Source: Acidobacteriota bacterium
GTDB lineage: Bacteria > Acidobacteriota > Terriglobia > Bryobacterales > Bryobacteraceae
Assembly: GCA_025350695.1 (NCBI GenBank)
Contig: JANXXI010000092.1
Location: 1 to 64,000 of the forward strand
DNA length: 64,000 nt
Direction of reading: 5' to 3'
The notes under the pieces are model-generated. The model saw only the letters and a program-made list of their open reading frames with translations. It had not been told where the DNA came from and made no database searches. Made by a program: the position numbers and the translations under genes. The first letter of the stretch is position 1. Every line of letters starts with the position of its first letter. This document shows, piece by piece, positions 1 to 64,000 of this stretch.

Positions 1-37
1 CAGCGGAAGGCCGATTTTTGCATTGAGAACTATCGTA

Positions 38-376
38 CTAAGTTGGAGAGCCGGAAATGTGTGAGGGACATGAGCGAGGCGTGGCCGAGTGATAAACCAG
101 CTGGTATGGAAAGAATGTTGCTGGAATCCGTGATGGAGTAACATCCTTATTGGAGACATCGGGGCCGACCACTGGCAGGCTTCGCAATTCAGCTAACGCC
201 AGTTCTGCGGCTTTTCGTTTTTTGGTCAATTGCGCGTTTGCCTTGACCCGTTCAATCGCCAATTGAGACCGGACCGCGATGGCGATGGCGTCGGCAATAG
301 AAGTCTTGGTTAGGGTCGCCAATTCGCGAATGTTCATGGCGACATCGGGGCGTTTGGTTTGGATTGGGCTTGGCAT
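38..376 (-). CDS. VapB-like (Rv0623-type) antitoxin, probable
   Basis: A 112-residue protein. Its first 70 residues resemble the Rv0623/PSK family of type II antitoxins: a short N-terminal strand, then 'IRELATLTKTSIADAI' like the ribbon-helix-helix region, a basic helix, and an ending close to 'LRSLPVVGPD' where family members finish. The ATG at 376 is chosen because AAGGTG lies about 5 nt upstream and this start leaves 2 nt after the upstream nucleotidase stop; an ATG at 400 would overlap that gene. The last 40 residues are not family-like and may be a shifted or replaced tail. A VapC toxin would be expected directly downstream, but the 37 nt left in the window show none. Family assignment is moderate; activity is unknown. 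Confidence 0.5.
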   Translation of the reverse strand: MPSPIQTKRPDVAMNIRELATLTKTSIADAIAIAVRSQLAIERVKANAQLTKKRKAAELALAELRSLPVVGPDVSNKDVTPSRIPATFFPYQLVYHSATPRSCPSHISGSPT

Positions 377-378
377 GA

Positions 379-2007
379 TCACCTTAAGAGCAGCCGCCAA
401 TTGTTATCCGGCTCGGACGGCAGCACTTTCTTTTCGCGGAAGTAGTCAATCATCATTTCGCGGATCTCCATGCCGGAGCGCCAGACGATGGGAGCGTTCT
501 TAAACATGCTATAGCCCGCACTGCCGCCGGAGCGATAGTTGTTTAAAGCGATGCGGAGTTTTTGGTTCATGTCGAGCGGCTGACCGTTGTACTTCAGATT
601 GACGATGCGGTCTCCTTCGGGGCGGCGCAGGTCGACTTCGTATTCGACGCCCTGGGCAGTGTCGTAATTGAAGCCAATCACTTTGGGATTAGTTTGCGGT
701 TCGCCGGGACAGCCGCCGTCGGGACACTGCAGGAAGTAGCGCGCCGCGTTTTCGAGGGCATCCTTCACCATTTGACCGTTCCCTTCTATGGCGTAGAGTT
801 CGTTGTCGTAGATGTAGAGTGACGCAAGTTCGCGGACGGTTACCGGGCCCTTAGGGAAGTTAACGCCGGTGTTGAACAGGCTTGCAAACGACACGTCAGC
901 TTTGGCGGATTGGAGTTGCACTTCGTGGATCATGTCGACCAGGACGGTGTCCATTTCGCGGGCGTGGGCGCCTCGCATGGTGGTTGGGGATTCGGCGACC
1001 GGCGCGCTGAGATACTGCTCGGCGTGATCATGGTAGGGCTTGGCGAGGGCCATCACTTTTGGGTCGGCAACGGTTGTGTTTGTGACGGGGATTATGCGGC
1101 TATCCTTGTTTTTTATTTTCAAGTTACCAGAGGAACCTTCGAGCGTTAGATTAACCTGGGCTAGGGAGCCGCCCCAGTTTTTCGCCTGTACGAGGAGGAC
1201 GTTTCCGATTTTATGTCCGGCCAGTTGTTGGTGAGTGTGTCCGAAGAAAATGACGTCGATGCCTGGGACTTCCGTGGCTATTTGGTAGATCATGTTTTCC
1301 CCGGCGGCTTCACCGGTTTTGATTTGGCCGGTTGCCATGTCGCGGTCGAGGCCGGCGTGGGCTATGACGACTACAACGTCGGGCTTGGTGCTTTTTCGCA
1401 TTTCGTCCAAGGCTTGACGAACGGCTTCCGGGCCACCGATCCAACGATAGCCTTTGTAGTTTTCCGGCTTTTCCCAGATGGGGATGGCGGGCGTGGTGAT
1501 GCCGATGATTCCGACTTTTACTCCCGACACCGTTTTGACGATCCACCCTTGGAACGGCTTGACCGTGGCTCCTTCAATTGTCCTGGTGTTGGCGGAAAGC
1601 CAGGGAAACTTTGCCTGACCTCGAGCGGTGATCATATTCTTCAGCCCGTAATTCAGTTCGTGATTGCCCATGGCCATGGCGTCGTAGCGGAGGTAATTCA
1701 TGGCGGACATCATGGGGTCAATGGCAGTGGTCTTGCCGGATCGCACATCCATTTGGTGGACCGTTTCGAGAGGCGAGCCTTGGATGGTGTCGCCGCAATC
1801 GAGCAGCAAGGCGTTAGGGTCTTGACGGCGGGCTTCGTGAATGAGCGTGGCGATTTTGGCGAGTCCACGGGCCGCGGGTTTAGCCGTGTAGTAGTCGTAG
1901 GGAAGGATGTTGCCGTGGAGATCGGTGGTGGAAAGGAGCGTTATTTCCACGGCGGAGGCGGTGAGGGTGGCAAGCGAAAGGGAGGCGAGAATGCGAAATA
2001 GATCCAT
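379..2007 (-). CDS. Exported bifunctional metallophosphatase/5'-nucleotidase (UshA/CpdB family)
   Basis: The 542-residue product has a signal peptide (residues 1-19, ending TASA). It carries the full calcineurin-like metal-binding series: DLHG at 29-32, GDTIQGSP at 72-79, GNHELNYG at 114-121, AHAGLD at 216-221 and GHTH at 256-259. A 5'-nucleotidase C-terminal domain follows. UshA/CpdB proteins hydrolyse nucleotides, cyclic nucleotides or UDP-sugars in the periplasm for phosphate and nucleoside scavenging; the exact substrate cannot be read from the sequence. The ATG at 2007 fits the signal peptide better than the in-frame start at 2049, which would overlap the divergent cyclophilin gene. The two genes are only 31 bp apart, so their promoters must overlap. 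Confidence 0.9.
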   Translation of the reverse strand: MDLFRILASLSLATLTASAVEITLLSTTDLHGNILPYDYYTAKPAARGLAKIATLIHEARRQDPNALLLDCGDTIQGSPLETVHQMDVRSGKTTAIDPMMSAMNYLRYDAMAMGNHELNYGLKNMITARGQAKFPWLSANTRTIEGATVKPFQGWIVKTVSGVKVGIIGITTPAIPIWEKPENYKGYRWIGGPEAVRQALDEMRKSTKPDVVVVIAHAGLDRDMATGQIKTGEAAGENMIYQIATEVPGIDVIFFGHTHQQLAGHKIGNVLLVQAKNWGGSLAQVNLTLEGSSGNLKIKNKDSRIIPVTNTTVADPKVMALAKPYHDHAEQYLSAPVAESPTTMRGAHAREMDTVLVDMIHEVQLQSAKADVSFASLFNTGVNFPKGPVTVRELASLYIYDNELYAIEGNGQMVKDALENAARYFLQCPDGGCPGEPQTNPKVIGFNYDTAQGVEYEVDLRRPEGDRIVNLKYNGQPLDMNQKLRIALNNYRSGGSAGYSMFKNAPIVWRSGMEIREMMIDYFREKKVLPSEPDNNWRLLLR

Positions 2008-2024
2008 AGTGGTGCAATCCAAGT

Positions 2025-2030
2025 TATAAT
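2025..2030 (+). promoter_or_regulatory. Consensus -10 box (TATAAT) of the cyclophilin gene
   Basis: A perfect TATAAT ends 8 nt before the cyclophilin ATG at 2039, and no Shine-Dalgarno lies between them. Transcription would start at or a few bases before the start codon, implying a leaderless or near-leaderless mRNA. No clear -35 is visible because the upstream region is the start of the divergent nucleotidase gene. The box is seen; promoter function is inferred. Confidence 0.45.
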
Positions 2031-2038
2031 TCAGTTTT

Positions 2039-2863
2039 ATGCGTACCAATCTATTGTCTCGTATTCTGTTCCCGGTTGGCCTATGTGCGGCCGTTTTTGG
2101 GCAGGCTCCGGCTGTTGCGCCGGCGAAGCCCGCAGTGGCGGCCGTTAAGCCCGTGGTTCCTCCGGCGCCTAAACGTGAGCCGGGTCTTTATTGTGATATG
2201 ACCATCACCCAAGGTGGCGTGAAAATGGGGGTTATCACTATGATGCTATTTGAGAAAGAGTCGCCCATTACGGTGAAGAATTTCTCGGATTTAGCGATGG
2301 GGCGCAAGGAGTATGTGAATCCTAAGACGCGATTGAAGAGTCGGCTTCCATTTTATAACGGACTGATTTTCCATCGGGTGATACCTACATTCATGATCCA
2401 AGGCGGCGATCCTACGGGGACTGGCATGGGCGGCACGGAAGCAATTCCGGATGAGTTTCACCCGACCTTAAAGTTTGATGTTCCCGGTCGTTTGGCCATG
2501 GCCAATGCGGGTCCGAATACGGGCAGTTCGCAGTTTTTCATCACGGAAGGGACACCAACTCATTTGAATGGGAAGCACACCATTTTCGGACAAGTGATTT
2601 CTGGTCAAGAACTTGTGGAGAAGATCGCAAGGGTTCCAACAGGGGAGAGGGATAAGCCAAATATCCCCGTGGTGATGTCGTCGGTGCGCGTGTATCGTGA
2701 GCCGCAAACTCCTGCTCCGAAACCGACCGCTCCGAAGCCGGCTGCACCGAAGCCAGCGGCTCCAAAACCAGCCGTGGCGGCTCCAAAACCAGCGGTGGCG
2801 GCTCCAAAACCTGCCGCAGCTAAGCCTACCGTGGCGGCGCCGAAGCCTGCTGCGGTGAAATAG
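2039..2863 (+). CDS. Exported cyclophilin-type peptidyl-prolyl isomerase with Ala-Pro-Lys tail
   Basis: A 274-residue protein: signal peptide (1-22), an Ala/Pro/Lys linker, a cyclophilin domain (about 47-225), then a roughly 50-residue tail of APKP/AAPKP repeats. The core has the family landmarks 'FHRVIPTFMIQGGDPTGTG', 'NAGPNTGSSQFFI' and 'HTIFGQV'. Such enzymes isomerise X-Pro bonds during folding of exported proteins, here presumably in the periplasm. The low-complexity tail resembles proline-rich cell-wall or periplasm-spanning linkers, but its role is unknown. It is divergent from the nucleotidase gene, with a -10 box just upstream of the ATG. Confidence 0.92.
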   Translation: MRTNLLSRILFPVGLCAAVFGQAPAVAPAKPAVAAVKPVVPPAPKREPGLYCDMTITQGGVKMGVITMMLFEKESPITVKNFSDLAMGRKEYVNPKTRLKSRLPFYNGLIFHRVIPTFMIQGGDPTGTGMGGTEAIPDEFHPTLKFDVPGRLAMANAGPNTGSSQFFITEGTPTHLNGKHTIFGQVISGQELVEKIARVPTGERDKPNIPVVMSSVRVYREPQTPAPKPTAPKPAAPKPAAPKPAVAAPKPAVAAPKPAAAKPTVAAPKPAAVK

Positions 2864-2874
2864 CGCTTGTGGTT

Positions 2875-2888
2875 ATTACCTGGGTAAT
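2875..2888. promoter_or_regulatory. Palindrome ATTACC-TG-GGTAAT upstream of vapBC, candidate operator
   Basis: A perfect 6-bp inverted repeat with a 2-bp centre lies 13 bp before the vapB start, followed by an AT-rich stretch including TATAAA. VapB/AbrB-type antitoxins usually autoregulate by binding palindromes overlapping their own promoter, and this one is in the right place. Seen: the symmetry and position. Inferred: that VapBC binds it. Confidence 0.4.
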
Positions 2889-2901
2889 GTAATATAAATA
2901 T

Positions 2902-3177
2902 ATGGCGAGGACAGCGACTGTTCAAACAAAAATAACCACGCAAGGGCAGGTTTCTATTCCAACTAGTGTACGGGCCAAGCTCGGATTGAATCCTGGATCC
3001 GTGGTGGAGTGGGTAGAAGAAGCTGACGGCAAAATCACCGTTCGACGGGCTGGTTCCGTGACTTTTGCGGATATTCACAAGGCTGTGTTTGGCGATAAAA
3101 GGCCGCAGCGGGCAAGCCTTGAGGATATGAGGGAAGCTATCGAGCGGCACGTAATCGAAGAATATGCGGGCGATTGA
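2902..3177 (+). CDS. vapB: AbrB/MazE-fold antitoxin of a VapBC pair
   Basis: A 91-residue protein with a SpoVT/AbrB swapped-hairpin DNA-binding domain at residues 10-50: 'TTQGQVSIPTSVRAKLGL', then 'PGSVVEWVEEADGKITV'. The C-terminal 40 residues would form the toxin-binding arm. Its 3' end overlaps the PIN-domain gene by 14 nt, the classic antitoxin-toxin layout giving translational coupling. The ATG at 2902 has no Shine-Dalgarno but an AT-rich -10-like stretch upstream, so leaderless translation is possible. A 14-bp palindrome just upstream may be the autoregulatory operator. Confidence 0.85.
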   Translation: MARTATVQTKITTQGQVSIPTSVRAKLGLNPGSVVEWVEEADGKITVRRAGSVTFADIHKAVFGDKRPQRASLEDMREAIERHVIEEYAGD

Positions 3178-3544
3178 TACGAATGTCCTTGTTCGTTTGA
3201 TCGCCCAAGACGATGAGGCTCAGTTCCAGGCGGCGGAATCCTTCACTAAGGGTGGAGTTTGGGTATCTACCGTCGCATTCATCGAGTCGATCTGGGTGCT
3301 TAGGAGCTTTTATAAGCTTAAGCCGAAAGAACTTGGAACGGCTATTGAGCTTCTGCTGATGCAACGTGACCTCTCTTTTGAAAATAGAGCAGCCGTCGAA
3401 GCGGCCTTGCAGCTCTTTCTTGAAAGGCCAACTCTGGGTTTCAACGATTGCATGATACTCAAGCTTGCCGAAAAGGCTGGACATCTGCCATTAGGTACAT
3501 TTGACAAAGATCTGTCGAAGCTGGAAGGGGCGCGGAAACTTTAG
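3164..3544 (+). CDS. vapC: PIN-domain ribonuclease toxin VapC
   Basis: A 126-residue PIN-domain protein with the acidic metal-binding set in place: D5 in 'AIDTNVLVRL', E41 in 'FIESIWVL', D95 in 'FNDCMI' and D114 in 'TFDKDL'. VapC toxins are Mg-dependent endoribonucleases that cut tRNA or rRNA and are neutralised by the VapB encoded directly upstream (14-nt overlap). Length is normal and no catalytic residue is missing, so the toxin is probably functional. It converges on the following minus-strand gene, and the two stop codons overlap (TTAG). Confidence 0.88.
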   Translation: MRAIDTNVLVRLIAQDDEAQFQAAESFTKGGVWVSTVAFIESIWVLRSFYKLKPKELGTAIELLLMQRDLSFENRAAVEAALQLFLERPTLGFNDCMILKLAEKAGHLPLGTFDKDLSKLEGARKL

Positions 3545-4140
3545 TCGAGCGGGAGTTCGAAGAAGAACAGTGGTTTCCCGCTTTGAGCACGTTTCAAACC
3601 GTGGATGAGGACCTTCGATCCGTGGCCTGTTCCTGTTTGGAAATATACGAAACCGTAGGCAAACTCACCTGGTGGCAGCATCTTGGCTGCAAAGCTGCGT
3701 TCCACGAAATCTTGAGGATTGAATACGTTTTTCTTGACCTTTATTCCGGCTCCTGGAATGCGGCTTGGGCCGACCCTGCCTTGGCTTGCTCCACGAATGT
3801 AGGCGACATCAATGGGGGGAATGGCTTCCAGTTTTTGACGAGTTGAGCCGATGAACTCAACGAGCATACTTTGAAGGGAAATGGTTTCGGTTCCTTCGTT
3901 CTTAATCATTACCAAAACCGGAAGAATGCCATTGTCGTAAGGGTTGGCTTTTCCGCCGAACAAAGGCTTAGCGCGATCTGCATCAATGTATGGAGTTACG
4001 GCCATGGACACCTGTTCGGCCGTGACTTTTTGAGGGTGCTTCGCCAGGTCCTCTTCGGTGACCTTGAATTCTGTTTTCTTGTTGACCGCCAGGGCCATGG
4101 CTATACTCAAGGTAAGTAAAAGCGGCTTGCAAACTCTCAT
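3541..4140 (-). CDS. Hypothetical exported protein
   Basis: A 199-residue protein with an N-terminal signal sequence ('LLLTLSIAMALAV') and no domain I recognise. The mature part contains 'VLVMIKNEGTETISLQ', which reads like a beta-sandwich comparing added forces or terms, and a Gly-rich stretch near residue 115. It converges on vapC (4-nt tail overlap). Its 5' end overlaps the start region of the divergent Kdo transferase gene, so the two starts share DNA. It is probably periplasmic or outer-membrane associated; function unknown. Confidence 0.7.
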   Translation of the reverse strand: MRVCKPLLLTLSIAMALAVNKKTEFKVTEEDLAKHPQKVTAEQVSMAVTPYIDADRAKPLFGGKANPYDNGILPVLVMIKNEGTETISLQSMLVEFIGSTRQKLEAIPPIDVAYIRGASQGRVGPSRIPGAGIKVKKNVFNPQDFVERSFAAKMLPPGEFAYGFVYFQTGTGHGSKVLIHGLKRAQSGKPLFFFELPLD

Positions 4141-6502
4141 TTTTATCCTTTACCGCACGTTGCTGCTTGTGGGCTCGCCCTTCATCGTAGCTTATCTCGT
4201 ATATCGCGGGACAAAGGACCACCAGTACCTACGGTCACTTCCCGAGCGATTCGGATTCTTGCCTATTCGAGTGACGACGCCGGGCTCGATATGGTTGCAT
4301 GCGGTCTCGGTTGGCGAAGTGCTTTCAGCCGCTGGTCTGATAGGGAGGCTGCGGGCGGAGTTTCCCGATTCAAGAATTTACATTTCTGTTTCGACAATTG
4401 CAGGAAAGAAGCTTGCGGGGGAACGGTTGGAGAAAACGGTTGACGGTGTCTTTTACGCTCCCTTCGATTTCACGTTCGCCGTACGTCGGGTTTTGCGCGC
4501 CCTTGAGCCAGCCCTTGTAATTGTTATGGAGACGGAGATTTGGCCTAATTTATTTCATGAGGCGAAGCGATTTGGAGCACGGCTGGTGGTGGTGAATGGG
4601 CGCATCTCCGATCGGGCGTTGCCGCGGTATTCGCGATTGGCGTGGTTCTTTCAATTTGTGCTGCGGCTGGCGGACCGAATTTTGACACAGAGTCCACAAG
4701 ATACGGCGCGGTATCTTTCTTTGGGGGCTGACGCGGAAGCAGTGCTTGAAGTTGGGAATTTGAAGTACGACTTTAATGCATCTTCCGCTACTCCTCCGGC
4801 GCTTGTTGCCGATTTTGTGACATGCTGCCGTCCCAGCCTCGTTCTGATTGCCGCCAGCACAATGCCTGGCCTGGACAGTAGCGATGTGGATGAGGATGAT
4901 GCTGTGATTGACGCCTATAAGGCGTGGTCTGTAGAGTTTCCCCGTCTCATGATGATTCTTGTGCCGCGGCGTCCGGATCGTTTTGATTTGGCGGCGGCCA
5001 AACTTTCAGCAGCCCGGATTCCATATTCGAGACGGTCAACATTGAAGGCGGCGGAGGAGTTGGCTTTGCCGGGGGTTTTACTGTTGGATTCGATGGGTGA
5101 ATTGGGTGGGTTGTTTCCGTTGGCTGACCTGGTGTTCATGGGCGGGACCATTGCGCGGCGCGGTGGGCATAACATTCTGGAGCCGGCTTCGTTTGGCAAG
5201 GCGGTGGTTGCCGGTCCCCACATGGAAAATTTCGCGGAGATTGCGCGGGACTTTACAGAAGTTGGTGGTCTAGCTCGTTTTGATAGGCAGGGAGAATTGG
5301 GGACTACTGTCGCGCGGTTGCTGGCGAATGTTGGGGAGCGCAAGCAGATTGGGGATCGGGCAAAGTTGCTGGCTGAATCAAAGCGCGGCGCTACGGATCG
5401 GATCATGTCTACTTTGCGGGAACAATATGATTTGGCGGCGCCACGCAAGGTTCGCTTTCTTTGGCGGCGATTATTTCTTACGCCGGTTGCTCAGATCTGG
5501 GGCTATGCATCGGCGTGGAATATTCGACGCCAGCAAACCAACGCAAGATCTGTAGAAACGCCTGTTATTTCCGTTGGTGGGTTGGGAATGGGTGGGGCGG
5601 GGAAGACGCCATTTGTTTTGTGGCTTGGGCGGAAGCTGCAGCAGGCCGGCGAGTCGCCCGCCTTTTTGACGCGTGGTTACCGCCGGCGCAGCGCGGAAAA
5701 GGTTTCTGTTTTTCCACCTGGACAGGAATGTCATACGTCGGTTACGGGGGAAGAGGCGCAGATTCTGTTGCGCAGCGGTGTGGGGCCAATTGGTATTTCC
5801 TCTAGCCGTTTGGAGGCTGCTGTTGCGTTGGAAAAGCAGTTCAACCCGTCGGTATTACTTCTTGACGATGGGTTTCAGCATGCGCGGATGAGGCGGAACG
5901 TCGACATTGTTCTAATCGACACGTTGGATCCGTTTTGTGGAGACGCTCCATTTCCATTGGGACGGCAGCGTGAATTTCCGGCAGCGTTGGGGCGCGCTTC
6001 AGTCTTGATTTTGACGAGGTGCGGAATGGGCCGCGGCTACAGGGGACTGATTGCGGAGTTGCGCGGATGGAACGCGAACGCGCCGTTGTTTCTTTCAAGA
6101 GTGAAAGCGTTTGCGTTGGTTGAGGCTTCGGGCGGACAGCGGTTTCCGCTGGAATTGTTCAAAGATAAACGGGTGGCTGCGTTTTGTGGATTAGGGAACC
6201 CGGCTTCTTTTTGGAAGTCGCTTGAGGAACTGGGTTACAACCCGGTGTACCGGTGGCGGTTCGGGGATCATCATCACTACAAGCCGGAGGAGTTGTCTCG
6301 CGTGGAAAAGCAGGCATTGGCAGAGGGGGCTGAGGTGCTAGTCACTACGCAGAAAGATTTTCTGAACTTGCCAACGCGTTGGCGGGAGGCTGCGCCGAAC
6401 TTACCCCTTTATTGGTTGGAGGTGGATTTAGAAGTGGAAGGAGAAGCGGAGTTGTTAGAGTTCGTGACCCTCCACATGAAGCAGAAGCCGCTTCACATGT
6501 AA
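4097..6502 (+). CDS. waaA-lpxK: Fused Kdo transferase (KdtA/WaaA) and lipid A 4'-kinase (LpxK)
   Basis: One 801-residue chain joins two enzymes of lipid A/inner-core assembly. Residues 10-445 are a GT30 Kdo transferase: N-terminal membrane helix, HAVSVGEV at 68-75 with the catalytic Glu, NGRISDRA, and HNILEP near 358-363. Residues 450-801 are LpxK: membrane-proximal helix, Walker A GGLGMGGAGKTP at 494-505, and DDGFQH at 590-595. LpxK phosphorylates the tetraacyl disaccharide at the inner membrane, and KdtA then adds Kdo to the product, so the fusion couples consecutive steps. The start is uncertain: ATG 4097 overlaps the divergent gene by 44 nt, and a TTG at 4127 downstream of AAGGTAAG would also keep the full family N terminus. 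The 3' end overlaps the alkyltransferase gene by 48 nt. Confidence 0.92.
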   Translation: MAILKVSKSGLQTLIFILYRTLLLVGSPFIVAYLVYRGTKDHQYLRSLPERFGFLPIRVTTPGSIWLHAVSVGEVLSAAGLIGRLRAEFPDSRIYISVSTIAGKKLAGERLEKTVDGVFYAPFDFTFAVRRVLRALEPALVIVMETEIWPNLFHEAKRFGARLVVVNGRISDRALPRYSRLAWFFQFVLRLADRILTQSPQDTARYLSLGADAEAVLEVGNLKYDFNASSATPPALVADFVTCCRPSLVLIAASTMPGLDSSDVDEDDAVIDAYKAWSVEFPRLMMILVPRRPDRFDLAAAKLSAARIPYSRRSTLKAAEELALPGVLLLDSMGELGGLFPLADLVFMGGTIARRGGHNILEPASFGKAVVAGPHMENFAEIARDFTEVGGLARFDRQGELGTTVARLLANVGERKQIGDRAKLLAESKRGATDRIMSTLREQYDLAAPRKVRFLWRRLFLTPVAQIWGYASAWNIRRQQTNARSVETPVISVGGLGMGGAGKTPFVLWLGRKLQQAGESPAFLTRGYRRRSAEKVSVFPPGQECHTSVTGEEAQILLRSGVGPIGISSSRLEAAVALEKQFNPSVLLLDDGFQHARMRRNVDIVLIDTLDPFCGDAPFPLGRQREFPAALGRASVLILTRCGMGRGYRGLIAELRGWNANAPLFLSRVKAFALVEASGGQRFPLELFKDKRVAAFCGLGNPASFWKSLEELGYNPVYRWRFGDHHHYKPEELSRVEKQALAEGAEVLVTTQKDFLNLPTRWREAAPNLPLYWLEVDLEVEGEAELLEFVTLHMKQKPLHM

Positions 6503-6970
6503 GTTGCAGCCGAATCCGCCGATGGTTCCATTGCCGGCGATGACGCGATGGCACGGGACAACAATCAAATGGTGGCAGGCGCTGACGGCTCCTCCGACGG
6601 CGCGAGCGGCCTTGGGTTTGTCGATGAAGCTGGCGAGGTCGCCATAGCTGAGAAGATCGCCGAAGGGAACGCGCATCAATCCAGTCCAAACGGTTTTTTG
6701 AAATTGGCTGCCATGGAATTCTAGAGGGATATCGAACGATTTTCTTTTTCGGGCGAAGTACTGCTTGGTTTGAGTCTCGACAACTTTGATTAAGGGTTCC
6801 TTCGCGTTTTCTTTCCACCCTATTGCGGGTAGGTCGTCTTTGAGGGTTTCCAACTGCCGCTGTTTGTCGCTGAGGTAACAAATTCTGTGTGTTGTGTTTT
6901 GGGCGACGGCGACCAACAGGTGTAAGTCTTTATGTGGCTTTAAGATGGCCCAATGGCCAGGAGTAGACAT
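6455..6970 (-). CDS. ogt: Methylated-DNA--protein-cysteine methyltransferase (Ogt/AGT)
   Basis: A 171-residue alkylguanine alkyltransferase that repairs O6-methylguanine by moving the methyl group onto its own cysteine. Visible features are the FQ.VW helix ('FQKTVWTGL'), 'VPFGDLLSYGDLA', 'AARAVGGAV', and the active site VVPCHRVI with acceptor C140. The C terminus ('GFGCNLHVKRLLLHVEG') fits the family's GGF..G...K..LL.LE ending. Its last 48 nt are antisense to the end of the Kdo transferase-LpxK gene. It is divergent from ispH with a 53-bp gap. Confidence 0.92.
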   Translation of the reverse strand: MSTPGHWAILKPHKDLHLLVAVAQNTTHRICYLSDKQRQLETLKDDLPAIGWKENAKEPLIKVVETQTKQYFARKRKSFDIPLEFHGSQFQKTVWTGLMRVPFGDLLSYGDLASFIDKPKAARAVGGAVSACHHLIVVPCHRVIAGNGTIGGFGCNLHVKRLLLHVEGHEL

Positions 6971-7003
6971 TGATGGGTTCCTTTCGCAAGATTCCTCGCT
7001 TGT

Positions 7004-7012
7004 TGGTATAAT
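7004..7012 (+). promoter_or_regulatory. Extended -10 promoter (TGGTATAAT) of the hopanoid operon
   Basis: TG-N-TATAAT, a perfect extended -10, ends 11 nt before the ispH ATG at 7024. No -35 match is evident, as is usual for extended -10 promoters, and no Shine-Dalgarno separates it from the ATG, so the leader would be about 5 nt or less. It is the only obvious promoter for the co-directional gene run to 15553. Confidence 0.6.
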
Positions 7013-7023
7013 ATTAACTTCTT

Positions 7024-8007
7024 ATGCCACAAATGAGGTCAGCTCGTCCAGCATCCATTGACAAGAAGATTTTGCTTCTAACGCCGCGCGGATTTTGCGC
7101 GGGAGTGGTGCGGGCGATTGACGTTGTGAAAATCGCCTTGGAAATTTACGGGCCGCCGATCTATGTACGCAAAGAAATCGTGCACAACCGGCATGTGGTG
7201 GAAGAGCTTCGGACGGCTGGCGCGATTTTTGTGGAAGAGCTTTCCGAAGTGCCCTCCGGCGGACGTACTATTTTCAGTGCTCACGGGGTATCCCCAGCGG
7301 TCAGGGTGGAAGCGGTTGATCGCGGGTTACAGGTGATTGACGCCACTTGTCCTCTTGTGACCAAGGTGCATTTGGAGGCCGTGAAGTTTGCAAGGCAGGA
7401 TCATACGATTGTCTTGATTGGTCACGAGAACCACGACGAAGTAATTGGAACATTGGGTGAAGCGCCGGAGCACATGGTGTTGGTTTCGAACGTGGAAGAT
7501 GTTGATAAGTTGCATGTAGATAATCCCGACAAAATGGCGTTTTTGACTCAGACTACTTTGAGCCTTGACGAAACGACAGATATAGTTAACCGGTTGCGCG
7601 AGCGGTTCCCGAAGATTAAGGGGCCGAAGTCGCAAGACATTTGCTACGCGACGGAAAACCGTCAGGTTGCCGTGAAAGCAGTGGCTCCGATGACGGATCT
7701 GCTGCTGGTTGTGGGTTCGAAGAACAGTTCCAATTCGCAACGGCTGGTGGAAGTTTGCCAGCGCTCCGGTGTGGCCTCGTATTTGGTGGATGACGAACAC
7801 GATGTGCAACTGGCTTGGCTGGAGAATGTCAATAGCGTGGCAATCACAGCTGGGGCATCGGCTCCAGAGCATCTTGTGGAACAATTGATTTCCTTCTTAC
7901 AAGCCAATGGCTTTGGAACATTGGAAGAGATTGAAATCAAGGAAGAGGACGTGCGATTCTCGCTGCCTCCGGAATTGACGCAGATTCAGGCCATTGCCTC
8001 CCTATGA
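7024..8007 (+). CDS. ispH: 4-hydroxy-3-methylbut-2-enyl diphosphate reductase
   Basis: A 327-residue IspH/LytB protein, the last enzyme of the MEP pathway, reducing HMBPP to IPP and DMAPP with a [4Fe-4S] cluster. The three cluster cysteines are present: C25 in 'PRGFCAGV', C109 in 'DATCPLV' and C207 in 'DICYATENRQ'. 'GHENHDEV' and the C-terminal 'VAITAGASAPEHLV' are also typical. Its stop overlaps the squalene-hopene cyclase start by 4 nt (ATGA), so precursor supply is translationally coupled to hopanoid synthesis. Confidence 0.97.
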   Translation: MPQMRSARPASIDKKILLLTPRGFCAGVVRAIDVVKIALEIYGPPIYVRKEIVHNRHVVEELRTAGAIFVEELSEVPSGGRTIFSAHGVSPAVRVEAVDRGLQVIDATCPLVTKVHLEAVKFARQDHTIVLIGHENHDEVIGTLGEAPEHMVLVSNVEDVDKLHVDNPDKMAFLTQTTLSLDETTDIVNRLRERFPKIKGPKSQDICYATENRQVAVKAVAPMTDLLLVVGSKNSSNSQRLVEVCQRSGVASYLVDDEHDVQLAWLENVNSVAITAGASAPEHLVEQLISFLQANGFGTLEEIEIKEEDVRFSLPPELTQIQAIASL

Positions 8008-9920
8008 GTCCTGGCCTTCACCTTTCCGATTCGGTGCTTGCGGGCGCGTCTAGCGCGGCGCGGCGGTCGGTTGACTACCTAGTTTCGAGGCAGCACGAAG
8101 AGGGTTACTGGTGGGGCTATCTAACTGCGGATTCGACACTGGAGAGCGACTACATTTTGATGCAGCTTTGGCTGCATGCTCCGGTTAGTGGCGTTTGGAA
8201 TCCTCCAACAAGGAACTTGGTGGATGCGGCTGCTAATTCGATTCTGGCGCGGCAGCTTCCCGACGGCGGTTTCAACATTTACCTGCTTGGGCCGGCGGAA
8301 ATCAGCGCTACTATCAAGGCTTATTTCGCGCTGAAGCTGGCGGGCATTCCGATGGATGATCCGCGCATGGCGAGGGCGAAAAACAAAATTCGCGAATTGG
8401 GCGGGATAGAGGCCGGCAATAGTTACGTCAAGATCAATTTGAGTCTGTTCAACCTTTTCCCACGGGAGCATACGCCTTCTGTTCCGCCTGAAATGTTTTT
8501 GTTGGGGAACTTCATCTATCAGATGTCTTCGTGGACGCGGGCGATTGTGTTGCCTCTGGCTGTGGTCCATGCGATGAATCCATCGCGGCCAGTGCCTGCG
8601 GGATTCAATCTGCAAGAGCTTTTTGTTGGGACGGACCCTGGTTTGTCGCGCACGGCGAAGCAAAGTTCGACGCGCTCGTTTTTTCTTTTCGCCGATAAAG
8701 TTTTAAAGCTTTGGGAACGCTATGGTAGCTCGAAGGTGCGGCAGCATGCCATCCGGAAAATCGAGAAGTGGGTGGTGGAACGCACTCATTACTCCGACGG
8801 GTTGGCGGCGATTTATCCTTCCATGCAGTATGCGGTGATGATGCTGGATCTGCTTGGCTACGGACCAACGCATCCGGATCGCATTGAGGCGGAGAAACAG
8901 TTCGAAGCTTTAATGGTGAATGAAAAGGGCCAGTTTTTCTTTCAGCCTTGTTATTCAGTAGTGTGGGATACGGCGATTGCGGCCTTTGCGTTGGGTGAAT
9001 CGGGAATGGCTCCGAAGCAAGCGCTGGCGCGGTGCTCCGATTGGTTGTTGACTAAGGAAGTACGACGTAAAGGCGATTGGAGCGTGAAGCGCCCGAAGAC
9101 GGAGCCGAGCGGCTGGTATTTCGAGTTCGCCAACGAATTTTATCCCGACATTGACGATACAGCGATGGTGCTTCTCGCGCTGAAGAAATCGGAAGGATCG
9201 AATTCCTCCGCGCAGCAGGCGGCTGTTCGACGTGCGCTGGCGTGGATCTTAGACATGCAGGGATCGGATGGCGGTTGGGCGGCTTTCGACGTCGATAATA
9301 ATTGGGAATTTTTGAGCGAAGTGCCTTTCGCCGATCATAACGCGATGCTGGATCCGTCGTGCCCTGATATAACGGGACGCGTGATTGAGGCTTTGGTCGC
9401 GCAGGGAGTGAGCCCGTCGCACGCGGCGATCAGGCGCGGCTGCGAGTATTTGGTTAAGACGCAAGAAGCGGAGGGCAGCTGGTACGGGCGTTGGGGCGTG
9501 GCTTATATCTACGGCACATTCCTTGCGCTTCGCGGATTGCAGGCGGCAGGGGAAAGTGACCGGGAAGCGCATGTACTGCGTGGCGGCGAATGGCTTCGCG
9601 CGGCGCAAAACGCTGATGGCGGCTGGGGTGAGAGTTGCGCCAGTTACGAGAACAACCGTTTTGTGGCTGGACCCAGCACTGCCTCTCAAACGGCATGGGC
9701 GGTGTTGGGGTTAATTGCCGGCGGTGACGTGACCTCGGAAAGCTTGATGCGCGGGGTTGAGTTTCTAACAAGAACGCAGCGCGCGGATGGCGGTTGGGAT
9801 GAGGATCAGACGACGGGGACGGGATTCCCAAAGGTTTTTTATTTGAGCTACCACATGTATCGGGATTCGTTTCCTCTGCTGGCGCTATCCGAGTTTACTA
9901 AGTCGCAGAGAGAACGGTAG
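8004..9920 (+). CDS. shc: Squalene-hopene cyclase
   Basis: A 638-residue class II triterpene cyclase that folds squalene into hopene or diplopterol at the inner membrane. The catalytic acid motif is present as DIDDTA at 382-387. QW-type repeats are spread through the chain ('QLPDGGFNIY', 'DGGWAAFDVDNNW', 'EAEGSWYGRWG', 'NADGGWGES', 'ADGGWDEDQ'), together with 'GTGFPKVFYL' near the C terminus. Length is normal for the family. It is coupled to ispH by a 4-nt overlap and followed 11 nt later by hpnA. Confidence 0.97.
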   Translation: MSPGLHLSDSVLAGASSAARRSVDYLVSRQHEEGYWWGYLTADSTLESDYILMQLWLHAPVSGVWNPPTRNLVDAAANSILARQLPDGGFNIYLLGPAEISATIKAYFALKLAGIPMDDPRMARAKNKIRELGGIEAGNSYVKINLSLFNLFPREHTPSVPPEMFLLGNFIYQMSSWTRAIVLPLAVVHAMNPSRPVPAGFNLQELFVGTDPGLSRTAKQSSTRSFFLFADKVLKLWERYGSSKVRQHAIRKIEKWVVERTHYSDGLAAIYPSMQYAVMMLDLLGYGPTHPDRIEAEKQFEALMVNEKGQFFFQPCYSVVWDTAIAAFALGESGMAPKQALARCSDWLLTKEVRRKGDWSVKRPKTEPSGWYFEFANEFYPDIDDTAMVLLALKKSEGSNSSAQQAAVRRALAWILDMQGSDGGWAAFDVDNNWEFLSEVPFADHNAMLDPSCPDITGRVIEALVAQGVSPSHAAIRRGCEYLVKTQEAEGSWYGRWGVAYIYGTFLALRGLQAAGESDREAHVLRGGEWLRAAQNADGGWGESCASYENNRFVAGPSTASQTAWAVLGLIAGGDVTSESLMRGVEFLTRTQRADGGWDEDQTTGTGFPKVFYLSYHMYRDSFPLLALSEFTKSQRER

Positions 9921-9931
9921 GTCACCCCGGA

Positions 9932-10906
9932 GTGAAGCCTGTTCTGGTGACTGGAGCGTCGGGTTTTGTGGGCTGGCATGTGGCCAGGTTGTTGACGGAA
10001 AAAGGCTGGCGAGTTCGGGCTCTTGTGAGGCCAGCGAGTCAGTTGCGCGAATTGGATGTGGAGCGTCTTGACGGTGATCTTCGGGATGCCGGATCGCTTG
10101 AGCGGGCGACGGCCGGTTGTGGAGCGGTGTTTCACGTGGCTGCCGATTACCGGCTTTGGACGAAACATCCGGACGAGATGTATCGTTCTAATGTTGAAGG
10201 GACGAGGAATCTGCTGACAGCGGCGCGCCGTAATGGTGTAGAGCGGGTGGTGTATACGTCGACTGTTGGTTGTATCGGGTTCGAGCACGGCAAGTTGGCG
10301 AACGAAGATTCGCCGGTGAATTTGGATCAGATGGCGGGACACTATAAACGTTCGAAGTTTTTGGCTGAGGCGGAAGCGCTGCAGTTTACGCGCGAAGGGT
10401 TTCCGGTGGTGATTGTGAATCCGACGGCTCCGGTTGGAGATCATGATTTCAAGCCGACGCCGACTGGGAAGACGATTGTGGATTTCCTGCGAGGCGAGAT
10501 GCCCGCGTATCTGGACACTGGTTTGAATTTGGTGGATGTGCGGAGCGTGGCTGCAGGGCATCTGTTGGCATTTGAAAAAGGTGAGGCCGGGGAGCGGTAT
10601 GTTTTGGGTTGCGAAAATCTGACTCTGCAGCAGATTCTGGAAAGGATTGGCGCGCAGAGTAACCGCAAGGCTCCGACAATCCAGATTCCTTACGCAGTGG
10701 CCTACCTGGCGGCGCTGGCAAGTACGGGTTGGGCGGAGTTGAGCGGCAAGGAGCCCAGAGTTCCGCTTGAAGCCGTGAAGATGGCTGGGAAGAAAATGTG
10801 GGTTTCGTGCGATAAAGCCAAACGGGAATTGGGATACGAGCCAACCAGTGTGGATGCGGCATTGAAGCGCGCCGTGGATTGGTTTCAAGGGAACGGGTAC
10901 TGTTGA
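9932..10906 (+). CDS. hpnA: Hopanoid-associated sugar epimerase HpnA
   Basis: A 324-residue extended SDR protein with the NAD-binding motif 'VTGASGFVGWHVA' at the N terminus and YKRSK (YxxxK) in the active site. HpnA genes regularly accompany shc and are predicted to act in hopanoid side-chain chemistry, but their exact reaction is not settled. The start is GTG at 9932 with GGAG immediately before it; 'MKPVLVTGASG' gives the normal N terminus. Its stop overlaps the next gene's TTG start within TTGA. Confidence 0.9.
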   Translation: MKPVLVTGASGFVGWHVARLLTEKGWRVRALVRPASQLRELDVERLDGDLRDAGSLERATAGCGAVFHVAADYRLWTKHPDEMYRSNVEGTRNLLTAARRNGVERVVYTSTVGCIGFEHGKLANEDSPVNLDQMAGHYKRSKFLAEAEALQFTREGFPVVIVNPTAPVGDHDFKPTPTGKTIVDFLRGEMPAYLDTGLNLVDVRSVAAGHLLAFEKGEAGERYVLGCENLTLQQILERIGAQSNRKAPTIQIPYAVAYLAALASTGWAELSGKEPRVPLEAVKMAGKKMWVSCDKAKRELGYEPTSVDAALKRAVDWFQGNGYC

Positions 10907-11601
10907 CCATCCTAGCCGTGGCTGCGGAGAAGATGGAGTTTGATGGGCTATTACGACACGTGACCGAGAGGCGCGATGAAGTTTGGCCGACGCAGTTTGG
11001 TTGTACTGGAGTGATTGGCGGGAATCGTTGGTTGATGACGTCGAATGGGCCAGGGCCGAAATTGGCTGGTGAGGCCGTTACGGCTGGGCTATCGGCTGGG
11101 GAACGGGTTGATTTGTTGCTCAGTATTGGGTGGTGCGGCGCCTTGCATCCGCATTTTTCTGTTGGCGATGTGTTCACTGCGAGCGTCGTTTTCGCTGGGC
11201 AAAGGGAGTTTCAAACGAAAGTTCCACGGTGCGCGCGGCCGTTCCTGATTGGACGGTTAATTTCTCAGGATCGCTTCATCGCATCAGCGGCTGAGAAAAA
11301 TGAATTGCATGTTTTAGGAGCTCAGGCTGTGGAGATGGAAGCGGCCGCGGTTGCGTTGGCCGCCGAAGATCGTGGACTGCCTTTCAGCTGTGTTCGGGTG
11401 GTTAGCGACACGGCCATGGAGGATTTTCCGATCGACTTCAACCGTTTTCGGGATACGAACGGGCGTTTCGATAGAAAGAAGATAGCGTTGCGAGGATTAT
11501 TGTCACCTTTGCGAGGGTTACCGAATCTAATACGCATGGGTCAAAGAGGACGCATGACGTCCAGAATTTTAGGGGATTTTCTTGCCGATTGCCAATTCTA
11601 G
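10903..11601 (+). CDS. hpnG: Hopanoid-associated nucleosidase/phosphorylase HpnG
   Basis: A 232-residue member of the nucleoside phosphorylase fold. 'VEMEAAAVALAAEDRGLPFSC' and 'RVVSDTAMEDFP' match the ribose/base-binding signature of the HpnG group. HpnG removes adenine from adenosylhopane to give ribosylhopane or formylhopane. Its usual partner HpnH (radical-SAM adenosylhopane synthase) is not in this window. TTG at 10903 is chosen because it overlaps the hpnA stop by 4 nt with AAGGGA upstream; a TTG at 10879 would overlap by 28 nt. Confidence 0.85.
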   Translation: MTILAVAAEKMEFDGLLRHVTERRDEVWPTQFGCTGVIGGNRWLMTSNGPGPKLAGEAVTAGLSAGERVDLLLSIGWCGALHPHFSVGDVFTASVVFAGQREFQTKVPRCARPFLIGRLISQDRFIASAAEKNELHVLGAQAVEMEAAAVALAAEDRGLPFSCVRVVSDTAMEDFPIDFNRFRDTNGRFDRKKIALRGLLSPLRGLPNLIRMGQRGRMTSRILGDFLADCQF

Positions 11602-11614
11602 TGCCGTACCGCCG

Positions 11615-12706
11615 ATGATGCGGGCGGCTGTTTACCGCGGCGACCAACAGGTTCTGGTGGAAGAACTCCCAACGCCTGAATTGGGAGCCGGCGAGATTTT
11701 GGTAAAGGTTGAGTCATGTGGGATCTGCCATACGGATCTCAAAAAAATCGAATACGGGTTGTTGGCTCCTCCACGTATTTATGGGCACGAGACGGCGGGT
11801 ATTGTGGCTGCCGTTGGTTCAGGCGTCACGAAATACAAAGTTGGCGATGGGGTGATTGCCTTCCACCACATTCCTTGCAAGAAATGTTTTTATTGTCAAC
11901 GAAATCTTTATGCCCAATGCCCCGTCTACAAAAGGGTTGGCATTACCGCGGGGTTTGAACCAGCGGGCGGAGGATTCGCCCAGTATATCCGTGTGATGGA
12001 TTGGATTGTAGAGAGCGGAGTGGAAAAGATTCCAGACGGCGTCAGTTTCGATACGGCTTGTTTTGTGGAGCCGGTGAACACGTGCTTGAAGGCGATTAGC
12101 TTGGCGGACCCGCGGAAAGACGACACGGCTGTGGTGATTGGACAGGGGCCGATCGGCATGCTGTTCACCATGATCCTGAAACACAAGGGCATCCGAACGG
12201 TGGCGACGGACACGATGGAGTCGCGCCGGAAGCTGGCCGTTCGGTTCGGAGCAGAGCAGTGCTGGGACCCCATAACGACGAACATAGAGGAATTCACAAA
12301 AAAAATTACTGAGGGACGCGGGGCTGATTTGGTGTTTGTAGCCACCTCCGCTCCGGGTGTGGTGGAGCAGGCAGTGGCGTGTTCCAGGCCCGGAGCGAAG
12401 ATTTGTCTTTTCGCCCAAACTTCCCATAAAGAGCGCATTGAAGTGTCTGGAGCCGATATTTGTGTCGGGGAACGACTTTTGTTTGGAGCCTATAGCGCGT
12501 CAGTGGACTTGCAAAAAGAGTCCGTAGACCTTGTTTTTAGTGGGGCAATCCCGGTTGGGGAACTCGTTAGCCACCGTGTTCCGCTTGGTTCGATCATGAA
12601 AGGATTCAATATGGCATTGCATCCTGGCTCCAAATCCTTGAAAATTGTAGTTTGTCCACAAATGTCCAGTACAGAGGTTCTAGAACCGAGTAGTACTAGT
12701 GTGTAA
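11615..12706 (+). CDS. Zinc-dependent MDR alcohol dehydrogenase, first of two in the hopanoid operon
   Basis: A 363-residue medium-chain dehydrogenase. Catalytic zinc ligands are visible in 'CGICHTD' and 'YGHETAG', structural zinc in CKKCFYCQRNLYAQC (C-x2-C-x2-C-x7-C), and a nucleotide fold at 'VVIGQGPIGMLF'. It resembles the sorbitol/threonine dehydrogenase branch. Two ATGs at 11615 and 11618 follow the hpnG stop by 13 nt; neither has a clear Shine-Dalgarno. Its position between hpnG and hpnC, next to a second MDR gene, suggests oxidation or reduction of an isoprenoid or hopanoid intermediate. The substrate cannot be deduced. Confidence 0.85.
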   Translation: MMRAAVYRGDQQVLVEELPTPELGAGEILVKVESCGICHTDLKKIEYGLLAPPRIYGHETAGIVAAVGSGVTKYKVGDGVIAFHHIPCKKCFYCQRNLYAQCPVYKRVGITAGFEPAGGGFAQYIRVMDWIVESGVEKIPDGVSFDTACFVEPVNTCLKAISLADPRKDDTAVVIGQGPIGMLFTMILKHKGIRTVATDTMESRRKLAVRFGAEQCWDPITTNIEEFTKKITEGRGADLVFVATSAPGVVEQAVACSRPGAKICLFAQTSHKERIEVSGADICVGERLLFGAYSASVDLQKESVDLVFSGAIPVGELVSHRVPLGSIMKGFNMALHPGSKSLKIVVCPQMSSTEVLEPSSTSV

Positions 12707-12757
12707 AGAAGGCGTACGAACAATAAGCATGCTGTTACTAGCAGGTGATGCACAGTG

Positions 12758-13798
12758 ATGAAGGAAATGAAGGCCGCCGTCCTTTACGGTAAGGAACAGG
12801 TCCGTGTCGAAACTGTTCCACTGCCTGCCATGGGCCCAGAAGATATCCTTGTGCGGGTTAAGGCTGCCCTGACATGTGGCACTGACGTAAAAGTATTTCG
12901 TCGGGGTTACCATGCCAGGATGATTGTGCCTCCCGCCCTTTTTGGTCATGAACTGGCTGGGGATATTGTGTCCGTGGGTCCGGCAGTCACAAAATTTAAG
13001 GTTGGCCAACGAGTGGTGGCCGCCAATTCGGCTCCGTGCGGGCATTGCTTTTATTGCCGCAGGAACCTGGAAAACCTTTGCGAAGATTTATTGTTCAACA
13101 ACGGAGCCTATGCGGAGTTTATTCGCATTCCCGGCCGGATCGTAAATAAGAACCTGTACGAGATTCCGGCTCACCTAACTTATCAGGATGCGGCGCTTGT
13201 GGAACCGCTGGCGTGTGTGATTCGCGGGCTGGATGAAACGAATGTGCGTCCGGGTGATAACATCGCTGTGATTGGACTGGGACCAATTGGGTTGATGTTT
13301 GTCCGCTTGGCGAAGGCTGTTTACGGGGCGAGGGTAATCGCTATTGGCCGCCGGCAGACGCAGTTGGATCGAGCGATGAAGATGGGCGCGGCTGAAGCAA
13401 TTTCGACGGCTGATACGACTGACATCGTGGGGGCGGTAAGAGCGCTTACTGATGGACGAGGTGTGGACGTTTCGATTGAAGCGGTGGGCAAACCGGATAC
13501 CTGGGATCAAGCGGTGCATATGTTGCGCCGCGGAGGAACGGTGAACTTTTTCGGAGGATGTCCAAACGATAGCCGGGTGGACCTGGAAACAAACTTGCTG
13601 CATTATAGCGAAATTACCTGCAAGGCGAGCTTCCACCATACGCCGCATCATATCCGCAAGGCGCTGGATGCGGTAAGCCGGGGACATATTACGGCTCGCG
13701 ATTTTGTGAATCGTGAAGAGCCATTGACGAACTTGCTTGAAGTGATGAAGTACCTCATGAGCCACAACGGGCACATGAAGACTGCCATCATTCCTTAG
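12758..13798 (+). CDS. Zinc-dependent MDR alcohol dehydrogenase, second of two in the hopanoid operon
   Basis: A 346-residue paralogue of the preceding gene, with 'TCGTDVK' and 'FGHELAG' zinc ligands, structural zinc motif CGHCFYCRRNLENLC and dinucleotide motif 'VIGLGPIGLMF'. It differs enough from its neighbour that the two are unlikely to be a recent duplication. ATG 12758 follows an in-frame GTG at 12755. It sits 51 nt after the first dehydrogenase and 4 nt before the hpnC GTG, so it is probably co-transcribed with squalene synthesis. The reaction is unknown. Confidence 0.85.
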   Translation: MKEMKAAVLYGKEQVRVETVPLPAMGPEDILVRVKAALTCGTDVKVFRRGYHARMIVPPALFGHELAGDIVSVGPAVTKFKVGQRVVAANSAPCGHCFYCRRNLENLCEDLLFNNGAYAEFIRIPGRIVNKNLYEIPAHLTYQDAALVEPLACVIRGLDETNVRPGDNIAVIGLGPIGLMFVRLAKAVYGARVIAIGRRQTQLDRAMKMGAAEAISTADTTDIVGAVRALTDGRGVDVSIEAVGKPDTWDQAVHMLRRGGTVNFFGGCPNDSRVDLETNLLHYSEITCKASFHHTPHHIRKALDAVSRGHITARDFVNREEPLTNLLEVMKYLMSHNGHMKTAIIP

Positions 13799-13802
13799 TA
13801 CA

Positions 13803-14714
13803 GTGCTGGAGCCGAAGGATTTCATTCGTGATGGGCAGGCCATGGGCCGAGGTTGGACGCTTCAGGAATCCTTGGCCTACACGCGTTGGCTTGCCACTCA
13901 TCATTACGAAAATTTTCATGTAGTTAGTGTGCTCCTGCCGAAACGGTTGCATCAGGATTTTTATAACGTCTATTCCTTTTGCCGGTGGGCGGATGATTTG
14001 GGCGATGAGATTCCCGATACCGCCGAGGCGTTGCGCTTACTGAAATGGTGGCGCGGCGAAGTGGACGCGATGTGCTCCGGCGTAAAAAAGCATCCAGTGT
14101 TTGTGGCACTGGAGCCGACTATGCGCCGTCACGACCTTGATCCGGTATTGTTTCACGACTTGATCACAGCCTTCGAACGGGATCAGACTGTGACGAGGTA
14201 TCAGAATTGGGACGAAGTGCTGGACTACTGCAAGTACTCGGCAAATCCTGTGGGGCGGCTGGTGTTGGGACTGTGTGGGTATCAGGGCACAGAGCGGCGA
14301 CTGCTTTCTGATGCGACCTGCACAGCGCTGCAACTTGCCAATTTCTGGCAGGATGTTACGGTGGATTTGAAGAAGGACCGTATCTACATCCCGCTTGAAG
14401 TTATGGCGAAGCATGGCTATAGGGAAGAGGAATTATTTCAACTCAGATTCGACGGTCGTTTTCGTTTGGTGATGCAAGAAATAGTGGGCGTGGCGCGCGG
14501 GCTGTTTGAGCAGGGCCTTCCGCTGACCCGTATGGTGGACCGGCGATTGTCGATCGATTTGACGCTATTCAGCCGTGGCGGCATGTTTATCTTAGATAAG
14601 ATTGAGCGGCAGGACTTCAATGTGTTAGCGGCTCGGCCAAAGATCAGCAAGACGGAACGGGTCGGGATATTGCTTAAGTCTTTGGCTGAAGTTGCCTTTC
14701 AAAGTGCGGCATGA
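13803..14714 (+). CDS. hpnC: Hydroxysqualene synthase HpnC
   Basis: A 303-residue trans-isoprenyl (squalene/phytoene synthase) family protein. The HpnC hallmark 'HHYENFHVVSVLLP' is present, with 'YSFCRWADDLGDE' as the first Asp-rich motif and 'NFWQDVTVDLKKDR' as the second. HpnC converts presqualene diphosphate to hydroxysqualene. The start is GTG at 13803, 4 nt after the dehydrogenase stop. Its stop overlaps the hpnD start by 4 nt (ATGA), matching the sequential use of the two enzymes. Confidence 0.93.
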   Translation: MLEPKDFIRDGQAMGRGWTLQESLAYTRWLATHHYENFHVVSVLLPKRLHQDFYNVYSFCRWADDLGDEIPDTAEALRLLKWWRGEVDAMCSGVKKHPVFVALEPTMRRHDLDPVLFHDLITAFERDQTVTRYQNWDEVLDYCKYSANPVGRLVLGLCGYQGTERRLLSDATCTALQLANFWQDVTVDLKKDRIYIPLEVMAKHGYREEELFQLRFDGRFRLVMQEIVGVARGLFEQGLPLTRMVDRRLSIDLTLFSRGGMFILDKIERQDFNVLAARPKISKTERVGILLKSLAEVAFQSAA

Positions 14715-15553
14715 CGAGTCTGGACGCGTCGTATGCTTATTGCCGGCAAGTTGCTCGCAGCCGCGCTAAGAATTTTTACTACTCCTTTTTATTACTTCAG
14801 AAACCGCAGCGTGACGCGATGTGCGCCATTTATGCGTTCATGCGCTATTGCGATGACCTAAGCGATGATGTCGCGGGCGGGTCGACCTTTGAGACGATGG
14901 AGAGGTGGCGTGGGGACATGGTGGCGGCCTTGGCGGGACAGTGTGAGGGTCACGTGGTTTGGCCGGGTTTTCGCGATGCGGTTGAACGCTACCGGATTCC
15001 GCACGAATACTTCCACCACATGATCGATGGCGTTTCAAGCGATTTGGTTCCGCGCAAAGTTCAGACATTCGACGAGCTATACCACTACTGCTACCAAGTG
15101 GCGTCGGTGGTGGGGATGACAATCGTCCACATTTTCGGTTTCGAGGACCCAAAGGCACTTGTGTTGGCTGAAAAATGTGGCGTGGCTTTTCAGCTGACCA
15201 ACATTATTAGGGACGTTCGGGAAGATTGGGAACTGGGCCGGCGTTATATTCCGGCTGAGGATCTGGCGCGGTTTGGGGCCGATCCGCTCAATTTTGAAAT
15301 GAGGGACGGATGGTTCCGGACATTGGCTTTTGAAGGGATGCGGGCGCGAACCTATTACGACGAATCGCGGCCGTTGATCCGCATGGTTCACCCACGCAGC
15401 CGGCGATCCTTATGGGCGTTGATCGAGATCTACTCAAGCCTGTTGAAACGTATCGAAACCTTCGGCTTTAATGTATTTCAGATGCGCATCCGGTTGACCA
15501 TGCCAGAAAAACTGATGATTCTGGGGCGGTCCTTTTTTCAAGTATTGTCGTAA
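14711..15553 (+). CDS. hpnD: Presqualene diphosphate synthase HpnD
   Basis: A 280-residue squalene/phytoene synthase family protein that condenses two farnesyl diphosphates to presqualene diphosphate. Both Asp-rich motifs are present: 'YCDDLSDD' near residue 46 and 'NIIRDVREDWELGRRYIP' near residue 161. Gene order in hpnCDE clusters would put the flavoprotein HpnE next, but the reading direction instead continues into a TonB-receptor promoter, and no amine-oxidase-like FAD protein occurs in the window. Confidence 0.94.
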   Translation: MTSLDASYAYCRQVARSRAKNFYYSFLLLQKPQRDAMCAIYAFMRYCDDLSDDVAGGSTFETMERWRGDMVAALAGQCEGHVVWPGFRDAVERYRIPHEYFHHMIDGVSSDLVPRKVQTFDELYHYCYQVASVVGMTIVHIFGFEDPKALVLAEKCGVAFQLTNIIRDVREDWELGRRYIPAEDLARFGADPLNFEMRDGWFRTLAFEGMRARTYYDESRPLIRMVHPRSRRSLWALIEIYSSLLKRIETFGFNVFQMRIRLTMPEKLMILGRSFFQVLS

Positions 15554-15620
15554 ACCGATCCGTCCGTTCGCCGATTTATAGGACCCGCTCACCGGCTATT
15601 CGGGCCCGTTGATGAGAATC

Positions 15621-15649
15621 TTGTGGGCAGTACTAGTTCTATTTACAAT
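15621..15649 (+). promoter_or_regulatory. Sigma-70-type promoter of the TonB-dependent receptor
   Basis: TTGTGG (15621-15626) and TACAAT (15644-15649) are separated by exactly 17 bp and lie just before the receptor ATG at 15659. The predicted transcription start is only a few bases before the ATG, so the leader is very short. The 105-bp gap after hpnD supports an independent transcription unit. Confidence 0.55.
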
Positions 15650-15658
15650 ACTGATAGG

Positions 15659-18232
15659 ATGAAGCATTTTCTTGTTTGCCTTGCGGCGATTTATCTTGCG
15701 GCACTTTCGCCGGGGCAATCCCTTGGTAGTGCAGGTACGGTGCAGGGCACGGTCGTTGACCCATCCGGCGCCGTGGTCGCTAACGCTTCCGTGACGATTC
15801 TGAATCGTGTTTCGAACTATCGCAAGTCGACGACGACGGATGCAAGCGGGGCTTTCCGCTTTAGTAGTGTCCCCCCCAACAGCTACTACTTGGAAGCGGA
15901 CGCGCCCAATTTTTCGCGGAGCGCCAAGCATGTGGAAATTCGCGGGGCGGTTCCCGTTGTCGCGAAGTTCCAGCTGGCACTAGCGGGAACCACCACTAAC
16001 GTTACGGTAGAAGGCGGTGGCGCCCATATGATCGAAAACGTCCCGTACGCTCACAATGATATGGAGATGTCGGGCCTCGCTAAGTTGCCCATAAGTTCCC
16101 CCGGATCAGGTTTGAGTGATGCGATTACGCTTAGCACCGGGGCCGTAGCCGCCGATTCAAACGGGTTTTTTCATCCTCTTGGAGATCATGCCCAGACCAG
16201 TTTTTCGGTGGATGGCCAGCCCATCAGCGATCAGCAGAGCAAGCAGTTTTCCACCCAAATTCCACTAAACGCGATTCAATCCATGGAATTGATCACGGGG
16301 GCCCCGCCTGCTGAGTACGGGGACAAGACCAGCCTGATCGTTAATGCCGTGACACGTTCCGGGTTGGGACAAAAAACGAATGGCAGTTTGCTGGGGCAGT
16401 GGGGATCTTTTGGGACATATTCCGAGGAGGCGACTCTCGGTGTAGGTGGAACGCGGTGGGGAAATTTTGTTTCGGCAAACGGAATGCGATCCGGCCGATT
16501 TCTGGACACGCCGGAATTTGCCCCAATTCATGCAATCGGCAATAACGCCACGATCTTTGATCATTTTGATTATTTGCCGAATGCCAAGGATATATTGCAT
16601 CTGAACATATTGGGGGCCAGAAATTGGTTCCAAGTCCCAAATACATACGATCAGTTGGGGCAGGATCAGCGTCAGAAGATATCCACGTTCAATTTTGCGC
16701 CGGGTTACCAACACACATATAGCTCGACCACCTTGATGACGGTCAACGGTTTCTATCGAGCTGACCATGTGAATTATTACGCAAGCCGGAATCCCGCCGA
16801 TGACACGCCGCTGACGTTTTCTCAACGCCGCACCTTGACCAATTGGGGAGCCAAGGCTGACATCGCTCAAACCAAAGGCCGACACAATTGGAAAATTGGA
16901 ACGCAGTTGATGCAAACACGGCTCAACGAGAGTTTTTCGTTCGGTATAACCGATCCAACTTACAATGCGGTCTGCGTGGATAGTGCTGGTGATCCGCAAC
17001 AGTTGCCAACGGTTACTGACTCGAAACGGTGCACGGCATCTGGATTTTCGCCCAATCCAAGTTTGCAGGCGAGCTTGATTCCTTATGACCTTACCCGCGG
17101 CGGAAAGTTGTTTCCTTTCGCGGGAAGCAGGAATATCAATCAGGCGGCATTCTACTTACAGGATTCCATCAAGTTCGGAAATCTGTCCATTCAAGCCGGC
17201 CTGCGCATGGATGTTTACAAGGGAATCGTCTCTGATTCGAGTGTTCAGCCTCGCATAGGAGCCTCATACTTGATCGCCAAATCGAATACTGTATTGCGCG
17301 CCTCCTATACGCGCACCTTTGAAACTCCTTACAACGAGAATTTGGTTCTTTCCAGCGCGACTGGTTCCGGAGGGCTGGCTTCCAACACCTTTGGCGCCGT
17401 CAGTCAGCCATTACGTCCAGGGAACCGCAATCAATACAACGCGGGATTCGAACAGTCTTTCGGCCATTTTCTGATCGTCACTTCCGATTATTTCTGGAAG
17501 TTCACCGACAATGCCTATGACTTCGCGGTTCTGCTGAATACGCCGCTCGCCCTTCCCGTTTCCTTGCGCAAGTCAAAAATCGATGGGGCTTCGGCTAGAA
17601 TCGGGACGCCGGTTTTGCATGGCTTTCAGTGGACGACAACCATGGGACACTCGCGTGCGCGTTACTTTGGCCCGTTAAATGGCGGGCTTGTTTTCAATTC
17701 CGATGTTGGCGGCGATTCTGTTTTCCGCATTGACCATGATCAGGCATTTCAGCAACGGACGCAGCTTAGGTATCAGAAGGGAAGTCACGGACCTTGGATC
17801 GCTTGGTCATGGCGTTACGAGAGTGGACTGGTGGCCGGGGCTGTTAATAATTTGGACGATGCGCTTGGGTTGAGTGGCGCCCAGCAAGCGGCGATCGGTT
17901 TCTATTGCGGTTCTGCCACTCCTTCGATTCGCGTTCCGCTCACTGCCTCACAATGCAACGCCAAGAACTATGCGGCGACGCGCCTGACCATTCCGGCGCC
18001 GGGGACCGCCGATGACGACCATAATCCTGCTCGTTTGGCCCCTCGGCATTTGTTTGACTTGGGATTGGGTACGGACAATTTGTTCCACCGCGAGCATGTC
18101 CGCACCACCTTAAAGTTCGCCATTAATAATATGGGCAACAAGGTTGCCTTATACAACTTCCTATCCACTTTCAGCGGAACGCATTTTGTTGCCCCACGGT
18201 CGTATCAAGTTGCCCTAGGTCTCGTTTTCTAA
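15659..18232 (+). CDS. TonB-dependent receptor with carboxypeptidase-regulatory-like domain
   Basis: An 857-residue outer-membrane protein: signal peptide (1-20), carboxypeptidase-regulatory-like beta-sandwich (about 25-110: 'VQGTVVDPSGAVVANASVTI'), plug domain (about 130-225, with 'MELITGAPPAEYGDKTS') and a large beta-barrel ending in a typical aromatic terminus ('YQVALGLVF'). Acidobacterial and Bacteroidetes receptors of this build import large substrates, usually glycans, with TonB energy; the substrate here is unknown. ATG at 15659 gives the clean signal peptide; an in-frame upstream GTG at 15623 lies inside the promoter. It converges with the giant gene across a hairpin. Confidence 0.9.
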   Translation: MKHFLVCLAAIYLAALSPGQSLGSAGTVQGTVVDPSGAVVANASVTILNRVSNYRKSTTTDASGAFRFSSVPPNSYYLEADAPNFSRSAKHVEIRGAVPVVAKFQLALAGTTTNVTVEGGGAHMIENVPYAHNDMEMSGLAKLPISSPGSGLSDAITLSTGAVAADSNGFFHPLGDHAQTSFSVDGQPISDQQSKQFSTQIPLNAIQSMELITGAPPAEYGDKTSLIVNAVTRSGLGQKTNGSLLGQWGSFGTYSEEATLGVGGTRWGNFVSANGMRSGRFLDTPEFAPIHAIGNNATIFDHFDYLPNAKDILHLNILGARNWFQVPNTYDQLGQDQRQKISTFNFAPGYQHTYSSTTLMTVNGFYRADHVNYYASRNPADDTPLTFSQRRTLTNWGAKADIAQTKGRHNWKIGTQLMQTRLNESFSFGITDPTYNAVCVDSAGDPQQLPTVTDSKRCTASGFSPNPSLQASLIPYDLTRGGKLFPFAGSRNINQAAFYLQDSIKFGNLSIQAGLRMDVYKGIVSDSSVQPRIGASYLIAKSNTVLRASYTRTFETPYNENLVLSSATGSGGLASNTFGAVSQPLRPGNRNQYNAGFEQSFGHFLIVTSDYFWKFTDNAYDFAVLLNTPLALPVSLRKSKIDGASARIGTPVLHGFQWTTTMGHSRARYFGPLNGGLVFNSDVGGDSVFRIDHDQAFQQRTQLRYQKGSHGPWIAWSWRYESGLVAGAVNNLDDALGLSGAQQAAIGFYCGSATPSIRVPLTASQCNAKNYAATRLTIPAPGTADDDHNPARLAPRHLFDLGLGTDNLFHREHVRTTLKFAINNMGNKVALYNFLSTFSGTHFVAPRSYQVALGLVF

Positions 18233-18245
18233 TCTAAATGGATTG

Positions 18246-18270
18246 GCCGCGCTTCGATACGAAACGCGGC
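18246..18270. terminator. Bidirectional terminator-like hairpin between convergent genes
   Basis: GCCGCGCTTCG and CGAAACGCGGC pair over 11 positions with one C-A mismatch around a 3-nt ATA loop, between the stop of the TonB receptor (18232) and the stop of the giant gene (18294). The T tract is weak on both sides, so efficiency is uncertain, but placement between converging genes fits a shared terminator. Confidence 0.55.
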
Positions 18271-18293
18271 TTGGTTCCTCGGGAAACTCTCAA

Positions 18294-21200
18294 TTAGTTG
18301 ACCGTTACGGAAACGCTGGTCAAGGTCCCTGGGTCACTGAACCCAGTTGGTTGCGTCGGAATTGTTACGCTCGCTCCCCCTAAGGCATTCAGCGAGAGAG
18401 TTACCGTCCCTTGGTCTGAACCGGGTTGGATTGTAACCGGATTCGGGATCGTAACGCTCGCTGAACTGCTGCTGACTTGAACCGTTAACGCAGATCCCCC
18501 CGCGAGTGCTTTCGGGATGATGGGGAAAACACCGCCCTGAAGGATACCGACTTGTACGATCACGTCTGAATTTGTTCCGACAGGAGCGGTAACCGTCGAA
18601 GATCCAAAATGGTTGTAGATAACCATCGCAGATGGAGCCAATGTAGCAGTTGCCGTGGCCGATGCCAGGCCCGAGCTTGTTGCTGTATAGTTCACCGTTC
18701 CTGAACTGGTTGTCCCCTGGACATAGAAGGCCTTTTGACTTGAACCTTGCAGCACGGATAATGTGATGGAACTAGATCCGGCGCCAGTCGCGGTAGCTGA
18801 AAGAAGAATACCGGGTCCAGCCGCGGTGATGGTTACCGTGGTTCCACCAGAACCCGCTGGTCCAGGCAAATTGATATAGTCAATGTCTTGCAGTTTATTG
18901 CCGACCGTCAGATGCCCGAAGAAGAACATAGGCGTGTTGCTAATCCGGGCAATCACGGCAGCTGATGTTAAAGCGGCGCTGGTGGCGGTAATCGTTGTGC
19001 TTCCCGTGACGCCCAGCGGGTGAACTGCAAATGATCCGTTAGAGGCTCCGCCTGGGATGGTTAGTGACGAGGATCCCAAAGTCGCCACGGATGGATTGCT
19101 GTTGGCGAATGATGTTGTCAATGAGGTTCCGCCAGCCACGGCTTGGGTCTCAATAAATTGGCCACCTGAAAAACGTCCAGTTTCGACAGTTAGGATTGCG
19201 TCCCCGGAGGCAACCGTTGCGTCAAAGCTTGCGGCTCCGGCGCCTCCTGGCGAAGTGATCCGTAGGCCAGACGGAGCGATGGTTACCGTTCCGTTTGCTG
19301 GGGCAAATCCAGTTGCGGTCATTGTGTAATTAGCCGATGTGGCATTACCCACGGCCTGTATGTAGAAGCCCGTGCTAATGGAGTGATTCGGGGGGATTGA
19401 GACAACAATTGAGGTTGTGCCTGCCCCGGTTGCAGTGTTGGAGAACCGGATGTTGGGGTCGGTCGTGCTGATTGTGGCTTGAATATCCGCCGTTGACGCC
19501 CCCGTGAGGGAAATCGTTGCCGGGGCCTGTAGGAAGCGGCCGACGGTGACATTGCTGGGGATTAGGTCGCTTGCCAATACCGTTGCTATGACCGTTTGTC
19601 CGGTGGCTGGAACTCCATAAGTAACGGGTATCCCGGAGGTGATTTCCGATCCGGCCCCGATACCGGTCGTGATCGTGGTTGGACCGGTGGTAACCCCGCA
19701 AGCCTGGAATTGGGTGGTTACAATATCGTCGGCACCGATGAAATTGACGTTGGCTGATTTCAAAGAGCAGAAAGGTGTGTTTGCCGTGCCCGCAAACCCG
19801 CCGATATTTCCATCGCTAAGACTCAAAGGAACGTTGATCGATAGGCCCCCACGGACTTGTTGGACGGCTGCCGGGTTGAGGGTTACTGGGTCTAGACGGA
19901 CGGCGGAAATCTTCAGATCGGTCCTTGACCCTTGGTATACCGTGAATGGAGCTCCAACTATACCTGGGCCGGATATCACAAATCCCGAAGGAGTCATGGT
20001 GATGGTCGCGGTTGCTGTATCGTATCCGGTAGCCTCCACCCTCACGGTTGCGGTTCCGGTGGAATCGAGGGCTTGAACAAAAATGGAGATTAGATTGAGC
20101 CCCTGAACCAGACTGTCCTGTACGAGAACGCGGCCCTTCACGGCCCCGCCTCCAAGAAGCACGTTCGGACTATCGGATGTAATTCGGAACACCACGCCAC
20201 CCGCGGGCGCAGCGGGACTGAAGCTGACATTCATCAATGTCTGCAGGTCCTTCCCGATGGTGAGAGCAGGAATCGTGATCTTGCCGGCGCCGCCGGTGAA
20301 GATGCTGTTCTGCAAACTAAATGCGACCGGCGGGGGCAGAGTCCCCGGTGTCTGCACTGATGTAAGCGTGGCCGTTACCGTGTAGGCGCCCAGTGTTCCG
20401 TTTGCAGTGAGCGTAGGAGAATAAATTAGCCCGAGGTCGTCGCTAAACTGGGAACCACCTCCCACGCTTGCTGAGGCTCCGGTGTTGCCGACCGTCGCGG
20501 CGAACGAAACAGTTGCGCCGCGGACCGGAGTTCCATCCGCTTTAGTGACCTTGACAACCAGTTGTTCGTTGAACGGCGAGTTAAGAAGCGAGGCCTGGCC
20601 ATCGCCACTTACCTTTGTGATGATGTAGTCGTATTGCGCGCCATTGGTCAGCGCGAAGGACACCGAGCCAGCCACTCCGGTAACCGCCCCTGTTACGTTG
20701 TATGTTCCGAGAGATGCATTCGCTGTGAACACTGCCGAGGTGGCGACGCCTGTGGCGCCCGTCACTGCTGTATTCGCTGTGCCGGCAAAGGTTCCTGACG
20801 CACCGCTTGCGGCAGGGGCTGTGAAGACCACCGTTGCGCCAACCACGGGATTACTGTTGTTGTCGGTGACTAGCACCTTCAACGGATTGGAGAAAGCGAT
20901 ACCCGGAGCGGCGGTCTGCGGAGTACCGCTAACCACAGCGATGTTGGCTGCGGGGCCTGCGACATTTGTCATGGTCACCGTCGTCGACAGCGCACCTGCA
21001 GTTGCCGAAATCTGGTACTGGCCAATTAATGTTCTCGGGGCTGCGGTAACGCTGGCAACGCCGGACGCATTTGTTACGGCCGTGACCGCGGATAGCATGG
21101 CTCCTGGTTGGCTTGCCGGCGCGGCGAAGGTGACCACAACGCCAGGTACCGGCCTTGCGGAGGCGTCGGTAACTGTTGCTGCCAGAGTTGATGTGGCGCT

Positions 21201-24200
21201 AGAACCTGCCACGAGCGATTGCGGTGTTGCTGTCAGCGCGATCGCCGACGGAAGCGTATTGGTTAATGAGAAGGTGGCTGTGCCTCCAATTCCTGAAGCC
21301 GTCGCCGCCACCGTGTACGTTCCACCGATGGAATTTGCCGTGGCTGTTACTGAGGCAAATCCGTTGGAATCGGTAACAGCTGGGATTGAAAGCACAGCGG
21401 CTGCGCCGTTATTGGGGACAACGGTGAATGTGACCGTGGCGCCCACCGCGGGTCCACTAACCCCTAGCACTTTAACCGTCAAGGGTGAAGCGAACGAAGC
21501 ATTGATCGGTGCTGTCTGGACTGCACCGGCGGTCGCCGTGACTGATCCAGGAAGAGGGCCGATGTTGGTCAAGTTGAATGCTTGGGACGCGCCGTTTATC
21601 GAGGCGGTTACAACATAGACGCCGGCAGTTGCGTTGGCGGTTGCTGTTACGCTAGCTACGCCTGAAGCGTTTGTTGTGGCGGTCGGCGAACTGAGTGTAG
21701 CGCCTTGTCCCGATGACGGGGCAGTGAAGAGCACGTCGACGGCCGGAACTGGATTTCCAAAGCTATCGGAGACGACAACCGCCAAAGGCGTTATGAAAAG
21801 AGTGTTCGTCGTGGCGCTTTGCGGGTTGCCTGAACTTATTGCGATTGAGGCTGCCGAGCCTGGATTGTTTGTCAGCGAGAAGCTGGCCGGTGTGGCCGCG
21901 CCCGCAACGGAGGCAGTGACGACAAACGGGCCCGCCTTGGTGTTGGCTGTTGGGCTGCCAATATTAGCATTGCCGAAGACGTCGGAATTCACGATCAGCG
22001 CCGTGGTGAATGTCGCGCTTGGGCCGCTGCCACTGGGCGCCGCAAACGTAACTGGAACTCCGGATACCGGATTGCCGCCCGAGTCTTTTACTTGAGCACG
22101 CAAACCTTGGGGGAAAGGATTGGTAACAGTAGCCGATTGTCCGCTTCCGGAAACAACCACGATGGAAGCAGCCGGTCCTGGCGTATTGGTAAGTGAGAAC
22201 ACCGCAGGCGTGCTGACTCCGAAAATAGTCGCGTTCACGTTGTATGGTCCACCTGCTCTCGAGTTGGCGGTTACAGTGGCGGAGGCCAAGCCGGAAGCGT
22301 CGGTGACAGCCGTGACTGCCGCGGCGATGCCAGGGACCGTGCCCGACGGGCCGGTGAAGGTTACCGTAATGCCTGGCAACGGATGGCTTGCCGAATCGGT
22401 TACCAAGGCAACTAATTGGCTGAACGAGCTGTTGACGGCGCCAGTTTGGTTATTGCCCGCGCTTACCGCGACCGACGTTGCGACGGCTGCGGAAATCGTA
22501 AGGCTCAGCGTGGAGTTGGCTGCTTGCTGCGGGTTGCTTGTGTCTCGAACCGTAGCATTAAAGCTTGTTGTTCCAGCGCTTGTAGGAGTGCCTGTGATGA
22601 TGCCTGCGCTGCTCATCGTAAGGCCGGCGGGCAATCCCGTGGCTGTCCAGCTATAAGGTTGTTGACCGCCCGCCGCCGCCATCGTGAACGAATAGGGCGT
22701 ACCGACCGTCCCCGAGGTTAGCGTAGTACTTGCAACCGCGATTGGTCCGTTAACCGTCAGGTTCATGACCACGTCGGCGATGTTCACGCCGCTGGCATGC
22801 AGTTGCGCCACTCCGGAGCCGATGATATTGACCGTTACTCTGGTGGCGGGGACAGAACTACCATCCCAGAAGAAGTTCACCGGGGTCTGTACCGTCGCGA
22901 CCGCTGTGTTGGACGACGAAATATTCGCCGGAATTCCATCCAGAATAGAGAAGGCATTGCTGCCGGGAACTGTTGCGAACAGGAGCAAATTGTATTGCAG
23001 TTGTTGGCCGATGGTGTTCACGGACACGTTGGGATTCTCCCAGGCAATGACTGCTCCAACCTGCATCACGAAAGGAGTTGCGGGCGTGTAGTTCGTAGCG
23101 GTTGCCGTGATGGTGTGATTCCCAACATTTTCGCCGGAGACTGTTGCTATGCCGGCGGTGGCGCCCTGTGGAATAAAGATCGTCGAAGGAACAAGATTCA
23201 ACTTCTTGTTGTCAAATCCAAGTTGAACCCGGGTTCCACCAAATGGAGCGGGCTGCGACAGGGTGGCGGTAAGTGTGGCCGGCGCCTGGGCCAGCTTAAT
23301 GGAATTGGTGTTAGCCGACAACGTGATGGTGGACGGCGGTTGCACGGTAACATCGCTTGTTACGTCGGCATATCCTGGCGCAGTTGCGCGAATTACTGTT
23401 GTGCCGACTCCTATAGCTGTTAGCTTGAATCCAATTACTTGACCTGTAGCTCCAAAGGTCACGGAAGGTCCGACGATAGCAACCGATGGGTTGGATGAGG
23501 TCAACGTAAACGTTGTGGTCGATTGAGCAGGGCCAGACAGAGACAGCGTCAGGGTAGCGTCAGTGCCCGGGCCAAGAAGGCTAACCGCGGAAGGCGACAA
23601 CGTGGCTGATGTGCCGACTGTGACTATCGTTGAAGCCGCGTTGAGGCCCGATGACGTTGCATTGATAGTTGTCGTACCGGCGGCAAGGCCGCTGATAACT
23701 ACCGAACGGCTTGGCGTGGTTTGACCGGCATTGAAGGTTACTCCTCCGGTGACGTTCGCCTTGGAGCTGTCGCTGCTTGTGAGTGCTACGTAGACCGTGC
23801 CTGCGGCAGGTCTAGCGAGAGTGATTGGGAAATCGACACTCGCATTGGGGGACACGGTGAAATTGGCCGGCATGATTATGTCGGCTGTAGCCGTGACGGT
23901 AACGGTAGCCGTGGCATCTGTGATGCCGGCAGCGCTGGCGCGGATTGTTGCCGTGCCTCCGGCTGCCCCTGTCACAGGAACGGTGGCCGACGTCAATCCC
24001 GCCGCAATTGTGACCGAAGCTGGCACAGTGGCCGCGGCGGTGTTCGATGAACTGATCGCGAAGGTTAGCCCCGTTGGTGGCGCCGGGTTAGCCAGCGTCA
24101 GCGTAAGATTTTGAACCCCTCCGCCGGAGATGGCGAGTGTAGCTGGTGAGAAGCTGATAGAAGTTGTCACCTGTAGCGGAGCAGAGCCTGAGGTGAAAAA

Positions 24201-27200
24201 TGGCGCCGAAGCCGTGATGATTGCCGATCCAGGGGCGAGGCCAGTGAGTTGAGGTGCGCTTGCGGGCTGGGTCGATCCTGCCGCAATTGTAACTGTGGAA
24301 GGGACCACCGTGACCTTCGTGGAATCTGAGCTGGAAAGTGTTACCGTGAGGCCACCGGCAGGCGCGACCGTTGGTAGCGTTATCTGCAGAGGGGTTGTTT
24401 GACCCATCACAACTGTCGGATTCGCAGTTACGGAGATGGCTCCCCCGCCCTGTACGATGACGGACGCAGTGGCGCTCGCAACATTTGGATTTGAAGCGGT
24501 GATGACGGCTGACCCCGTGCTCACGCCGGTAACAGCGAATGTGGCTGATGAGGAGCCGGCGGCAATCGAAACCGAGGCTGGTATCGAGATGACGCCAGCC
24601 TGATTGGCCGATAAGGTAACAGTCAATCCGGTCGCTGTTGGAGCTGGCAAAGTAATCGTAAGGTTTTGCGGACTAGCGCCCACCAGCGTCAAAGTGGAGG
24701 GAGCGAAACTTAAGGAACCAGGCACGGTAACAACCTGTGTGCCCGTCGTGTAGCCAGTGGCCGATGCGCTGATTGAGGCGGAGCCGAAGTTAACGCCCGT
24801 AACCACAGGTTGTGAAACAGGTTGGGTTTGACCTGCGCTGATGGTCACGGAGGAAGGTGTAATGGATACCTTCGTCGAATCGGAAGTTGAAAGTGCGACC
24901 GTGACGCCGACCGGGGCCGGGGAAGTCAGTGACACAGGGAAAGCCGCGGATTGGCCCGGCGTGACGTTTACATTGAAGGGAAGGAGAATTGTTCCGCCGC
25001 TGAGACCACCAGAGACAGTTAGGCTCATGTTGGCCGTGGCCACTTGTTGCGGGTTACTTGCATCGCTAACGGTGAAGGTAACGCCTGTCGTGCCGGCTGC
25101 GGTTGGTGTGCCGGAGATGGCGCCAGTTGAGCTATTCAAGGATAGACCGGCGGGCAGTCCCGTAGCCGTCCAGGTGTACGGAGACGTTCCGCCAACTGCT
25201 GATAGCGTAGCGGAATAGGAAGCGCCCACGGACCCATTGGGGAGAGATGCAGTGGCAACGCTGACTGGGCCGTTGACGGTGAGATTCATAACAACGTCGG
25301 CAATATTGACTCCGCTTGCGTGGAGCTGAGTTGTGCCTGAGCTGAGAATGTTCACTGTGACGCGCGTGGCTGGCACCGTGCTGCCATCCCAGAAGAAGTT
25401 CACCGGCGTCTGCACGGTGGCGACGTTGGTATTTGATGAGGAGATGTTGATCGGAATTCCATCAAGTATGGAGAAGGCATTGTTTCCAGGCACCGTGGCG
25501 AACAAGAGCAGATTGAATTGAAGCTGCTGGCCGACTGAGCCAACCGAGAGATTAGGCGTTTCCCATGCGATGATTGCGCCAACCTGCATCACAACCGGGG
25601 CTGGCGCCGTGTAACCGCCCGTAAGTGAGCCGGTAATGGTGTGGTTGCCGACGTTTTCGCCGAACACCTGAGACGTGCCTGTTGTGGCTCCTTCTGGAAT
25701 GACGATCGTGGACGGAACGCAATTCACTTTCTTGTTGTCAAAGCCCAGGGTGACGGTGGTTCCGCCGAACGGAGCCGGCTGGGAGAGGGTGACGGTTAGG
25801 GTTGCCGGGGCTTGCGCCAGTTTGATTTGATTGGTGCTCAGCGCCATCAATGAAGTGGCTGGTGAGCCCACTGTTACGTTAGCTGTTGAGTCCGCGAATC
25901 CCGGAGCAGTGGCGCGAATGACAGCTGTACCGATTCCCACGGCGGTAACTTTGAATCCGATCACCGAAGAAGACCGGCTAAGAAATAGAAGTTGCGGAAC
26001 GATGGCCACGGATGGGTTTGAAGACGTCAATGTGAAGATTGTGTCGGCGGGGATAGGGCCCGAAAGCCTTAGCGCCAACGTAACGTCCGCGCCAGGACCA
26101 ACTAGTACGCTGTTGGCCGGAGTCAACGCGGCAGTAAGACCGACTGTGACGAGTGTGGAAGCTGGAGCCAAGCCATTGGTGGATGCAGTTATTGTGGCCG
26201 AACCCAATGCGTTACCGTTGAGTACCACGGTCCGGCTCGGAGTAGTTTGTCCGGCGTTAAACGTGACTCCGCCAGTAATAGTGGCTTTTGACGAATCGCT
26301 TGTGGTGAGCTGCACATAGACCGAGTTTGCCTGCGACCGGGCAAGCGTGATTGGGAAATCGACACTAGTGTTGGGTGCAAGGGTAATCGAGCCGGGCATG
26401 ATGAAATCTACCGCTGCTCCGGCAGCAACAGTAACATTAGCCGTTGCGTCCGTGATACCTGGGAAACTGGCGCGGACTACGCTTGATCCAGTTGCTACGC
26501 CGGTGACAGGAACGTTGACACTGACTAGTCCGGCCCCTATTGTCACCGAAGCGGGTACCGTGGCGGCAGCTGTGTTGGACGAGCTTAACGTAAACGTCAA
26601 GCCTGCTGCAGGTGCTGGCGCCGACAACGTCAAGGTTAGATTTTGGGTAGCCGTGCCCGTGAGGTTTAGCGAGCCGGGGCTAAGGCTGATGGTTGCGGTA
26701 ACCGTCACGCCCTTCGAACCGGTTGTGTAGTTTGGAGCTGAAGCGCTAATAACTGCCGAACCAATATTCACGCCGGTGACCTGAGGCTGGGCTGCGGGCT
26801 GCGTAAGCCCGGCGCCAATGAATACGGAAGGTGGAGTGATTGTAACCTTGGAGGGGTCAGCACTTGTGAGTGTTACCGTTACGCCACCGCCAGGCGCGGC
26901 TGTGGGCAAAGTGATTGCGAATGGCAAGGTTTGGCCCGGCGCCAGGACGACGTTAGAGGGCAGACTAATGATTCCGCCACTCGAGGCTGCTGTGTTGGTC
27001 AGCGGAAAATTGACAGGGACGACGCTGCCGACGCTCGCCGAGACATTGTAAGGTCCATTGGCGATTGCGTTGGCGCTGACGACGACCGACGCCTGTCCTG
27101 CGGCATCTGTCGATACGGTTACCGGCGAAGCAATGCTGGCTCCGCTGCTGGGACCGGCAAAAGTTACCGGCGCGTTGGGGACAGGTCTACTGGCGCTATC

Positions 27201-30200
27201 GAGGACAAGTGCAATCAAAGGGGCACTAAATGCCGTGCCAACGGCTGTGCTTTGACCGCCACCGGAAACAACTGAGATAGTTGCGGGTATTGCCGCGGCA
27301 TTGCTCAAGGCAAAGGTGGCCGTGGCGGCAAGTCCGGTGACCGAGGCCGTCACTTGGTAATTAGTTCCGACCGAAGAATTTGCGGTAACTTGGACTGACG
27401 CCCGGCCTGCTACCGTGACCGCCGTGATAGTGTTTGCGATGCCGGCGCCGCTGTTAGGTCCTCTGAACGTAACGGTAACCCCGGACAAAAGCGCACCGGT
27501 CGCGTCTTTTACTTCAACTACCAAAGGCGAGGCGAATGTCGCGCCCACCGTTGCCGTTTGCGGGCTTCCGGAGATGGTGGTAATTGTTGCCGGAACCGGC
27601 GCGGAACCAGTGTTGGTTAGGAAGAAAGCAGCCGGTGTGGCCAAACTGGCAGGACCAATTCCAGCTGCCGAAGCCGTCACCTGGTAGGGTCCACCGACAG
27701 TGCTATTAGCGGTTACAAAGGCGGTAGCGATGCCGCTGGCATTCGTTCCGACCGTCACCGGGGAAGCAATTCCCGCCCCTGTCGATGGGCCGGAGAAAAT
27801 GATGTTGATATTGGCTACTGGATTTCCGGCCGTGTCAGTTACCCTGGCTACAAGCGGGGATCCAAAGGCGGTGCCGATAGCTCCGCTCTGGGGGCTGCCC
27901 GAAACCATCGATATCAAGCTTGGCGGGGCAGGATCCATTGTCAGGGTTAACGCCCCGGTAACGGTTTGCTTTGGAACGGTTGAATCACTGACGCTGCAGT
28001 TGACCGTGCTTGTGCCCAGTGAGGCAGCCGTTCCCGAGATCACCCCGGTGGAGCTGTTTAGCGTAAGACCGGGCGGAAGTCCCGTCGCTGTCCAAGTGTA
28101 GGGAGCCGTGCCGCCGTTTGGAGTCATCGTGAACGAATAGGGAAGTCCTGCGCTGCCGTTGGGGAACGCCCCAAAGCCAAATCCTAGAGGGCCGTTCACG
28201 TTCAGGTTCATTACTACGTCATCAATGTTCACACCACTGGCATGAATCTGAGCAAGCCCGAAGCCGACCGTATTTATGGTGACGCGAGTGGCTGGCGCCG
28301 TGCTTCCATCCCAGAAAAAGTTCACCGGGGTCTGAACGGTTGCCACAGCCGTGTTTGAAGAGGAAATGTTAATCGAAATTCCGTCGAGGACAGAGAACGC
28401 ATTGCTGCCCGGAACGGTTGAAAACAGAATAAGGTTGAACTGCAACTGCTGCCCGGCGGTGGTCAATGTGACGCTCGGCCTTTCCCAAGCGATCACCGCG
28501 CCAACCTGCATCACTATGGGGGCAGGGGAGCCGTAACCGGCCGATGCGGCGGTAATGGTATGGTTGCCAACATTCTCACCGGCGACCTGGGAGCTTCCTG
28601 TCGTTGCCCCTTGTGGGATGAAGATGTTGGCTGGCGTACAAAGCAGCTTCTTGTTGTCAAAACCCAGGGCAATCGTGGTTCCACCAAAAGGTGCTGGTTG
28701 TGAAAGCGTCGCTGTTAAAGTGGCTGGAGCCTGACCAAGCTTGATCGAATTCGTGTTCACCGACAGGGAAATGGTGGCGGAGGGTAATACAGTGATGGTT
28801 GCCGTTGCATCGGCAAAACCTGGTGCGCTTGCTCGAATGATTGTCGTTCCGATCCCGACGGCGGTAACTTTGAAACCCACAACTTGACCCGAAGCGCTGA
28901 TAAACGCATTGGAAGGCACAAAAGCTACTGACGGGTTGGAAGACGAAATGGCGAAGCCGATGTTGTTTTGAGCCCTACCGGAAAGGGCCAGCGTTAGCGT
29001 TGCGTCCGCGCCAGGCCCGCTCAAATTCGTAATGGCCGGAGAAAGTGAAGAAGTGATGCCCACCGTTACCAGGGTCGAAGCCGGAGCCATGCCGGTTGCC
29101 GTGGCGGTGATGGTCGCGGTCCCGGCCGCGACACCAGTGAGATTGGCGCCACGACTCGGCGAAGTTTGACCAGCGTTGATGCTGACTCCCGTTGTGCTTA
29201 ACGCCGCCGTGGCCGGATCGCTGCTGGTGAGTTGAATGAATACGGAATTCACCGCGGGACTTGCGAGCGCCACTGAAAACGGAACAATGTCGCCTGGGGC
29301 GACCGTCAGGATTGGGGTCACGATAAGGTCCACGGAACTTGCCGACTTCCTTCCGGGACCTTCGGCACTCGCCAAGATGGTTTTCGTAACCGGGTCACTA
29401 TTCGAAAATCCGTCGTTCACGATCAATTGCAGAACATAGGTTCCTGCCGCATCCGGGACTATGGAAGGATTTGAACTGGTAGCTGCGACTAGCGTTGCAT
29501 TGCTGTCCGCTGGCTGCTTTAGCAGGGACCAATTGTATGCGAGTTGGTCTTTGTCTGCGTCCGAAGATGTCGTGGCGTCCAGCGTCACCGTCGAGTTAAG
29601 GGCCGCTTCAACGTCCACCCCGGCGTCAGCGACCGGCTGTGTGTTGGTGGTGTCTATTGTGACTGTTTTCGGAGCGCTCTTCACGCGTCCATTGCTCGTA
29701 ATGAGCTGGGCCACGTACGTACCTGGCTGATCGGCGACGAACGATGGAGTCGCACTGTTGGCGTCTGAAAGTGTTGCCTCGCTGTTTTCGGGACGGGCGA
29801 TCAGTGACCATTGATAGCTTTCGCCAACGCCATTGGCCGAACCACGCAGAACTACGCGATTCCCTCGGGCGACGGTTTGATTCATCCCGGCGTTTGCCGT
29901 AAGCGGACCAGTTGCAGCAGTTGAAAGGACAACCGTTGCCGGGGCACTTTCCATTTTTCCATCACTGACAACTAGCTGAGCGACGTAGGAGCCCGCAACG
30001 TCCGGAGTGATAGACGGATTAACGTCGGATGTGCTGCTCAATAGTGCACCACTGCCTGCGGGAGCGCTCAATATTTTCCACTCGTACGTGAGCGCATCTC
30101 CATCCACATCGGTAGATCTGGAGCCATTAATTTGCGCCGGTTCCCCCAGCTTTAAGACACCGGCTGCATCCGCGCTGGCCACCGGAGCCGAATTAACCGT

Positions 30201-31112
30201 GGTGATCGTGACCGTTGCCGGCGCACTTTCCGAGAGGCCATCATTGACCACCAGTTGGAGAATGTAGTCTCCTGGCTTGTCCGGCGCGAACTCTCCAGTC
30301 ACAGAACTCGAAGCTGCGATTGAAGCTTTGCTCCCTTCAGGCTGGCTTACCATCGTCCACGAATAACGTAACGGATCGCCGTCGGCATCCGATGAGTTGC
30401 CGCCGCTAAATCTAACAATTGTCCCAACGGGAGCAGTCTGATCGCGGCCCGCTCGTGCCATTGGCGCGGAATTGACGGTGCTAATGGTTACGGTTGCTGT
30501 ATCTTGCTCAACGCCATTGTCCACTTTCACTTCAAAGGAATAATCGCCGGCGGCATCGACCACAAAGGTCGGCTTCACGCTGGTGGCATTTGAAAGGCTG
30601 GCCGCGGATTCCGCCGGCTTAGACAGGAGGGTCCATGAATATTTGAGGTTGCCTACCCCCGATGGGTCAGATGACTCGCCTGCGTTCAGTTCGACGTTGG
30701 CTCCAATTTTCACCGTCTGGTTTCTTCCGGCGTTCGCCGAAGGAGTAAGGAAGGACCACTTTAGATCGGAGAATGTGAAAGGCTTGGAGCGATCAACCAA
30801 GATCGTGAATGTGTTGCTGCTGGTCCTTCCATTTGAGGGATGGGTTCCGAAGTTTAGCTTACCTTGCCCTGGCACTATCCGCACCGAAGGGACCAAGCTG
30901 CTTAGGGTAGCCGAGGAGCCGGGGTTGGCCACTCCGTTCGTCTGTAGTTCTGCCCGATAGGTTGCGAACCATTGTGTTCGCCCCGCAGGGCGCTCGCTCA
31001 CGAGTTTATAGTTGCCTACAGACGCGCGGGGCGCCTCTTGAGCCAACAGCACAGGGGGAGTCAACATTGCGAAGGCGAAGAGAGCAGGTACGGTTAAGCG
31101 TGCTGAGAGCAT
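18294..31112 (-). CDS. Giant secreted multi-domain PKD/Ig-like/Big repeat protein (4272 aa)
   Basis: A Sec signal peptide (residues 1-25, ending LLAQ) is followed by an N-terminal region common to such proteins ('[20 protein letters not shown]'), then about five PKD-type domains (DNA about 30770-29360; '[14 protein letters not shown]'). Three near-duplicate supermodules of about 467 residues come next. Each joins YDG/Big-like sandwiches, a conserved '[12 protein letters not shown]' block and a putative-Ig '[12 protein letters not shown]' domain. Around ten Big_1-type domains ('[18 protein letters not shown]') lie between and after them, and the C terminus holds three copies of a roughly 200-residue unit. 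No LPXTG, TM or autotransporter barrel is visible. It is probably an extracellular adhesin or matrix protein. ATG 31112 has GAGG 6 nt upstream; an in-frame TTG lies at 31130. Confidence 0.85.
18300..20265 (-). repeat. Three C-terminal ~200-residue units of the giant protein
   Basis: Units begin near 20265, 19545 and 18912 (read on the minus strand) with L-T/V-I/V-G-x-x-LQ ('LTIGKDLQ', 'VTVGRFLQ', 'LTVGNKLQ'). Each passes through a 'TGAGSSSI..S' or similar strand and ends in a T-[LIM]-x-PSG/PSA turn. They are diverged but clearly homologous, and differ from the upstream supermodules. They may form the cell-distal or anchoring end. Confidence 0.65.
22482..23888 (-). repeat. Supermodule copy 3 inside the giant gene
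   Basis: About 1.4 kb, from '[14 protein letters not shown]' to '[10 protein letters not shown]'. It is co-linear with the copies at 25000-26413 and 27935-29333, sharing 'FPITLARPA', '[18 protein letters not shown]', 'NVGNHTIT', '[13 protein letters not shown]' and '[19 protein letters not shown]'. The likeness is strong enough to show in the DNA, for example around 22875. Confidence 0.8.
25000..26413 (-). repeat. Supermodule copy 2 inside the giant gene
   Basis: About 1.4 kb, from '[14 protein letters not shown]' to 'MSLTVSGG'. Its closest partner is copy 3, with shared '[14 protein letters not shown]'. It carries 'KKVNCVPS', one of the few cysteines in the protein. The equivalent block to position 22875 lies near 25397. 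Confidence 0.8.
27935..29333 (-). repeat. Supermodule copy 1 inside the giant gene
   Basis: About 1.4 kb, from '[15 protein letters not shown]' to '[12 protein letters not shown]', directly after the PKD domains. It is the most diverged of the three at its start but identical in domain order. The equivalent block to position 22875 lies near 28320. Confidence 0.8.
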
Positions 31113-31515
31113 ATAAGTCCTCTTATTCAAAAAATCCTGACGCTACTTGTGAAAATACCGAGCGTCTTTGTAATAATCCGGAGAAAGAAAAACTGAAAAG
31201 TAATAGTACCGCCAGCATTCCGCCTGTATCAGGCGTAAGTTCTCCGACTAAATGCTAACATCGGACCAAGAGGCAACCAATCCCCTAAAGGTTGTAGTCG
31301 AACGGGTGTACTTCGTGCTTCAGTACTCTCTAAGTGACTTGGTAACTACCGCAAGAGAAGAGGGTTATTAGCAATTTGAGAGGTGCTTGCTGTCTGCTGC
31401 GTAGAGGAAGGGTGATAGGACTTCGAGAAGGTAAATTGATAGGAGAGAAAGGCACTACTGCTCACGCTAGATAAGCGCCGCTGCCGTCGGTCGGCCCTTA
31501 TCCATATCCAAAATG
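31113..31515. other. Intergenic region upstream of the giant gene
   Basis: About 400 bp without a credible gene, between the start of the giant gene and the end of the ThuA gene (both minus strand). It holds the giant gene's Shine-Dalgarno (GAGG on the minus strand), AT-rich candidate promoter DNA at 31140-31205, and the nested hairpins at 31212-31258. The rest (31260-31510) shows no tRNA, terminator of note or repeat that I can identify. Confidence 0.6.
31212..31258 (-). promoter_or_regulatory. Nested stem-loop element 100 nt upstream of the giant gene
   Basis: A perfect inner hairpin CGCCTG-ATA-CAGGCG (31221-31235) is enclosed by outer arms, 31212-31219 pairing with 31251-31258 (AGCATT/AATGCT plus two G-T pairs). 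A 15-nt internal segment lies on one side, TAGTCGGAGAACTTA on the minus strand. It sits 100 nt before the start codon, inside the probable leader. The form suggests a structured RNA leader or a protein-binding site; it does not match a riboswitch consensus I know. Confidence 0.35.
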
Positions 31516-32412
31516 TTATTGCGGCTTTGGCGCTGAAGTTGGTCTTCTGGCGGGTTTGGGGTCCAGGTTTGCCGCGAGTTCTTCCTGTGTGACCGATACC
31601 TGCACTCCATTCTTTGGCACCGGGGCTTTGGCGACCCACAATATCGAATTTAACAACAGTTTGCGAATATTCTCATCGCCCAGATTGGCGTGGTAGTGGC
31701 CACCGGTGTACCCGACGGATCTACCGCCGTTGGCCCGTTCTACAGCCCACGACATGATCTGAGGCTGCCCTACCTTGGATCGCACATCGGGATTGCCGCT
31801 GCGGATGCCGTCGGCCAAAATCGTACTTGCCGGCGGGATTGTACTTAATATAGCCGTGAAGTGCTTCGGCTTTTCGGCAAAACGAATATTATAGTACCAT
31901 TCGTCCTTAACCTTAAACGGCTTCACTCCGCTACTGATGGCATGCTTCGGGAACGTTTTAATGTCCGCCTCCCAGATGGGGTTGATCGAATAGTTAAGAT
32001 CAAAGAAGCCGGAAGCCCATGACGTCATTTCTTCGTGACCACGTTTTGCCGGTGGCTCCGTGGCGTAATGCATGAACATCAATCCGGCCCCGCGAGCGGC
32101 TGCTTTGGCGATTGCCGCAGCGTGGTCTTCTTGAAAGGCAATGTGCGCGTCGCCGCCGTCGCTGAAGATGAATATGGCGTCGGCCTTGTCAAATTGATCC
32201 GGGCTTGGCCAAGCGCCGCTCAAGGAGGCTGTCGCATGGACTCCTGGCACGGTATTCAACCACTTCGTCAGCAGTAAGACCCCGGCGTTATGTTCGTGCT
32301 GTCCTGGCGGATGGCTAGGTCTGCCGGCGATCATCAGGACCTGTTTTTCCGCACTGAAAACGGATGTCAACATAAGCGCCCAGACGGCGGCGAGCAAAAA
32401 AGTGTTTTTCAT
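31516..32412 (-). CDS. Exported ThuA-domain protein
   Basis: A 298-residue protein: signal peptide (1-20) followed by a ThuA/trehalose-utilisation-like domain with a class I glutamine-amidotransferase-like fold ('VLMIAGRPSHPPGQHEHNAG', 'FIFSDGGDAHIAF', 'GLMFMHYATEPP', 'GYTGGHYHANLGDENIRKLLLNSILW'). The C terminus is a short Pro/Ala/Lys tail. ThuA proteins associate with sugar-polymer catabolism, though a precise reaction is rarely proven. It lies 74 nt after the oligogalacturonate lyase-like genes on the same strand and is probably co-transcribed with them. Confidence 0.88.
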   Translation of the reverse strand: MKNTFLLAAVWALMLTSVFSAEKQVLMIAGRPSHPPGQHEHNAGVLLLTKWLNTVPGVHATASLSGAWPSPDQFDKADAIFIFSDGGDAHIAFQEDHAAAIAKAAARGAGLMFMHYATEPPAKRGHEEMTSWASGFFDLNYSINPIWEADIKTFPKHAISSGVKPFKVKDEWYYNIRFAEKPKHFTAILSTIPPASTILADGIRSGNPDVRSKVGQPQIMSWAVERANGGRSVGYTGGHYHANLGDENIRKLLLNSILWVAKAPVPKNGVQVSVTQEELAANLDPKPARRPTSAPKPQ

Positions 32413-32486
32413 CGGAATGCCTATACCAACTTGTCATTAGATCACAACGGCGGCCTACTCTTGGCTTAGGTCAAATTTCAACCGCT

Positions 32487-33797
32487 CTACTTTGAAACCT
32501 TGGCGATCTCAACCGCGAACACATGCGCCGGCCCAAGCATATTAGATCGGAACACGATCCACTTCATGTCAGGAGAAAACGTCACGTTAGGCTCCAAGCG
32601 GTAATCGTGCTTGCTCAGGTTCACCAATCGCTCGGCCTTGAAGAATCCCGTGTCGATCAGGCTATCGGAATTCGCCGCCTTGACGCCGGCAACATCGGGT
32701 ACGCGTTCCGGCCTAAATAGATAAATCCATTTTCCGTCCGGCGCTCGCGCCACCATCTCACTATCGCCACCATCTCCGGCAAACATTGTCCCGTCGGGTG
32801 AGACATTAAAGTGCACCGACCACTCATTGCGTTGCAGGTGATACCAAGTGCGTTTGCCCGATGCGAGGTTGTAGCCGGCCAGCCAAAAATCTTGTCCCCG
32901 CGGCGTTTGCAAATCGTACCAGATCATTTTGCCGTCGGCGGAGAAGAACTCATGCCCGGCGATTTCCATGTTCATCGTTCGCGTGTGCATTTTCTTCAAA
33001 TTCGTTCCGTCGGTGCGGATCGTCCAGATGCGGTCAACTTCATGCCATGTTCCTTCATGGCAAAACATGATTAGGCTGGGGTCCGTTGGGGAGAACTGCA
33101 AATGTCCTAACCATTCGTGCTCCTTGAAAATATCTTTTAACTCCCCGGTCTTTGTATTTACGGTAAACAAAACGCGTGGAGCCCCGGCCCGCGTCGCCAC
33201 CAGCGTATTGTGCAACCGCAAATCTTTCGCGTCGGCGAAAGTCATTGGCTTGCCGTCCAATCCCACTGCTTCGTAATTTGCTTGTCCAAACCGGGAGTCG
33301 GCTCCGCCACCTCGACGATTGCCCGCTGGCGATGGCGTCCCTCCTTCAACGTAGGTCCCAAGCAGCAGAGTTTCATCGGCATTCAGCGATCCAACGTTGC
33401 GTCCGGCCGGCAGTTTTACAACCTCACGCGTAACGCCTGTCTCCACATTGGCCGCGTACATAATGGATTCGCTCGATCCGCGCGCGCCAGATAAGCGCTT
33501 CGTATAATAAACATCGCCCGATTTGTGACCAGCCACCAGCACAGAGACTGGTCCTGCGACAAGCGATTTAATATCGCGAGTGGCCAAGTCGATAGTGGCA
33601 ATACCGCCTCCGGCTGTCGTTACAATTAGTTTCTTACTGTCGGTCGTGTATGCGTTTTGATGGAAGTAAAGACTCTGCGTTCCATCTTCGCGCGAGAGAC
33701 GGATGACGCGATGCCCGGTTTCAGGGTCCACCCATTCCTTAGGCAATTCCGCCGCAGCCATCACACAGCACCACGCTATGATCAATAACATTCTCAT
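32487..33797 (-). CDS. Oligogalacturonate lyase-like beta-propeller protein, copy 1
   Basis: A 436-residue exported protein with signal peptide 'MLLIIAWCCVMAAA' and a seven-bladed WD40/TolB-like propeller of the Ogl family ('WVDPETGHRVIRLSREDG', 'YFHQNAYTTD', 'FCHEGTWHEVDRIWTI', 'NMEIAGHEFFSADGKMIWYDLQTPRG', 'HYRLEPNVTFSPDMKW'-type end). Ogl cleaves pectin-derived digalacturonates with Mn held by conserved His residues. True substrate is unproven because many acidobacterial homologues are uncharacterised. The start overlaps the stop of copy 2 by 4 nt (ATGA). A longer in-frame start at 33875 would run into copy 2 and lacks a signal peptide. Confidence 0.8.
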   Translation of the reverse strand: MRMLLIIAWCCVMAAAELPKEWVDPETGHRVIRLSREDGTQSLYFHQNAYTTDSKKLIVTTAGGGIATIDLATRDIKSLVAGPVSVLVAGHKSGDVYYTKRLSGARGSSESIMYAANVETGVTREVVKLPAGRNVGSLNADETLLLGTYVEGGTPSPAGNRRGGGADSRFGQANYEAVGLDGKPMTFADAKDLRLHNTLVATRAGAPRVLFTVNTKTGELKDIFKEHEWLGHLQFSPTDPSLIMFCHEGTWHEVDRIWTIRTDGTNLKKMHTRTMNMEIAGHEFFSADGKMIWYDLQTPRGQDFWLAGYNLASGKRTWYHLQRNEWSVHFNVSPDGTMFAGDGGDSEMVARAPDGKWIYLFRPERVPDVAGVKAANSDSLIDTGFFKAERLVNLSKHDYRLEPNVTFSPDMKWIVFRSNMLGPAHVFAVEIAKVSK

Positions 33798-35035
33798 TTT
33801 TGCTTCTCCGCTTTCGCTATTTCCACCGCGAACACGTGGGTCGGCCCCAGCATGTTTGAGCGAAATACCACCCACTTCATATCGGGCGTGAAGGTCACGT
33901 TGGGCTCCAGCCGGTAGTTGTGCTTCGACAGATTCACCAGGCGTTCCGGCTTGAAGTAGCCCATGTCAATCAGATCCTTCTTATCGCGGAAAGAACTGGC
34001 TTTCACCATCACTGGGCGGTAAAGATAGATCCACTGGCCATTCCCCGGCGGGTCCAACTTTTCTCCGTCGGGTGAACGTGCAGCGACGCTATCCGGCCCT
34101 CCCCCGTCTCCCGCGAACAGCTTTCCGTCGGCGGAAACGTTGTAATGTACCGACCATTCTTTGCGATCCAAGTTGTACCAGGTTCTATGTCCGGTCGCTA
34201 AATCAACACCCGCCACCCAGAACACCGAACTCTTAGGAGTCTGCAAGTCGTACCACACTGTCTTCCCATCACCGGAAAAAAATTCGTGCCCAGCGATTTC
34301 CATGTTCATCGTACGCTCGTGCATCAATCGCAATCCGGTACCATCGGTGCGAATCGTCCATACACGGTCGTTGTAGTGCCACGGCCCCTCATGGCAGAAC
34401 ATGATCAGATTCGGATCGGTGGGAGACATCTGCAGGTGGTTTGTCCAATCATTCTCGCTGTAAATCTTCTTGAACTTCCCGGTCTTAATGTCAATCGTGT
34501 AGAGCATTTTCGGCGTACCTGCCGCCCAGTTCCTCTCCAAGCTCCCACCCATGCCATTCGGAGGAGGTGTGCGCGGAACGGTTTTTCCATCGGGATCAGC
34601 AGCCACGCCGACCAGCAGGGTTTCATCGGCATTGACTGCCACGGCCCCACCCCGGCCTGATTGTGTTGGCATCTTCGCCACCTCATGCGTTGCCTTCGTA
34701 TCTAGATCCGTGGCGAAAATCGCGCCATCCTTGGTGTAGTAAATCTGACCCGTCTTATGCCCAGTTACTAGAATGTTGACCCGCCCCTCTACTACCTGCT
34801 CGATTTCCCGCGTCGCCAAGTTGATCGTTGCAATTCCATGTGGATTGGTCACCACGAGCTTCTTACCATCGGCCGAGTAAGCATTTTGATGAAAGTAGAG
34901 CGACGCCGTGCCTGGCTCTCGGGATAACCGTATGACTCGATGTCCCGTGTCAGCATCAATCCATTCTGTAGGGAGCCCATCCTGAGCCGCCGCAACTCGC
35001 GCCACGGCCATCGCCGCGAATAGAAATTTGTACAT
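33794..35035 (-). CDS. Oligogalacturonate lyase-like beta-propeller protein, copy 2
   Basis: A 413-residue exported paralogue of the downstream gene, with signal peptide 'FLFAAMAVARVAAA' and the same propeller landmarks ('WIDADTGHRVIRLSREPG', 'FCHEGPWHYNDRVWTI', 'NMEIAGHEFFSGDGKTVWYDLQTP', 'RLEPNVTFTPDMKWVVFRSNMLGP'). Similarity runs the full length, so this is a tandem duplication that has diverged, especially near residues 140-165 and 300-330. It is the first gene of the minus-strand unit and faces the LacI-type palindrome 120 bp upstream. Confidence 0.82.
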   Translation of the reverse strand: MYKFLFAAMAVARVAAAQDGLPTEWIDADTGHRVIRLSREPGTASLYFHQNAYSADGKKLVVTNPHGIATINLATREIEQVVEGRVNILVTGHKTGQIYYTKDGAIFATDLDTKATHEVAKMPTQSGRGGAVAVNADETLLVGVAADPDGKTVPRTPPPNGMGGSLERNWAAGTPKMLYTIDIKTGKFKKIYSENDWTNHLQMSPTDPNLIMFCHEGPWHYNDRVWTIRTDGTGLRLMHERTMNMEIAGHEFFSGDGKTVWYDLQTPKSSVFWVAGVDLATGHRTWYNLDRKEWSVHYNVSADGKLFAGDGGGPDSVAARSPDGEKLDPPGNGQWIYLYRPVMVKASSFRDKKDLIDMGYFKPERLVNLSKHNYRLEPNVTFTPDMKWVVFRSNMLGPTHVFAVEIAKAEKQK

Positions 35036-35121
35036 TGTCGCCCACCTTCTAGCAGTCGTGATTCAAATGCATTGTAACGGAATGGCTATCTTTCTGGCTT
35101 GAATATCATCAATGGTGTTGA

Positions 35122-35149
35122 TTGACGACAGCGCTAGTCCTTTGATATG
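35122..35149 (+). promoter_or_regulatory. Possible promoter for the DJ-1/isomerase pair
   Basis: TTGACG (35122-35127) and a weak GATATG (35144-35149) are 16 bp apart, with the palindrome at 35156-35171 directly downstream, where a repressor would block transcription start. The -10 matches only three consensus bases, so this is tentative. Confidence 0.3.
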
Positions 35150-35155
35150 TTGTTC

Positions 35156-35171
35156 AGCGAAACGTTTCGCT
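35156..35171. promoter_or_regulatory. Perfect 16-bp palindrome AGCGAAACGTTTCGCT, LacI/GalR-type operator
   Basis: The site is fully self-complementary, with the CG centre and the AAACGTTT core typical of LacI/GalR-family operators. It lies in the 220-bp divergent region between the oligogalacturonate lyase pair and the DJ-1/sugar isomerase pair, so one repressor could control both arms. No LacI-family gene is in the window. Confidence 0.6.
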
Positions 35172-35255
35172 AAACGATCTCCCCCAACCGCCGTCGCGAA
35201 CGGATCCTGCTGAAACCCACCCTGAAAATCAGAGACGAAGGAAAGCAATCATAAA

Positions 35256-35822
35256 ATGACCCGCGCAAAAGTACTGATCGTAATTGGAGACGCCGCCGAG
35301 GCGCTCGACACCTTGTACCCCTTCTTCCGATTGAAGGAAGATGACTATGAAGTAGTGGTGGCCGGTCCGGAAAAACGGCTCTATCACTTGGTGATGCACG
35401 AAATTCCTCCCGGTTGGGATATCACGCGCGAAGGCCCTAGTTATCACATGGCCTCGGATATCGCATTCCGCGACGTTAAGCCCGAAGAGTATGCGGGCCT
35501 TTTTATTACAGGCGGGCGAGCCCCCGAATACATCCGTTACGATCAAAACCTGATGGCCATTACTCGCCACTTCTTCGATAAACAAAAGCCCGTGGCCAGC
35601 GTCTGTCACGGAGTGGAAATTATCGCCGCCGCCGACGTCATTCGAGGTAAGCGAGTCGCCACTGTCGCCAAGTGCGCGATGGACGTCCAATTCAGCGGCG
35701 GCGCGTTCGTTAATGAAGGGTGCGTGCGCGATGGAAACTTGGTCAGCGGCCGTACCTGGCATGACAACCACTTGTTCATGCGCGAATTCATGAAAATGTT
35801 GGCTGAGGCCACAGCCCCATGA
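35256..35822 (+). CDS. DJ-1/PfpI family protein
   Basis: A 188-residue cytoplasmic protein with the DJ-1/PfpI Rossmann-like fold. The nucleophile elbow is 'VASVCHGVE' (C117-H118), with the conserved acidic residue E15 early in the chain and 'LFITGGRAPEYIR' before it. Family members include glyoxalases, deglycases and proteases; the Cys-His pair suggests an active enzyme of unknown substrate. Its stop overlaps the next gene by 4 nt (ATGA), so the two are made together, under the divergent region holding the LacI-type palindrome. Confidence 0.88.
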   Translation: MTRAKVLIVIGDAAEALDTLYPFFRLKEDDYEVVVAGPEKRLYHLVMHEIPPGWDITREGPSYHMASDIAFRDVKPEEYAGLFITGGRAPEYIRYDQNLMAITRHFFDKQKPVASVCHGVEIIAAADVIRGKRVATVAKCAMDVQFSGGAFVNEGCVRDGNLVSGRTWHDNHLFMREFMKMLAEATAP

Positions 35823-36700
35823 GCCTCACGCGCCGCGCAATACTCGCCGCGCCGATGGCTTTGGCCGCCGGCAAACCTGCCGTGCGCCTCAGCATCGGAC
35901 TCTACGGCATGCAGTCACTGCCCGTCGATCTAGCTATCCAAGAGATTCGCAAAATCGGCTATGACGGCGCCGAACTTTGCTTGATGGCCGGGTGGCCCAG
36001 CGAGCCATCCGAACTTGACGCCGCCGCTCGAAAGCGAATCCGAGCCACCGGCTTCCCCATCCCGTCGATGATCGAAAACTTCAACACCCTGGTGAGTGAC
36101 ACAGTTCATCGAGCCACGCTCGAACGCATCCGAGCCGCCGCCAGCCTGGCCCACGATATCAGCCCAGAGGCCCCGCCAGTGCTGCAATCCGTCCTTGGCG
36201 GTAAACCACCCGAGTGGGATCAAGTGAAAGCCCGCATGGCGGAGCGCCTTGCCGATTGGGCTCGCGTCGCCGCCGAAAACAAAATATTGTTGACGGTAAA
36301 ATCACACGTAGGGTCCGCCCCGGACACGCCCGAAAAATTGATCTGGCTGCTCGACCAGGTTCATAACCCAGCGCTCAAGGGCATCTACGATTACGGCCAC
36401 TTTGAGTTAGTCAACATCAACTTGGAAAAATCCCTTGACTTGTTGCTGCTGCGCTCCGAATTCATCACCGTTAAAGACGGGGTCCGCGTCGACGGTGCTC
36501 CGCGATTCATGCTCCCCGGTGAAGGCACGATAGACTACCGCCGCTATGCCGCAAAGTTGAAAGCGATGCGCTGGAGTGGTTGGATGCTGGTTGAAGTTAG
36601 CCGCCAACTTCAAATGATCGCCGGCTTCGACCCGCTGGCAGCCGCGCGAAAATCCTATGCCCACTTAGCGCCTATCCTGCGGGACGCGGGTTTGCGGTAG
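35819..36700 (+). CDS. Exported sugar phosphate isomerase/epimerase-like TIM-barrel protein
   Basis: A 293-residue protein. The N terminus 'LTRRAILAAPMALAAG' resembles a Tat signal. The rest is an AP-endonuclease-2/xylose-isomerase-like barrel ('EIRKIGYDGAELCL', 'VKSHVGSAPDTPEKLIWLLDQV', 'GIYDYGHFELV', 'FITVKDG', 'LPGEGTIDYRRYAAKL', 'WMLVEVSR'). The His/Glu/Asp metal ligands of the family appear in the expected strands. It is translationally coupled to the DJ-1 gene, and its last 29 nt are antisense to the next gene's end. A role in sugar catabolism fits the neighbouring Ogl/ThuA genes but is inferred. Confidence 0.85.
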   Translation: MSLTRRAILAAPMALAAGKPAVRLSIGLYGMQSLPVDLAIQEIRKIGYDGAELCLMAGWPSEPSELDAAARKRIRATGFPIPSMIENFNTLVSDTVHRATLERIRAAASLAHDISPEAPPVLQSVLGGKPPEWDQVKARMAERLADWARVAAENKILLTVKSHVGSAPDTPEKLIWLLDQVHNPALKGIYDYGHFELVNINLEKSLDLLLLRSEFITVKDGVRVDGAPRFMLPGEGTIDYRRYAAKLKAMRWSGWMLVEVSRQLQMIAGFDPLAAARKSYAHLAPILRDAGLR

Positions 36701-37928
36701 GCTTCTTAACTGATAGCCGCCAGGCCAAAATAGAAGTAACCCCTGCAAGCACCACGAACAGACCTTCCATCGCCCCAGACTTGTCCAACTTAGCCGGTGG
36801 CAGAAAAGACTTCAAAAGCCCCATGCCAGTCGAAGTCCACGTAATCAGCAAGAACATCGACAATGGCGAAGAGGCCCGAAACACGAAGCCAGCCACCGCA
36901 AGCGTTGTCACCAAGACAACCACCCACATCACAGTTACCGAATAACTAGGCCTCGCCTTCACAAGGTCCAACGCGAAAGCGAAATACGTCACAGTTATTC
37001 CCAGGTGCCAACAGAACTCCTCCGAATACAACGCAATTACCAACAATATTGCTCCAATAATCGTATAACCCATTCGGGAAGGCAACTTCGGTTCAATCGG
37101 CAGGGTTACGCAGATCGCCAGAACGGCCAATGCCATCGATGTAATCAGCGCCACGTTCGATCCATCGGCAACCGTCGCATCAATCTGCTTCCGGTTCCTC
37201 CAGCCAGCCAAACCAAAGCCAAGCCCCAACAACAAGCCAAAGACCAGCTCCATAACCTTCCACCAGCCCAAAGGAAAATCTGCGGCATTGTTGCGGCCCC
37301 AAACCTGTACCGCCGCTCCCGAAGCAAATCCCACGCCGCCGCCTACTAATCCCCACAAGGCAAATCTCCAGGCAACCTGCGCCCCCGCCCGATAGGAAAG
37401 ATAGACAAGTAGGCACAGAGCCCCAACCAACAGCCCAAACCACAATTCCTCGCGCGGTTTGTTGATGCGGTCCGAAAAATAGATTAGTTTCGGCTGGTTC
37501 ACAACCTTCCAGCCTAAATAGGTCCCCGCCACCATCAACCCAAACGCCACGATAAAGTCGTTCCGCGTGAAACGATCACGTGAAAATCCCAGACCAAGAA
37601 TTGCTCCCCCAAGAAATCCCCAAACACCGCCTTTCAAGAAAAAGCCCAGGATCGCCCAATAGAAACTTTCTGGTTTTAGAGCAAGCCCCACCGTCTGTCC
37701 GTATGTCTCCTGCCCTCCGAAACCAACGCCCACCGCCGCCATGGCCGCAATGAAACCGGCGTCCCGCTGACGCCCCAACAATAGGCACAGCGCCAGACCC
37801 ACCAAGGCCCCAGGAATCATGGCGCCCAAAAAGCCCCCGCCAATATAGCCCCGCAGCATCCAACCCAACCCCATCGAAAGGGAAGGGAAGACGCACCATA
37901 CCCATAGTTTGTTGTGAAAGTCTGCCAT
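36672..37928 (-). CDS. Polytopic membrane protein of unknown function
   Basis: A 418-residue hydrophobic protein with about 11-12 predicted transmembrane segments, many Gly-rich ('GGVGFASGAAVQV', 'GLLLGLGFGLAGW', 'GGVWGFLGGAILGLGF'). No transporter or enzyme signature is recognised. Repeated glycine zippers suggest tight helix packing. The ATG at 37928 begins 'MADFHNKLWVWCVF'. It is the only gene reading into the isomerase gene, overlapping it tail to tail by 29 nt, and has a 576-bp gene-free region upstream. Confidence 0.75.
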   Translation of the reverse strand: MADFHNKLWVWCVFPSLSMGLGWMLRGYIGGGFLGAMIPGALVGLALCLLLGRQRDAGFIAAMAAVGVGFGGQETYGQTVGLALKPESFYWAILGFFLKGGVWGFLGGAILGLGFSRDRFTRNDFIVAFGLMVAGTYLGWKVVNQPKLIYFSDRINKPREELWFGLLVGALCLLVYLSYRAGAQVAWRFALWGLVGGGVGFASGAAVQVWGRNNAADFPLGWWKVMELVFGLLLGLGFGLAGWRNRKQIDATVADGSNVALITSMALAVLAICVTLPIEPKLPSRMGYTIIGAILLVIALYSEEFCWHLGITVTYFAFALDLVKARPSYSVTVMWVVVLVTTLAVAGFVFRASSPLSMFLLITWTSTGMGLLKSFLPPAKLDKSGAMEGLFVVLAGVTSILAWRLSVKKPTANPRPAG

Positions 37929-38504
37929 GATTTACCAAACCATTCTAGCTACACTTGTGAGCCGCAGCTTGGCGCAACTTCAATGTTCGTAACTAGGTCT
38001 GTTCAGCCTCAAGCAGTAGGTCCGACGCGCCGTCGGAGGGCGGCCCCAAGGACGCCCTGCTCAGGTTCTGGACTCACTTCCGAACTTCACCGCGCTCTGA
38101 ACCCTAGTGAATCGGAAGTAGAACGAACCCAAACCCTCGGATGAAATCACAACCAATTCCGGACCACTTTTCAATCACTTACAAGCAGATCACTTGACCC
38201 CACCTGCTACGCTTTAACTAGAGAGACAAAATTCTGCGCAGAATGCTCTTTTTGAAGACCTCCTTGAATAAGGGAGGCAGCTCTTGGATCGATTCAGGAA
38301 GCTAAAAAACAATTGTATCGGCAGGTTGGTTGTGTGGAAAACTTGTGTTGCTTCTTTGGTTGGTGACCGTGGAAGCAAGCCTGTAAATCGGGTAAAGTTG
38401 CCTGGGCGGCAGCTGATCAAGTGAAATGCAGCCACTCGCCGATCATGATTTTGAAGAACGAACGGGCTTGAGGCACAGCTGTATTTAAAATCAATGAGGA
38501 TCAC
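37929..38504. other. Gene-free region with repeats
   Basis: Contains the REP-like element at 38013-38065, a 16-mer GACCCCACCTGCTACG at 38196-38211 that recurs upstream of cysS, a perfect 14-bp palindrome ATTCTGCGCAGAAT at 38231-38244, and a CCTCC/GGAGG hairpin at about 38260-38278. The last 290 bp have broken frames that faintly recall an IS3-type orfA, too weak to call. The GAGGA Shine-Dalgarno of the next gene is at 38496-38500. Confidence 0.55.
38013..38065 (+). repeat. REP-like double-hairpin element, copy 1
   Basis: GTAG (38016-38019) is followed by hairpin 1 TCCGACG-CGC-CGTCGGA (38021-38037), then hairpin 2 GGGCGGCCCCAAGGACGCCC and a TGCTCAGG tail. The GTAG 5' tetranucleotide before a GC-rich stem is the mark of REP sequences moved by RAYT (TnpA_REP) transposases. 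Confidence 0.65.
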
Positions 38505-39377
38505 TTGGACATCTTAATTTTAGGTTGCGGTTTCACGGGGATTCGTGTCGCCCAACGATTCATTTCTAAAGGCGCCCAAGTCACCGTCACCACGCGTGAC
38601 CCCGAACGTCTCTCAAGCCTTCGAGCCCGCGTCATCACACTGAGCGAAGTCCCGGGCCACATAAGAAAAGGGATGCTCGTCCTCCACTCCATCCCACCGG
38701 AAGGCTCCGCGCAAATTCCCGCGCTACTCCAAAATGCCCCAGCACGCGTCGTCTACTTATCAACCACGGCAGTCTACGGCGCCACCCATCTGGTTGACGA
38801 AAATACCCCAGTCGATAAACAAGACGAGCGCGCCAACCCACGCCTCATCGACGAATCGCGCGTCGCAAATGGTCCCTGGTCATCACTGATCCTGCGCCCC
38901 GCCGGAATCTACGGCCCCGGTCGCGGCGCCCACGAATCCGTCCGCGGAGGCACGTACGTCGCGGGAGACAACTACGTCAGCCGCATACACGTCGACGATC
39001 TGGCGACTCACGTCGAAGCCGCCCTTCTATCTAACATTGTCGGAGCCTACCCGGTGGCGGACGAGTTTCCCGTAACCACCCGCGAAGTCGCCGAGTTCTG
39101 CAAGGCACTCCTGGCAATTACCGAATCACGCGAAATCCCGTCTGCAGTAGGGCGGACGCCCTCGTCCGCGGAGGACCCCCTGGTCCGAAAGCGCTCGGCT
39201 CTGCCCAGCCAGTCCTCTATATTGAGTAAAGTTCAAAACGAACCCAATCGCCCCCCCCGCCCCGTCAGCAATCGTAAAGTCGACGGCTCAGCAATTCGCC
39301 GTGCGTTGGGAATTACCTTGGCCTACCCCTCCTACCGCACCGGAATTCCTGCCGCCCTTGCCGAACACAATTTGTGA
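38505..39377 (+). CDS. NAD-dependent SDR/epimerase-like protein with in-frame repeat insertion
   Basis: A 290-residue atypical extended SDR (YeeZ-like). It has a dinucleotide motif 'ILGCGFTGIRVAQRF', 'VVYLSTTAVYG', 'LRPAGIYGPGRGAHESV' and 'RIHVDDLATHVEAAL'. The catalytic Tyr lies in TAVYG; the usual YxxxK is altered. Start is TTG at 38505 with GAGGA 5 nt upstream. Near residues 214-250 the reading frame crosses a REP-like element without a stop, giving the foreign stretch 'SAVGRTPSSAEDPLV' before the normal C-terminal 'VDGSAIRRALGITLAYPSYRTGI' resumes. The insert sits on the surface-loop side, so the protein may still function. Substrate unknown. Confidence 0.8.
   Translation: MDILILGCGFTGIRVAQRFISKGAQVTVTTRDPERLSSLRARVITLSEVPGHIRKGMLVLHSIPPEGSAQIPALLQNAPARVVYLSTTAVYGATHLVDENTPVDKQDERANPRLIDESRVANGPWSSLILRPAGIYGPGRGAHESVRGGTYVAGDNYVSRIHVDDLATHVEAALLSNIVGAYPVADEFPVTTREVAEFCKALLAITESREIPSAVGRTPSSAEDPLVRKRSALPSQSSILSKVQNEPNRPPRPVSNRKVDGSAIRRALGITLAYPSYRTGIPAALAEHNL
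39144..39186 (+). repeat. REP-like double-hairpin element, copy 2, inside a coding region
   Basis: GTAG (39147-39150), hairpin 1 GCGGACG-CCCT-CGTCCGC (39152-39169), then hairpin 2 GGACC-CCCT-GGTCC (39173-39186). It has the same order as copy 1 with different stem sequence. It lies within the SDR gene and reads through in frame. Confidence 0.65.
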
Positions 39378-39387
39378 TTCAATATAA

Positions 39388-41568
39388 ATGACGCAATCAG
39401 CAATGTTCAAACTACTATCCACAAGTCTCATAATCTCGTTAACTCTCACCTTGAGCGCTGCTGAAACTACCGCGCCGAAGCCCAAGCCCAAATTGTGGTC
39501 GCTCCAGCCATTAACGCGTCCCACCGTTCCGCAAGGTCTCACAAAATCAGACAACCCAATTGACGCGTTCCTAGCCGCCAAACACAAGGAGAACGGCGTC
39601 ACCCCCGTCGGCCCTGCGGACAAACTAACGCTCCTTCGGCGCCTCTCGTTCGATCTCGTAGGTCTACCCCCCACGCCCGCCGAACAGGACGCCTTCCTCG
39701 CCGACAATTCGCCCGATGCTTACGAAAAGCTGATTGACCGTCTCTTAGCGAACGAACAGCACGGCGTACGTTGGGCTCGTCATTGGCTCGACGTCCTGCG
39801 TTATGCCGATCTCGACGGCCTCGATGGTTCCGTCATGCCTGCCGCTCCAGGCATCCACAACTGGCGCGACTGGATGATCTCCGCGCTGAATCAAGACCTG
39901 TCTTTCGACAAATTCGTCCGCGCCCAACTCCTCGGCAATCGCAACAGCGGTCGTGTCCTTACCTCAACCGGTGGCCGCCGTTCTCGCGGGGCCGCGAATC
40001 CACAGGATCAATTCGCCCTCGGCTTCCTCGCCCGTGGCGCAATCACCAACAGTAATAAGGATCAGAACCTGGCGTTCGCCGCCGTCGAAACCATCTCCAC
40101 CGCCTTCATGGGCATGACCGTCGCCTGCGCGCAGTGTCATGATCACCGCTTCGATCCCATCACGCAGGCCGACTATTACGGCATGAAGTCGCTATTCGAT
40201 CCGCTCGTTCTGCGCACCGTCCCGCTCGCATCCGCCGCCGACATCCAAGCCAATGGCGATGCCATGGAAGCCTATCGTTCCAAATCCGAACCGCTCGACG
40301 ACGCCATTGAAAAGCTCACCGCTCCGTTCCACAAAAAGCTGTTCGATGAACGAGTTTCACTCCTACCCCCTGACGTCCAAGCCATCGTCAACAAGCCCGA
40401 GAACAAACGAACAGTAGCCGAACAAAAAATCTTCGATGACTACTATCCCGTTCTCCGAATCGACGACGGGAAAATGAAAGAGATCATGCCCAAGGATGTG
40501 ATCGCCGAATTCGACGCGCTCAACAAAAAACGGCGCGCCTTGAAACGGCCCCTATCCCTGCCGGTGAATGTCGTCGTTGAAGAAGATCGCCTCAAACTCA
40601 ATGAGCCTTCTTACATTCTTACTTCCGGCGATCCCATGCGCCCCGAAAAAGATAAGCCAGTAAAACCAAGCTTCCCCTTCAAGCCAGAGGACGTGGACTT
40701 CCGCGACGGTCGCCGTGAAGGCTTTGTCGATTGGCTAACCGCAAAAGAAAATACTCTATTCGCCCGCGTCGCCATCAATCGTATTTGGGGTTGGCATTTC
40801 GGCGAGGCCATTCACAAGTCCACTAGCGATTTCGGAATGCTCGGCGGCCGTCCCAGCAATCAGCCGCTGCTCGATTACTTGGCTTCCGAGTTCGTGGCGC
40901 ACGGCTACAGCATGAAATGGCTGCATCGGCTCATTCTCACATCCGACGCCTACAAGATGTCTTCCGCATCCGCGGACAAATCGGCCAACTATGACGCCGA
41001 TCCCAACAACACGTACCTCTGGCATTTCCGTTTGAAGCGGCTGGAAGCCGAGCCTCTATGGGACTCCATCTTATCCAGCGCCGGCAATCTCGACCTCACT
41101 GTCGGTGGCCGATCGTTTCAAGCCGTCACGCCCGATAGCAAGCAGAGCATTTTTCTGCCCGCCGACGGAACCTTCGAGTCACGCAAGAATCGTCGTGGTA
41201 TCTACATGGCTCGCGGCTATATTCCATCCACTGAGGTGATGTCCAACTTCCTGCAAACTTTCGATGTCGATGACGGGCGAACCCCATGCCCCATGCGCGC
41301 GCAAACCATCACCGCGCCACAAGCCCTTTATACAATGAACGGAGAACTGGTGGAACGGGCCTCAATTGCGCTTTCCGAAAAGCTCGCCAAAGAAAGTGGC
41401 GATGACGTTAAAACCGCCGTCGACTTGGCGTATCGCAAGGCCCTCGGTCGCAAGCCCACCGCCGGAGAGCTAGACCGCACGCTCACCTACCTTGGCAAAG
41501 ACCAAGCCAACCTGAAAGGCCTTGGCTGGTTGCTTTATAACCTCGATGAATTCCTGTTTGTGAAATGA
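39388..41568 (+). CDS. Exported DUF1549/DUF1553 protein
   Basis: A 726-residue exported protein with a signal peptide (about 1-25), an N-terminal DUF1549 domain ('LLRRLSFDLVGLPPTPAEQDAFL', 'WARHWLDVLRYAD', 'VACAQCHDHRFDPITQADYY') and a C-terminal DUF1553 domain ('RVAINRIWGWHFGEAI', 'FGMLGGRPSNQPLLDYLASEF', 'LILTSDAYKMSSA'). CAQCH is a CxxCH haem c motif, so covalent haem is possible. Such proteins abound in Planctomycetes, Verrucomicrobia and Acidobacteria next to DUF1501 and are thought to act in polysaccharide or sulfated-glycan use, without proof. The stop overlaps the DUF1501 start by 4 nt. Confidence 0.9.
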   Translation: MTQSAMFKLLSTSLIISLTLTLSAAETTAPKPKPKLWSLQPLTRPTVPQGLTKSDNPIDAFLAAKHKENGVTPVGPADKLTLLRRLSFDLVGLPPTPAEQDAFLADNSPDAYEKLIDRLLANEQHGVRWARHWLDVLRYADLDGLDGSVMPAAPGIHNWRDWMISALNQDLSFDKFVRAQLLGNRNSGRVLTSTGGRRSRGAANPQDQFALGFLARGAITNSNKDQNLAFAAVETISTAFMGMTVACAQCHDHRFDPITQADYYGMKSLFDPLVLRTVPLASAADIQANGDAMEAYRSKSEPLDDAIEKLTAPFHKKLFDERVSLLPPDVQAIVNKPENKRTVAEQKIFDDYYPVLRIDDGKMKEIMPKDVIAEFDALNKKRRALKRPLSLPVNVVVEEDRLKLNEPSYILTSGDPMRPEKDKPVKPSFPFKPEDVDFRDGRREGFVDWLTAKENTLFARVAINRIWGWHFGEAIHKSTSDFGMLGGRPSNQPLLDYLASEFVAHGYSMKWLHRLILTSDAYKMSSASADKSANYDADPNNTYLWHFRLKRLEAEPLWDSILSSAGNLDLTVGGRSFQAVTPDSKQSIFLPADGTFESRKNRRGIYMARGYIPSTEVMSNFLQTFDVDDGRTPCPMRAQTITAPQALYTMNGELVERASIALSEKLAKESGDDVKTAVDLAYRKALGRKPTAGELDRTLTYLGKDQANLKGLGWLLYNLDEFLFVK

Positions 41569-42962
41569 CTATGGGAACTCCAAACAAGATCTACCCCTGT
41601 GGTCGTATCAACCGCCGGCAAATGATGTTCGGCATGGCCAACGGCTTTCTAGGCTCCGCTGTCGGGGGACTATGGGCAGCTGATGGCCGCATACCCGGAG
41701 CCTTACTCGCTGGAACGCCTCGCGCAAAGTCCGTTATCTACTTGTTCCTGTGCGGCGGTATGAGCCACATCGACACCTTCGATCCCAAGGACAACAAGCA
41801 CGCCGGAAAGTTGATGGACGCCATCGGATTCGGAGACAACAACGCACCCATGAAGCGTCCCGTTATTCCGATTCTACGGACGTTCAAAAACTACGGCAAA
41901 TCCGGTATTCCCGTTTCCGATTGGTTCCCCAACATCGGCGGAGTAATTGATGATTTCGCAGTTGTCCGTTCCATGTACTGTCACCAAACCAACCATTTTC
42001 CCGCGGTGATTGAGCATGCCACCGGTAAGCCGTTGCGCCAATTTGAACACCCCTGCCTCGGCAGTTGGGCCACTTATGCGCTGGGCTCGGCGAATAAAAA
42101 TCTTCCGGCGTATATCAACATTGGCCGCCCATCGTCACCCGTGCAACTCACCGGAGGCTACTTGGGCTCGGCCTATTCCGCCACTCCATTTCAAGCAGGC
42201 TCGACGCCCATTCCCGACCTGATGCCCCAAAAAGACTCCGATGCGAAAGAGCGCGACCGCCGCATGGAGACGCTGCACGAACTCAACAAGCAATTCCGCG
42301 ATGAGTACGCCGCCGAAGCCGCGATTACCGGTCGATTGAAAGCCTACGAACTGGCCGCCAACATGATGATGACCGCGCCTGCTGTGGTCGATTTCGCCAA
42401 CGAACCCCAGCATGTAAAGGACATGTACGGCATCGGCGAAAAGCCCACTGACGATTTCGGCAAGCAGTTGCTGCTCGCCCGCCGCTTGTCTGAAAACGGC
42501 GTCCGCTTCATCCAAATCTGCCACGCCGGCGGAGGCAATGGATCGTGGGATGCCCATGGTGATATGAAAGCCCATGAGCCATTGTGCCGCGCCATCGACA
42601 AACCCATCGCCGGATTGATCGCCGATCTGAAACAGCGGGGCATGCTCGAAAGCACGCTAGTAGTTCTAACGAGCGAATTCGGCCGCACACCCTGGTCTCA
42701 AAACACTACCGGCCGCGACCACAACGGAAAAGGCTTCACAACACTACTGGCCGGTGGCGGCGTCAAAGGAGGAATCATTGAAGGTTCCACCGATGAGGTC
42801 GGCTACAAAGCTCTGGAGAGTCCTCATTACATCAGCGACCTGCAGGCGACGATCCTACAGCAGATGGGCCTTAACCACAAAAAGATGGATTTCCCTTACA
42901 ACGGCCGCACCTTCCACCTAATAGAGGAAGGAACGGGTCCAATTCAAAACATACTGGCCTAG
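41565..42962 (+). CDS. DUF1501 (sulfatase-like) protein with Tat signal
   Basis: A 465-residue protein starting with a Tat-type signal ('INRRQMMFGMANGFLGSAVGG'). The DUF1501 domain has an alkaline-phosphatase/sulfatase-like fold ('SVIYLFLCGGMSHIDTFDPK', 'ENGVRFIQICHAGGGNGSWDAHGD', 'STLVVLTSEFGRTPWSQN', 'GRDHNGKGF'). It pairs with the DUF1549/DUF1553 gene (ATGA overlap), the usual partner arrangement. Secretion through Tat implies folding or cofactor insertion before export. The exact hydrolase activity is unknown. Confidence 0.9.
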   Translation: MTMGTPNKIYPCGRINRRQMMFGMANGFLGSAVGGLWAADGRIPGALLAGTPRAKSVIYLFLCGGMSHIDTFDPKDNKHAGKLMDAIGFGDNNAPMKRPVIPILRTFKNYGKSGIPVSDWFPNIGGVIDDFAVVRSMYCHQTNHFPAVIEHATGKPLRQFEHPCLGSWATYALGSANKNLPAYINIGRPSSPVQLTGGYLGSAYSATPFQAGSTPIPDLMPQKDSDAKERDRRMETLHELNKQFRDEYAAEAAITGRLKAYELAANMMMTAPAVVDFANEPQHVKDMYGIGEKPTDDFGKQLLLARRLSENGVRFIQICHAGGGNGSWDAHGDMKAHEPLCRAIDKPIAGLIADLKQRGMLESTLVVLTSEFGRTPWSQNTTGRDHNGKGFTTLLAGGGVKGGIIEGSTDEVGYKALESPHYISDLQATILQQMGLNHKKMDFPYNGRTFHLIEEGTGPIQNILA

Positions 42963-42991
42963 TGTACGCCGATTCGGATACTATAACTGCA

Positions 42992-45028
42992 ATGAGCGAA
43001 CAGAAATACAAGCCGTTTGTCCCTCAGGACATGAAAATGACCGAGTTCAGCAAGAAGGCGCTGTTCATCGGCTTGATTCTAAGCGTTGTGCTGGGAGCAG
43101 CCAATGCCTACCTGGGTCTGCACGCCGGAATCACCATCGCGGCAACTTATCCCGCCGCCGTCATTGGCATGGCGCTGCTTCGCCCTTTCAAAGGGACAAT
43201 TCTTGAAGAGAACATTTGCCGCACAGCTGGCTCAATTGGCGAATCCATCGCCGCAGGTGCTATTTTCACACTTCCGGCTTTCGTCATTTCCCATAGCTGG
43301 GCCGTGTTCGATTTCCAAACTGCTTATTGGAAATCCACCGCCATGATGCTAACGGGCGGCGTCCTCGGCGTTCTGTTCGTTAGCCTGGTCCGCCGTGTCA
43401 TGGTGGAAGATCCCGAACTGCCTTTTCCTGAATCCGTTGCCGCCGCTGAAATTCACAAAGCCGGACGGGATGCCAGTGGCGCCGCAAAAGTTCTGTTTCA
43501 GAATATGGTCGTCGGCTCAGTTGTCTATCTTCTTGGAGCCTTCAAACTCTTCGCCCCCGATCGCGACTTTCTAATCAGAATCGGCGAACTCGGGAGATCT
43601 GCAGTTAAGCTTGGCCCGATAGGAACGAAACAAATCGTCGGAGTGGGCGGCGTCACAATGTCTGCCGCGCCAACAGTTAGTCCCGCCTACATCGGTGTTG
43701 GCTACATCATCGGCATCCGTCTGGCGGCCCTCCAGTTCTCAGGAGGCGTCCTGGCCTGGGGTCTAATGATTCCCGCGCTAATCTACTTCCTTGGACCGCA
43801 GCTCGCAAACTTCCTGCCCCCCGGTTCCGCCGACCAAGGCTGGGAAGGCTTGGCCAATGCAGTGTGGCGCTACATTGTCCGGCCGATTGCTGTGGGCGGC
43901 ATGATGGTGGGCGCTGCTTTCACCTTATTCAAGATGCGCAAGAATCTGACTATCGGCATATCCAAGGCTTTTTCCGATCTGAGTGGCGCCGCCCCCAAGT
44001 TAGAAACTCTGAGCCGTACCGAACAGTACATGAGCTCAAAAACAGTTCTTGGTTTGATCGGAGTTACCTTCATCGCCATGTGTGCTCTCTACGTATATAT
44101 GAGTGGCAACTTCCTTGTCGGCATAGTTGCGGCTGTGGTTATGTTGATTGCCGGCTTCTTCTTTTCCACGATCTCCGGCAGCTTGGTTGGCATGATTGGT
44201 TCCTCCAACAATCCCATCAGCGGCCTAACAATTTCCACCTTGATTCTTGCGGCGATCTTGATGGTCTCAATGGGCGCCGTCGGTCCGCAAGGGGTTGTGG
44301 CCGTGCTTGGCGTTGCTTCAGTGGTCTGCGTTTCCGCTGCTGTTGCCGGTGAACTCTTACAAGATTTCAAAGTTGGTTACATTCTTGGCGGCACGCCGCG
44401 AACGATTCAAATTGTCGAACTGATTTCTGTAGTCGTTTCCAGCTTGGTCATGTTCTTCCCGGTGATGTTGCTGCATCAAGCCAACATTAAATTGGGAGGC
44501 ATTGGATTTGGAGACAAAGCACTACCCGCGCCACAAGCGGGCTTAATGGCCTTACTCGCCCAAGGCATCGTGGGCGGCGATATGCCTTGGCCACTCGTGG
44601 GCATGGGCATCTGCATGGGGCTTGCCATGATCATGATGCAAGTCAAAAGCCCGATGCTTGTGAGCGTTGGCATGTACCTGCCTTTCGCCACCACATTCGC
44701 CATTTTCGTTGGCGGCATTATTCGCTCGGTAACTGACTACTTTGTGGAACGCGCTAAATATAACGAAGGTCAAAGTGCGCGGGTTGGCAATGCTGGAATT
44801 CTTGTCGCTTCCGGCTTCATTGCCGGCGAAGGCTTGATGGGCCTGGTTGTCGCCGCCATCGCTCTCTTTGAGTGGAAGATGCCTGATTTAGCTGTCTTCA
44901 AGAATCTCGACCATGCTTACCTGTTAGGTTTAGCCTTCATGGCATTGCTTGCATTCATCCTTGTCCGGGTACCTCTAAGCGCCGCGGGAAGGCCAGAAGA
45001 TCCGGCTCCGCCATCGGCAATGATGTAG
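42992..45028 (+). CDS. OPT-family oligopeptide transporter
   Basis: A 678-residue inner-membrane protein with about 15 transmembrane segments and OPT-family signatures ('LGLHAGITIAATYPAAVIGM', 'EENICRTAGSIGESIAAGAIFTLPAF', 'GSSNNPISGLTIS', 'DFKVGYILGGTPRTIQ'). OPT proteins import small peptides, glutathione or metal-siderophore complexes by proton symport; the substrate is unknown. ATG 42992 is chosen over an in-frame upstream start at 42962; a TATAAC box lies 5 nt before it and no Shine-Dalgarno is present. It follows the DUF1501 gene by 29 nt. Confidence 0.92.
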   Translation: MSEQKYKPFVPQDMKMTEFSKKALFIGLILSVVLGAANAYLGLHAGITIAATYPAAVIGMALLRPFKGTILEENICRTAGSIGESIAAGAIFTLPAFVISHSWAVFDFQTAYWKSTAMMLTGGVLGVLFVSLVRRVMVEDPELPFPESVAAAEIHKAGRDASGAAKVLFQNMVVGSVVYLLGAFKLFAPDRDFLIRIGELGRSAVKLGPIGTKQIVGVGGVTMSAAPTVSPAYIGVGYIIGIRLAALQFSGGVLAWGLMIPALIYFLGPQLANFLPPGSADQGWEGLANAVWRYIVRPIAVGGMMVGAAFTLFKMRKNLTIGISKAFSDLSGAAPKLETLSRTEQYMSSKTVLGLIGVTFIAMCALYVYMSGNFLVGIVAAVVMLIAGFFFSTISGSLVGMIGSSNNPISGLTISTLILAAILMVSMGAVGPQGVVAVLGVASVVCVSAAVAGELLQDFKVGYILGGTPRTIQIVELISVVVSSLVMFFPVMLLHQANIKLGGIGFGDKALPAPQAGLMALLAQGIVGGDMPWPLVGMGICMGLAMIMMQVKSPMLVSVGMYLPFATTFAIFVGGIIRSVTDYFVERAKYNEGQSARVGNAGILVASGFIAGEGLMGLVVAAIALFEWKMPDLAVFKNLDHAYLLGLAFMALLAFILVRVPLSAAGRPEDPAPPSAMM

Positions 45029-45064
45029 CCAACACTGACCATTGACTATTGCTACCATGGATAT

Positions 45065-47434
45065 TTGTCGCGCATCTCAGCTACTCAACACAACGAACAG
45101 ATCTCAGCTCCCAGTTGGCAGCAGATTTATCTTGGCGTCGCATTCACGACGATGGCCACTCTGCTACTCGAACTGGCCACCACTAGAATCTTTTCCGTAG
45201 TTTTTTACTACCACTTCGCATTTCTCGCCATATCCATCGCGCTATTCGGTCTTGGGGCGGGTGGCGTGTTCTCATATGTTGCCGCCACTTGGCGCGGATC
45301 ACTGTTCTCAAAGCTCGGAGCCTTGTCCTTGGCTAACGCCCTAGCGCCAGTGGCATCCCTGCTTTTTGTCCTCACTCGCAGCGGCGAATTTTCCAACTGG
45401 ACGCTCGTCGGCGTTTACTTTTTCAGTGCTTTGCCATTTTTTCTTGCGGGCGCTATCGTCTCGCTTGCCATTTCGGAAACGATTGAACGGGTGCAAACGG
45501 TTTACTTTTTCGACCTGCTTGGCGCCGCCTGCGGCTGCCTTCTGCTGCTGCCGTTTCTCACCCTATTGAACGGACCGAACACGGTTATCGCAAGCGGTGT
45601 TTTGTTCGCCGTCGCCGCGGCTTTTTGGTACAATCTGTCGGGCTGGCAAATCATGCGAGCCTGCGCCGTCCTGATCGCCCTCTGGCTAACGGCGCTGATT
45701 GTCTACAACTTAAAGCGCCCCGTCATTGATGTCAAATATGCGAAGGGTCAGACGCTGAGTGGTGAGCAGTTCATCAAATGGAACGGCATCTCGCGCATCG
45801 CTGTATCGAAAGAGCCGTCGTCGGGGATGACGCAAATCGTCATAGACGCCGATGCATCCACCGGCATTTTTGAATGGGACCTTGAAAATCTGACGTCACC
45901 ACAACGGAAGGATCTTACCGAACAGGGGCCTGGCTTCCCCTACGCCGTCCGGCCTGGGGCGAAGAGTTTAATTATTGGCCCCGGCGGCGGTTGGGACGTG
46001 GCCCGTGCTTTATCCTCGGGCAGCAAGGATATTACGGGAGTGGAAATCAACCACATCATCGCGACAGACGTGATGCGCGATAAATACGCCAAGCTGAGCC
46101 GCAATCTCTACACCCGGCCCGAGATTCGCATCGTTGAAGAGGATGGCCGAAGCTACGTTCGACGTAGCACTGAAAAGTATCAGGTGTTGCAGGCAACGCT
46201 GGTTGATACCTGGGCTTCGACCGCCGCCGGGGCTTTCGCGCTATCGGAGAACAACCTTTACACCTCCGACGCTTTTTATGACTACCTTTCTCACCTCACC
46301 GACGATGGGCTGATGGCTTTCACTCGTTGGGGATTTGATCCGCCACGCGAGTCGCTGCGTCTGCTTGTGTTGGCGCGAACGGCGCTGGGGCAGTTGGGAG
46401 AAACCGATTACGCAAAGCACGTGATGGTCGTCCGCGAAGGCCAATTGAAGGGTTGGGGCGCTCGTGACACAGTGCTTGTTTCCCGTAAGCCTTTCACCGA
46501 CGCCGATGTGAGTAAGGCCCGGGGCGATGCCGAACGTTTCCATTTAGAAATTGTCTACATGCCAGGGGATGGGGCAAAGAACCTATTTGGCAAGGTTTTG
46601 ACGGACGCCGACCTGAAGCCATTCCTGAGCAGCTATCAATACGATCTGTCTTCGGTGGACGATAATCGCCCGTTCTTTTTCTACACCGTTCAACCGCAGG
46701 ATCTCTACAATTTCGTACGCACCGCGGCAACCGATAGCGCGGACTACAAGATCAATCGAGCGGTGCCAATGCTGTTCGGCGTCATGGGAATCAGCTTGTT
46801 CGCAACCTTGGTGACGCTGCTGATGCCGCCGATTTTGCTGGGCACGCGACTGCCGCGCGAGCGAGGCGTGAAAACTTTTCTGTTCTACTTCCTCTGCATC
46901 GGAGTCGGATACATTCTGATTCAGGTTTCGCTGATCCAGAAGTTTGTACTCTTCCTGGGGCATCCCACACACGCACTCACGGTAATCATTTTTTCCATGC
47001 TCGTGGCGAGCGGGTGCGGCAGCTTTGCCAGCAAGAAAATCATTGGCGACGACGATCGCCGATGGATGCAAGTGTTGATCGCAGTGGCCGCGATTGTAGC
47101 GATTTTGGCTTTCGTGGCTTCTCCGTTGACTCGCGCGATGGTCGGTTTTCCCTTGCCGGCAAAAATGCTAATTACCGTGCTGCTGATCTTCCCGGCGGGG
47201 TTTGTGATGGGCATGCCTTTCCCCACAGGCCTCGGCCGGCTGGAGCAATTTCACAAGCCATCGGTGCGTTGGGCCTGGTCTCTGAACGCAGCATCGAGCG
47301 TGCTTGGCTCAGCGGGCTCCATCTTTTGCGCGATCTATTTGGGCCTTCGGGAAACAATGCTGATTGGCGGATTACTGTATGTGGCGGCCATGCTGATTGC
47401 TCGTTCGGCAATGGCAAAGCGATCAACTGCCTGA
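45065..47434 (+). CDS. Membrane-embedded spermidine synthase-like protein
   Basis: A 789-residue protein: about six N-terminal transmembrane helices (20-215), a cytoplasmic spermidine-synthase/SAM-methyltransferase-like domain (about 225-560), then six more helices (570-785). The central domain has 'LIIGPGGGWDVA' (302-313), an acidic loop 'VEEDGRSYV' (357-365) and 'NLYTSDAFY'. Membrane-fused aminopropyltransferase-like proteins are widespread and mostly uncharacterised; a polyamine role is only inferred. The start is TTG at 45065, 7 nt after the end of TGCTACCAT, an extended -10-like motif. An ATG at 45057 is out of frame. It converges with the kinase gene, 3 nt apart. Confidence 0.82.
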   Translation: MSRISATQHNEQISAPSWQQIYLGVAFTTMATLLLELATTRIFSVVFYYHFAFLAISIALFGLGAGGVFSYVAATWRGSLFSKLGALSLANALAPVASLLFVLTRSGEFSNWTLVGVYFFSALPFFLAGAIVSLAISETIERVQTVYFFDLLGAACGCLLLLPFLTLLNGPNTVIASGVLFAVAAAFWYNLSGWQIMRACAVLIALWLTALIVYNLKRPVIDVKYAKGQTLSGEQFIKWNGISRIAVSKEPSSGMTQIVIDADASTGIFEWDLENLTSPQRKDLTEQGPGFPYAVRPGAKSLIIGPGGGWDVARALSSGSKDITGVEINHIIATDVMRDKYAKLSRNLYTRPEIRIVEEDGRSYVRRSTEKYQVLQATLVDTWASTAAGAFALSENNLYTSDAFYDYLSHLTDDGLMAFTRWGFDPPRESLRLLVLARTALGQLGETDYAKHVMVVREGQLKGWGARDTVLVSRKPFTDADVSKARGDAERFHLEIVYMPGDGAKNLFGKVLTDADLKPFLSSYQYDLSSVDDNRPFFFYTVQPQDLYNFVRTAATDSADYKINRAVPMLFGVMGISLFATLVTLLMPPILLGTRLPRERGVKTFLFYFLCIGVGYILIQVSLIQKFVLFLGHPTHALTVIIFSMLVASGCGSFASKKIIGDDDRRWMQVLIAVAAIVAILAFVASPLTRAMVGFPLPAKMLITVLLIFPAGFVMGMPFPTGLGRLEQFHKPSVRWAWSLNAASSVLGSAGSIFCAIYLGLRETMLIGGLLYVAAMLIARSAMAKRSTA

Positions 47435-47437
47435 CCT

Positions 47438-49231
47438 TTAGGGGCGCTTTACCGCCACTGTCTGGGCGCCATCGACGTAGCCTATGAATTGCGCACCCTT
47501 GGCTGCGGCGAGCTCTTTCGATCTGGATTCAATGGCGCGGTACGAATCGTCATCCGCTTTTCTTTGTGGCGTAGCGCGTATTTTTAGCTTGGCGCCATTG
47601 ACGGCAGTAACATTAGCTAGTTGGAAGCTGACTTTATCCCCACGTTTCATGATGAAATTCTTTCTTTTTTCCCGAGAGTAGATGGCGCCAACAGCCTTGC
47701 TCCCTTTCGCTACAAGCACTCCGTCGTTCGTTTTCAGATCCGTGGAAACCGTGAAATGAAGAGCATGTCCCTCTTCGGCATCGAGCGGAATGTTTTCATC
47801 GAGCGTGAGTCCGATCGGAGCGCCATCGACAACGCCGATCAACTTATCCGTTTCCGAAAGCTTGGCCGCCGCCGTGTCCTGCTTCTCAGCAGCTTTCTCC
47901 TGCTTCATTTCATTTGGCTGCACTGCCTGGGCCTGGGTTGCGGGAGAGGGCTTAGCGGCAGGATTTCGCATCACTTCAATTACGGTTTCCGGCACTCCTG
48001 CTTGAACCAGCCGAATTATCTCGTCCGACGACATGTCAAACTTTGTTTGTGAAGCGCGGATCTGGCGCATCATGAGCGACGGGGATACTTTGCTCTTGGC
48101 CATTTCAATGATCGTATCGTTCGTTACCACCGTGCTCTTCGCTGCAGGTTGTTCCGGTTCAGCGGGCGCGGTTACCGCAGGTGGTTCAACTACCGGGTGG
48201 GGTCTCTTCAGGTACATCATCGTTCCGGTTCCGGCTGCAGCGAAGGCTGCAACGGCGGCGACGATCAATCCGGTCTTGCTTTTCGCCTTCGTCGTTGGAG
48301 CAATGACCACGGTCGGCGCTTCGGATGGCTTTATAGACACGGTTGGCAATGCCGATTGTTGCAGGTTTCTGATCGAGTTCGCCGGGTTGGAAACTTGCCG
48401 CACCATTTCAAGCGTCTGATAGACTTCCTGCATGGTTTGGAACCTTTCGTCCAAATCCTTGCGCAAACACCGGAGAATCACGTGCTCCAATTCAGGTGGT
48501 GTGTTCGGCGTGATTTCATGAATCAACTTCGGCTCATCGCGCAGAACGGACGTCAGCATGGTGATGCCACTGTCGCCCGTGAAGGCGCGTTGCCCGGTGG
48601 CCATTTCGTACAGCACGGCGCCGAAGGAGAAAATGTCGGTACGGGCATCGACTCTCTTGCCCTGCGCCTGCTCAGGAGACATGTAGCAAAGTGTACCCAT
48701 GATGGTGCCCTGCATGGTCATCGGTTCGATGACAGTCGCATCGGGATCGTCGTTGATTGGCGAATCCAATTTGGCCAAACCGAAGTCGAGGATCTTGATT
48801 CGATCCTTATCGTTGACCATAATGTTGCCCGGTTTCAAGTCGCGATGGATGATTCCGGCGGCATGTGCCGCGCAAAGAGCGTCGGCAATTTGCATACCTA
48901 AATTCACCACTTGTTGGACAGGGAGGCCATTGCCGGCGATCAAGTTTGTAAGCGTACGGCCAGCGACATACTCCATAATCATGATCTCCGAGCCCTCTTC
49001 GGAGATGATGTCGTGAATCACGATGATATTGGGGTGGTTCAAAGCCGATGCGGATTGAGCTTCTAGAATGAATCGGCGCTGCTGGTCCGCATCAACCCGC
49101 TGGTCGGGTTTCAAGATCTTGACCGCGACGAGTCGATTCAGCTTCAAATCGCGCGCCTGAAAAACTTCGCCCATTCCCCCAACCCCTAGTTTTTCTAAGA
49201 GTTGGTACTGGCCTCTAATGGTGGGGAGCAC
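47438..49231 (-). CDS. Transmembrane PknB-type Ser/Thr protein kinase
   Basis: A 597-residue receptor kinase. The N-terminal kinase domain (8-275) is complete: Gly loop GVGGMG at 16-21, catalytic Lys K38, HRD at 129-131, DFG at 149-151. One transmembrane helix (321-340) follows, then a periplasmic part with a motif around 370-422 ('DTIIEMAKSKVSP', 'KFDMSSDEIIRLVQAGVPETVIEVM') that I recognise from acidobacterial proteins, and a C-terminal sandwich of unknown type. It should sense an external cue and phosphorylate cytoplasmic proteins. No partner phosphatase adjoins it. Confidence 0.93.
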   Translation of the reverse strand: MLPTIRGQYQLLEKLGVGGMGEVFQARDLKLNRLVAVKILKPDQRVDADQQRRFILEAQSASALNHPNIIVIHDIISEEGSEIMIMEYVAGRTLTNLIAGNGLPVQQVVNLGMQIADALCAAHAAGIIHRDLKPGNIMVNDKDRIKILDFGLAKLDSPINDDPDATVIEPMTMQGTIMGTLCYMSPEQAQGKRVDARTDIFSFGAVLYEMATGQRAFTGDSGITMLTSVLRDEPKLIHEITPNTPPELEHVILRCLRKDLDERFQTMQEVYQTLEMVRQVSNPANSIRNLQQSALPTVSIKPSEAPTVVIAPTTKAKSKTGLIVAAVAAFAAAGTGTMMYLKRPHPVVEPPAVTAPAEPEQPAAKSTVVTNDTIIEMAKSKVSPSLMMRQIRASQTKFDMSSDEIIRLVQAGVPETVIEVMRNPAAKPSPATQAQAVQPNEMKQEKAAEKQDTAAAKLSETDKLIGVVDGAPIGLTLDENIPLDAEEGHALHFTVSTDLKTNDGVLVAKGSKAVGAIYSREKRKNFIMKRGDKVSFQLANVTAVNGAKLKIRATPQRKADDDSYRAIESRSKELAAAKGAQFIGYVDGAQTVAVKRP

Positions 49232-49264
49232 GGTTAAAAGTATCTCATGCCGCGCGCCTCGTCT

Positions 49265-49989
49265 TCAAGCTTGGGGCATTTGAAAACTAGCCCCCCTGAG
49301 CATGTTTACAACCCATTGGGCGTGAGGAAGATTGGAGCCCAAAAGCGTGGCGGCTTCCTTTTCGACATCCTATTCTACTCGCCTGATTTTTGGTTCCGAG
49401 TCATCCAACAACAGATAAGACGCTCGCTTGTCGCCATCGTAAGAAAGGCCGACGCTCCCGGTGTTGACGATGGCCATCCCCGCCACCTGTCGAACGTAGG
49501 GCCGATGAACATGTCCATGGACAACTATAGCTTCGCCGAGTGTCCCATAAAGCGACTCTAACTCTTCGGCGGTTGCATCAAGTTTCGGCGCATGCCAAGA
49601 GCTTCGCGGACTAGCATGTACGAGCGCGATGGGGGTACGATCCTCTGCAAGGGGAGGTTACGTAGCCATGCCAATCGCTCTTCTCCCAAGGCTTCCCTCG
49701 TGGAGTCCGCCATTTCCCGTATAGTTGCGAAGAGGTTTTGTAGATGAGGCGAGGCCTTTGCAAAATCTTCCAAGGAGGACGGCGTTGTTAGCATCTCGTC
49801 GGTGTTGCCGACAACTCCCGGCCAACCGAAATCACGAATCTGATCGACGATCTCCACAGGGCTGGATCCACTATCGGCCAAGTCTCCGCCGTGAAGGATC
49901 AAGCCCGGAGATGTTGTGCGCAGATCTGCCAACACCGCCTCGAAGGCGGTTCGGTTGCCGTGAATGTCGGATATGATGGCGGTGCGCAT
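49265..49989 (-). pseudogene. Metallophosphoesterase (YfcE-like), frameshifted and with an internal stop
   Basis: The first part reads normally from ATG 49989: 'IISDIHGNRTAFEAV', 'LHGGDLAD', 'GNTDEM' give the metal-binding set. The frame then breaks between about 49632 and 49654, in or near GGGGG/GGGG runs. In another frame the rest of the family appears: 'IALVHASP', 'EAIVVHGHVHRPYV', 'AIVNTGSVGLS'. A TAG at 49372-49370 interrupts that frame where a Tyr-like codon is expected, and the frame closes at 49265. The total would have been about 241 residues. With two lesions a simple sequencing error does not explain it; the gene is probably inactive. The open front part alone would encode 143 residues. 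Confidence 0.78.
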
Positions 49990-50004
49990 GCTTTGCGCCG
50001 GTCT

Positions 50005-50841
50005 TTATAGTTCGTCAAACAGAGGCGGCAACGTGCGTTGCCTTAAATAGGTTGGAGCCCATCCTAAATCTTCAAGCTGAATCGCGGCCAGCGCATCGTC
50101 CTTCGATTTGCCCTGCTTCTTCAACGCGCGCATGCGGTTGCGCATCGTCTCAAACTTGGCGTTCCACGCTGCAAGGTCTGCTTTCTTGCTGATTGGGCCA
50201 TGTCCGGGGATGACAGTCTCCGCGTCGAGTTTCAGGGCGTTGTAGATGGACTTGGTCCATTCCACGCCGCTGCCGCCGCCCTTGGCGTCGATGTACGGCC
50301 CAGCGGTATTAAACATGTCTCCCAGATGCATAACGCGATGTGCCGGGAAGTAAACCGTAATATCGCCGTTGGTGTGGCCGCGGCCAAAATAGTAGGCTCG
50401 CACTTCTTTACCGCCCAAATGTATGGCCGTTTCATTGCCAAAAGTCACGCGCGGGATGCCGGGCATTTTTCCTTCCACCATCTTTTCGCGAGCGTTCTTG
50501 TGTTGTACTATTTCCAGGCCAGGGGTTGAATCAAACATCTTCTGGTTGCCGCCCGTGTGATCGCCATGATGGTGTGTGTTGATGATGTAGCGTACGGGCT
50601 TTGGTGTGATGGCCTTTACTTTTGCCAGTATTTCTGGCACGTCCTTTTCAAACTTGTCGTCCACCAAGATAACGCCCTCGTCCGTTGTGAGAACGGCAAC
50701 GTTGCCGCCACTGCCGACAATCACGTGCAAGTCGTCAGCAATCTTTTCAACCGTAAGGGCGGGTTGTTGGGAAATCCCGAACCAAAAACTGCCCATCGTC
50801 AGCGCTAGTGCGCCAGCTCGTAAAACTAGACCATTCTTCAA
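50005..50841 (-). CDS. Exported MBL-fold metallo-hydrolase
   Basis: A 278-residue metallo-beta-lactamase-fold protein with an N-terminal signal or anchor (about 1-25). The zinc motif is HHHGDH at 90-95, followed by 'GRGHTNGDITVY' and 'VIPGHGP' as further ligand loops. The layout resembles subclass B-like and quinoprotein-relay hydrolases, so a lactamase role is possible but unproven. Start is TTG at 50841 with a strong GGAGG 7 nt upstream. Its upstream side carries REP-like copy 3. Confidence 0.88.
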   Translation of the reverse strand: MKNGLVLRAGALALTMGSFWFGISQQPALTVEKIADDLHVIVGSGGNVAVLTTDEGVILVDDKFEKDVPEILAKVKAITPKPVRYIINTHHHGDHTGGNQKMFDSTPGLEIVQHKNAREKMVEGKMPGIPRVTFGNETAIHLGGKEVRAYYFGRGHTNGDITVYFPAHRVMHLGDMFNTAGPYIDAKGGGSGVEWTKSIYNALKLDAETVIPGHGPISKKADLAAWNAKFETMRNRMRALKKQGKSKDDALAAIQLEDLGWAPTYLRQRTLPPLFDEL

Positions 50842-50912
50842 AGTAAAGCCTCCCTCAGCTGGGCGTGTGCGCCCAAAGAATTAGAGTGTCTAAACGCGTA
50901 ATATCTGCTACA

Positions 50913-50962
50913 CCTGAGCAGAGCGTCCTTGGGGCCGCCCGCCGAAGTTGCTTCGGCCCAAC
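50913..50962 (-). repeat. REP-like double-hairpin element, copy 3
   Basis: Read on the minus strand: GTTG, hairpin 1 GCCGAAG-CAA-CTTCGGC (50957-50941), hairpin 2 GGGCGGCCCCAAGGACGCTC, and the CTGCTCAGG tail. The tail and hairpin 2 match copy 1 almost base for base while hairpin 1 has a different but perfectly paired stem. Confidence 0.65.
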
Positions 50963-51004
50963 TCTCCATTTTCCAAGTCATCCTAACATATTCAGGACCC
51001 CACC

Positions 51005-51013
51005 TGATACGAT
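51005..51013 (+). promoter_or_regulatory. Extended -10-like box (TGATACGAT) before cysS
   Basis: TG-N-TACGAT ends 12 nt before the cysS ATG at 51026, giving a leader of only a few nt. It is part of the 16-mer GACCCCACCTGATACG, which also occurs at 38196-38211. No -35 match is visible. Confidence 0.35.
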
Positions 51014-51025
51014 GGAAACATCCCC

Positions 51026-52426
51026 ATGGCTTTGCGTTTTTACAATACCCTGACGCAACAGGTGCAGGAATTCGCGCCCTCCGACGGTAAGACCGTGCGC
51101 ATGTACACCTGTGGCCCGACCGTCTATAACTTTGTCCACATCGGTAATCTTAGGACATTCACTTTTCAGGACTTGCTGCGGCGCTGGCTGCGCACAAGCG
51201 GCTTTGAACTAAATCACGTGATGAATATTACCGACGTTGAAGACAAGATCATCCGCAGCGCCACCGCCGCCGGCCAAACGATTCAACAATACACCAAGCC
51301 ATACGAAGAGGCCTTTCTTGAAGACTGCAAAACGTTGCGCTTTGAGAAGCCGGAAAGGATTGTCAGGGCTACCGAGCATATTCCGGAAATGGCGGAACTG
51401 ATCCAAAAGCTTACTGAAAAAGGTTTAACTTACACAAGTGAAGGCTCGGTCTATTATCGAATCTCCGGGTTCAAAGATTACGGCAAGCTTTCCCACAATG
51501 ACTTTGCAGGGATGCGCGCCGGGACTCGCGTGGACGTTGACGAATATGACAAAGACGATGCTCGCGACTTCGTGCTGTGGAAGATGAAGAAGGATGGGGA
51601 ACCTTCGTGGCAAACCTCTGTTGGAGATGGGCGGCCCGGGTGGCACATTGAATGTTCCGCCATGGCGATGAAGTATTTGGGCGAAACGCTGGACATTCAT
51701 GCTGGCGGGGTCGATTTAGTTTTCCCCCATCATGAAAACGAAATCGCTCAGTCTGAGGCGGCAACGGGCAAACCCTTTGCTAGCTTTTGGCTTCACTCAG
51801 AGCACCTGATTGTGGAAGGGCAGAAGATGTCGAAGTCGCTCGGCAATTTTTATACGCTGCGCGATTTGATTGCTAAAGGCTATCCGCCGGAAATTATTCG
51901 ATACTTGCTGACGCAGGTGCCATATCGCAACAAGTTGAATTTCACATTCGATGGTTTGAAGGCCGCGGCGGCGGCGATAGACCGGTTGCGCAACTACAAG
52001 CTTCGTCTTGAAACGGACAAGTATCCGGCGGGCGTAAACGCCGAAATTGAAGATCGTATAGCCAAAGCGGGGGCTGATTTCCGCGGGGCAATGGATGACG
52101 ACTTGAACACGGCAGGGGCACTGGCCGCTGTGTTTGAATTAATTCGCGACACCAACACGGCAATGGATGGCGGGGAGTTCAAGGAAGGCAACCGTGCTTC
52201 AGCCTTGGCATTTTTGAAATTGTTCGACTCCATTTTCGATGTTCTGGAAGTGACGCAGGCCGAAGGCGCCGTGGGCGACGCGGAGATCGACGCGATGGTT
52301 GCCGCACGTTCCGCCGCGAAAAAAGCCAAGGATTTTGTGAAGTCCGACGCCATTCGAGATGAACTGCTCGCCAAGGGCATCATTCTTGAAGATACGAAGG
52401 AAGGCGTGCGTTGGAAGAGAAAGTAA
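51026..52426 (+). CDS. cysS: Cysteinyl-tRNA synthetase
   Basis: A 466-residue class I aminoacyl-tRNA synthetase charging tRNA-Cys. Signatures: zinc ligand C29 in 'MYTCGPTVYNFVHIGN' (HIGN at 38-41 replaces HIGH, as usual), C211, 'FPHHENEIAQSE' with further zinc ligands, and KMSKS at 268-272. Length is normal. It is followed after 2 nt by a Cys/Met PLP enzyme and then a DNA methyltransferase, with no gap, so the three are probably one unit. Confidence 0.97.
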   Translation: MALRFYNTLTQQVQEFAPSDGKTVRMYTCGPTVYNFVHIGNLRTFTFQDLLRRWLRTSGFELNHVMNITDVEDKIIRSATAAGQTIQQYTKPYEEAFLEDCKTLRFEKPERIVRATEHIPEMAELIQKLTEKGLTYTSEGSVYYRISGFKDYGKLSHNDFAGMRAGTRVDVDEYDKDDARDFVLWKMKKDGEPSWQTSVGDGRPGWHIECSAMAMKYLGETLDIHAGGVDLVFPHHENEIAQSEAATGKPFASFWLHSEHLIVEGQKMSKSLGNFYTLRDLIAKGYPPEIIRYLLTQVPYRNKLNFTFDGLKAAAAAIDRLRNYKLRLETDKYPAGVNAEIEDRIAKAGADFRGAMDDDLNTAGALAAVFELIRDTNTAMDGGEFKEGNRASALAFLKLFDSIFDVLEVTQAEGAVGDAEIDAMVAARSAAKKAKDFVKSDAIRDELLAKGIILEDTKEGVRWKRK

Positions 52427-52428
52427 GT

Positions 52429-53607
52429 ATGGACATCAATACAAAAGCAGTGCACGTTGGCGACCGGCGCAAGCCTGGGACTTACGTTCCTGTAACTACG
52501 CCGATCTATACCGCCGCCACCTACATTTATGACAATGTGGAGACGCTGGACAAAGTGTTTTCGCATGAAATTGAAGGCTATGCTTACGCGCGGTACGATA
52601 ATCCAAACAACTCCGGACTTGAGGAATTGTGCGCCTCGCTTGAAAATGGACATGGCGCGCTGACGTGCGCATCAGGTATGGCCGCTTTGCAGTTGGCCTT
52701 GTCGGCGGTTCTGGTTGACCGACGCAAACATGTTTTGGCCGCCAGTGCGCTGTACGGCGCCACTACAAATTTGCTAATGAATGTTTTTGCACCTTTCGGT
52801 ACGGAAACGACCTTTGTGGACATTACGGACCTGGCCGCCGTTGAAGAAGCGATCCTCGAGAACAAACCGGGATGCATCTTGATGGAGACGGTTTCAAACC
52901 CCTTGTTGCGCGTGGGTGACATCGCGAAGATTGGCGCCCTGGCTCGCGCCAATAACGCCGCGTTGTTGGTGGACAACACCTTCAGTACCCCGATGATTGT
53001 TCGCCCGTTGGAACTAGGAGCGCACGTGGTTGTTCATAGCCTGACGAAATACTTGTCGGGACACGGCGACACGATGGGAGGAGTGATTGTGTCTGACTCC
53101 GAGCATTTTGAAGCGATTCGCTCCATGTCGCGCACATATGGCCCGATTCTTGGGGCGTTTGATAGCTACCTGTGCTTCCGCGGGGCCAAAACATTTCCTC
53201 TTCGCATGGAAAGGATTTGCGCCAATGCGATTGAGGTGGCGCGCTTTCTAGAGAAGCATCCGGCGATTGAACGCGTGCATTTCCCCGATCAAGCGGATCA
53301 TCCGGATAGAGAGACGATCGCGCGTCAATTTACGGCCGGACTTTATGGCGGCATTGTTTCGTTCGACGTGAAGGGCGCGGATAAGCAAGGCATTATGACC
53401 TTCATGGACCGGTTGAAGCTGATCGTGCGTGGTACTTCGTTGGGAGATGTTCATAGCTTGATGCTTTACCCGCTGATAGCTTCGCATCGTGATCTGTCGC
53501 CGAAGCAACGTCAACGCCAGGGCATCCACGATAATCTTGTGCGGCTTTCGGTTGGAATAGAATCCGCAGCCGATATTTGCGCCGATTTGGATCAGGCGCT
53601 GCGGTAA
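52429..53607 (+). CDS. Cystathionine gamma-synthase/lyase family PLP enzyme
   Basis: A 392-residue Cys/Met metabolism PLP-dependent enzyme. 'YAYARYDNPN' (51-60) and 'CASGMAALQL' bind PLP phosphate, and K207 in 'VVHSLTKYLSGHGD' forms the Schiff base. Motifs alone cannot separate cystathionine gamma-synthase, gamma-lyase and methionine gamma-lyase; the cysS neighbour suggests cysteine or methionine supply. ATG 52429 leaves 2 nt after cysS; an upstream in-frame start at 52411 would overlap cysS and add a non-family leader. Confidence 0.9.
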   Translation: MDINTKAVHVGDRRKPGTYVPVTTPIYTAATYIYDNVETLDKVFSHEIEGYAYARYDNPNNSGLEELCASLENGHGALTCASGMAALQLALSAVLVDRRKHVLAASALYGATTNLLMNVFAPFGTETTFVDITDLAAVEEAILENKPGCILMETVSNPLLRVGDIAKIGALARANNAALLVDNTFSTPMIVRPLELGAHVVVHSLTKYLSGHGDTMGGVIVSDSEHFEAIRSMSRTYGPILGAFDSYLCFRGAKTFPLRMERICANAIEVARFLEKHPAIERVHFPDQADHPDRETIARQFTAGLYGGIVSFDVKGADKQGIMTFMDRLKLIVRGTSLGDVHSLMLYPLIASHRDLSPKQRQRQGIHDNLVRLSVGIESAADICADLDQALR

Positions 53608-54525
53608 ATGCCTGCGCCTGGCAACCGGACGATCCGTATGTCGAAGGCGGACGAGGCTAGGCTGCGATCGCGACCGATAAGATTGAAGGCCGCCGTTGAT
53701 CTGGCGAGCGTACAGAACAAAACCATACATCAGGATTTGTTTAGTGTGTTGCCGCTGCTTCCGGCGTCAAGCGCGGATTTGATTTTTGTCGATCCGCCCT
53801 ACAACCTTACTAAATCCTTTGGCTCTACATCTTTTAGGGCGCGGTCCCACGACGCGTATGTGGAGTGGCTTGAGTCTTGGTTGCCTGCCTTGCTGCGAAC
53901 GGCAAAGCCAGATGCGACGGTTTACCTTTGCGGAGATTGGCGTTCGTCGGCTGCTTTATATGAGGTCGCTTCAAAATACTTGATCGTCCGTAACCGGATT
54001 ACTTGGGAGCGGGAGAAGGGGCGAGGCGCCGCAGGCAATTGGAAGAATGCCAGCGAAGATATTTTCTTTTGCACCCTTTCGGATCGTTACACGTTCAATG
54101 CCGATGCTGTTAAAATGCGAAGGCGCGTGCTGGCTCCGTACCGCACCAAGGGCGGCGCGCCGAAAGATTGGCAGGAAACAGGGCGGGGAAATATGCGCGA
54201 TACCTTCCCTTCCAACATTTGGACTGATCTTACGGTTCCGTTTTGGTCGATGCGCGAGAACACCGAGCACCCAGCGCAGAAGCCGGAGAAGTTGCTAGCT
54301 AAGTTGATCCTGGCGAGCACCAACGCGGGCGACCTTGTTTTGGATCCATTCTTGGGATCGGGAACAACCAGCGTTGTGGCGAAGAAGTTGGGCCGGCGTT
54401 GGATGGGCGTCGAGCAAGAGTTGCCGTTTTGCCTGCTCGCGGAACGGCGGCTTGAGTTGGCCGACGAAGACCCTACAATTCAAGGTTACGAAGATGCGGT
54501 GTTTTGGGAACGAAATTCTCGCTGA
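53608..54525 (+). CDS. Orphan beta-class DNA methyltransferase
   Basis: A 305-residue site-specific amino-methyltransferase with catalytic motif IV first (DPPYNL, 62-67) and the SAM motif last (DPFLGSGTT, 246-254), the beta-class order. 'HPAQKPEKLLAKLI' precedes motif I as in N6-adenine or N4-cytosine enzymes. Its ATG abuts the stop of the PLP gene (TAAATG), so it rides in the cysS unit. No restriction endonuclease gene is adjacent, so it may act in gene regulation or repair marking. Recognition sequence cannot be predicted from this reading. Confidence 0.88.
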   Translation: MPAPGNRTIRMSKADEARLRSRPIRLKAAVDLASVQNKTIHQDLFSVLPLLPASSADLIFVDPPYNLTKSFGSTSFRARSHDAYVEWLESWLPALLRTAKPDATVYLCGDWRSSAALYEVASKYLIVRNRITWEREKGRGAAGNWKNASEDIFFCTLSDRYTFNADAVKMRRRVLAPYRTKGGAPKDWQETGRGNMRDTFPSNIWTDLTVPFWSMRENTEHPAQKPEKLLAKLILASTNAGDLVLDPFLGSGTTSVVAKKLGRRWMGVEQELPFCLLAERRLELADEDPTIQGYEDAVFWERNSR

Positions 54526-54528
54526 AAG

Positions 54529-55134
54529 CTAGAACAGTTTTTCCATGCACTTGCCCAATTCCTGGTCTGCTTGCGATTCACTATTTTTCAACGACCACAT
54601 TACTCTTCCGCGGTCGCCGATGGGGCGGTTCTGGCTGAGCTTGAATTTGCCTTCCATGCGTTCCAGGGGAATTTTGAAGGCGACGATTCCTCGCATCATG
54701 TTTTGAATGTAATCGGCGTCAGCGTCGAAGGTCCAAGGATTCTGACGGTCTGATTCGTAGACGCTGACCATTCTAAGCAGGAGCTCGGCAACTTCGCGGG
54801 GTTCGTCCATGATGACAGGCTTGCCATAAACGTGAACGGTCGTATAGTTCCAAGTAGGCACGCTGATTTCTGGTTGGGCGTATAGGGAAGGGGAGATGTA
54901 TGCATGGGGGCCGCTAAAAACGGTCATTGCTTCGCAGCCGGATTCGAGGTCCCTGGCTTGTGGGTTTGGGCGGGCGAGATGGCCCACGAGGTTCCCGGCG
55001 TCAAGCAAGATGGGTAGGTGGGTTGCTATGAGGCCGTGTGATCCATTTGTAACTAGCATCCCGAAGGAATTGGCGGCGACAAATTGCCGAAGCACGGCTT
55101 CGTCATGCTCGCGGAAATGCTCGGGGATATACAC
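54529..55134 (-). CDS. PaiB-like FMN-binding negative transcriptional regulator
   Basis: A 201-residue FMN-binding split-barrel protein of the PaiB group: 'MYIPEHFREHDEAVLRQFVAANSFGMLVT', 'ATHLPILLD', 'VFSGPHAYISPSLY', 'VPTWNYTTVHVYG', 'KLSQNRP'. The N-terminal start, length and the TWNY core fit the family. PaiB proteins repress sporulation or degradation genes in Bacillus, but flavin reductase-like roles are likely elsewhere. It converges with the methyltransferase gene 3 nt apart. Confidence 0.9.
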   Translation of the reverse strand: MYIPEHFREHDEAVLRQFVAANSFGMLVTNGSHGLIATHLPILLDAGNLVGHLARPNPQARDLESGCEAMTVFSGPHAYISPSLYAQPEISVPTWNYTTVHVYGKPVIMDEPREVAELLLRMVSVYESDRQNPWTFDADADYIQNMMRGIVAFKIPLERMEGKFKLSQNRPIGDRGRVMWSLKNSESQADQELGKCMEKLF

Positions 55135-55205
55135 TCCCCAATTCTAACGAAAACTGGAAGTGGCGGGACGGGTGACTTGATCGTGTTTCGAGGTTTGATC
55201 CATTG

Positions 55206-55263
55206 CCTGAGCAGGCGGGCCAGGGGGCTCGCCGCATACCAGGGGCCTGCCCGGGGTCTGCCC
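55206..55263 (-). repeat. REP-like element, copy 4 (diverged)
   Basis: On the minus strand its end reads GGCGAGCCCCCTGGCCCGCC-TGCTCAGG, aligning with hairpin 2 and tail of copies 1 and 3; GGCG/CGCC and GCC/GGC pair around a G-rich loop. Hairpin 1 is less clear. It lies 3 nt beyond the stop of the following small gene. Confidence 0.5.
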
Positions 55264-55266
55264 ACT

Positions 55267-55629
55267 TTACACTTCGACGGGAACCACATCGACGACCGAA
55301 GAAGCCCGCTGCATTTCGGCGTAGCTCATGGTGACGAGCTTCTTTTCGACGTCTTCGCCGGTTTCGAGCATGGATTTCAGATGCGCGGCGGCAAGCCTGG
55401 AGACCCAGGGATCGGAGAGGACCCGTCCATTTTCAGTGCTGAGTTTGAGCAGGAGAGGGTGGGGGAGCGCGATCACTTTTTCTTCCACGACCGCGCCCGA
55501 TTTGACTTCAAACTTCACGTCGACTGCGTCGGCATGGCGGATGGAGATGGCGTTCTGCTGCCAACGAAATTCAACGTCGCATTTGGATCCAAAAGCGTCT
55601 GTGACCGTGAAATTACGGTAATTTTCCAT
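55267..55629 (-). CDS. Conserved-looking hypothetical protein
   Basis: A 120-residue protein without signal peptide or membrane segment. It begins with 'RNFTVTDAFGSKCDVEFRW', has a central 'LPHPLLLKLSTENGRVLSDPWVSRLAAAHL', and ends in an acidic/hydrophobic helix. I do not recognise the family. ATG 55629 lies at the edge of the intron remnant, so insertion may have removed its original promoter. It has normal codon character, so it is probably real. Confidence 0.6.
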   Translation of the reverse strand: MENYRNFTVTDAFGSKCDVEFRWQQNAISIRHADAVDVKFEVKSGAVVEEKVIALPHPLLLKLSTENGRVLSDPWVSRLAAAHLKSMLETGEDVEKKLVTMSYAEMQRASSVVDVVPVEV

Positions 55630-55722
55630 TAATCATTATTGTAACTGAAGTGGGTGAGATGTTGCCGGATTGCGACGTAGAAGTGATAACGAAATTGGCC
55701 GCTTTCCGAATGATTTTCGTAG

Positions 55723-56394
55723 CCGAGAAAGGCCGACGAGGGCGTCGGCCGCGGATGTGGCATCGGCCGGAAGTATGCGCGGGAAGGGAAGGACTGGGTG
55801 GTGGATATAGACATCACCAAGTTCTTCGACACGATTTCGCACGAACTGCTTATAGGGTTGGTGGAACGCCGGGTCGGAGATGTTCAGGTCTTACGCCCAG
55901 GGTGGAGTGATTTCAGCAACGCTATCCAACATCTTTCTGCATGAAGTAGATCGTCAGTGGCGCCGGAGCGACGGTGTCGCTCGCGGCAATGTTCGGCTGG
56001 TTTATTATGCGGACGATATGGTGCTGTTGGCGCGGACGGAAGCAGAAGCGCGGGCGGCGTGAGAGCAACTCCAGGCACAGTTTGCCGCTCTTCAATTGGT
56101 GGTCAATCAAGAGCAGAGCCGGTTAACGATGCTGGAGGAGGGCTTCGCGTTTCTCGGCTTCGAATTTCGGAAAGCTCCTATTTTCGCGTCGGCAACAGCA
56201 ACCGGACATTCCACAAGGTGGACTGGTCTGTTCGGAGCGAATTGCAGTTATGGCTCCGGCGTAAGCACCAATGCCCCTGGCGGACTGCTAAGAAACGATG
56301 GGGATATCAGTTCCTTCATGACCGATGCCGGTTGTATCGAATGGTGGGGAAAGTGAGTCATCTGGAAGGATTGCGAGCGCACGCCGCCGGATGA
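55723..56394 (+). pseudogene. Broken group II intron reverse transcriptase/maturase
   Basis: Three frames carry pieces in the right order: 'KYAREGKDWVVDIDITKFFDTISHELLI' (RT domain 1-3, 55768-55860), then 'AQGGVISATLSNIFLHEV' and 'VRLVYYADDMVLLA' (RT 4-5, catalytic YADD, 55890-56040), a TGA at 56060-56062, then 'LEEGFAFLGFEF', then in another frame 'ELQLWLRRKHQCPW' and 'YQFLHDRCRLYRMV' (maturase X/C-terminal domain). At least two frameshifts and one stop make it non-functional. Confidence 0.8.
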
Positions 56395-56405
56395 AGATGA
56401 TCGGA

Positions 56406-56438
<33 letters not shown>

Positions 56439-56526
56439 GATGAGGGGGGTGTAGGAAACGGGCCATAATCGCAGCCGCGCCTGCCCCCTACTCTACCGCA
56501 ATCCCCGTCACTCGGCCCCACTGGTT

Positions 56527-57696
56527 CTATTTGTTCGTGAGAGCGGCAACGCCCGGCAACACGGTGCCGCCCAGAAATTCCAGAGAGGCGCCGCCGCCTG
56601 TTGAGACGTGACTGATTTTATCGGCGACCCCCGCGGACTTAATGGCTTTTTCTGAATCGCCGCCACCTACGATGGAAATTGCGCCGGACCCAGCTACCGC
56701 CTTGGCCAATGCAACGGTTCCCGTATCGAACGGCTTCATTTCAAATACGCCCATTGGGCCGTTCCAAATGATCGTCTTCGCCTTGGCTACCACGGCTGAA
56801 AATGCTTCAATCGTTTTCGGACCAATGTCGAGCGCCATCATGCCGTCTGGAATTGTCGTTACGGTTTCATGCGGAGCGTCAGCCTTGAACTCAGCCGACA
56901 CCACGTGATCCACAGGCAGCATCAGCTTTGGTCCCAACTGGTCCATTAGTTGTTTTGCCAGCTCTAGCTTATCTTCTTCCACCAGTGACTTGCCGGTTGC
57001 TTCGCCGCGTGCGCGCAGGAACGTATAGGCCATCGCGCCGCCAATCAACAATTGATCCACCACCTTCGCCAGGTTTTGGATCACTTCAATTTTGTCCGAT
57101 ACTTTGGCGCCGCCAAGGATCGAGACGCAGGGACGGTCGGGATTAGTGGTTGCCTTGCCGAGGTATTCCAACTCCTTATCCATCAGCAAGCCTGCAGCGG
57201 CCTGTTTGACGAAGGCAATCATGCCGACGGTTGAAGCATGGGCGCGGTGTGCGCTGCCAAACGCATCGTTGACATAAACGTCGCACAGGGACGCCAGTTG
57301 CCTCGAAAATTCGGGATCGTTCTTTTCTTCTTCCGCATGGAAGCGCAGGTTTTCAAGCAGCAACACCTCGCCCGATTTGGGCTTCATCGCCACCACTGCC
57401 GCGCCGATACAATCGGGCGCCATGGTGACGGGGCGGCCAAGCAGTTCAGCCAGCTTTACGGCGCAGGGCTTCAGGCTCATTTCGGCATTCGGTTTGCCCT
57501 TGGGACGGCCCAAGTGACTCGCCAGAATAAGACCGGCGCCATGGTCCAGCGCGTATTTAATGGAGGGCAGGGAAGCGCGGATACGCTTATCGGAGGTAAT
57601 CTCCTGGCCGCCAGGGGCCAGCGGGACGTTGAAGTCCACGCGCATGAAGACACACTTATCTTTGAGTTCGAGATCGCGAATTGATAGTTTGGACAT
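56527..57696 (-). CDS. pgk: Phosphoglycerate kinase
   Basis: A 389-residue glycolytic enzyme transferring phosphate between 1,3-bisphosphoglycerate and ADP. Motifs: '[11 protein letters not shown]' and '[11 protein letters not shown]' in the N-domain, 'LENLRFH', '[14 protein letters not shown]', '[12 protein letters not shown]' and nucleotide site '[10 protein letters not shown]'. Length is normal. It is the last gene of the tight minus-strand run, 12 nt after the M20 peptidase. Seeing pgk in such a company is unusual, since it normally follows gap. Confidence 0.97.
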
Positions 57697-57708
57697 AGAA
57701 AAGTAGGG

Positions 57709-59019
57709 TTAGAAATTTGATCGTAACACGTCGAAGTAGATCCGCACTCCTTTCAAAAACTCGGAAATGGGAACGCGTTCAGCGTCGCTGTGCATGGTGG
57801 CGAGCGTGGCCGCATCGACAACCATAGGCGTGAGGCCGTAAGAGGGCACTCCTTTCATGCGGAAGTTGCGCGCGTCGGTTCCGTAGGGCACCAGCATCGG
57901 CGTGACAACTGCGCCGGGATTGTGTTTAAGAATGGATGCCTTGATGGCGGCGAATAGCGGTGTCTTGCTGTCGGAAACGCCCGTGTCCATGGGGTCTGAA
58001 ACCAGTTCCACAGTCACCCGGCGGTCATTGATTCGCGCCCGCACTTCCGAAATAAACTCGGCGGAATTGACACCGGGCAGCAGGCGGCAATCAAGCGTTG
58101 CTTCGCTGGCCGAAGGGATCACGTTCACTTTCGGAGGATCGCCGACGCCGGCTCGAAGCGTTGTTAGGGAGATGGTGTTTTTCTGAATCGCGTTGGTCAA
58201 TTTGTTCTGTGCAAGTTGGCCGATGTTGCGAATCATTTCGTCAACCACTGGATGGCGTTTCGTGGTGGGCGGAACGGCCATTGCTTTCAGGATGGCGGTC
58301 AGTAGAATTTCATTGGCATTGTCTGGAATTGGTTGGCTGCCGTGGCCAGCTGTGCCGGTGGCCTTCAGTCGCAGCCAGGTTGACTGTTTTTCGCCGACAG
58401 AAATTCCGAACGTCAGCTTGTTGGTGGAGAGAATGTCTCGCGAACCGAAGCCGCCTTCATCCAACACAAAGGCTGGGTCCATTTCCGCATAGTGTTTTTC
58501 GATCATCCATTTGGCGCCCAATGCGCCGTTCGTTTCCTCGTCACAAGTGGCCACCAGCACTATATCGCGCGCCGGCATAATGCCTTGCTTCTTCAACAGA
58601 GTGACGGCCAGAAGCTGCTGGATGCCGATGCCCTTCATGTCCATCGCGCCGCGTCCCCACAAGAATCCGTCTTTGAGTTCGCCTCCAAAGGGATCCACCT
58701 TCCATGCCTTGGCGTCCACCGGCACAACGTCCATGTGGGTTAAAATGACCAGCGGCTTAAGGCTGCGGTCGCGTCCTTCCAGGCGAGTGATTAGGTTGAT
58801 GCAGTTGCCCTCTGGGTTGTAGCGGGTGACCTTCATGCCAACGGCTTCCAATTCGCGTGTCAGTAAATCGGCGGTGGCGCGTGTATCGGCGGGTGGGTTA
58901 ATGCTGGGGATGCGGATGTATTCCTGCAGCAACTCCACGGCGCGCTGGTCAACTTGTGTCCAGTCCGGTTCTTGCGCCAATGCGAGCAAAGGCAGAAATG
59001 CGGTTAATAGTTTTTTCAT
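57709..59019 (-). CDS. Exported M20 family metallopeptidase
   Basis: A 436-residue M20/M25/M40 exopeptidase with signal peptide (1-15, ending LALAQ). Metal ligands: H95 and D97 in 'LTHMDVVPV', D127 in 'GRGAMDMKG', catalytic E161 with E162 in 'CDEETNG', plus 'VLDEGGFG'. The middle lid domain ('ATGTAGHGSQPIP') mediates dimerisation. It should cleave C-terminal or dipeptide substrates, or deacylate, outside the cytoplasm. It is coupled by a 4-nt overlap to the kinase gene upstream. Confidence 0.92.
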   Translation of the reverse strand: MKKLLTAFLPLLALAQEPDWTQVDQRAVELLQEYIRIPSINPPADTRATADLLTRELEAVGMKVTRYNPEGNCINLITRLEGRDRSLKPLVILTHMDVVPVDAKAWKVDPFGGELKDGFLWGRGAMDMKGIGIQQLLAVTLLKKQGIMPARDIVLVATCDEETNGALGAKWMIEKHYAEMDPAFVLDEGGFGSRDILSTNKLTFGISVGEKQSTWLRLKATGTAGHGSQPIPDNANEILLTAILKAMAVPPTTKRHPVVDEMIRNIGQLAQNKLTNAIQKNTISLTTLRAGVGDPPKVNVIPSASEATLDCRLLPGVNSAEFISEVRARINDRRVTVELVSDPMDTGVSDSKTPLFAAIKASILKHNPGAVVTPMLVPYGTDARNFRMKGVPSYGLTPMVVDAATLATMHSDAERVPISEFLKGVRIYFDVLRSNF

Positions 59020-59966
59020 TTTTCTTTCTCCGGAAGATTTGTGAGCGTGACCAGGAGGTCAACGGATTTGTAAGCTTCGATCAGTGCGCCAATGGCTGGG
59101 CCGTGCTGCGGAACAGTGACCGTTGCTCCGCTTAGTTCCACTAGCATTTGGAACCGCTCGCGCAGGATGTTGCTGCGAAATACGCCGCCGATGGCGGAGA
59201 CGGGGCAGTATTCACCATGCGCGAACAACTTGTTCCTTGCGGCCGCGCACAGCGAGGCCAACTCTTGCGCGGCGTTGTTTAGGATCGTGATCGCGACTAT
59301 GTCGCCCGCGTTGGCGCATTCGTCCACCAGCTTTGAGTACGAAGCGATACGGGGGCGCGGGTAGTCGGCCGTGTAAAAGCGGTGCAGTAGGTCGTTCGCG
59401 TCAGGCGCTCCAGTGGCTGCTAGAAGTGCACCGTGCAAGGCTGTAGGTGGCCCCCACCCTTCGTGTTGACGCAGAGCAGCGCGAAGGGCCTGGCGCGTCA
59501 AGTCAAAGCCCGCGCCTTCATCCCCGAAAACATAGCCCCAACCGCCGGCGCGCCGCACCTTGCCTTGTGTGTTGCGGGCGAATGCGATGTTCCCCGTGCC
59601 GGCAATCGTGATGCAGCCCGGCCCTCCAGCGTGCGCCGCCGTGAGCGCGATCAACGCATCCGTAGTTACGGTCAGTTTCTTCACTGAGAGCATTTCTTCA
59701 AGGATGGCTTTCTTGTCCGCGGGGCCGCCCGAAAAGCCCAGGCACGCTGCTTCAAAATTGAAGACGGCTCCCTCACTGTTACGGCTCGCTAAAGCTTTTG
59801 CGATGCAGCAGCCGATTACCCGGATGAATGTTTCGCGGCCCTCCACCGCCGACTTCACGTGATTGCACGGTCCGTCCTGGCCCATCCCTATGATGCGTCC
59901 CGTTTCATCGCCAACGATCGCCACAGTGGAAGATTGCCCGCCATCCACACCCAGGAAGAGCTTCAT
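59016..59966 (-). CDS. BadF/BcrA-type ATPase, probable N-acetylglucosamine kinase
   Basis: A 316-residue ASKHA-fold kinase. Phosphate 1 loop 'GVDGGQSSTVAIVGDETG' opens the chain, then 'TDALIALTAAHAGGPGCITIAGTGNIAF' and adenosine motif 'GGVFRSNIL'. The family includes GlcNAc kinases and benzoyl-CoA reductase activators; absence of the activator's Cys pair favours sugar kinase. It shares 4-nt overlaps with both neighbours. With a GT-C enzyme and M20 peptidase beside it, recycling of cell-wall or glycan sugar is plausible but inferred. Confidence 0.85.
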   Translation of the reverse strand: MKLFLGVDGGQSSTVAIVGDETGRIIGMGQDGPCNHVKSAVEGRETFIRVIGCCIAKALASRNSEGAVFNFEAACLGFSGGPADKKAILEEMLSVKKLTVTTDALIALTAAHAGGPGCITIAGTGNIAFARNTQGKVRRAGGWGYVFGDEGAGFDLTRQALRAALRQHEGWGPPTALHGALLAATGAPDANDLLHRFYTADYPRPRIASYSKLVDECANAGDIVAITILNNAAQELASLCAAARNKLFAHGEYCPVSAIGGVFRSNILRERFQMLVELSGATVTVPQHGPAIGALIEAYKSVDLLVTLTNLPEKEK

Positions 59967-62200
59967 CGCTTCGCATCCTCGGGGAGCTTGCCTGTCAGTT
60001 TATACAGCCGATAGTAGCCTTTCACCGTGACCAATTCCATTCCCCAGTATTTCGCATTCTTCATCACATCCATGTAGCCGTGGTTCGTGTTGGTGATCAA
60101 AAAGTAATCTACTCCCCGCTCCATCATGGCGTGTGTGGCGCTCATTCGCCAGCCTTCGGGTGGATCAATCACGGATTCCTTTGGCGAGTTTGAAAGCTGA
60201 TACTTGTTGCCATATTGATCCCACCCTTCAAGCATCATCAGCCCTGGCGTTTGATCGCGAGAGACTTCCAGCATCACTTTGTCCACTCTCTGTAATTCCG
60301 GAAAATCGACTTCGATGAACATGCCGGGACGCTTCCCCTCCCACGACGACCAGCGTGTGGCTGGAGAGTTATCAAAGGCCATTGCCACGTCCCACCAATT
60401 CGGAGATGCCCGCAGACGCCACTGCGCGCTACGAGGTAATTCGCGCTCTTTTGAAAAGATGCGAAATTCCGCCATGGACCATTTTTCGTTGGGCAAATCG
60501 GCCGTCTGCGTGAGGCGTATCCGTTTCAGTTGCTGAGCGGGAAAACGGAATGTTGTGCGTCCGGTGGGCTGGTAGGCTGGAATTTGAACGCTATGAAAAA
60601 TGTCGATGATTCGCTCGCCGTAGGCGCTTTGGAAGCCGACTGCGAGTTTCGGTTTGAAGTACGCTTCGGCAATCTGATCGAACGCGAAGATGGTTTTGTC
60701 AGCCGGGATAATCTTGTCGATTTCGCGTGAAATGGCATAGGAGCCAATGTGCCTGCCAAGGTAATCATCTTCCGGCTTGATGCGAAGGGCATGATGCCAA
60801 GGGATGCGATGTAGCCTCCAAACGTATCTTTCCGAATAGAGCGGAATTGAATCAGGCCAACTCAGTGCGGCGTGCAGCAGCGCAATGGTTACCGGAAGGT
60901 AAGGAACGATTTCGATAAGCAGACCGAAACTTAGAGCCCAAAACGGCGCGGCTGGAATCAAGAAGCGTGTGCCTATGTTTGCCGGGTAGGGAAGCGTGAA
61001 CAGCAGAGCCGCAAGTATCAGAGGACGCGCGGCGCGGTTGCGCAAACCGAGTAGTCCGAGGGGCAAAAGAAGGAACATCGGGCCTAACAATCCGCCCAGC
61101 CGCTGGCCGCCGCTAGTGACTTCGAGAGGGAGCCGCCAGAAGTCGGGAGATCCATAACTGGCCATATTCATCTTGTAGGATTTTTCAAACCAGATGTGAA
61201 TAAAGTGGTTTGGAAAAATGCTATTGAGAAACGGAGAGAAGGGGTTGCCCACCGTAACAGTGTTCTTGATCAGCCAGGGCAGGATCAGGACCGACGCTAT
61301 AGCTGCGACTTTCAAGGCGGGCGTAAGCCACGGCTTTTTGTCACGATGCAATTCTTTGATGATGGTGACGAGCGCATACGGCAGCGCAAGGAACGCCGTG
61401 TACTTAAGCGCGAAGGCGAATCCCGCGGTAAGGCCAAGGCATATCAGCAATGAATCCTGCCGCTGCTGCTTCCACAGTTGCACTAAATAAAATACCGTGA
61501 AAATAGCGGTGGCGGTGGCCACGTCGTTGTAGGCGCTTATGCCGTCAATGCCGATTACGGGCGAGCAGAAAATCAGAATGGCCGCCAGCGCCCCGGCGCT
61601 TATCGCCCCAGTGCGGCGGCCATAACAGAGGATCAGCCAGGGCAACAACCACAAGAAAGTCATGTGCATCATGGCCGCTGCCGAGTGGCGCCCAATCGCA
61701 AACGGCAACAAAAACAGCATCTCCATCGCCTGGGATAGATTCGCGTACATGTTAGTGATGATGGGCCGGAAGCCATGTTCACGGTAATAGCGCGCGGTTA
61801 GGCCAAGGTGATAGCTGACACCGTCGGGGCTGATTTCCGGGGCCATTGCGTTGGAGACGTAGAGCACGCCAAACACAACGCCGACTGAGCATAAAACATA
61901 TTTCCAATGTTTCGGAAGAGGGGGAAATGATTCGCCACTGAGCCGGAAGCATTGCTTCTTCCAAGCAAAGTAAAGAATGGCCACGGCAAGCGCTATTAGC
62001 ACGCCCTTATGAATCAGCCGCGATGCCGCCAACATGAAAACTACGAAACTCCAAATCGCCGATCCAAGCACGATGGCGATGGCAGGCTGCTCTTGCCGGA
62101 ATAGTTCAACCTTGAAGCGGGCCAGAATGATTTGGCCAATTCCGAATGTTACTGCGACTGTGGCGGAGAATCCTAAAAGGATGTACAGCGCCTGCCCCAT
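59963..62200 (-). CDS. GT-C (PMT/GT39-like) membrane glycosyltransferase with C-terminal discoidin-like domain
   Basis: A 745-residue protein: about 11-12 transmembrane helices (5-460) with the GT-C acidic loop ('MAPEISPDGVSYHLGLTARYY') after the third helix. A roughly 280-residue external region follows; near residues 595-680 it reads like an F5/8 type C (discoidin) sandwich ('NWWDVAMAFDNSPATRWSSW', 'GMFIEVDFPE'). GT-C enzymes transfer sugars from polyprenyl carriers on the outer face of the membrane; the discoidin part could bind glycan. It overlaps its neighbours by 1 and 4 nt. Confidence 0.82.
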   Translation of the reverse strand: MGQALYILLGFSATVAVTFGIGQIILARFKVELFRQEQPAIAIVLGSAIWSFVVFMLAASRLIHKGVLIALAVAILYFAWKKQCFRLSGESFPPLPKHWKYVLCSVGVVFGVLYVSNAMAPEISPDGVSYHLGLTARYYREHGFRPIITNMYANLSQAMEMLFLLPFAIGRHSAAAMMHMTFLWLLPWLILCYGRRTGAISAGALAAILIFCSPVIGIDGISAYNDVATATAIFTVFYLVQLWKQQRQDSLLICLGLTAGFAFALKYTAFLALPYALVTIIKELHRDKKPWLTPALKVAAIASVLILPWLIKNTVTVGNPFSPFLNSIFPNHFIHIWFEKSYKMNMASYGSPDFWRLPLEVTSGGQRLGGLLGPMFLLLPLGLLGLRNRAARPLILAALLFTLPYPANIGTRFLIPAAPFWALSFGLLIEIVPYLPVTIALLHAALSWPDSIPLYSERYVWRLHRIPWHHALRIKPEDDYLGRHIGSYAISREIDKIIPADKTIFAFDQIAEAYFKPKLAVGFQSAYGERIIDIFHSVQIPAYQPTGRTTFRFPAQQLKRIRLTQTADLPNEKWSMAEFRIFSKERELPRSAQWRLRASPNWWDVAMAFDNSPATRWSSWEGKRPGMFIEVDFPELQRVDKVMLEVSRDQTPGLMMLEGWDQYGNKYQLSNSPKESVIDPPEGWRMSATHAMMERGVDYFLITNTNHGYMDVMKNAKYWGMELVTVKGYYRLYKLTGKLPEDAKR

Positions 62201-62724
62201 CAGTCAATAAATCCAATGTTGGAGATAATAAATCCGAATTTGTCGCCATCGGGAGTGGTGTACAATTTGTCAATCTCCGCCGAAACAATGTTTTCAACGT
62301 CGGACCTTAACCACTCCGCTGGAACCGGTTTCTCGATCTTCTTGAAGCCCTCGGCGGAATGGGTTTCCTTCGCTAACAGATGGTCGTTGATCACCCAACT
62401 GATGGTGACGGGGCCAGTTGCTTTCAGCGCTGTTGGTTGCACTGTGAAATCGGCATGGAACCGTAGGTTTTCGACCTGCTTCATTCGGAACCGGAACGTA
62501 GGATTCCTTAAGGTCCAACGCCACACTGAACCGGGCGGCGCCGGTACAACGTCGGCCACAATGTATTCCTTGACGATGGGATCTTCCATGGTTACGAAGC
62601 GACCCACAGCCGGCGGATCCGCGGCCCGAGCCTCCTGCTGTTGGGCCGGCGGCGCGGAGGATTCGGTCGGTCTTGAACAGGAAAGTGTGGAGGATAACAA
62701 TGAAATGAAAAGTAGCAGACGCAT
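62200..62724 (-). CDS. Lipoprotein of unknown function
   Basis: A 174-residue lipoprotein with lipobox LSSTLSC (cleavage before C16) and a Pro/Gln/Ala-rich linker. The folded part is a beta-sandwich-like domain ('FRMKQVENLRFHADFTVQP', 'VTISWVINDHLL'). It ends 1 nt into the glycosyltransferase gene, so they are co-translated and may be partners. It starts 13 nt after nth. The family is not recognised. Confidence 0.8.
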   Translation of the reverse strand: MRLLLFISLLSSTLSCSRPTESSAPPAQQQEARAADPPAVGRFVTMEDPIVKEYIVADVVPAPPGSVWRWTLRNPTFRFRMKQVENLRFHADFTVQPTALKATGPVTISWVINDHLLAKETHSAEGFKKIEKPVPAEWLRSDVENIVSAEIDKLYTTPDGDKFGFIISNIGFID

Positions 62725-62737
62725 TCAGGGAAGGCTC

Positions 62738-63397
62738 CTAAAACGTTTTATCTTTGGCGGCGCAAAGGGAATCAAGCGGACATTTGATACATTTGGGTTT
62801 TCTGGCCACGCAAAGCGCCCGGCCATGCAAAATAATCTGATGCGAAAACTTGATCCAGCGATCTTGCGGCAGGATTTTGATCAAAGCTTTCTCGATGGTT
62901 TCAGGCGTTTTCTGCCGGACCAAATCCAAGCGTTGGCTGATGCGTAGAACGTGGGTATCAACCACAACTCCGCTGGCGATGCCGAAGCCGGTACCAAGCA
63001 CTACGTTGGCGGTTTTGCGCGCCGCGCCGGGCACTGTCAGCAAATCTTCGATGTTGGTAGGCACCTTGCCGCCGAAGTTCGTCAAAATTCTTTTCGCGGC
63101 TCCCACTATGCTTTTCGCCTTGTTATTAAAAAATCCGGTGGAACGAACGTCTTGCGCCAACAGCTCAGGGGTTACGCTGGCGAAGTCTTCAATGGTAGGG
63201 TATTTCTTGAACAGGCCCGGAGTCACCAAGTTCACCCGCACGTCGGTGCATTGGGCGGAAAGTATGGTGGCAACCAGCAGTTCCCAAGGATTGGAATGAT
63301 GAAGCGCGCAAGTTGCGTCGGGATACAGTTGATCCAGAATTTCGAGGATTCGGTTGAGGCGCGCTTGGCGCTCGGCTGCATTTTTCGGGCGCTTCAT
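62738..63397 (-). CDS. nth: Endonuclease III (DNA glycosylase/AP lyase)
   Basis: A 219-residue base-excision repair enzyme removing oxidised pyrimidines and nicking abasic sites. The HhH motif 'LLTVPGAARKTANVVLG' has catalytic K128 and D147 follows in 'VVDTHV'; the usual GVG is GAA here, an odd loop. The [4Fe-4S] ligands are C196, C203, C206 and C212 (C-x6-C-x2-C-x5-C). It is the first gene of the minus-strand unit running down to pgk, 35 bp from a divergent gene. Confidence 0.95.
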   Translation of the reverse strand: MKRPKNAAERQARLNRILEILDQLYPDATCALHHSNPWELLVATILSAQCTDVRVNLVTPGLFKKYPTIEDFASVTPELLAQDVRSTGFFNNKAKSIVGAAKRILTNFGGKVPTNIEDLLTVPGAARKTANVVLGTGFGIASGVVVDTHVLRISQRLDLVRQKTPETIEKALIKILPQDRWIKFSHQIILHGRALCVARKPKCIKCPLDSLCAAKDKTF

Positions 63398-63432
63398 GGA
63401 GCTATGTTTCGCAAGTGGTCGCGGAGCACTTC

Positions 63433-64000
63433 ATGATAGCATCCCGAAGCCCCTGGATTCCTTTTTTAGCGGCGCTCTTAGTGTATTCTCGCGCGTTAAT
63501 GGGAACGTTTCATTTCGATGATTATGCGCTGCTGGTGGATCCGGCTATCACTTTGCTGGGTGGTTGGGTGGACTGCTTTCGTTGGACGCAGACGCGGCCG
63601 CTGACCTGGCTCAGCTTTTGGATGAATTATCAGCTAGGCGGCGCGGTGGCAACTGGCTATTTGGTTGTGAATGTGTTGCTGCACGCCGCGAATTCATGGT
63701 TGCTGGCCTCAACCATGAAGCGTGTTATTCCAGAGAACGTGGCATTCGCGGCGGCCTTGCTATTCGCTGTGCATCCCGCGGCGCTTGAACCGGTGAATTA
63801 CATTTTTGCTCGCGCCATCCTGCTGGCGACCCTATTTTCGCTGTTGGCGATGCGCGCTTGGTTCAATGGAAGTAGATGGCCCGCTGTTGTGTGGTTCATG
63901 GCTGCGATGCTGGCCAAGGAGGAATGCGTGGCGCTTCCCTTGTTTCTGGCGTTATTTGAGGTATCGCGCGGATGGAATCGAAAGGCGATGATGCCCCTTG
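63433..64000 (+). CDS. GT-C/TMTC-like membrane glycosyltransferase, partial (3' end beyond window)
   Basis: 189 codons are open to the window edge from ATG 63433. The product starts with a membrane helix, then 'MGTFHFDDYALLVDP', a loop with 'RWTQTRPLTWLSFWMN', and 'LFAVHPAALEPVNYIFARAILLATLFSLLA', matching the H-P...E-x-V-x-Y...R pattern of TMTC/DUF1736-type O-mannosyl and other polyprenol-dependent transferases. At least five transmembrane helices are visible. It is divergent from nth. Length, C-terminal domains (often TPR) and function cannot be judged here. Confidence 0.75.
   Translation, partial: MIASRSPWIPFLAALLVYSRALMGTFHFDDYALLVDPAITLLGGWVDCFRWTQTRPLTWLSFWMNYQLGGAVATGYLVVNVLLHAANSWLLASTMKRVIPENVAFAAALLFAVHPAALEPVNYIFARAILLATLFSLLAMRAWFNGSRWPAVVWFMAAMLAKEECVALPLFLALFEVSRGWNRKAMMPL

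Follow-up and report, generated by a model that had tools for sequence, protein, structure and literature searches.

The giant gene at positions 18294 to 31112 of the DNA analysed here, a stretch of 64,000 nucleotides that we refer to as the window, encodes a member of an undescribed protein family with the build NTD, five PKD domains, a variable middle and three CTD, whose relatives lie in genomes labelled Candidatus Solibacter or Bryobacterales. The family belongs to the class of fibrillar surface proteins, and what is notable in it is the combination of constant ends, a variable middle and a conserved gene neighbourhood. Giant genes of uncultured soil bacteria are largely unexplained, and here their comparison yields a defined family. 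The preliminary description of this DNA had allowed that the build might turn out to be a widely known, characterised family; the libraries searched gave no characterised homologue, and a partial coverage of the literature gave no paper on the family.

The gene is assigned to the minus strand because the plus strand of 18294–31112 is full of stop codons, and it occupies a single open frame (31130 to 18294) with no internal stop. The ATG at 31112, which has AAGAGG just 5' of it, was chosen as the best start, and from there to the stop at 18294 the gene comprises 4272 codons plus the stop and specifies a protein of 4272 amino acids; the coordinates first proposed for it were right. The protein is predicted to be secreted, judging from a type-I-like signal peptide at its N end (amino acids 1–25, positions 31038–31112; hydrophobic at amino acids 6–24 and ending ...LLAQ/EAP). 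It contains five Cys (0.12%) and has a pI of 5.0. A hidden C-terminal sorting signal or a lipid anchor had been raised as something to look for, and neither was seen: the last 60 residues hold no PEP-CTERM motif and no hydrophobic stretch, there is no lipobox Cys, and hydrophobicity along the whole chain revealed no second strongly hydrophobic stretch.

Pfam recognised PKD domains (K319L-like and PKD_4) and Big_1 domains in the giant protein, and no catalytic or carbohydrate-binding family besides a partial Sde0182_C match within one PKD domain; the full split into domains was made with profiles built from the protein's own sequence. Read from the N terminus along the minus strand, the signal peptide is followed by NTD (amino acids 26–118, 30759–31037), which is common to the family and has no Pfam match, and by the five PKD domains (124–584, 29361–30743). 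There follow supermodule A (590–1060, 27933–29345), three Big_1 domains (1067–1378, 26979–27914), one extra d1-d2 pair (1381–1562, 26427–26972), supermodule B (1564–2035, 25008–26423), two extra d1-d2 pairs (2042–2406, 23895–24989), supermodule C (2406–2875, 22488–23897) and seven further Big_1 domains (2881–3607, 20292–22472), which bring the Big_1 total to ten. The chain closes with CTD1 to CTD3 (3614–4272, 18297–20273), each of two Ig-like sandwiches and without a Pfam family. Counting each CTD as two, the protein holds about 43 Ig-like, PKD or Big domains. The mix of PKD, Ig-like and Big domains noted earlier is thus upheld, PKD and Big_1 by Pfam and the Ig-like modules by structural model, and the very long fibre foreseen from it is likely for a secreted chain of this many domains.

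Supermodules A, B and C, delimited by their own profiles and by block alignment, contain the same five domains, d1 to d5, in identical order over about 470 amino acids or 1.4 kb, as was already stated when they were described as three multi-domain blocks duplicated as units. Protein identity among them is 61–67% (E 1e-167 or better between copies), a likeness far beyond chance, and at the DNA level repeats of 300 nt, 72% identical, follow the same register. Synonymous sites between the blocks are saturated (pS 0.65–0.83), so that dN/dS is not exact, and amino acid identity per domain is 46–86%. It is d4 that is best conserved (75–86% amino acid identity, pN 0.09–0.14), with d3 second, while d1, d2 and d5 drift. 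Saturated synonymous sites together with kept amino acids indicate that the triplication is old and that the protein has been maintained, and the saturation rules out recent duplication, gene conversion or an assembly artefact as the origin of the blocks. A block profile search of 297 genomes of the phylum found the whole block, at a strict cut-off, only in the source genome; the three-block alignment, run against named genomes, gave 83 pattern matches and 0 relatives.

Structure prediction, like the domain search, had been recommended at the outset, and the model of supermodule C resolved into five sandwiches (pLDDT 80); its pTM of 0.49 means that it informs on the domains and not on the geometry between them. 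The d2 model best matched a Big_2 domain (Z 11.8, rmsd 1.8, 81 residues), while d5 was weakly modelled and has a sequence match to the SraP adhesin in the PDB (E 4e-11). The CTD model (pLDDT 82) contains two Ig-like sandwiches and best matched the S-layer protein SbsC (Z 10.2, rmsd 1.9, 82 residues); CTD compared with the PDB by sequence gave chance-level matches only. The tandem Ig modules nearest to the CTD and supermodule models are those of SbsC, intimin, invasin, InvE/InvD, FdeC and an adhesin extender region. As far as the models go, these fold matches are generically Ig-like, and a shared Ig fold is not proof of function.

In six other genomes of the taxonomic family profile searches gave a weak match to d4, and in eight other genomes a match to the C-terminal region; the loci concerned proved on reading to carry giant or large genes whose ends are the same. 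The relatives' open frames reach 3528 amino acids (L052), more than 4500 (L053, cut) and 4274 (L054, which also holds three d4-d5 modules), with others of 2311, 2327 and 2668. The NTD region and five PKD domains stand in register in all 12 N-terminal ends studied, NTD being weakly recognised in some, and one protein (L089) has six further PKD domains later, in its middle. Three terminal CTD, a unit of 210 amino acids, are present in the six uncut members that have an N end (window, L052, L054, L087, L088 and L089); the first gene of L055 is without them. NTD occurs in 17 of 237 genomes of the taxonomic family, and CTD, at E 1e-10, in 4 of 396 genomes of the phylum. Scanning named records with a four-row NTD alignment gave four loci, in Acidobacteria SZAS-9, Terriglobia SRVP_31, Candidatus Solibacter GL140_5 and Bryobacterales GL140_5. 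More distant CTD proteins (L109–L111) have other builds; one of them, in another lineage of the phylum (L109, G606:C69), is a 5277-codon open frame with eight PKD domains and about twelve tandem CTD.

Best-match comparisons separate the ends of these proteins from the middle. For PKD domains, the best match in another protein occupies the corresponding position in 571 of 660 cases (permuted expectation 134, maximum 197), and for CTD in 278 of 330 (permuted expectation 110, maximum 163), so the ends descend vertically. Best matches inside the same protein are rare for the end domains (PKD 6/60, CTD 0/33) and frequent for most middle domains (d1 32/53, d2 33/43, d4 10/12, d5 36/44), with lower proportions in d3 (6/28) and Big_1 (11/29), so the middle grows largely by duplication within the gene. 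Members of the family have ends that are orthologous bead for bead and a middle that is rebuilt by copying multi-bead blocks.

In eight genomes, the source genome included through a second copy of the gene, the giant gene stands in a previously unnoted same-strand cluster, in the order Cys-rich secreted protein, SurA_N-DsbA fusion, PEP-CTERM protein, giant gene; the fusion and the Cys-rich protein are present in 8/8 and the PEP-CTERM protein in 7/8. The helper genes lie 5' of the giant gene at L084 (G000:C291), L088, L094, L092, L095, L086 and L093. The Cys-rich protein is about 225 amino acids long, with CCxC and no Pfam match. The fusion has about 350 amino acids and CPYC; its DsbA/thioredoxin part is clear, and its SurA_N similarity, where seen, lies under the Pfam cut-off (E 0.01 to 1.6e-4). 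Because the giant proteins of the family hold only one to five Cys each, the Cys-rich protein is the more probable client of the DsbA part, to judge by composition. The Cys-rich family is itself dispersed, with at least 12 copies in the source genome, most of them on other contigs, and occurrence in 21 of 237 genomes; its domain sometimes lies within open frames of 700–1200 codons (source-genome contigs C73, C57 and C181, for example). The PEP-CTERM protein of the cluster, in frames of 184–252 codons, could have a role in something unrelated. A further gene, for a protein of the 478-residue class with a signal peptide and two CTD, lies directly 3' of the giant gene at L052 (1339–2772), L054 (15256–16689) and L088 and is the last gene in three C-end pieces (L048, L050 and L051); it was not found in the source genome.

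The window copy stands outside this neighbourhood. Its 64 kb hold no intact Cys-rich, SurA_N-DsbA or PEP-CTERM gene, which agrees with the preliminary description's remark that no dedicated secretion system or anchor lies nearby as far as intact genes in the window are concerned; for the relatives and the second copy the remark fails, as these adjoin a SurA_N-DsbA gene and usually a PEP-CTERM gene. The second family member of the source genome is in pieces at two contig ends, C291 carrying two Cys-rich genes, the SurA_N-DsbA and PEP-CTERM genes and a cut NTD-5xPKD end, and C349 carrying three d5, three Big_1 and three CTD, also cut; the pieces are likely one gene. The same genome has one exosortase and five secretins. 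The window copy forms a long branch (0.88, versus 0.31 for C291) and joins C291 weakly (80/69) in a tree of N ends, and a tree of C ends places it with C349 and L048 (90/93); it is a divergent orphan paralogue. An open frame ending 10 bases 5' of its ATG (31123–31254, minus strand) closes with a PEP-CTERM-like tail, TPDTGGMLAVLLLFSFSFSGLLQRRS..., possibly the relic of a sorting tail. This motif is the sole one in the window and appeared in 0 of 60 Markov shuffles, with a pattern that was written post hoc; Pfam and NCBIfam gave no match to the tail, and NCBIfam also missed the PEP-CTERM tails of two relatives. TonB-dependent receptor genes adjacent to the giant gene (15623–18232) and also beside C349 were considered as exporters and dropped, none having been noticed beside the other giant genes in a partial scan of their neighbours.

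We consider it rather probable that the giant protein is exported by Sec as a very long, flexible fibre of about 43 domains and acts extracellularly, as an adhesive fibril of the surface or the matrix that is assembled with helpers; its passage through the outer membrane, its anchoring through the PEP-CTERM partner and its adhesion we infer. The ends would be functional caps kept in fixed number and order, N-terminally NTD with five PKD domains and C-terminally three CTD of two Ig-like domains each, and the middle an adjustable spacer or display region lengthened through block copying within the gene, with d4 as the likeliest, putative, binding or packing site. In the relatives, a periplasmic SurA_N-DsbA factor, a small disulfide-rich secreted Cys-rich protein, in most cases a PEP-CTERM protein processed by exosortase and often the 2-CTD protein would fold, anchor or cap the fibre, and the window copy would presumably be served in trans by the helpers of the second locus. 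A stronger form of this proposal, of which we are doubtful, is a dedicated and undescribed fibre-assembly system of Acidobacteria in which the SurA_N-DsbA protein would fold and oxidise the set, the exosortase-cleaved PEP-CTERM protein would form a non-covalent base, the giant protein would dock by its NTD-5xPKD or its 3xCTD cap, and the 2-CTD protein would cap or link chains; if it holds, constant caps would leave the middle free to be exchanged and extended.

An unlikely alternative is that the protein serves as a scaffold which binds polysaccharides and keeps or presents enzymes on pectin or other plant polymers; it is suggested by two Pectate_lyase22-like (oligogalacturonate-lyase-like) proteins and a ThuA protein encoded upstream of the giant gene. 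Glycan-active proteins often contain PKD and Ig-like domains as spacers, which would suit such a scaffold, but the one partial Sde0182_C match is all that Pfam offers toward a catalytic or binding function and the giant genes of relatives have other neighbours. That the window copy is a decaying, non-functional remnant of a five-gene locus is distinctly unlikely: the missing helper genes, the possible PEP-CTERM relic and the long branch would all follow from decay, yet 4272 codons stand open and the module copies combine low non-synonymous with saturated synonymous change. We think it improbable that the protein is a structural component of a layer, S-layer-like or a sheath, as opposed to an adhesive fibre; the CTD and module models do match Ig domains of the S-layer proteins SbsC and EA1, but patchy presence in the taxonomic family and variable length fit a lattice protein poorly.

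It is very improbable that the giant protein is an adhesin of a known giant type, either an RTX or BapA-LapA-like type I adhesin or an inverse autotransporter like intimin and invasin. With the latter it shares Big_1 domains, its ten being of the passenger kind found there, and the Ig-like fold of modules and CTD; it is much longer, however, has other domain types, and starts with NTD and PKD, the Pfam and NCBIfam matches including neither a beta-barrel nor LysM. Against the type I adhesins, it has no GGxGxD motif and no RTX family in the Pfam scan, and the 20 neighbours scanned include no type I secretion genes. As a long chain of Ig-like or stalk domains that is secreted on the evidence of its signal peptide, it has the build of the fibrillar adhesins in the broad sense. 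Like the giant adhesin of Mobiluncus (PMC10619420) and the Ig-like fibrillar adhesins of Vibrio (PMC8877628), it is a giant secreted chain of many Ig-like domains, and it differs from them in having two kinds of Pfam-less domain as fixed caps at its ends, its five PKD domains and mixed middle, the lack of a sorting signal on the chain and the neighbourhood of its family.

The preliminary description held the build to be unlike the single-domain tandem repeats that are usual for giant adhesins. The multi-domain blocks are real, but their mode of duplication is not unique, since the DDxP proteins combine several module types per protein in repeated copies (PMC7730722); in a motif search the giant protein showed no DDxP, DGDGD or RTX motif, and it differs from them in phylum and domains. 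The PKD array also aligns with the PKD stretch of NF038112, the model of a myxosortase-dependent M36 peptidase, although far under its cut-off (231 versus 1500 bits) and with no peptidase and no MYXO-CTERM. PEP-CTERM/exosortase systems are represented, for example, by a floc-related PEP-CTERM protein (PMC9850573); here most in-locus giant genes follow a gene for a PEP-CTERM protein and the source genome has an exosortase, whereas the giant protein itself is without a PEP-CTERM tail. The literature covered, in part, gave no report of a giant partner to such a system, and the family may connect exosortase systems with giant fibrous proteins. NTD, CTD, the SurA_N-DsbA fusion and the PEP-CTERM partner are concrete parts from which to consider by what means long fibres of the surface or the matrix might be made in Acidobacteria.

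Elsewhere in the window, two long open frames (36672–37928 and 45065–47434; 418 and 789 amino acids) have no Pfam match, and an operon of the hopanoid type at 7024–15553 encodes LytB, a squalene-hopene cyclase, two SQS_PSY proteins and dehydrogenases. In a synteny comparison the genes to the right of this operon were not conserved in five relatives; the operon's synthase is kept in relatives, and the gene order breaks right after it.
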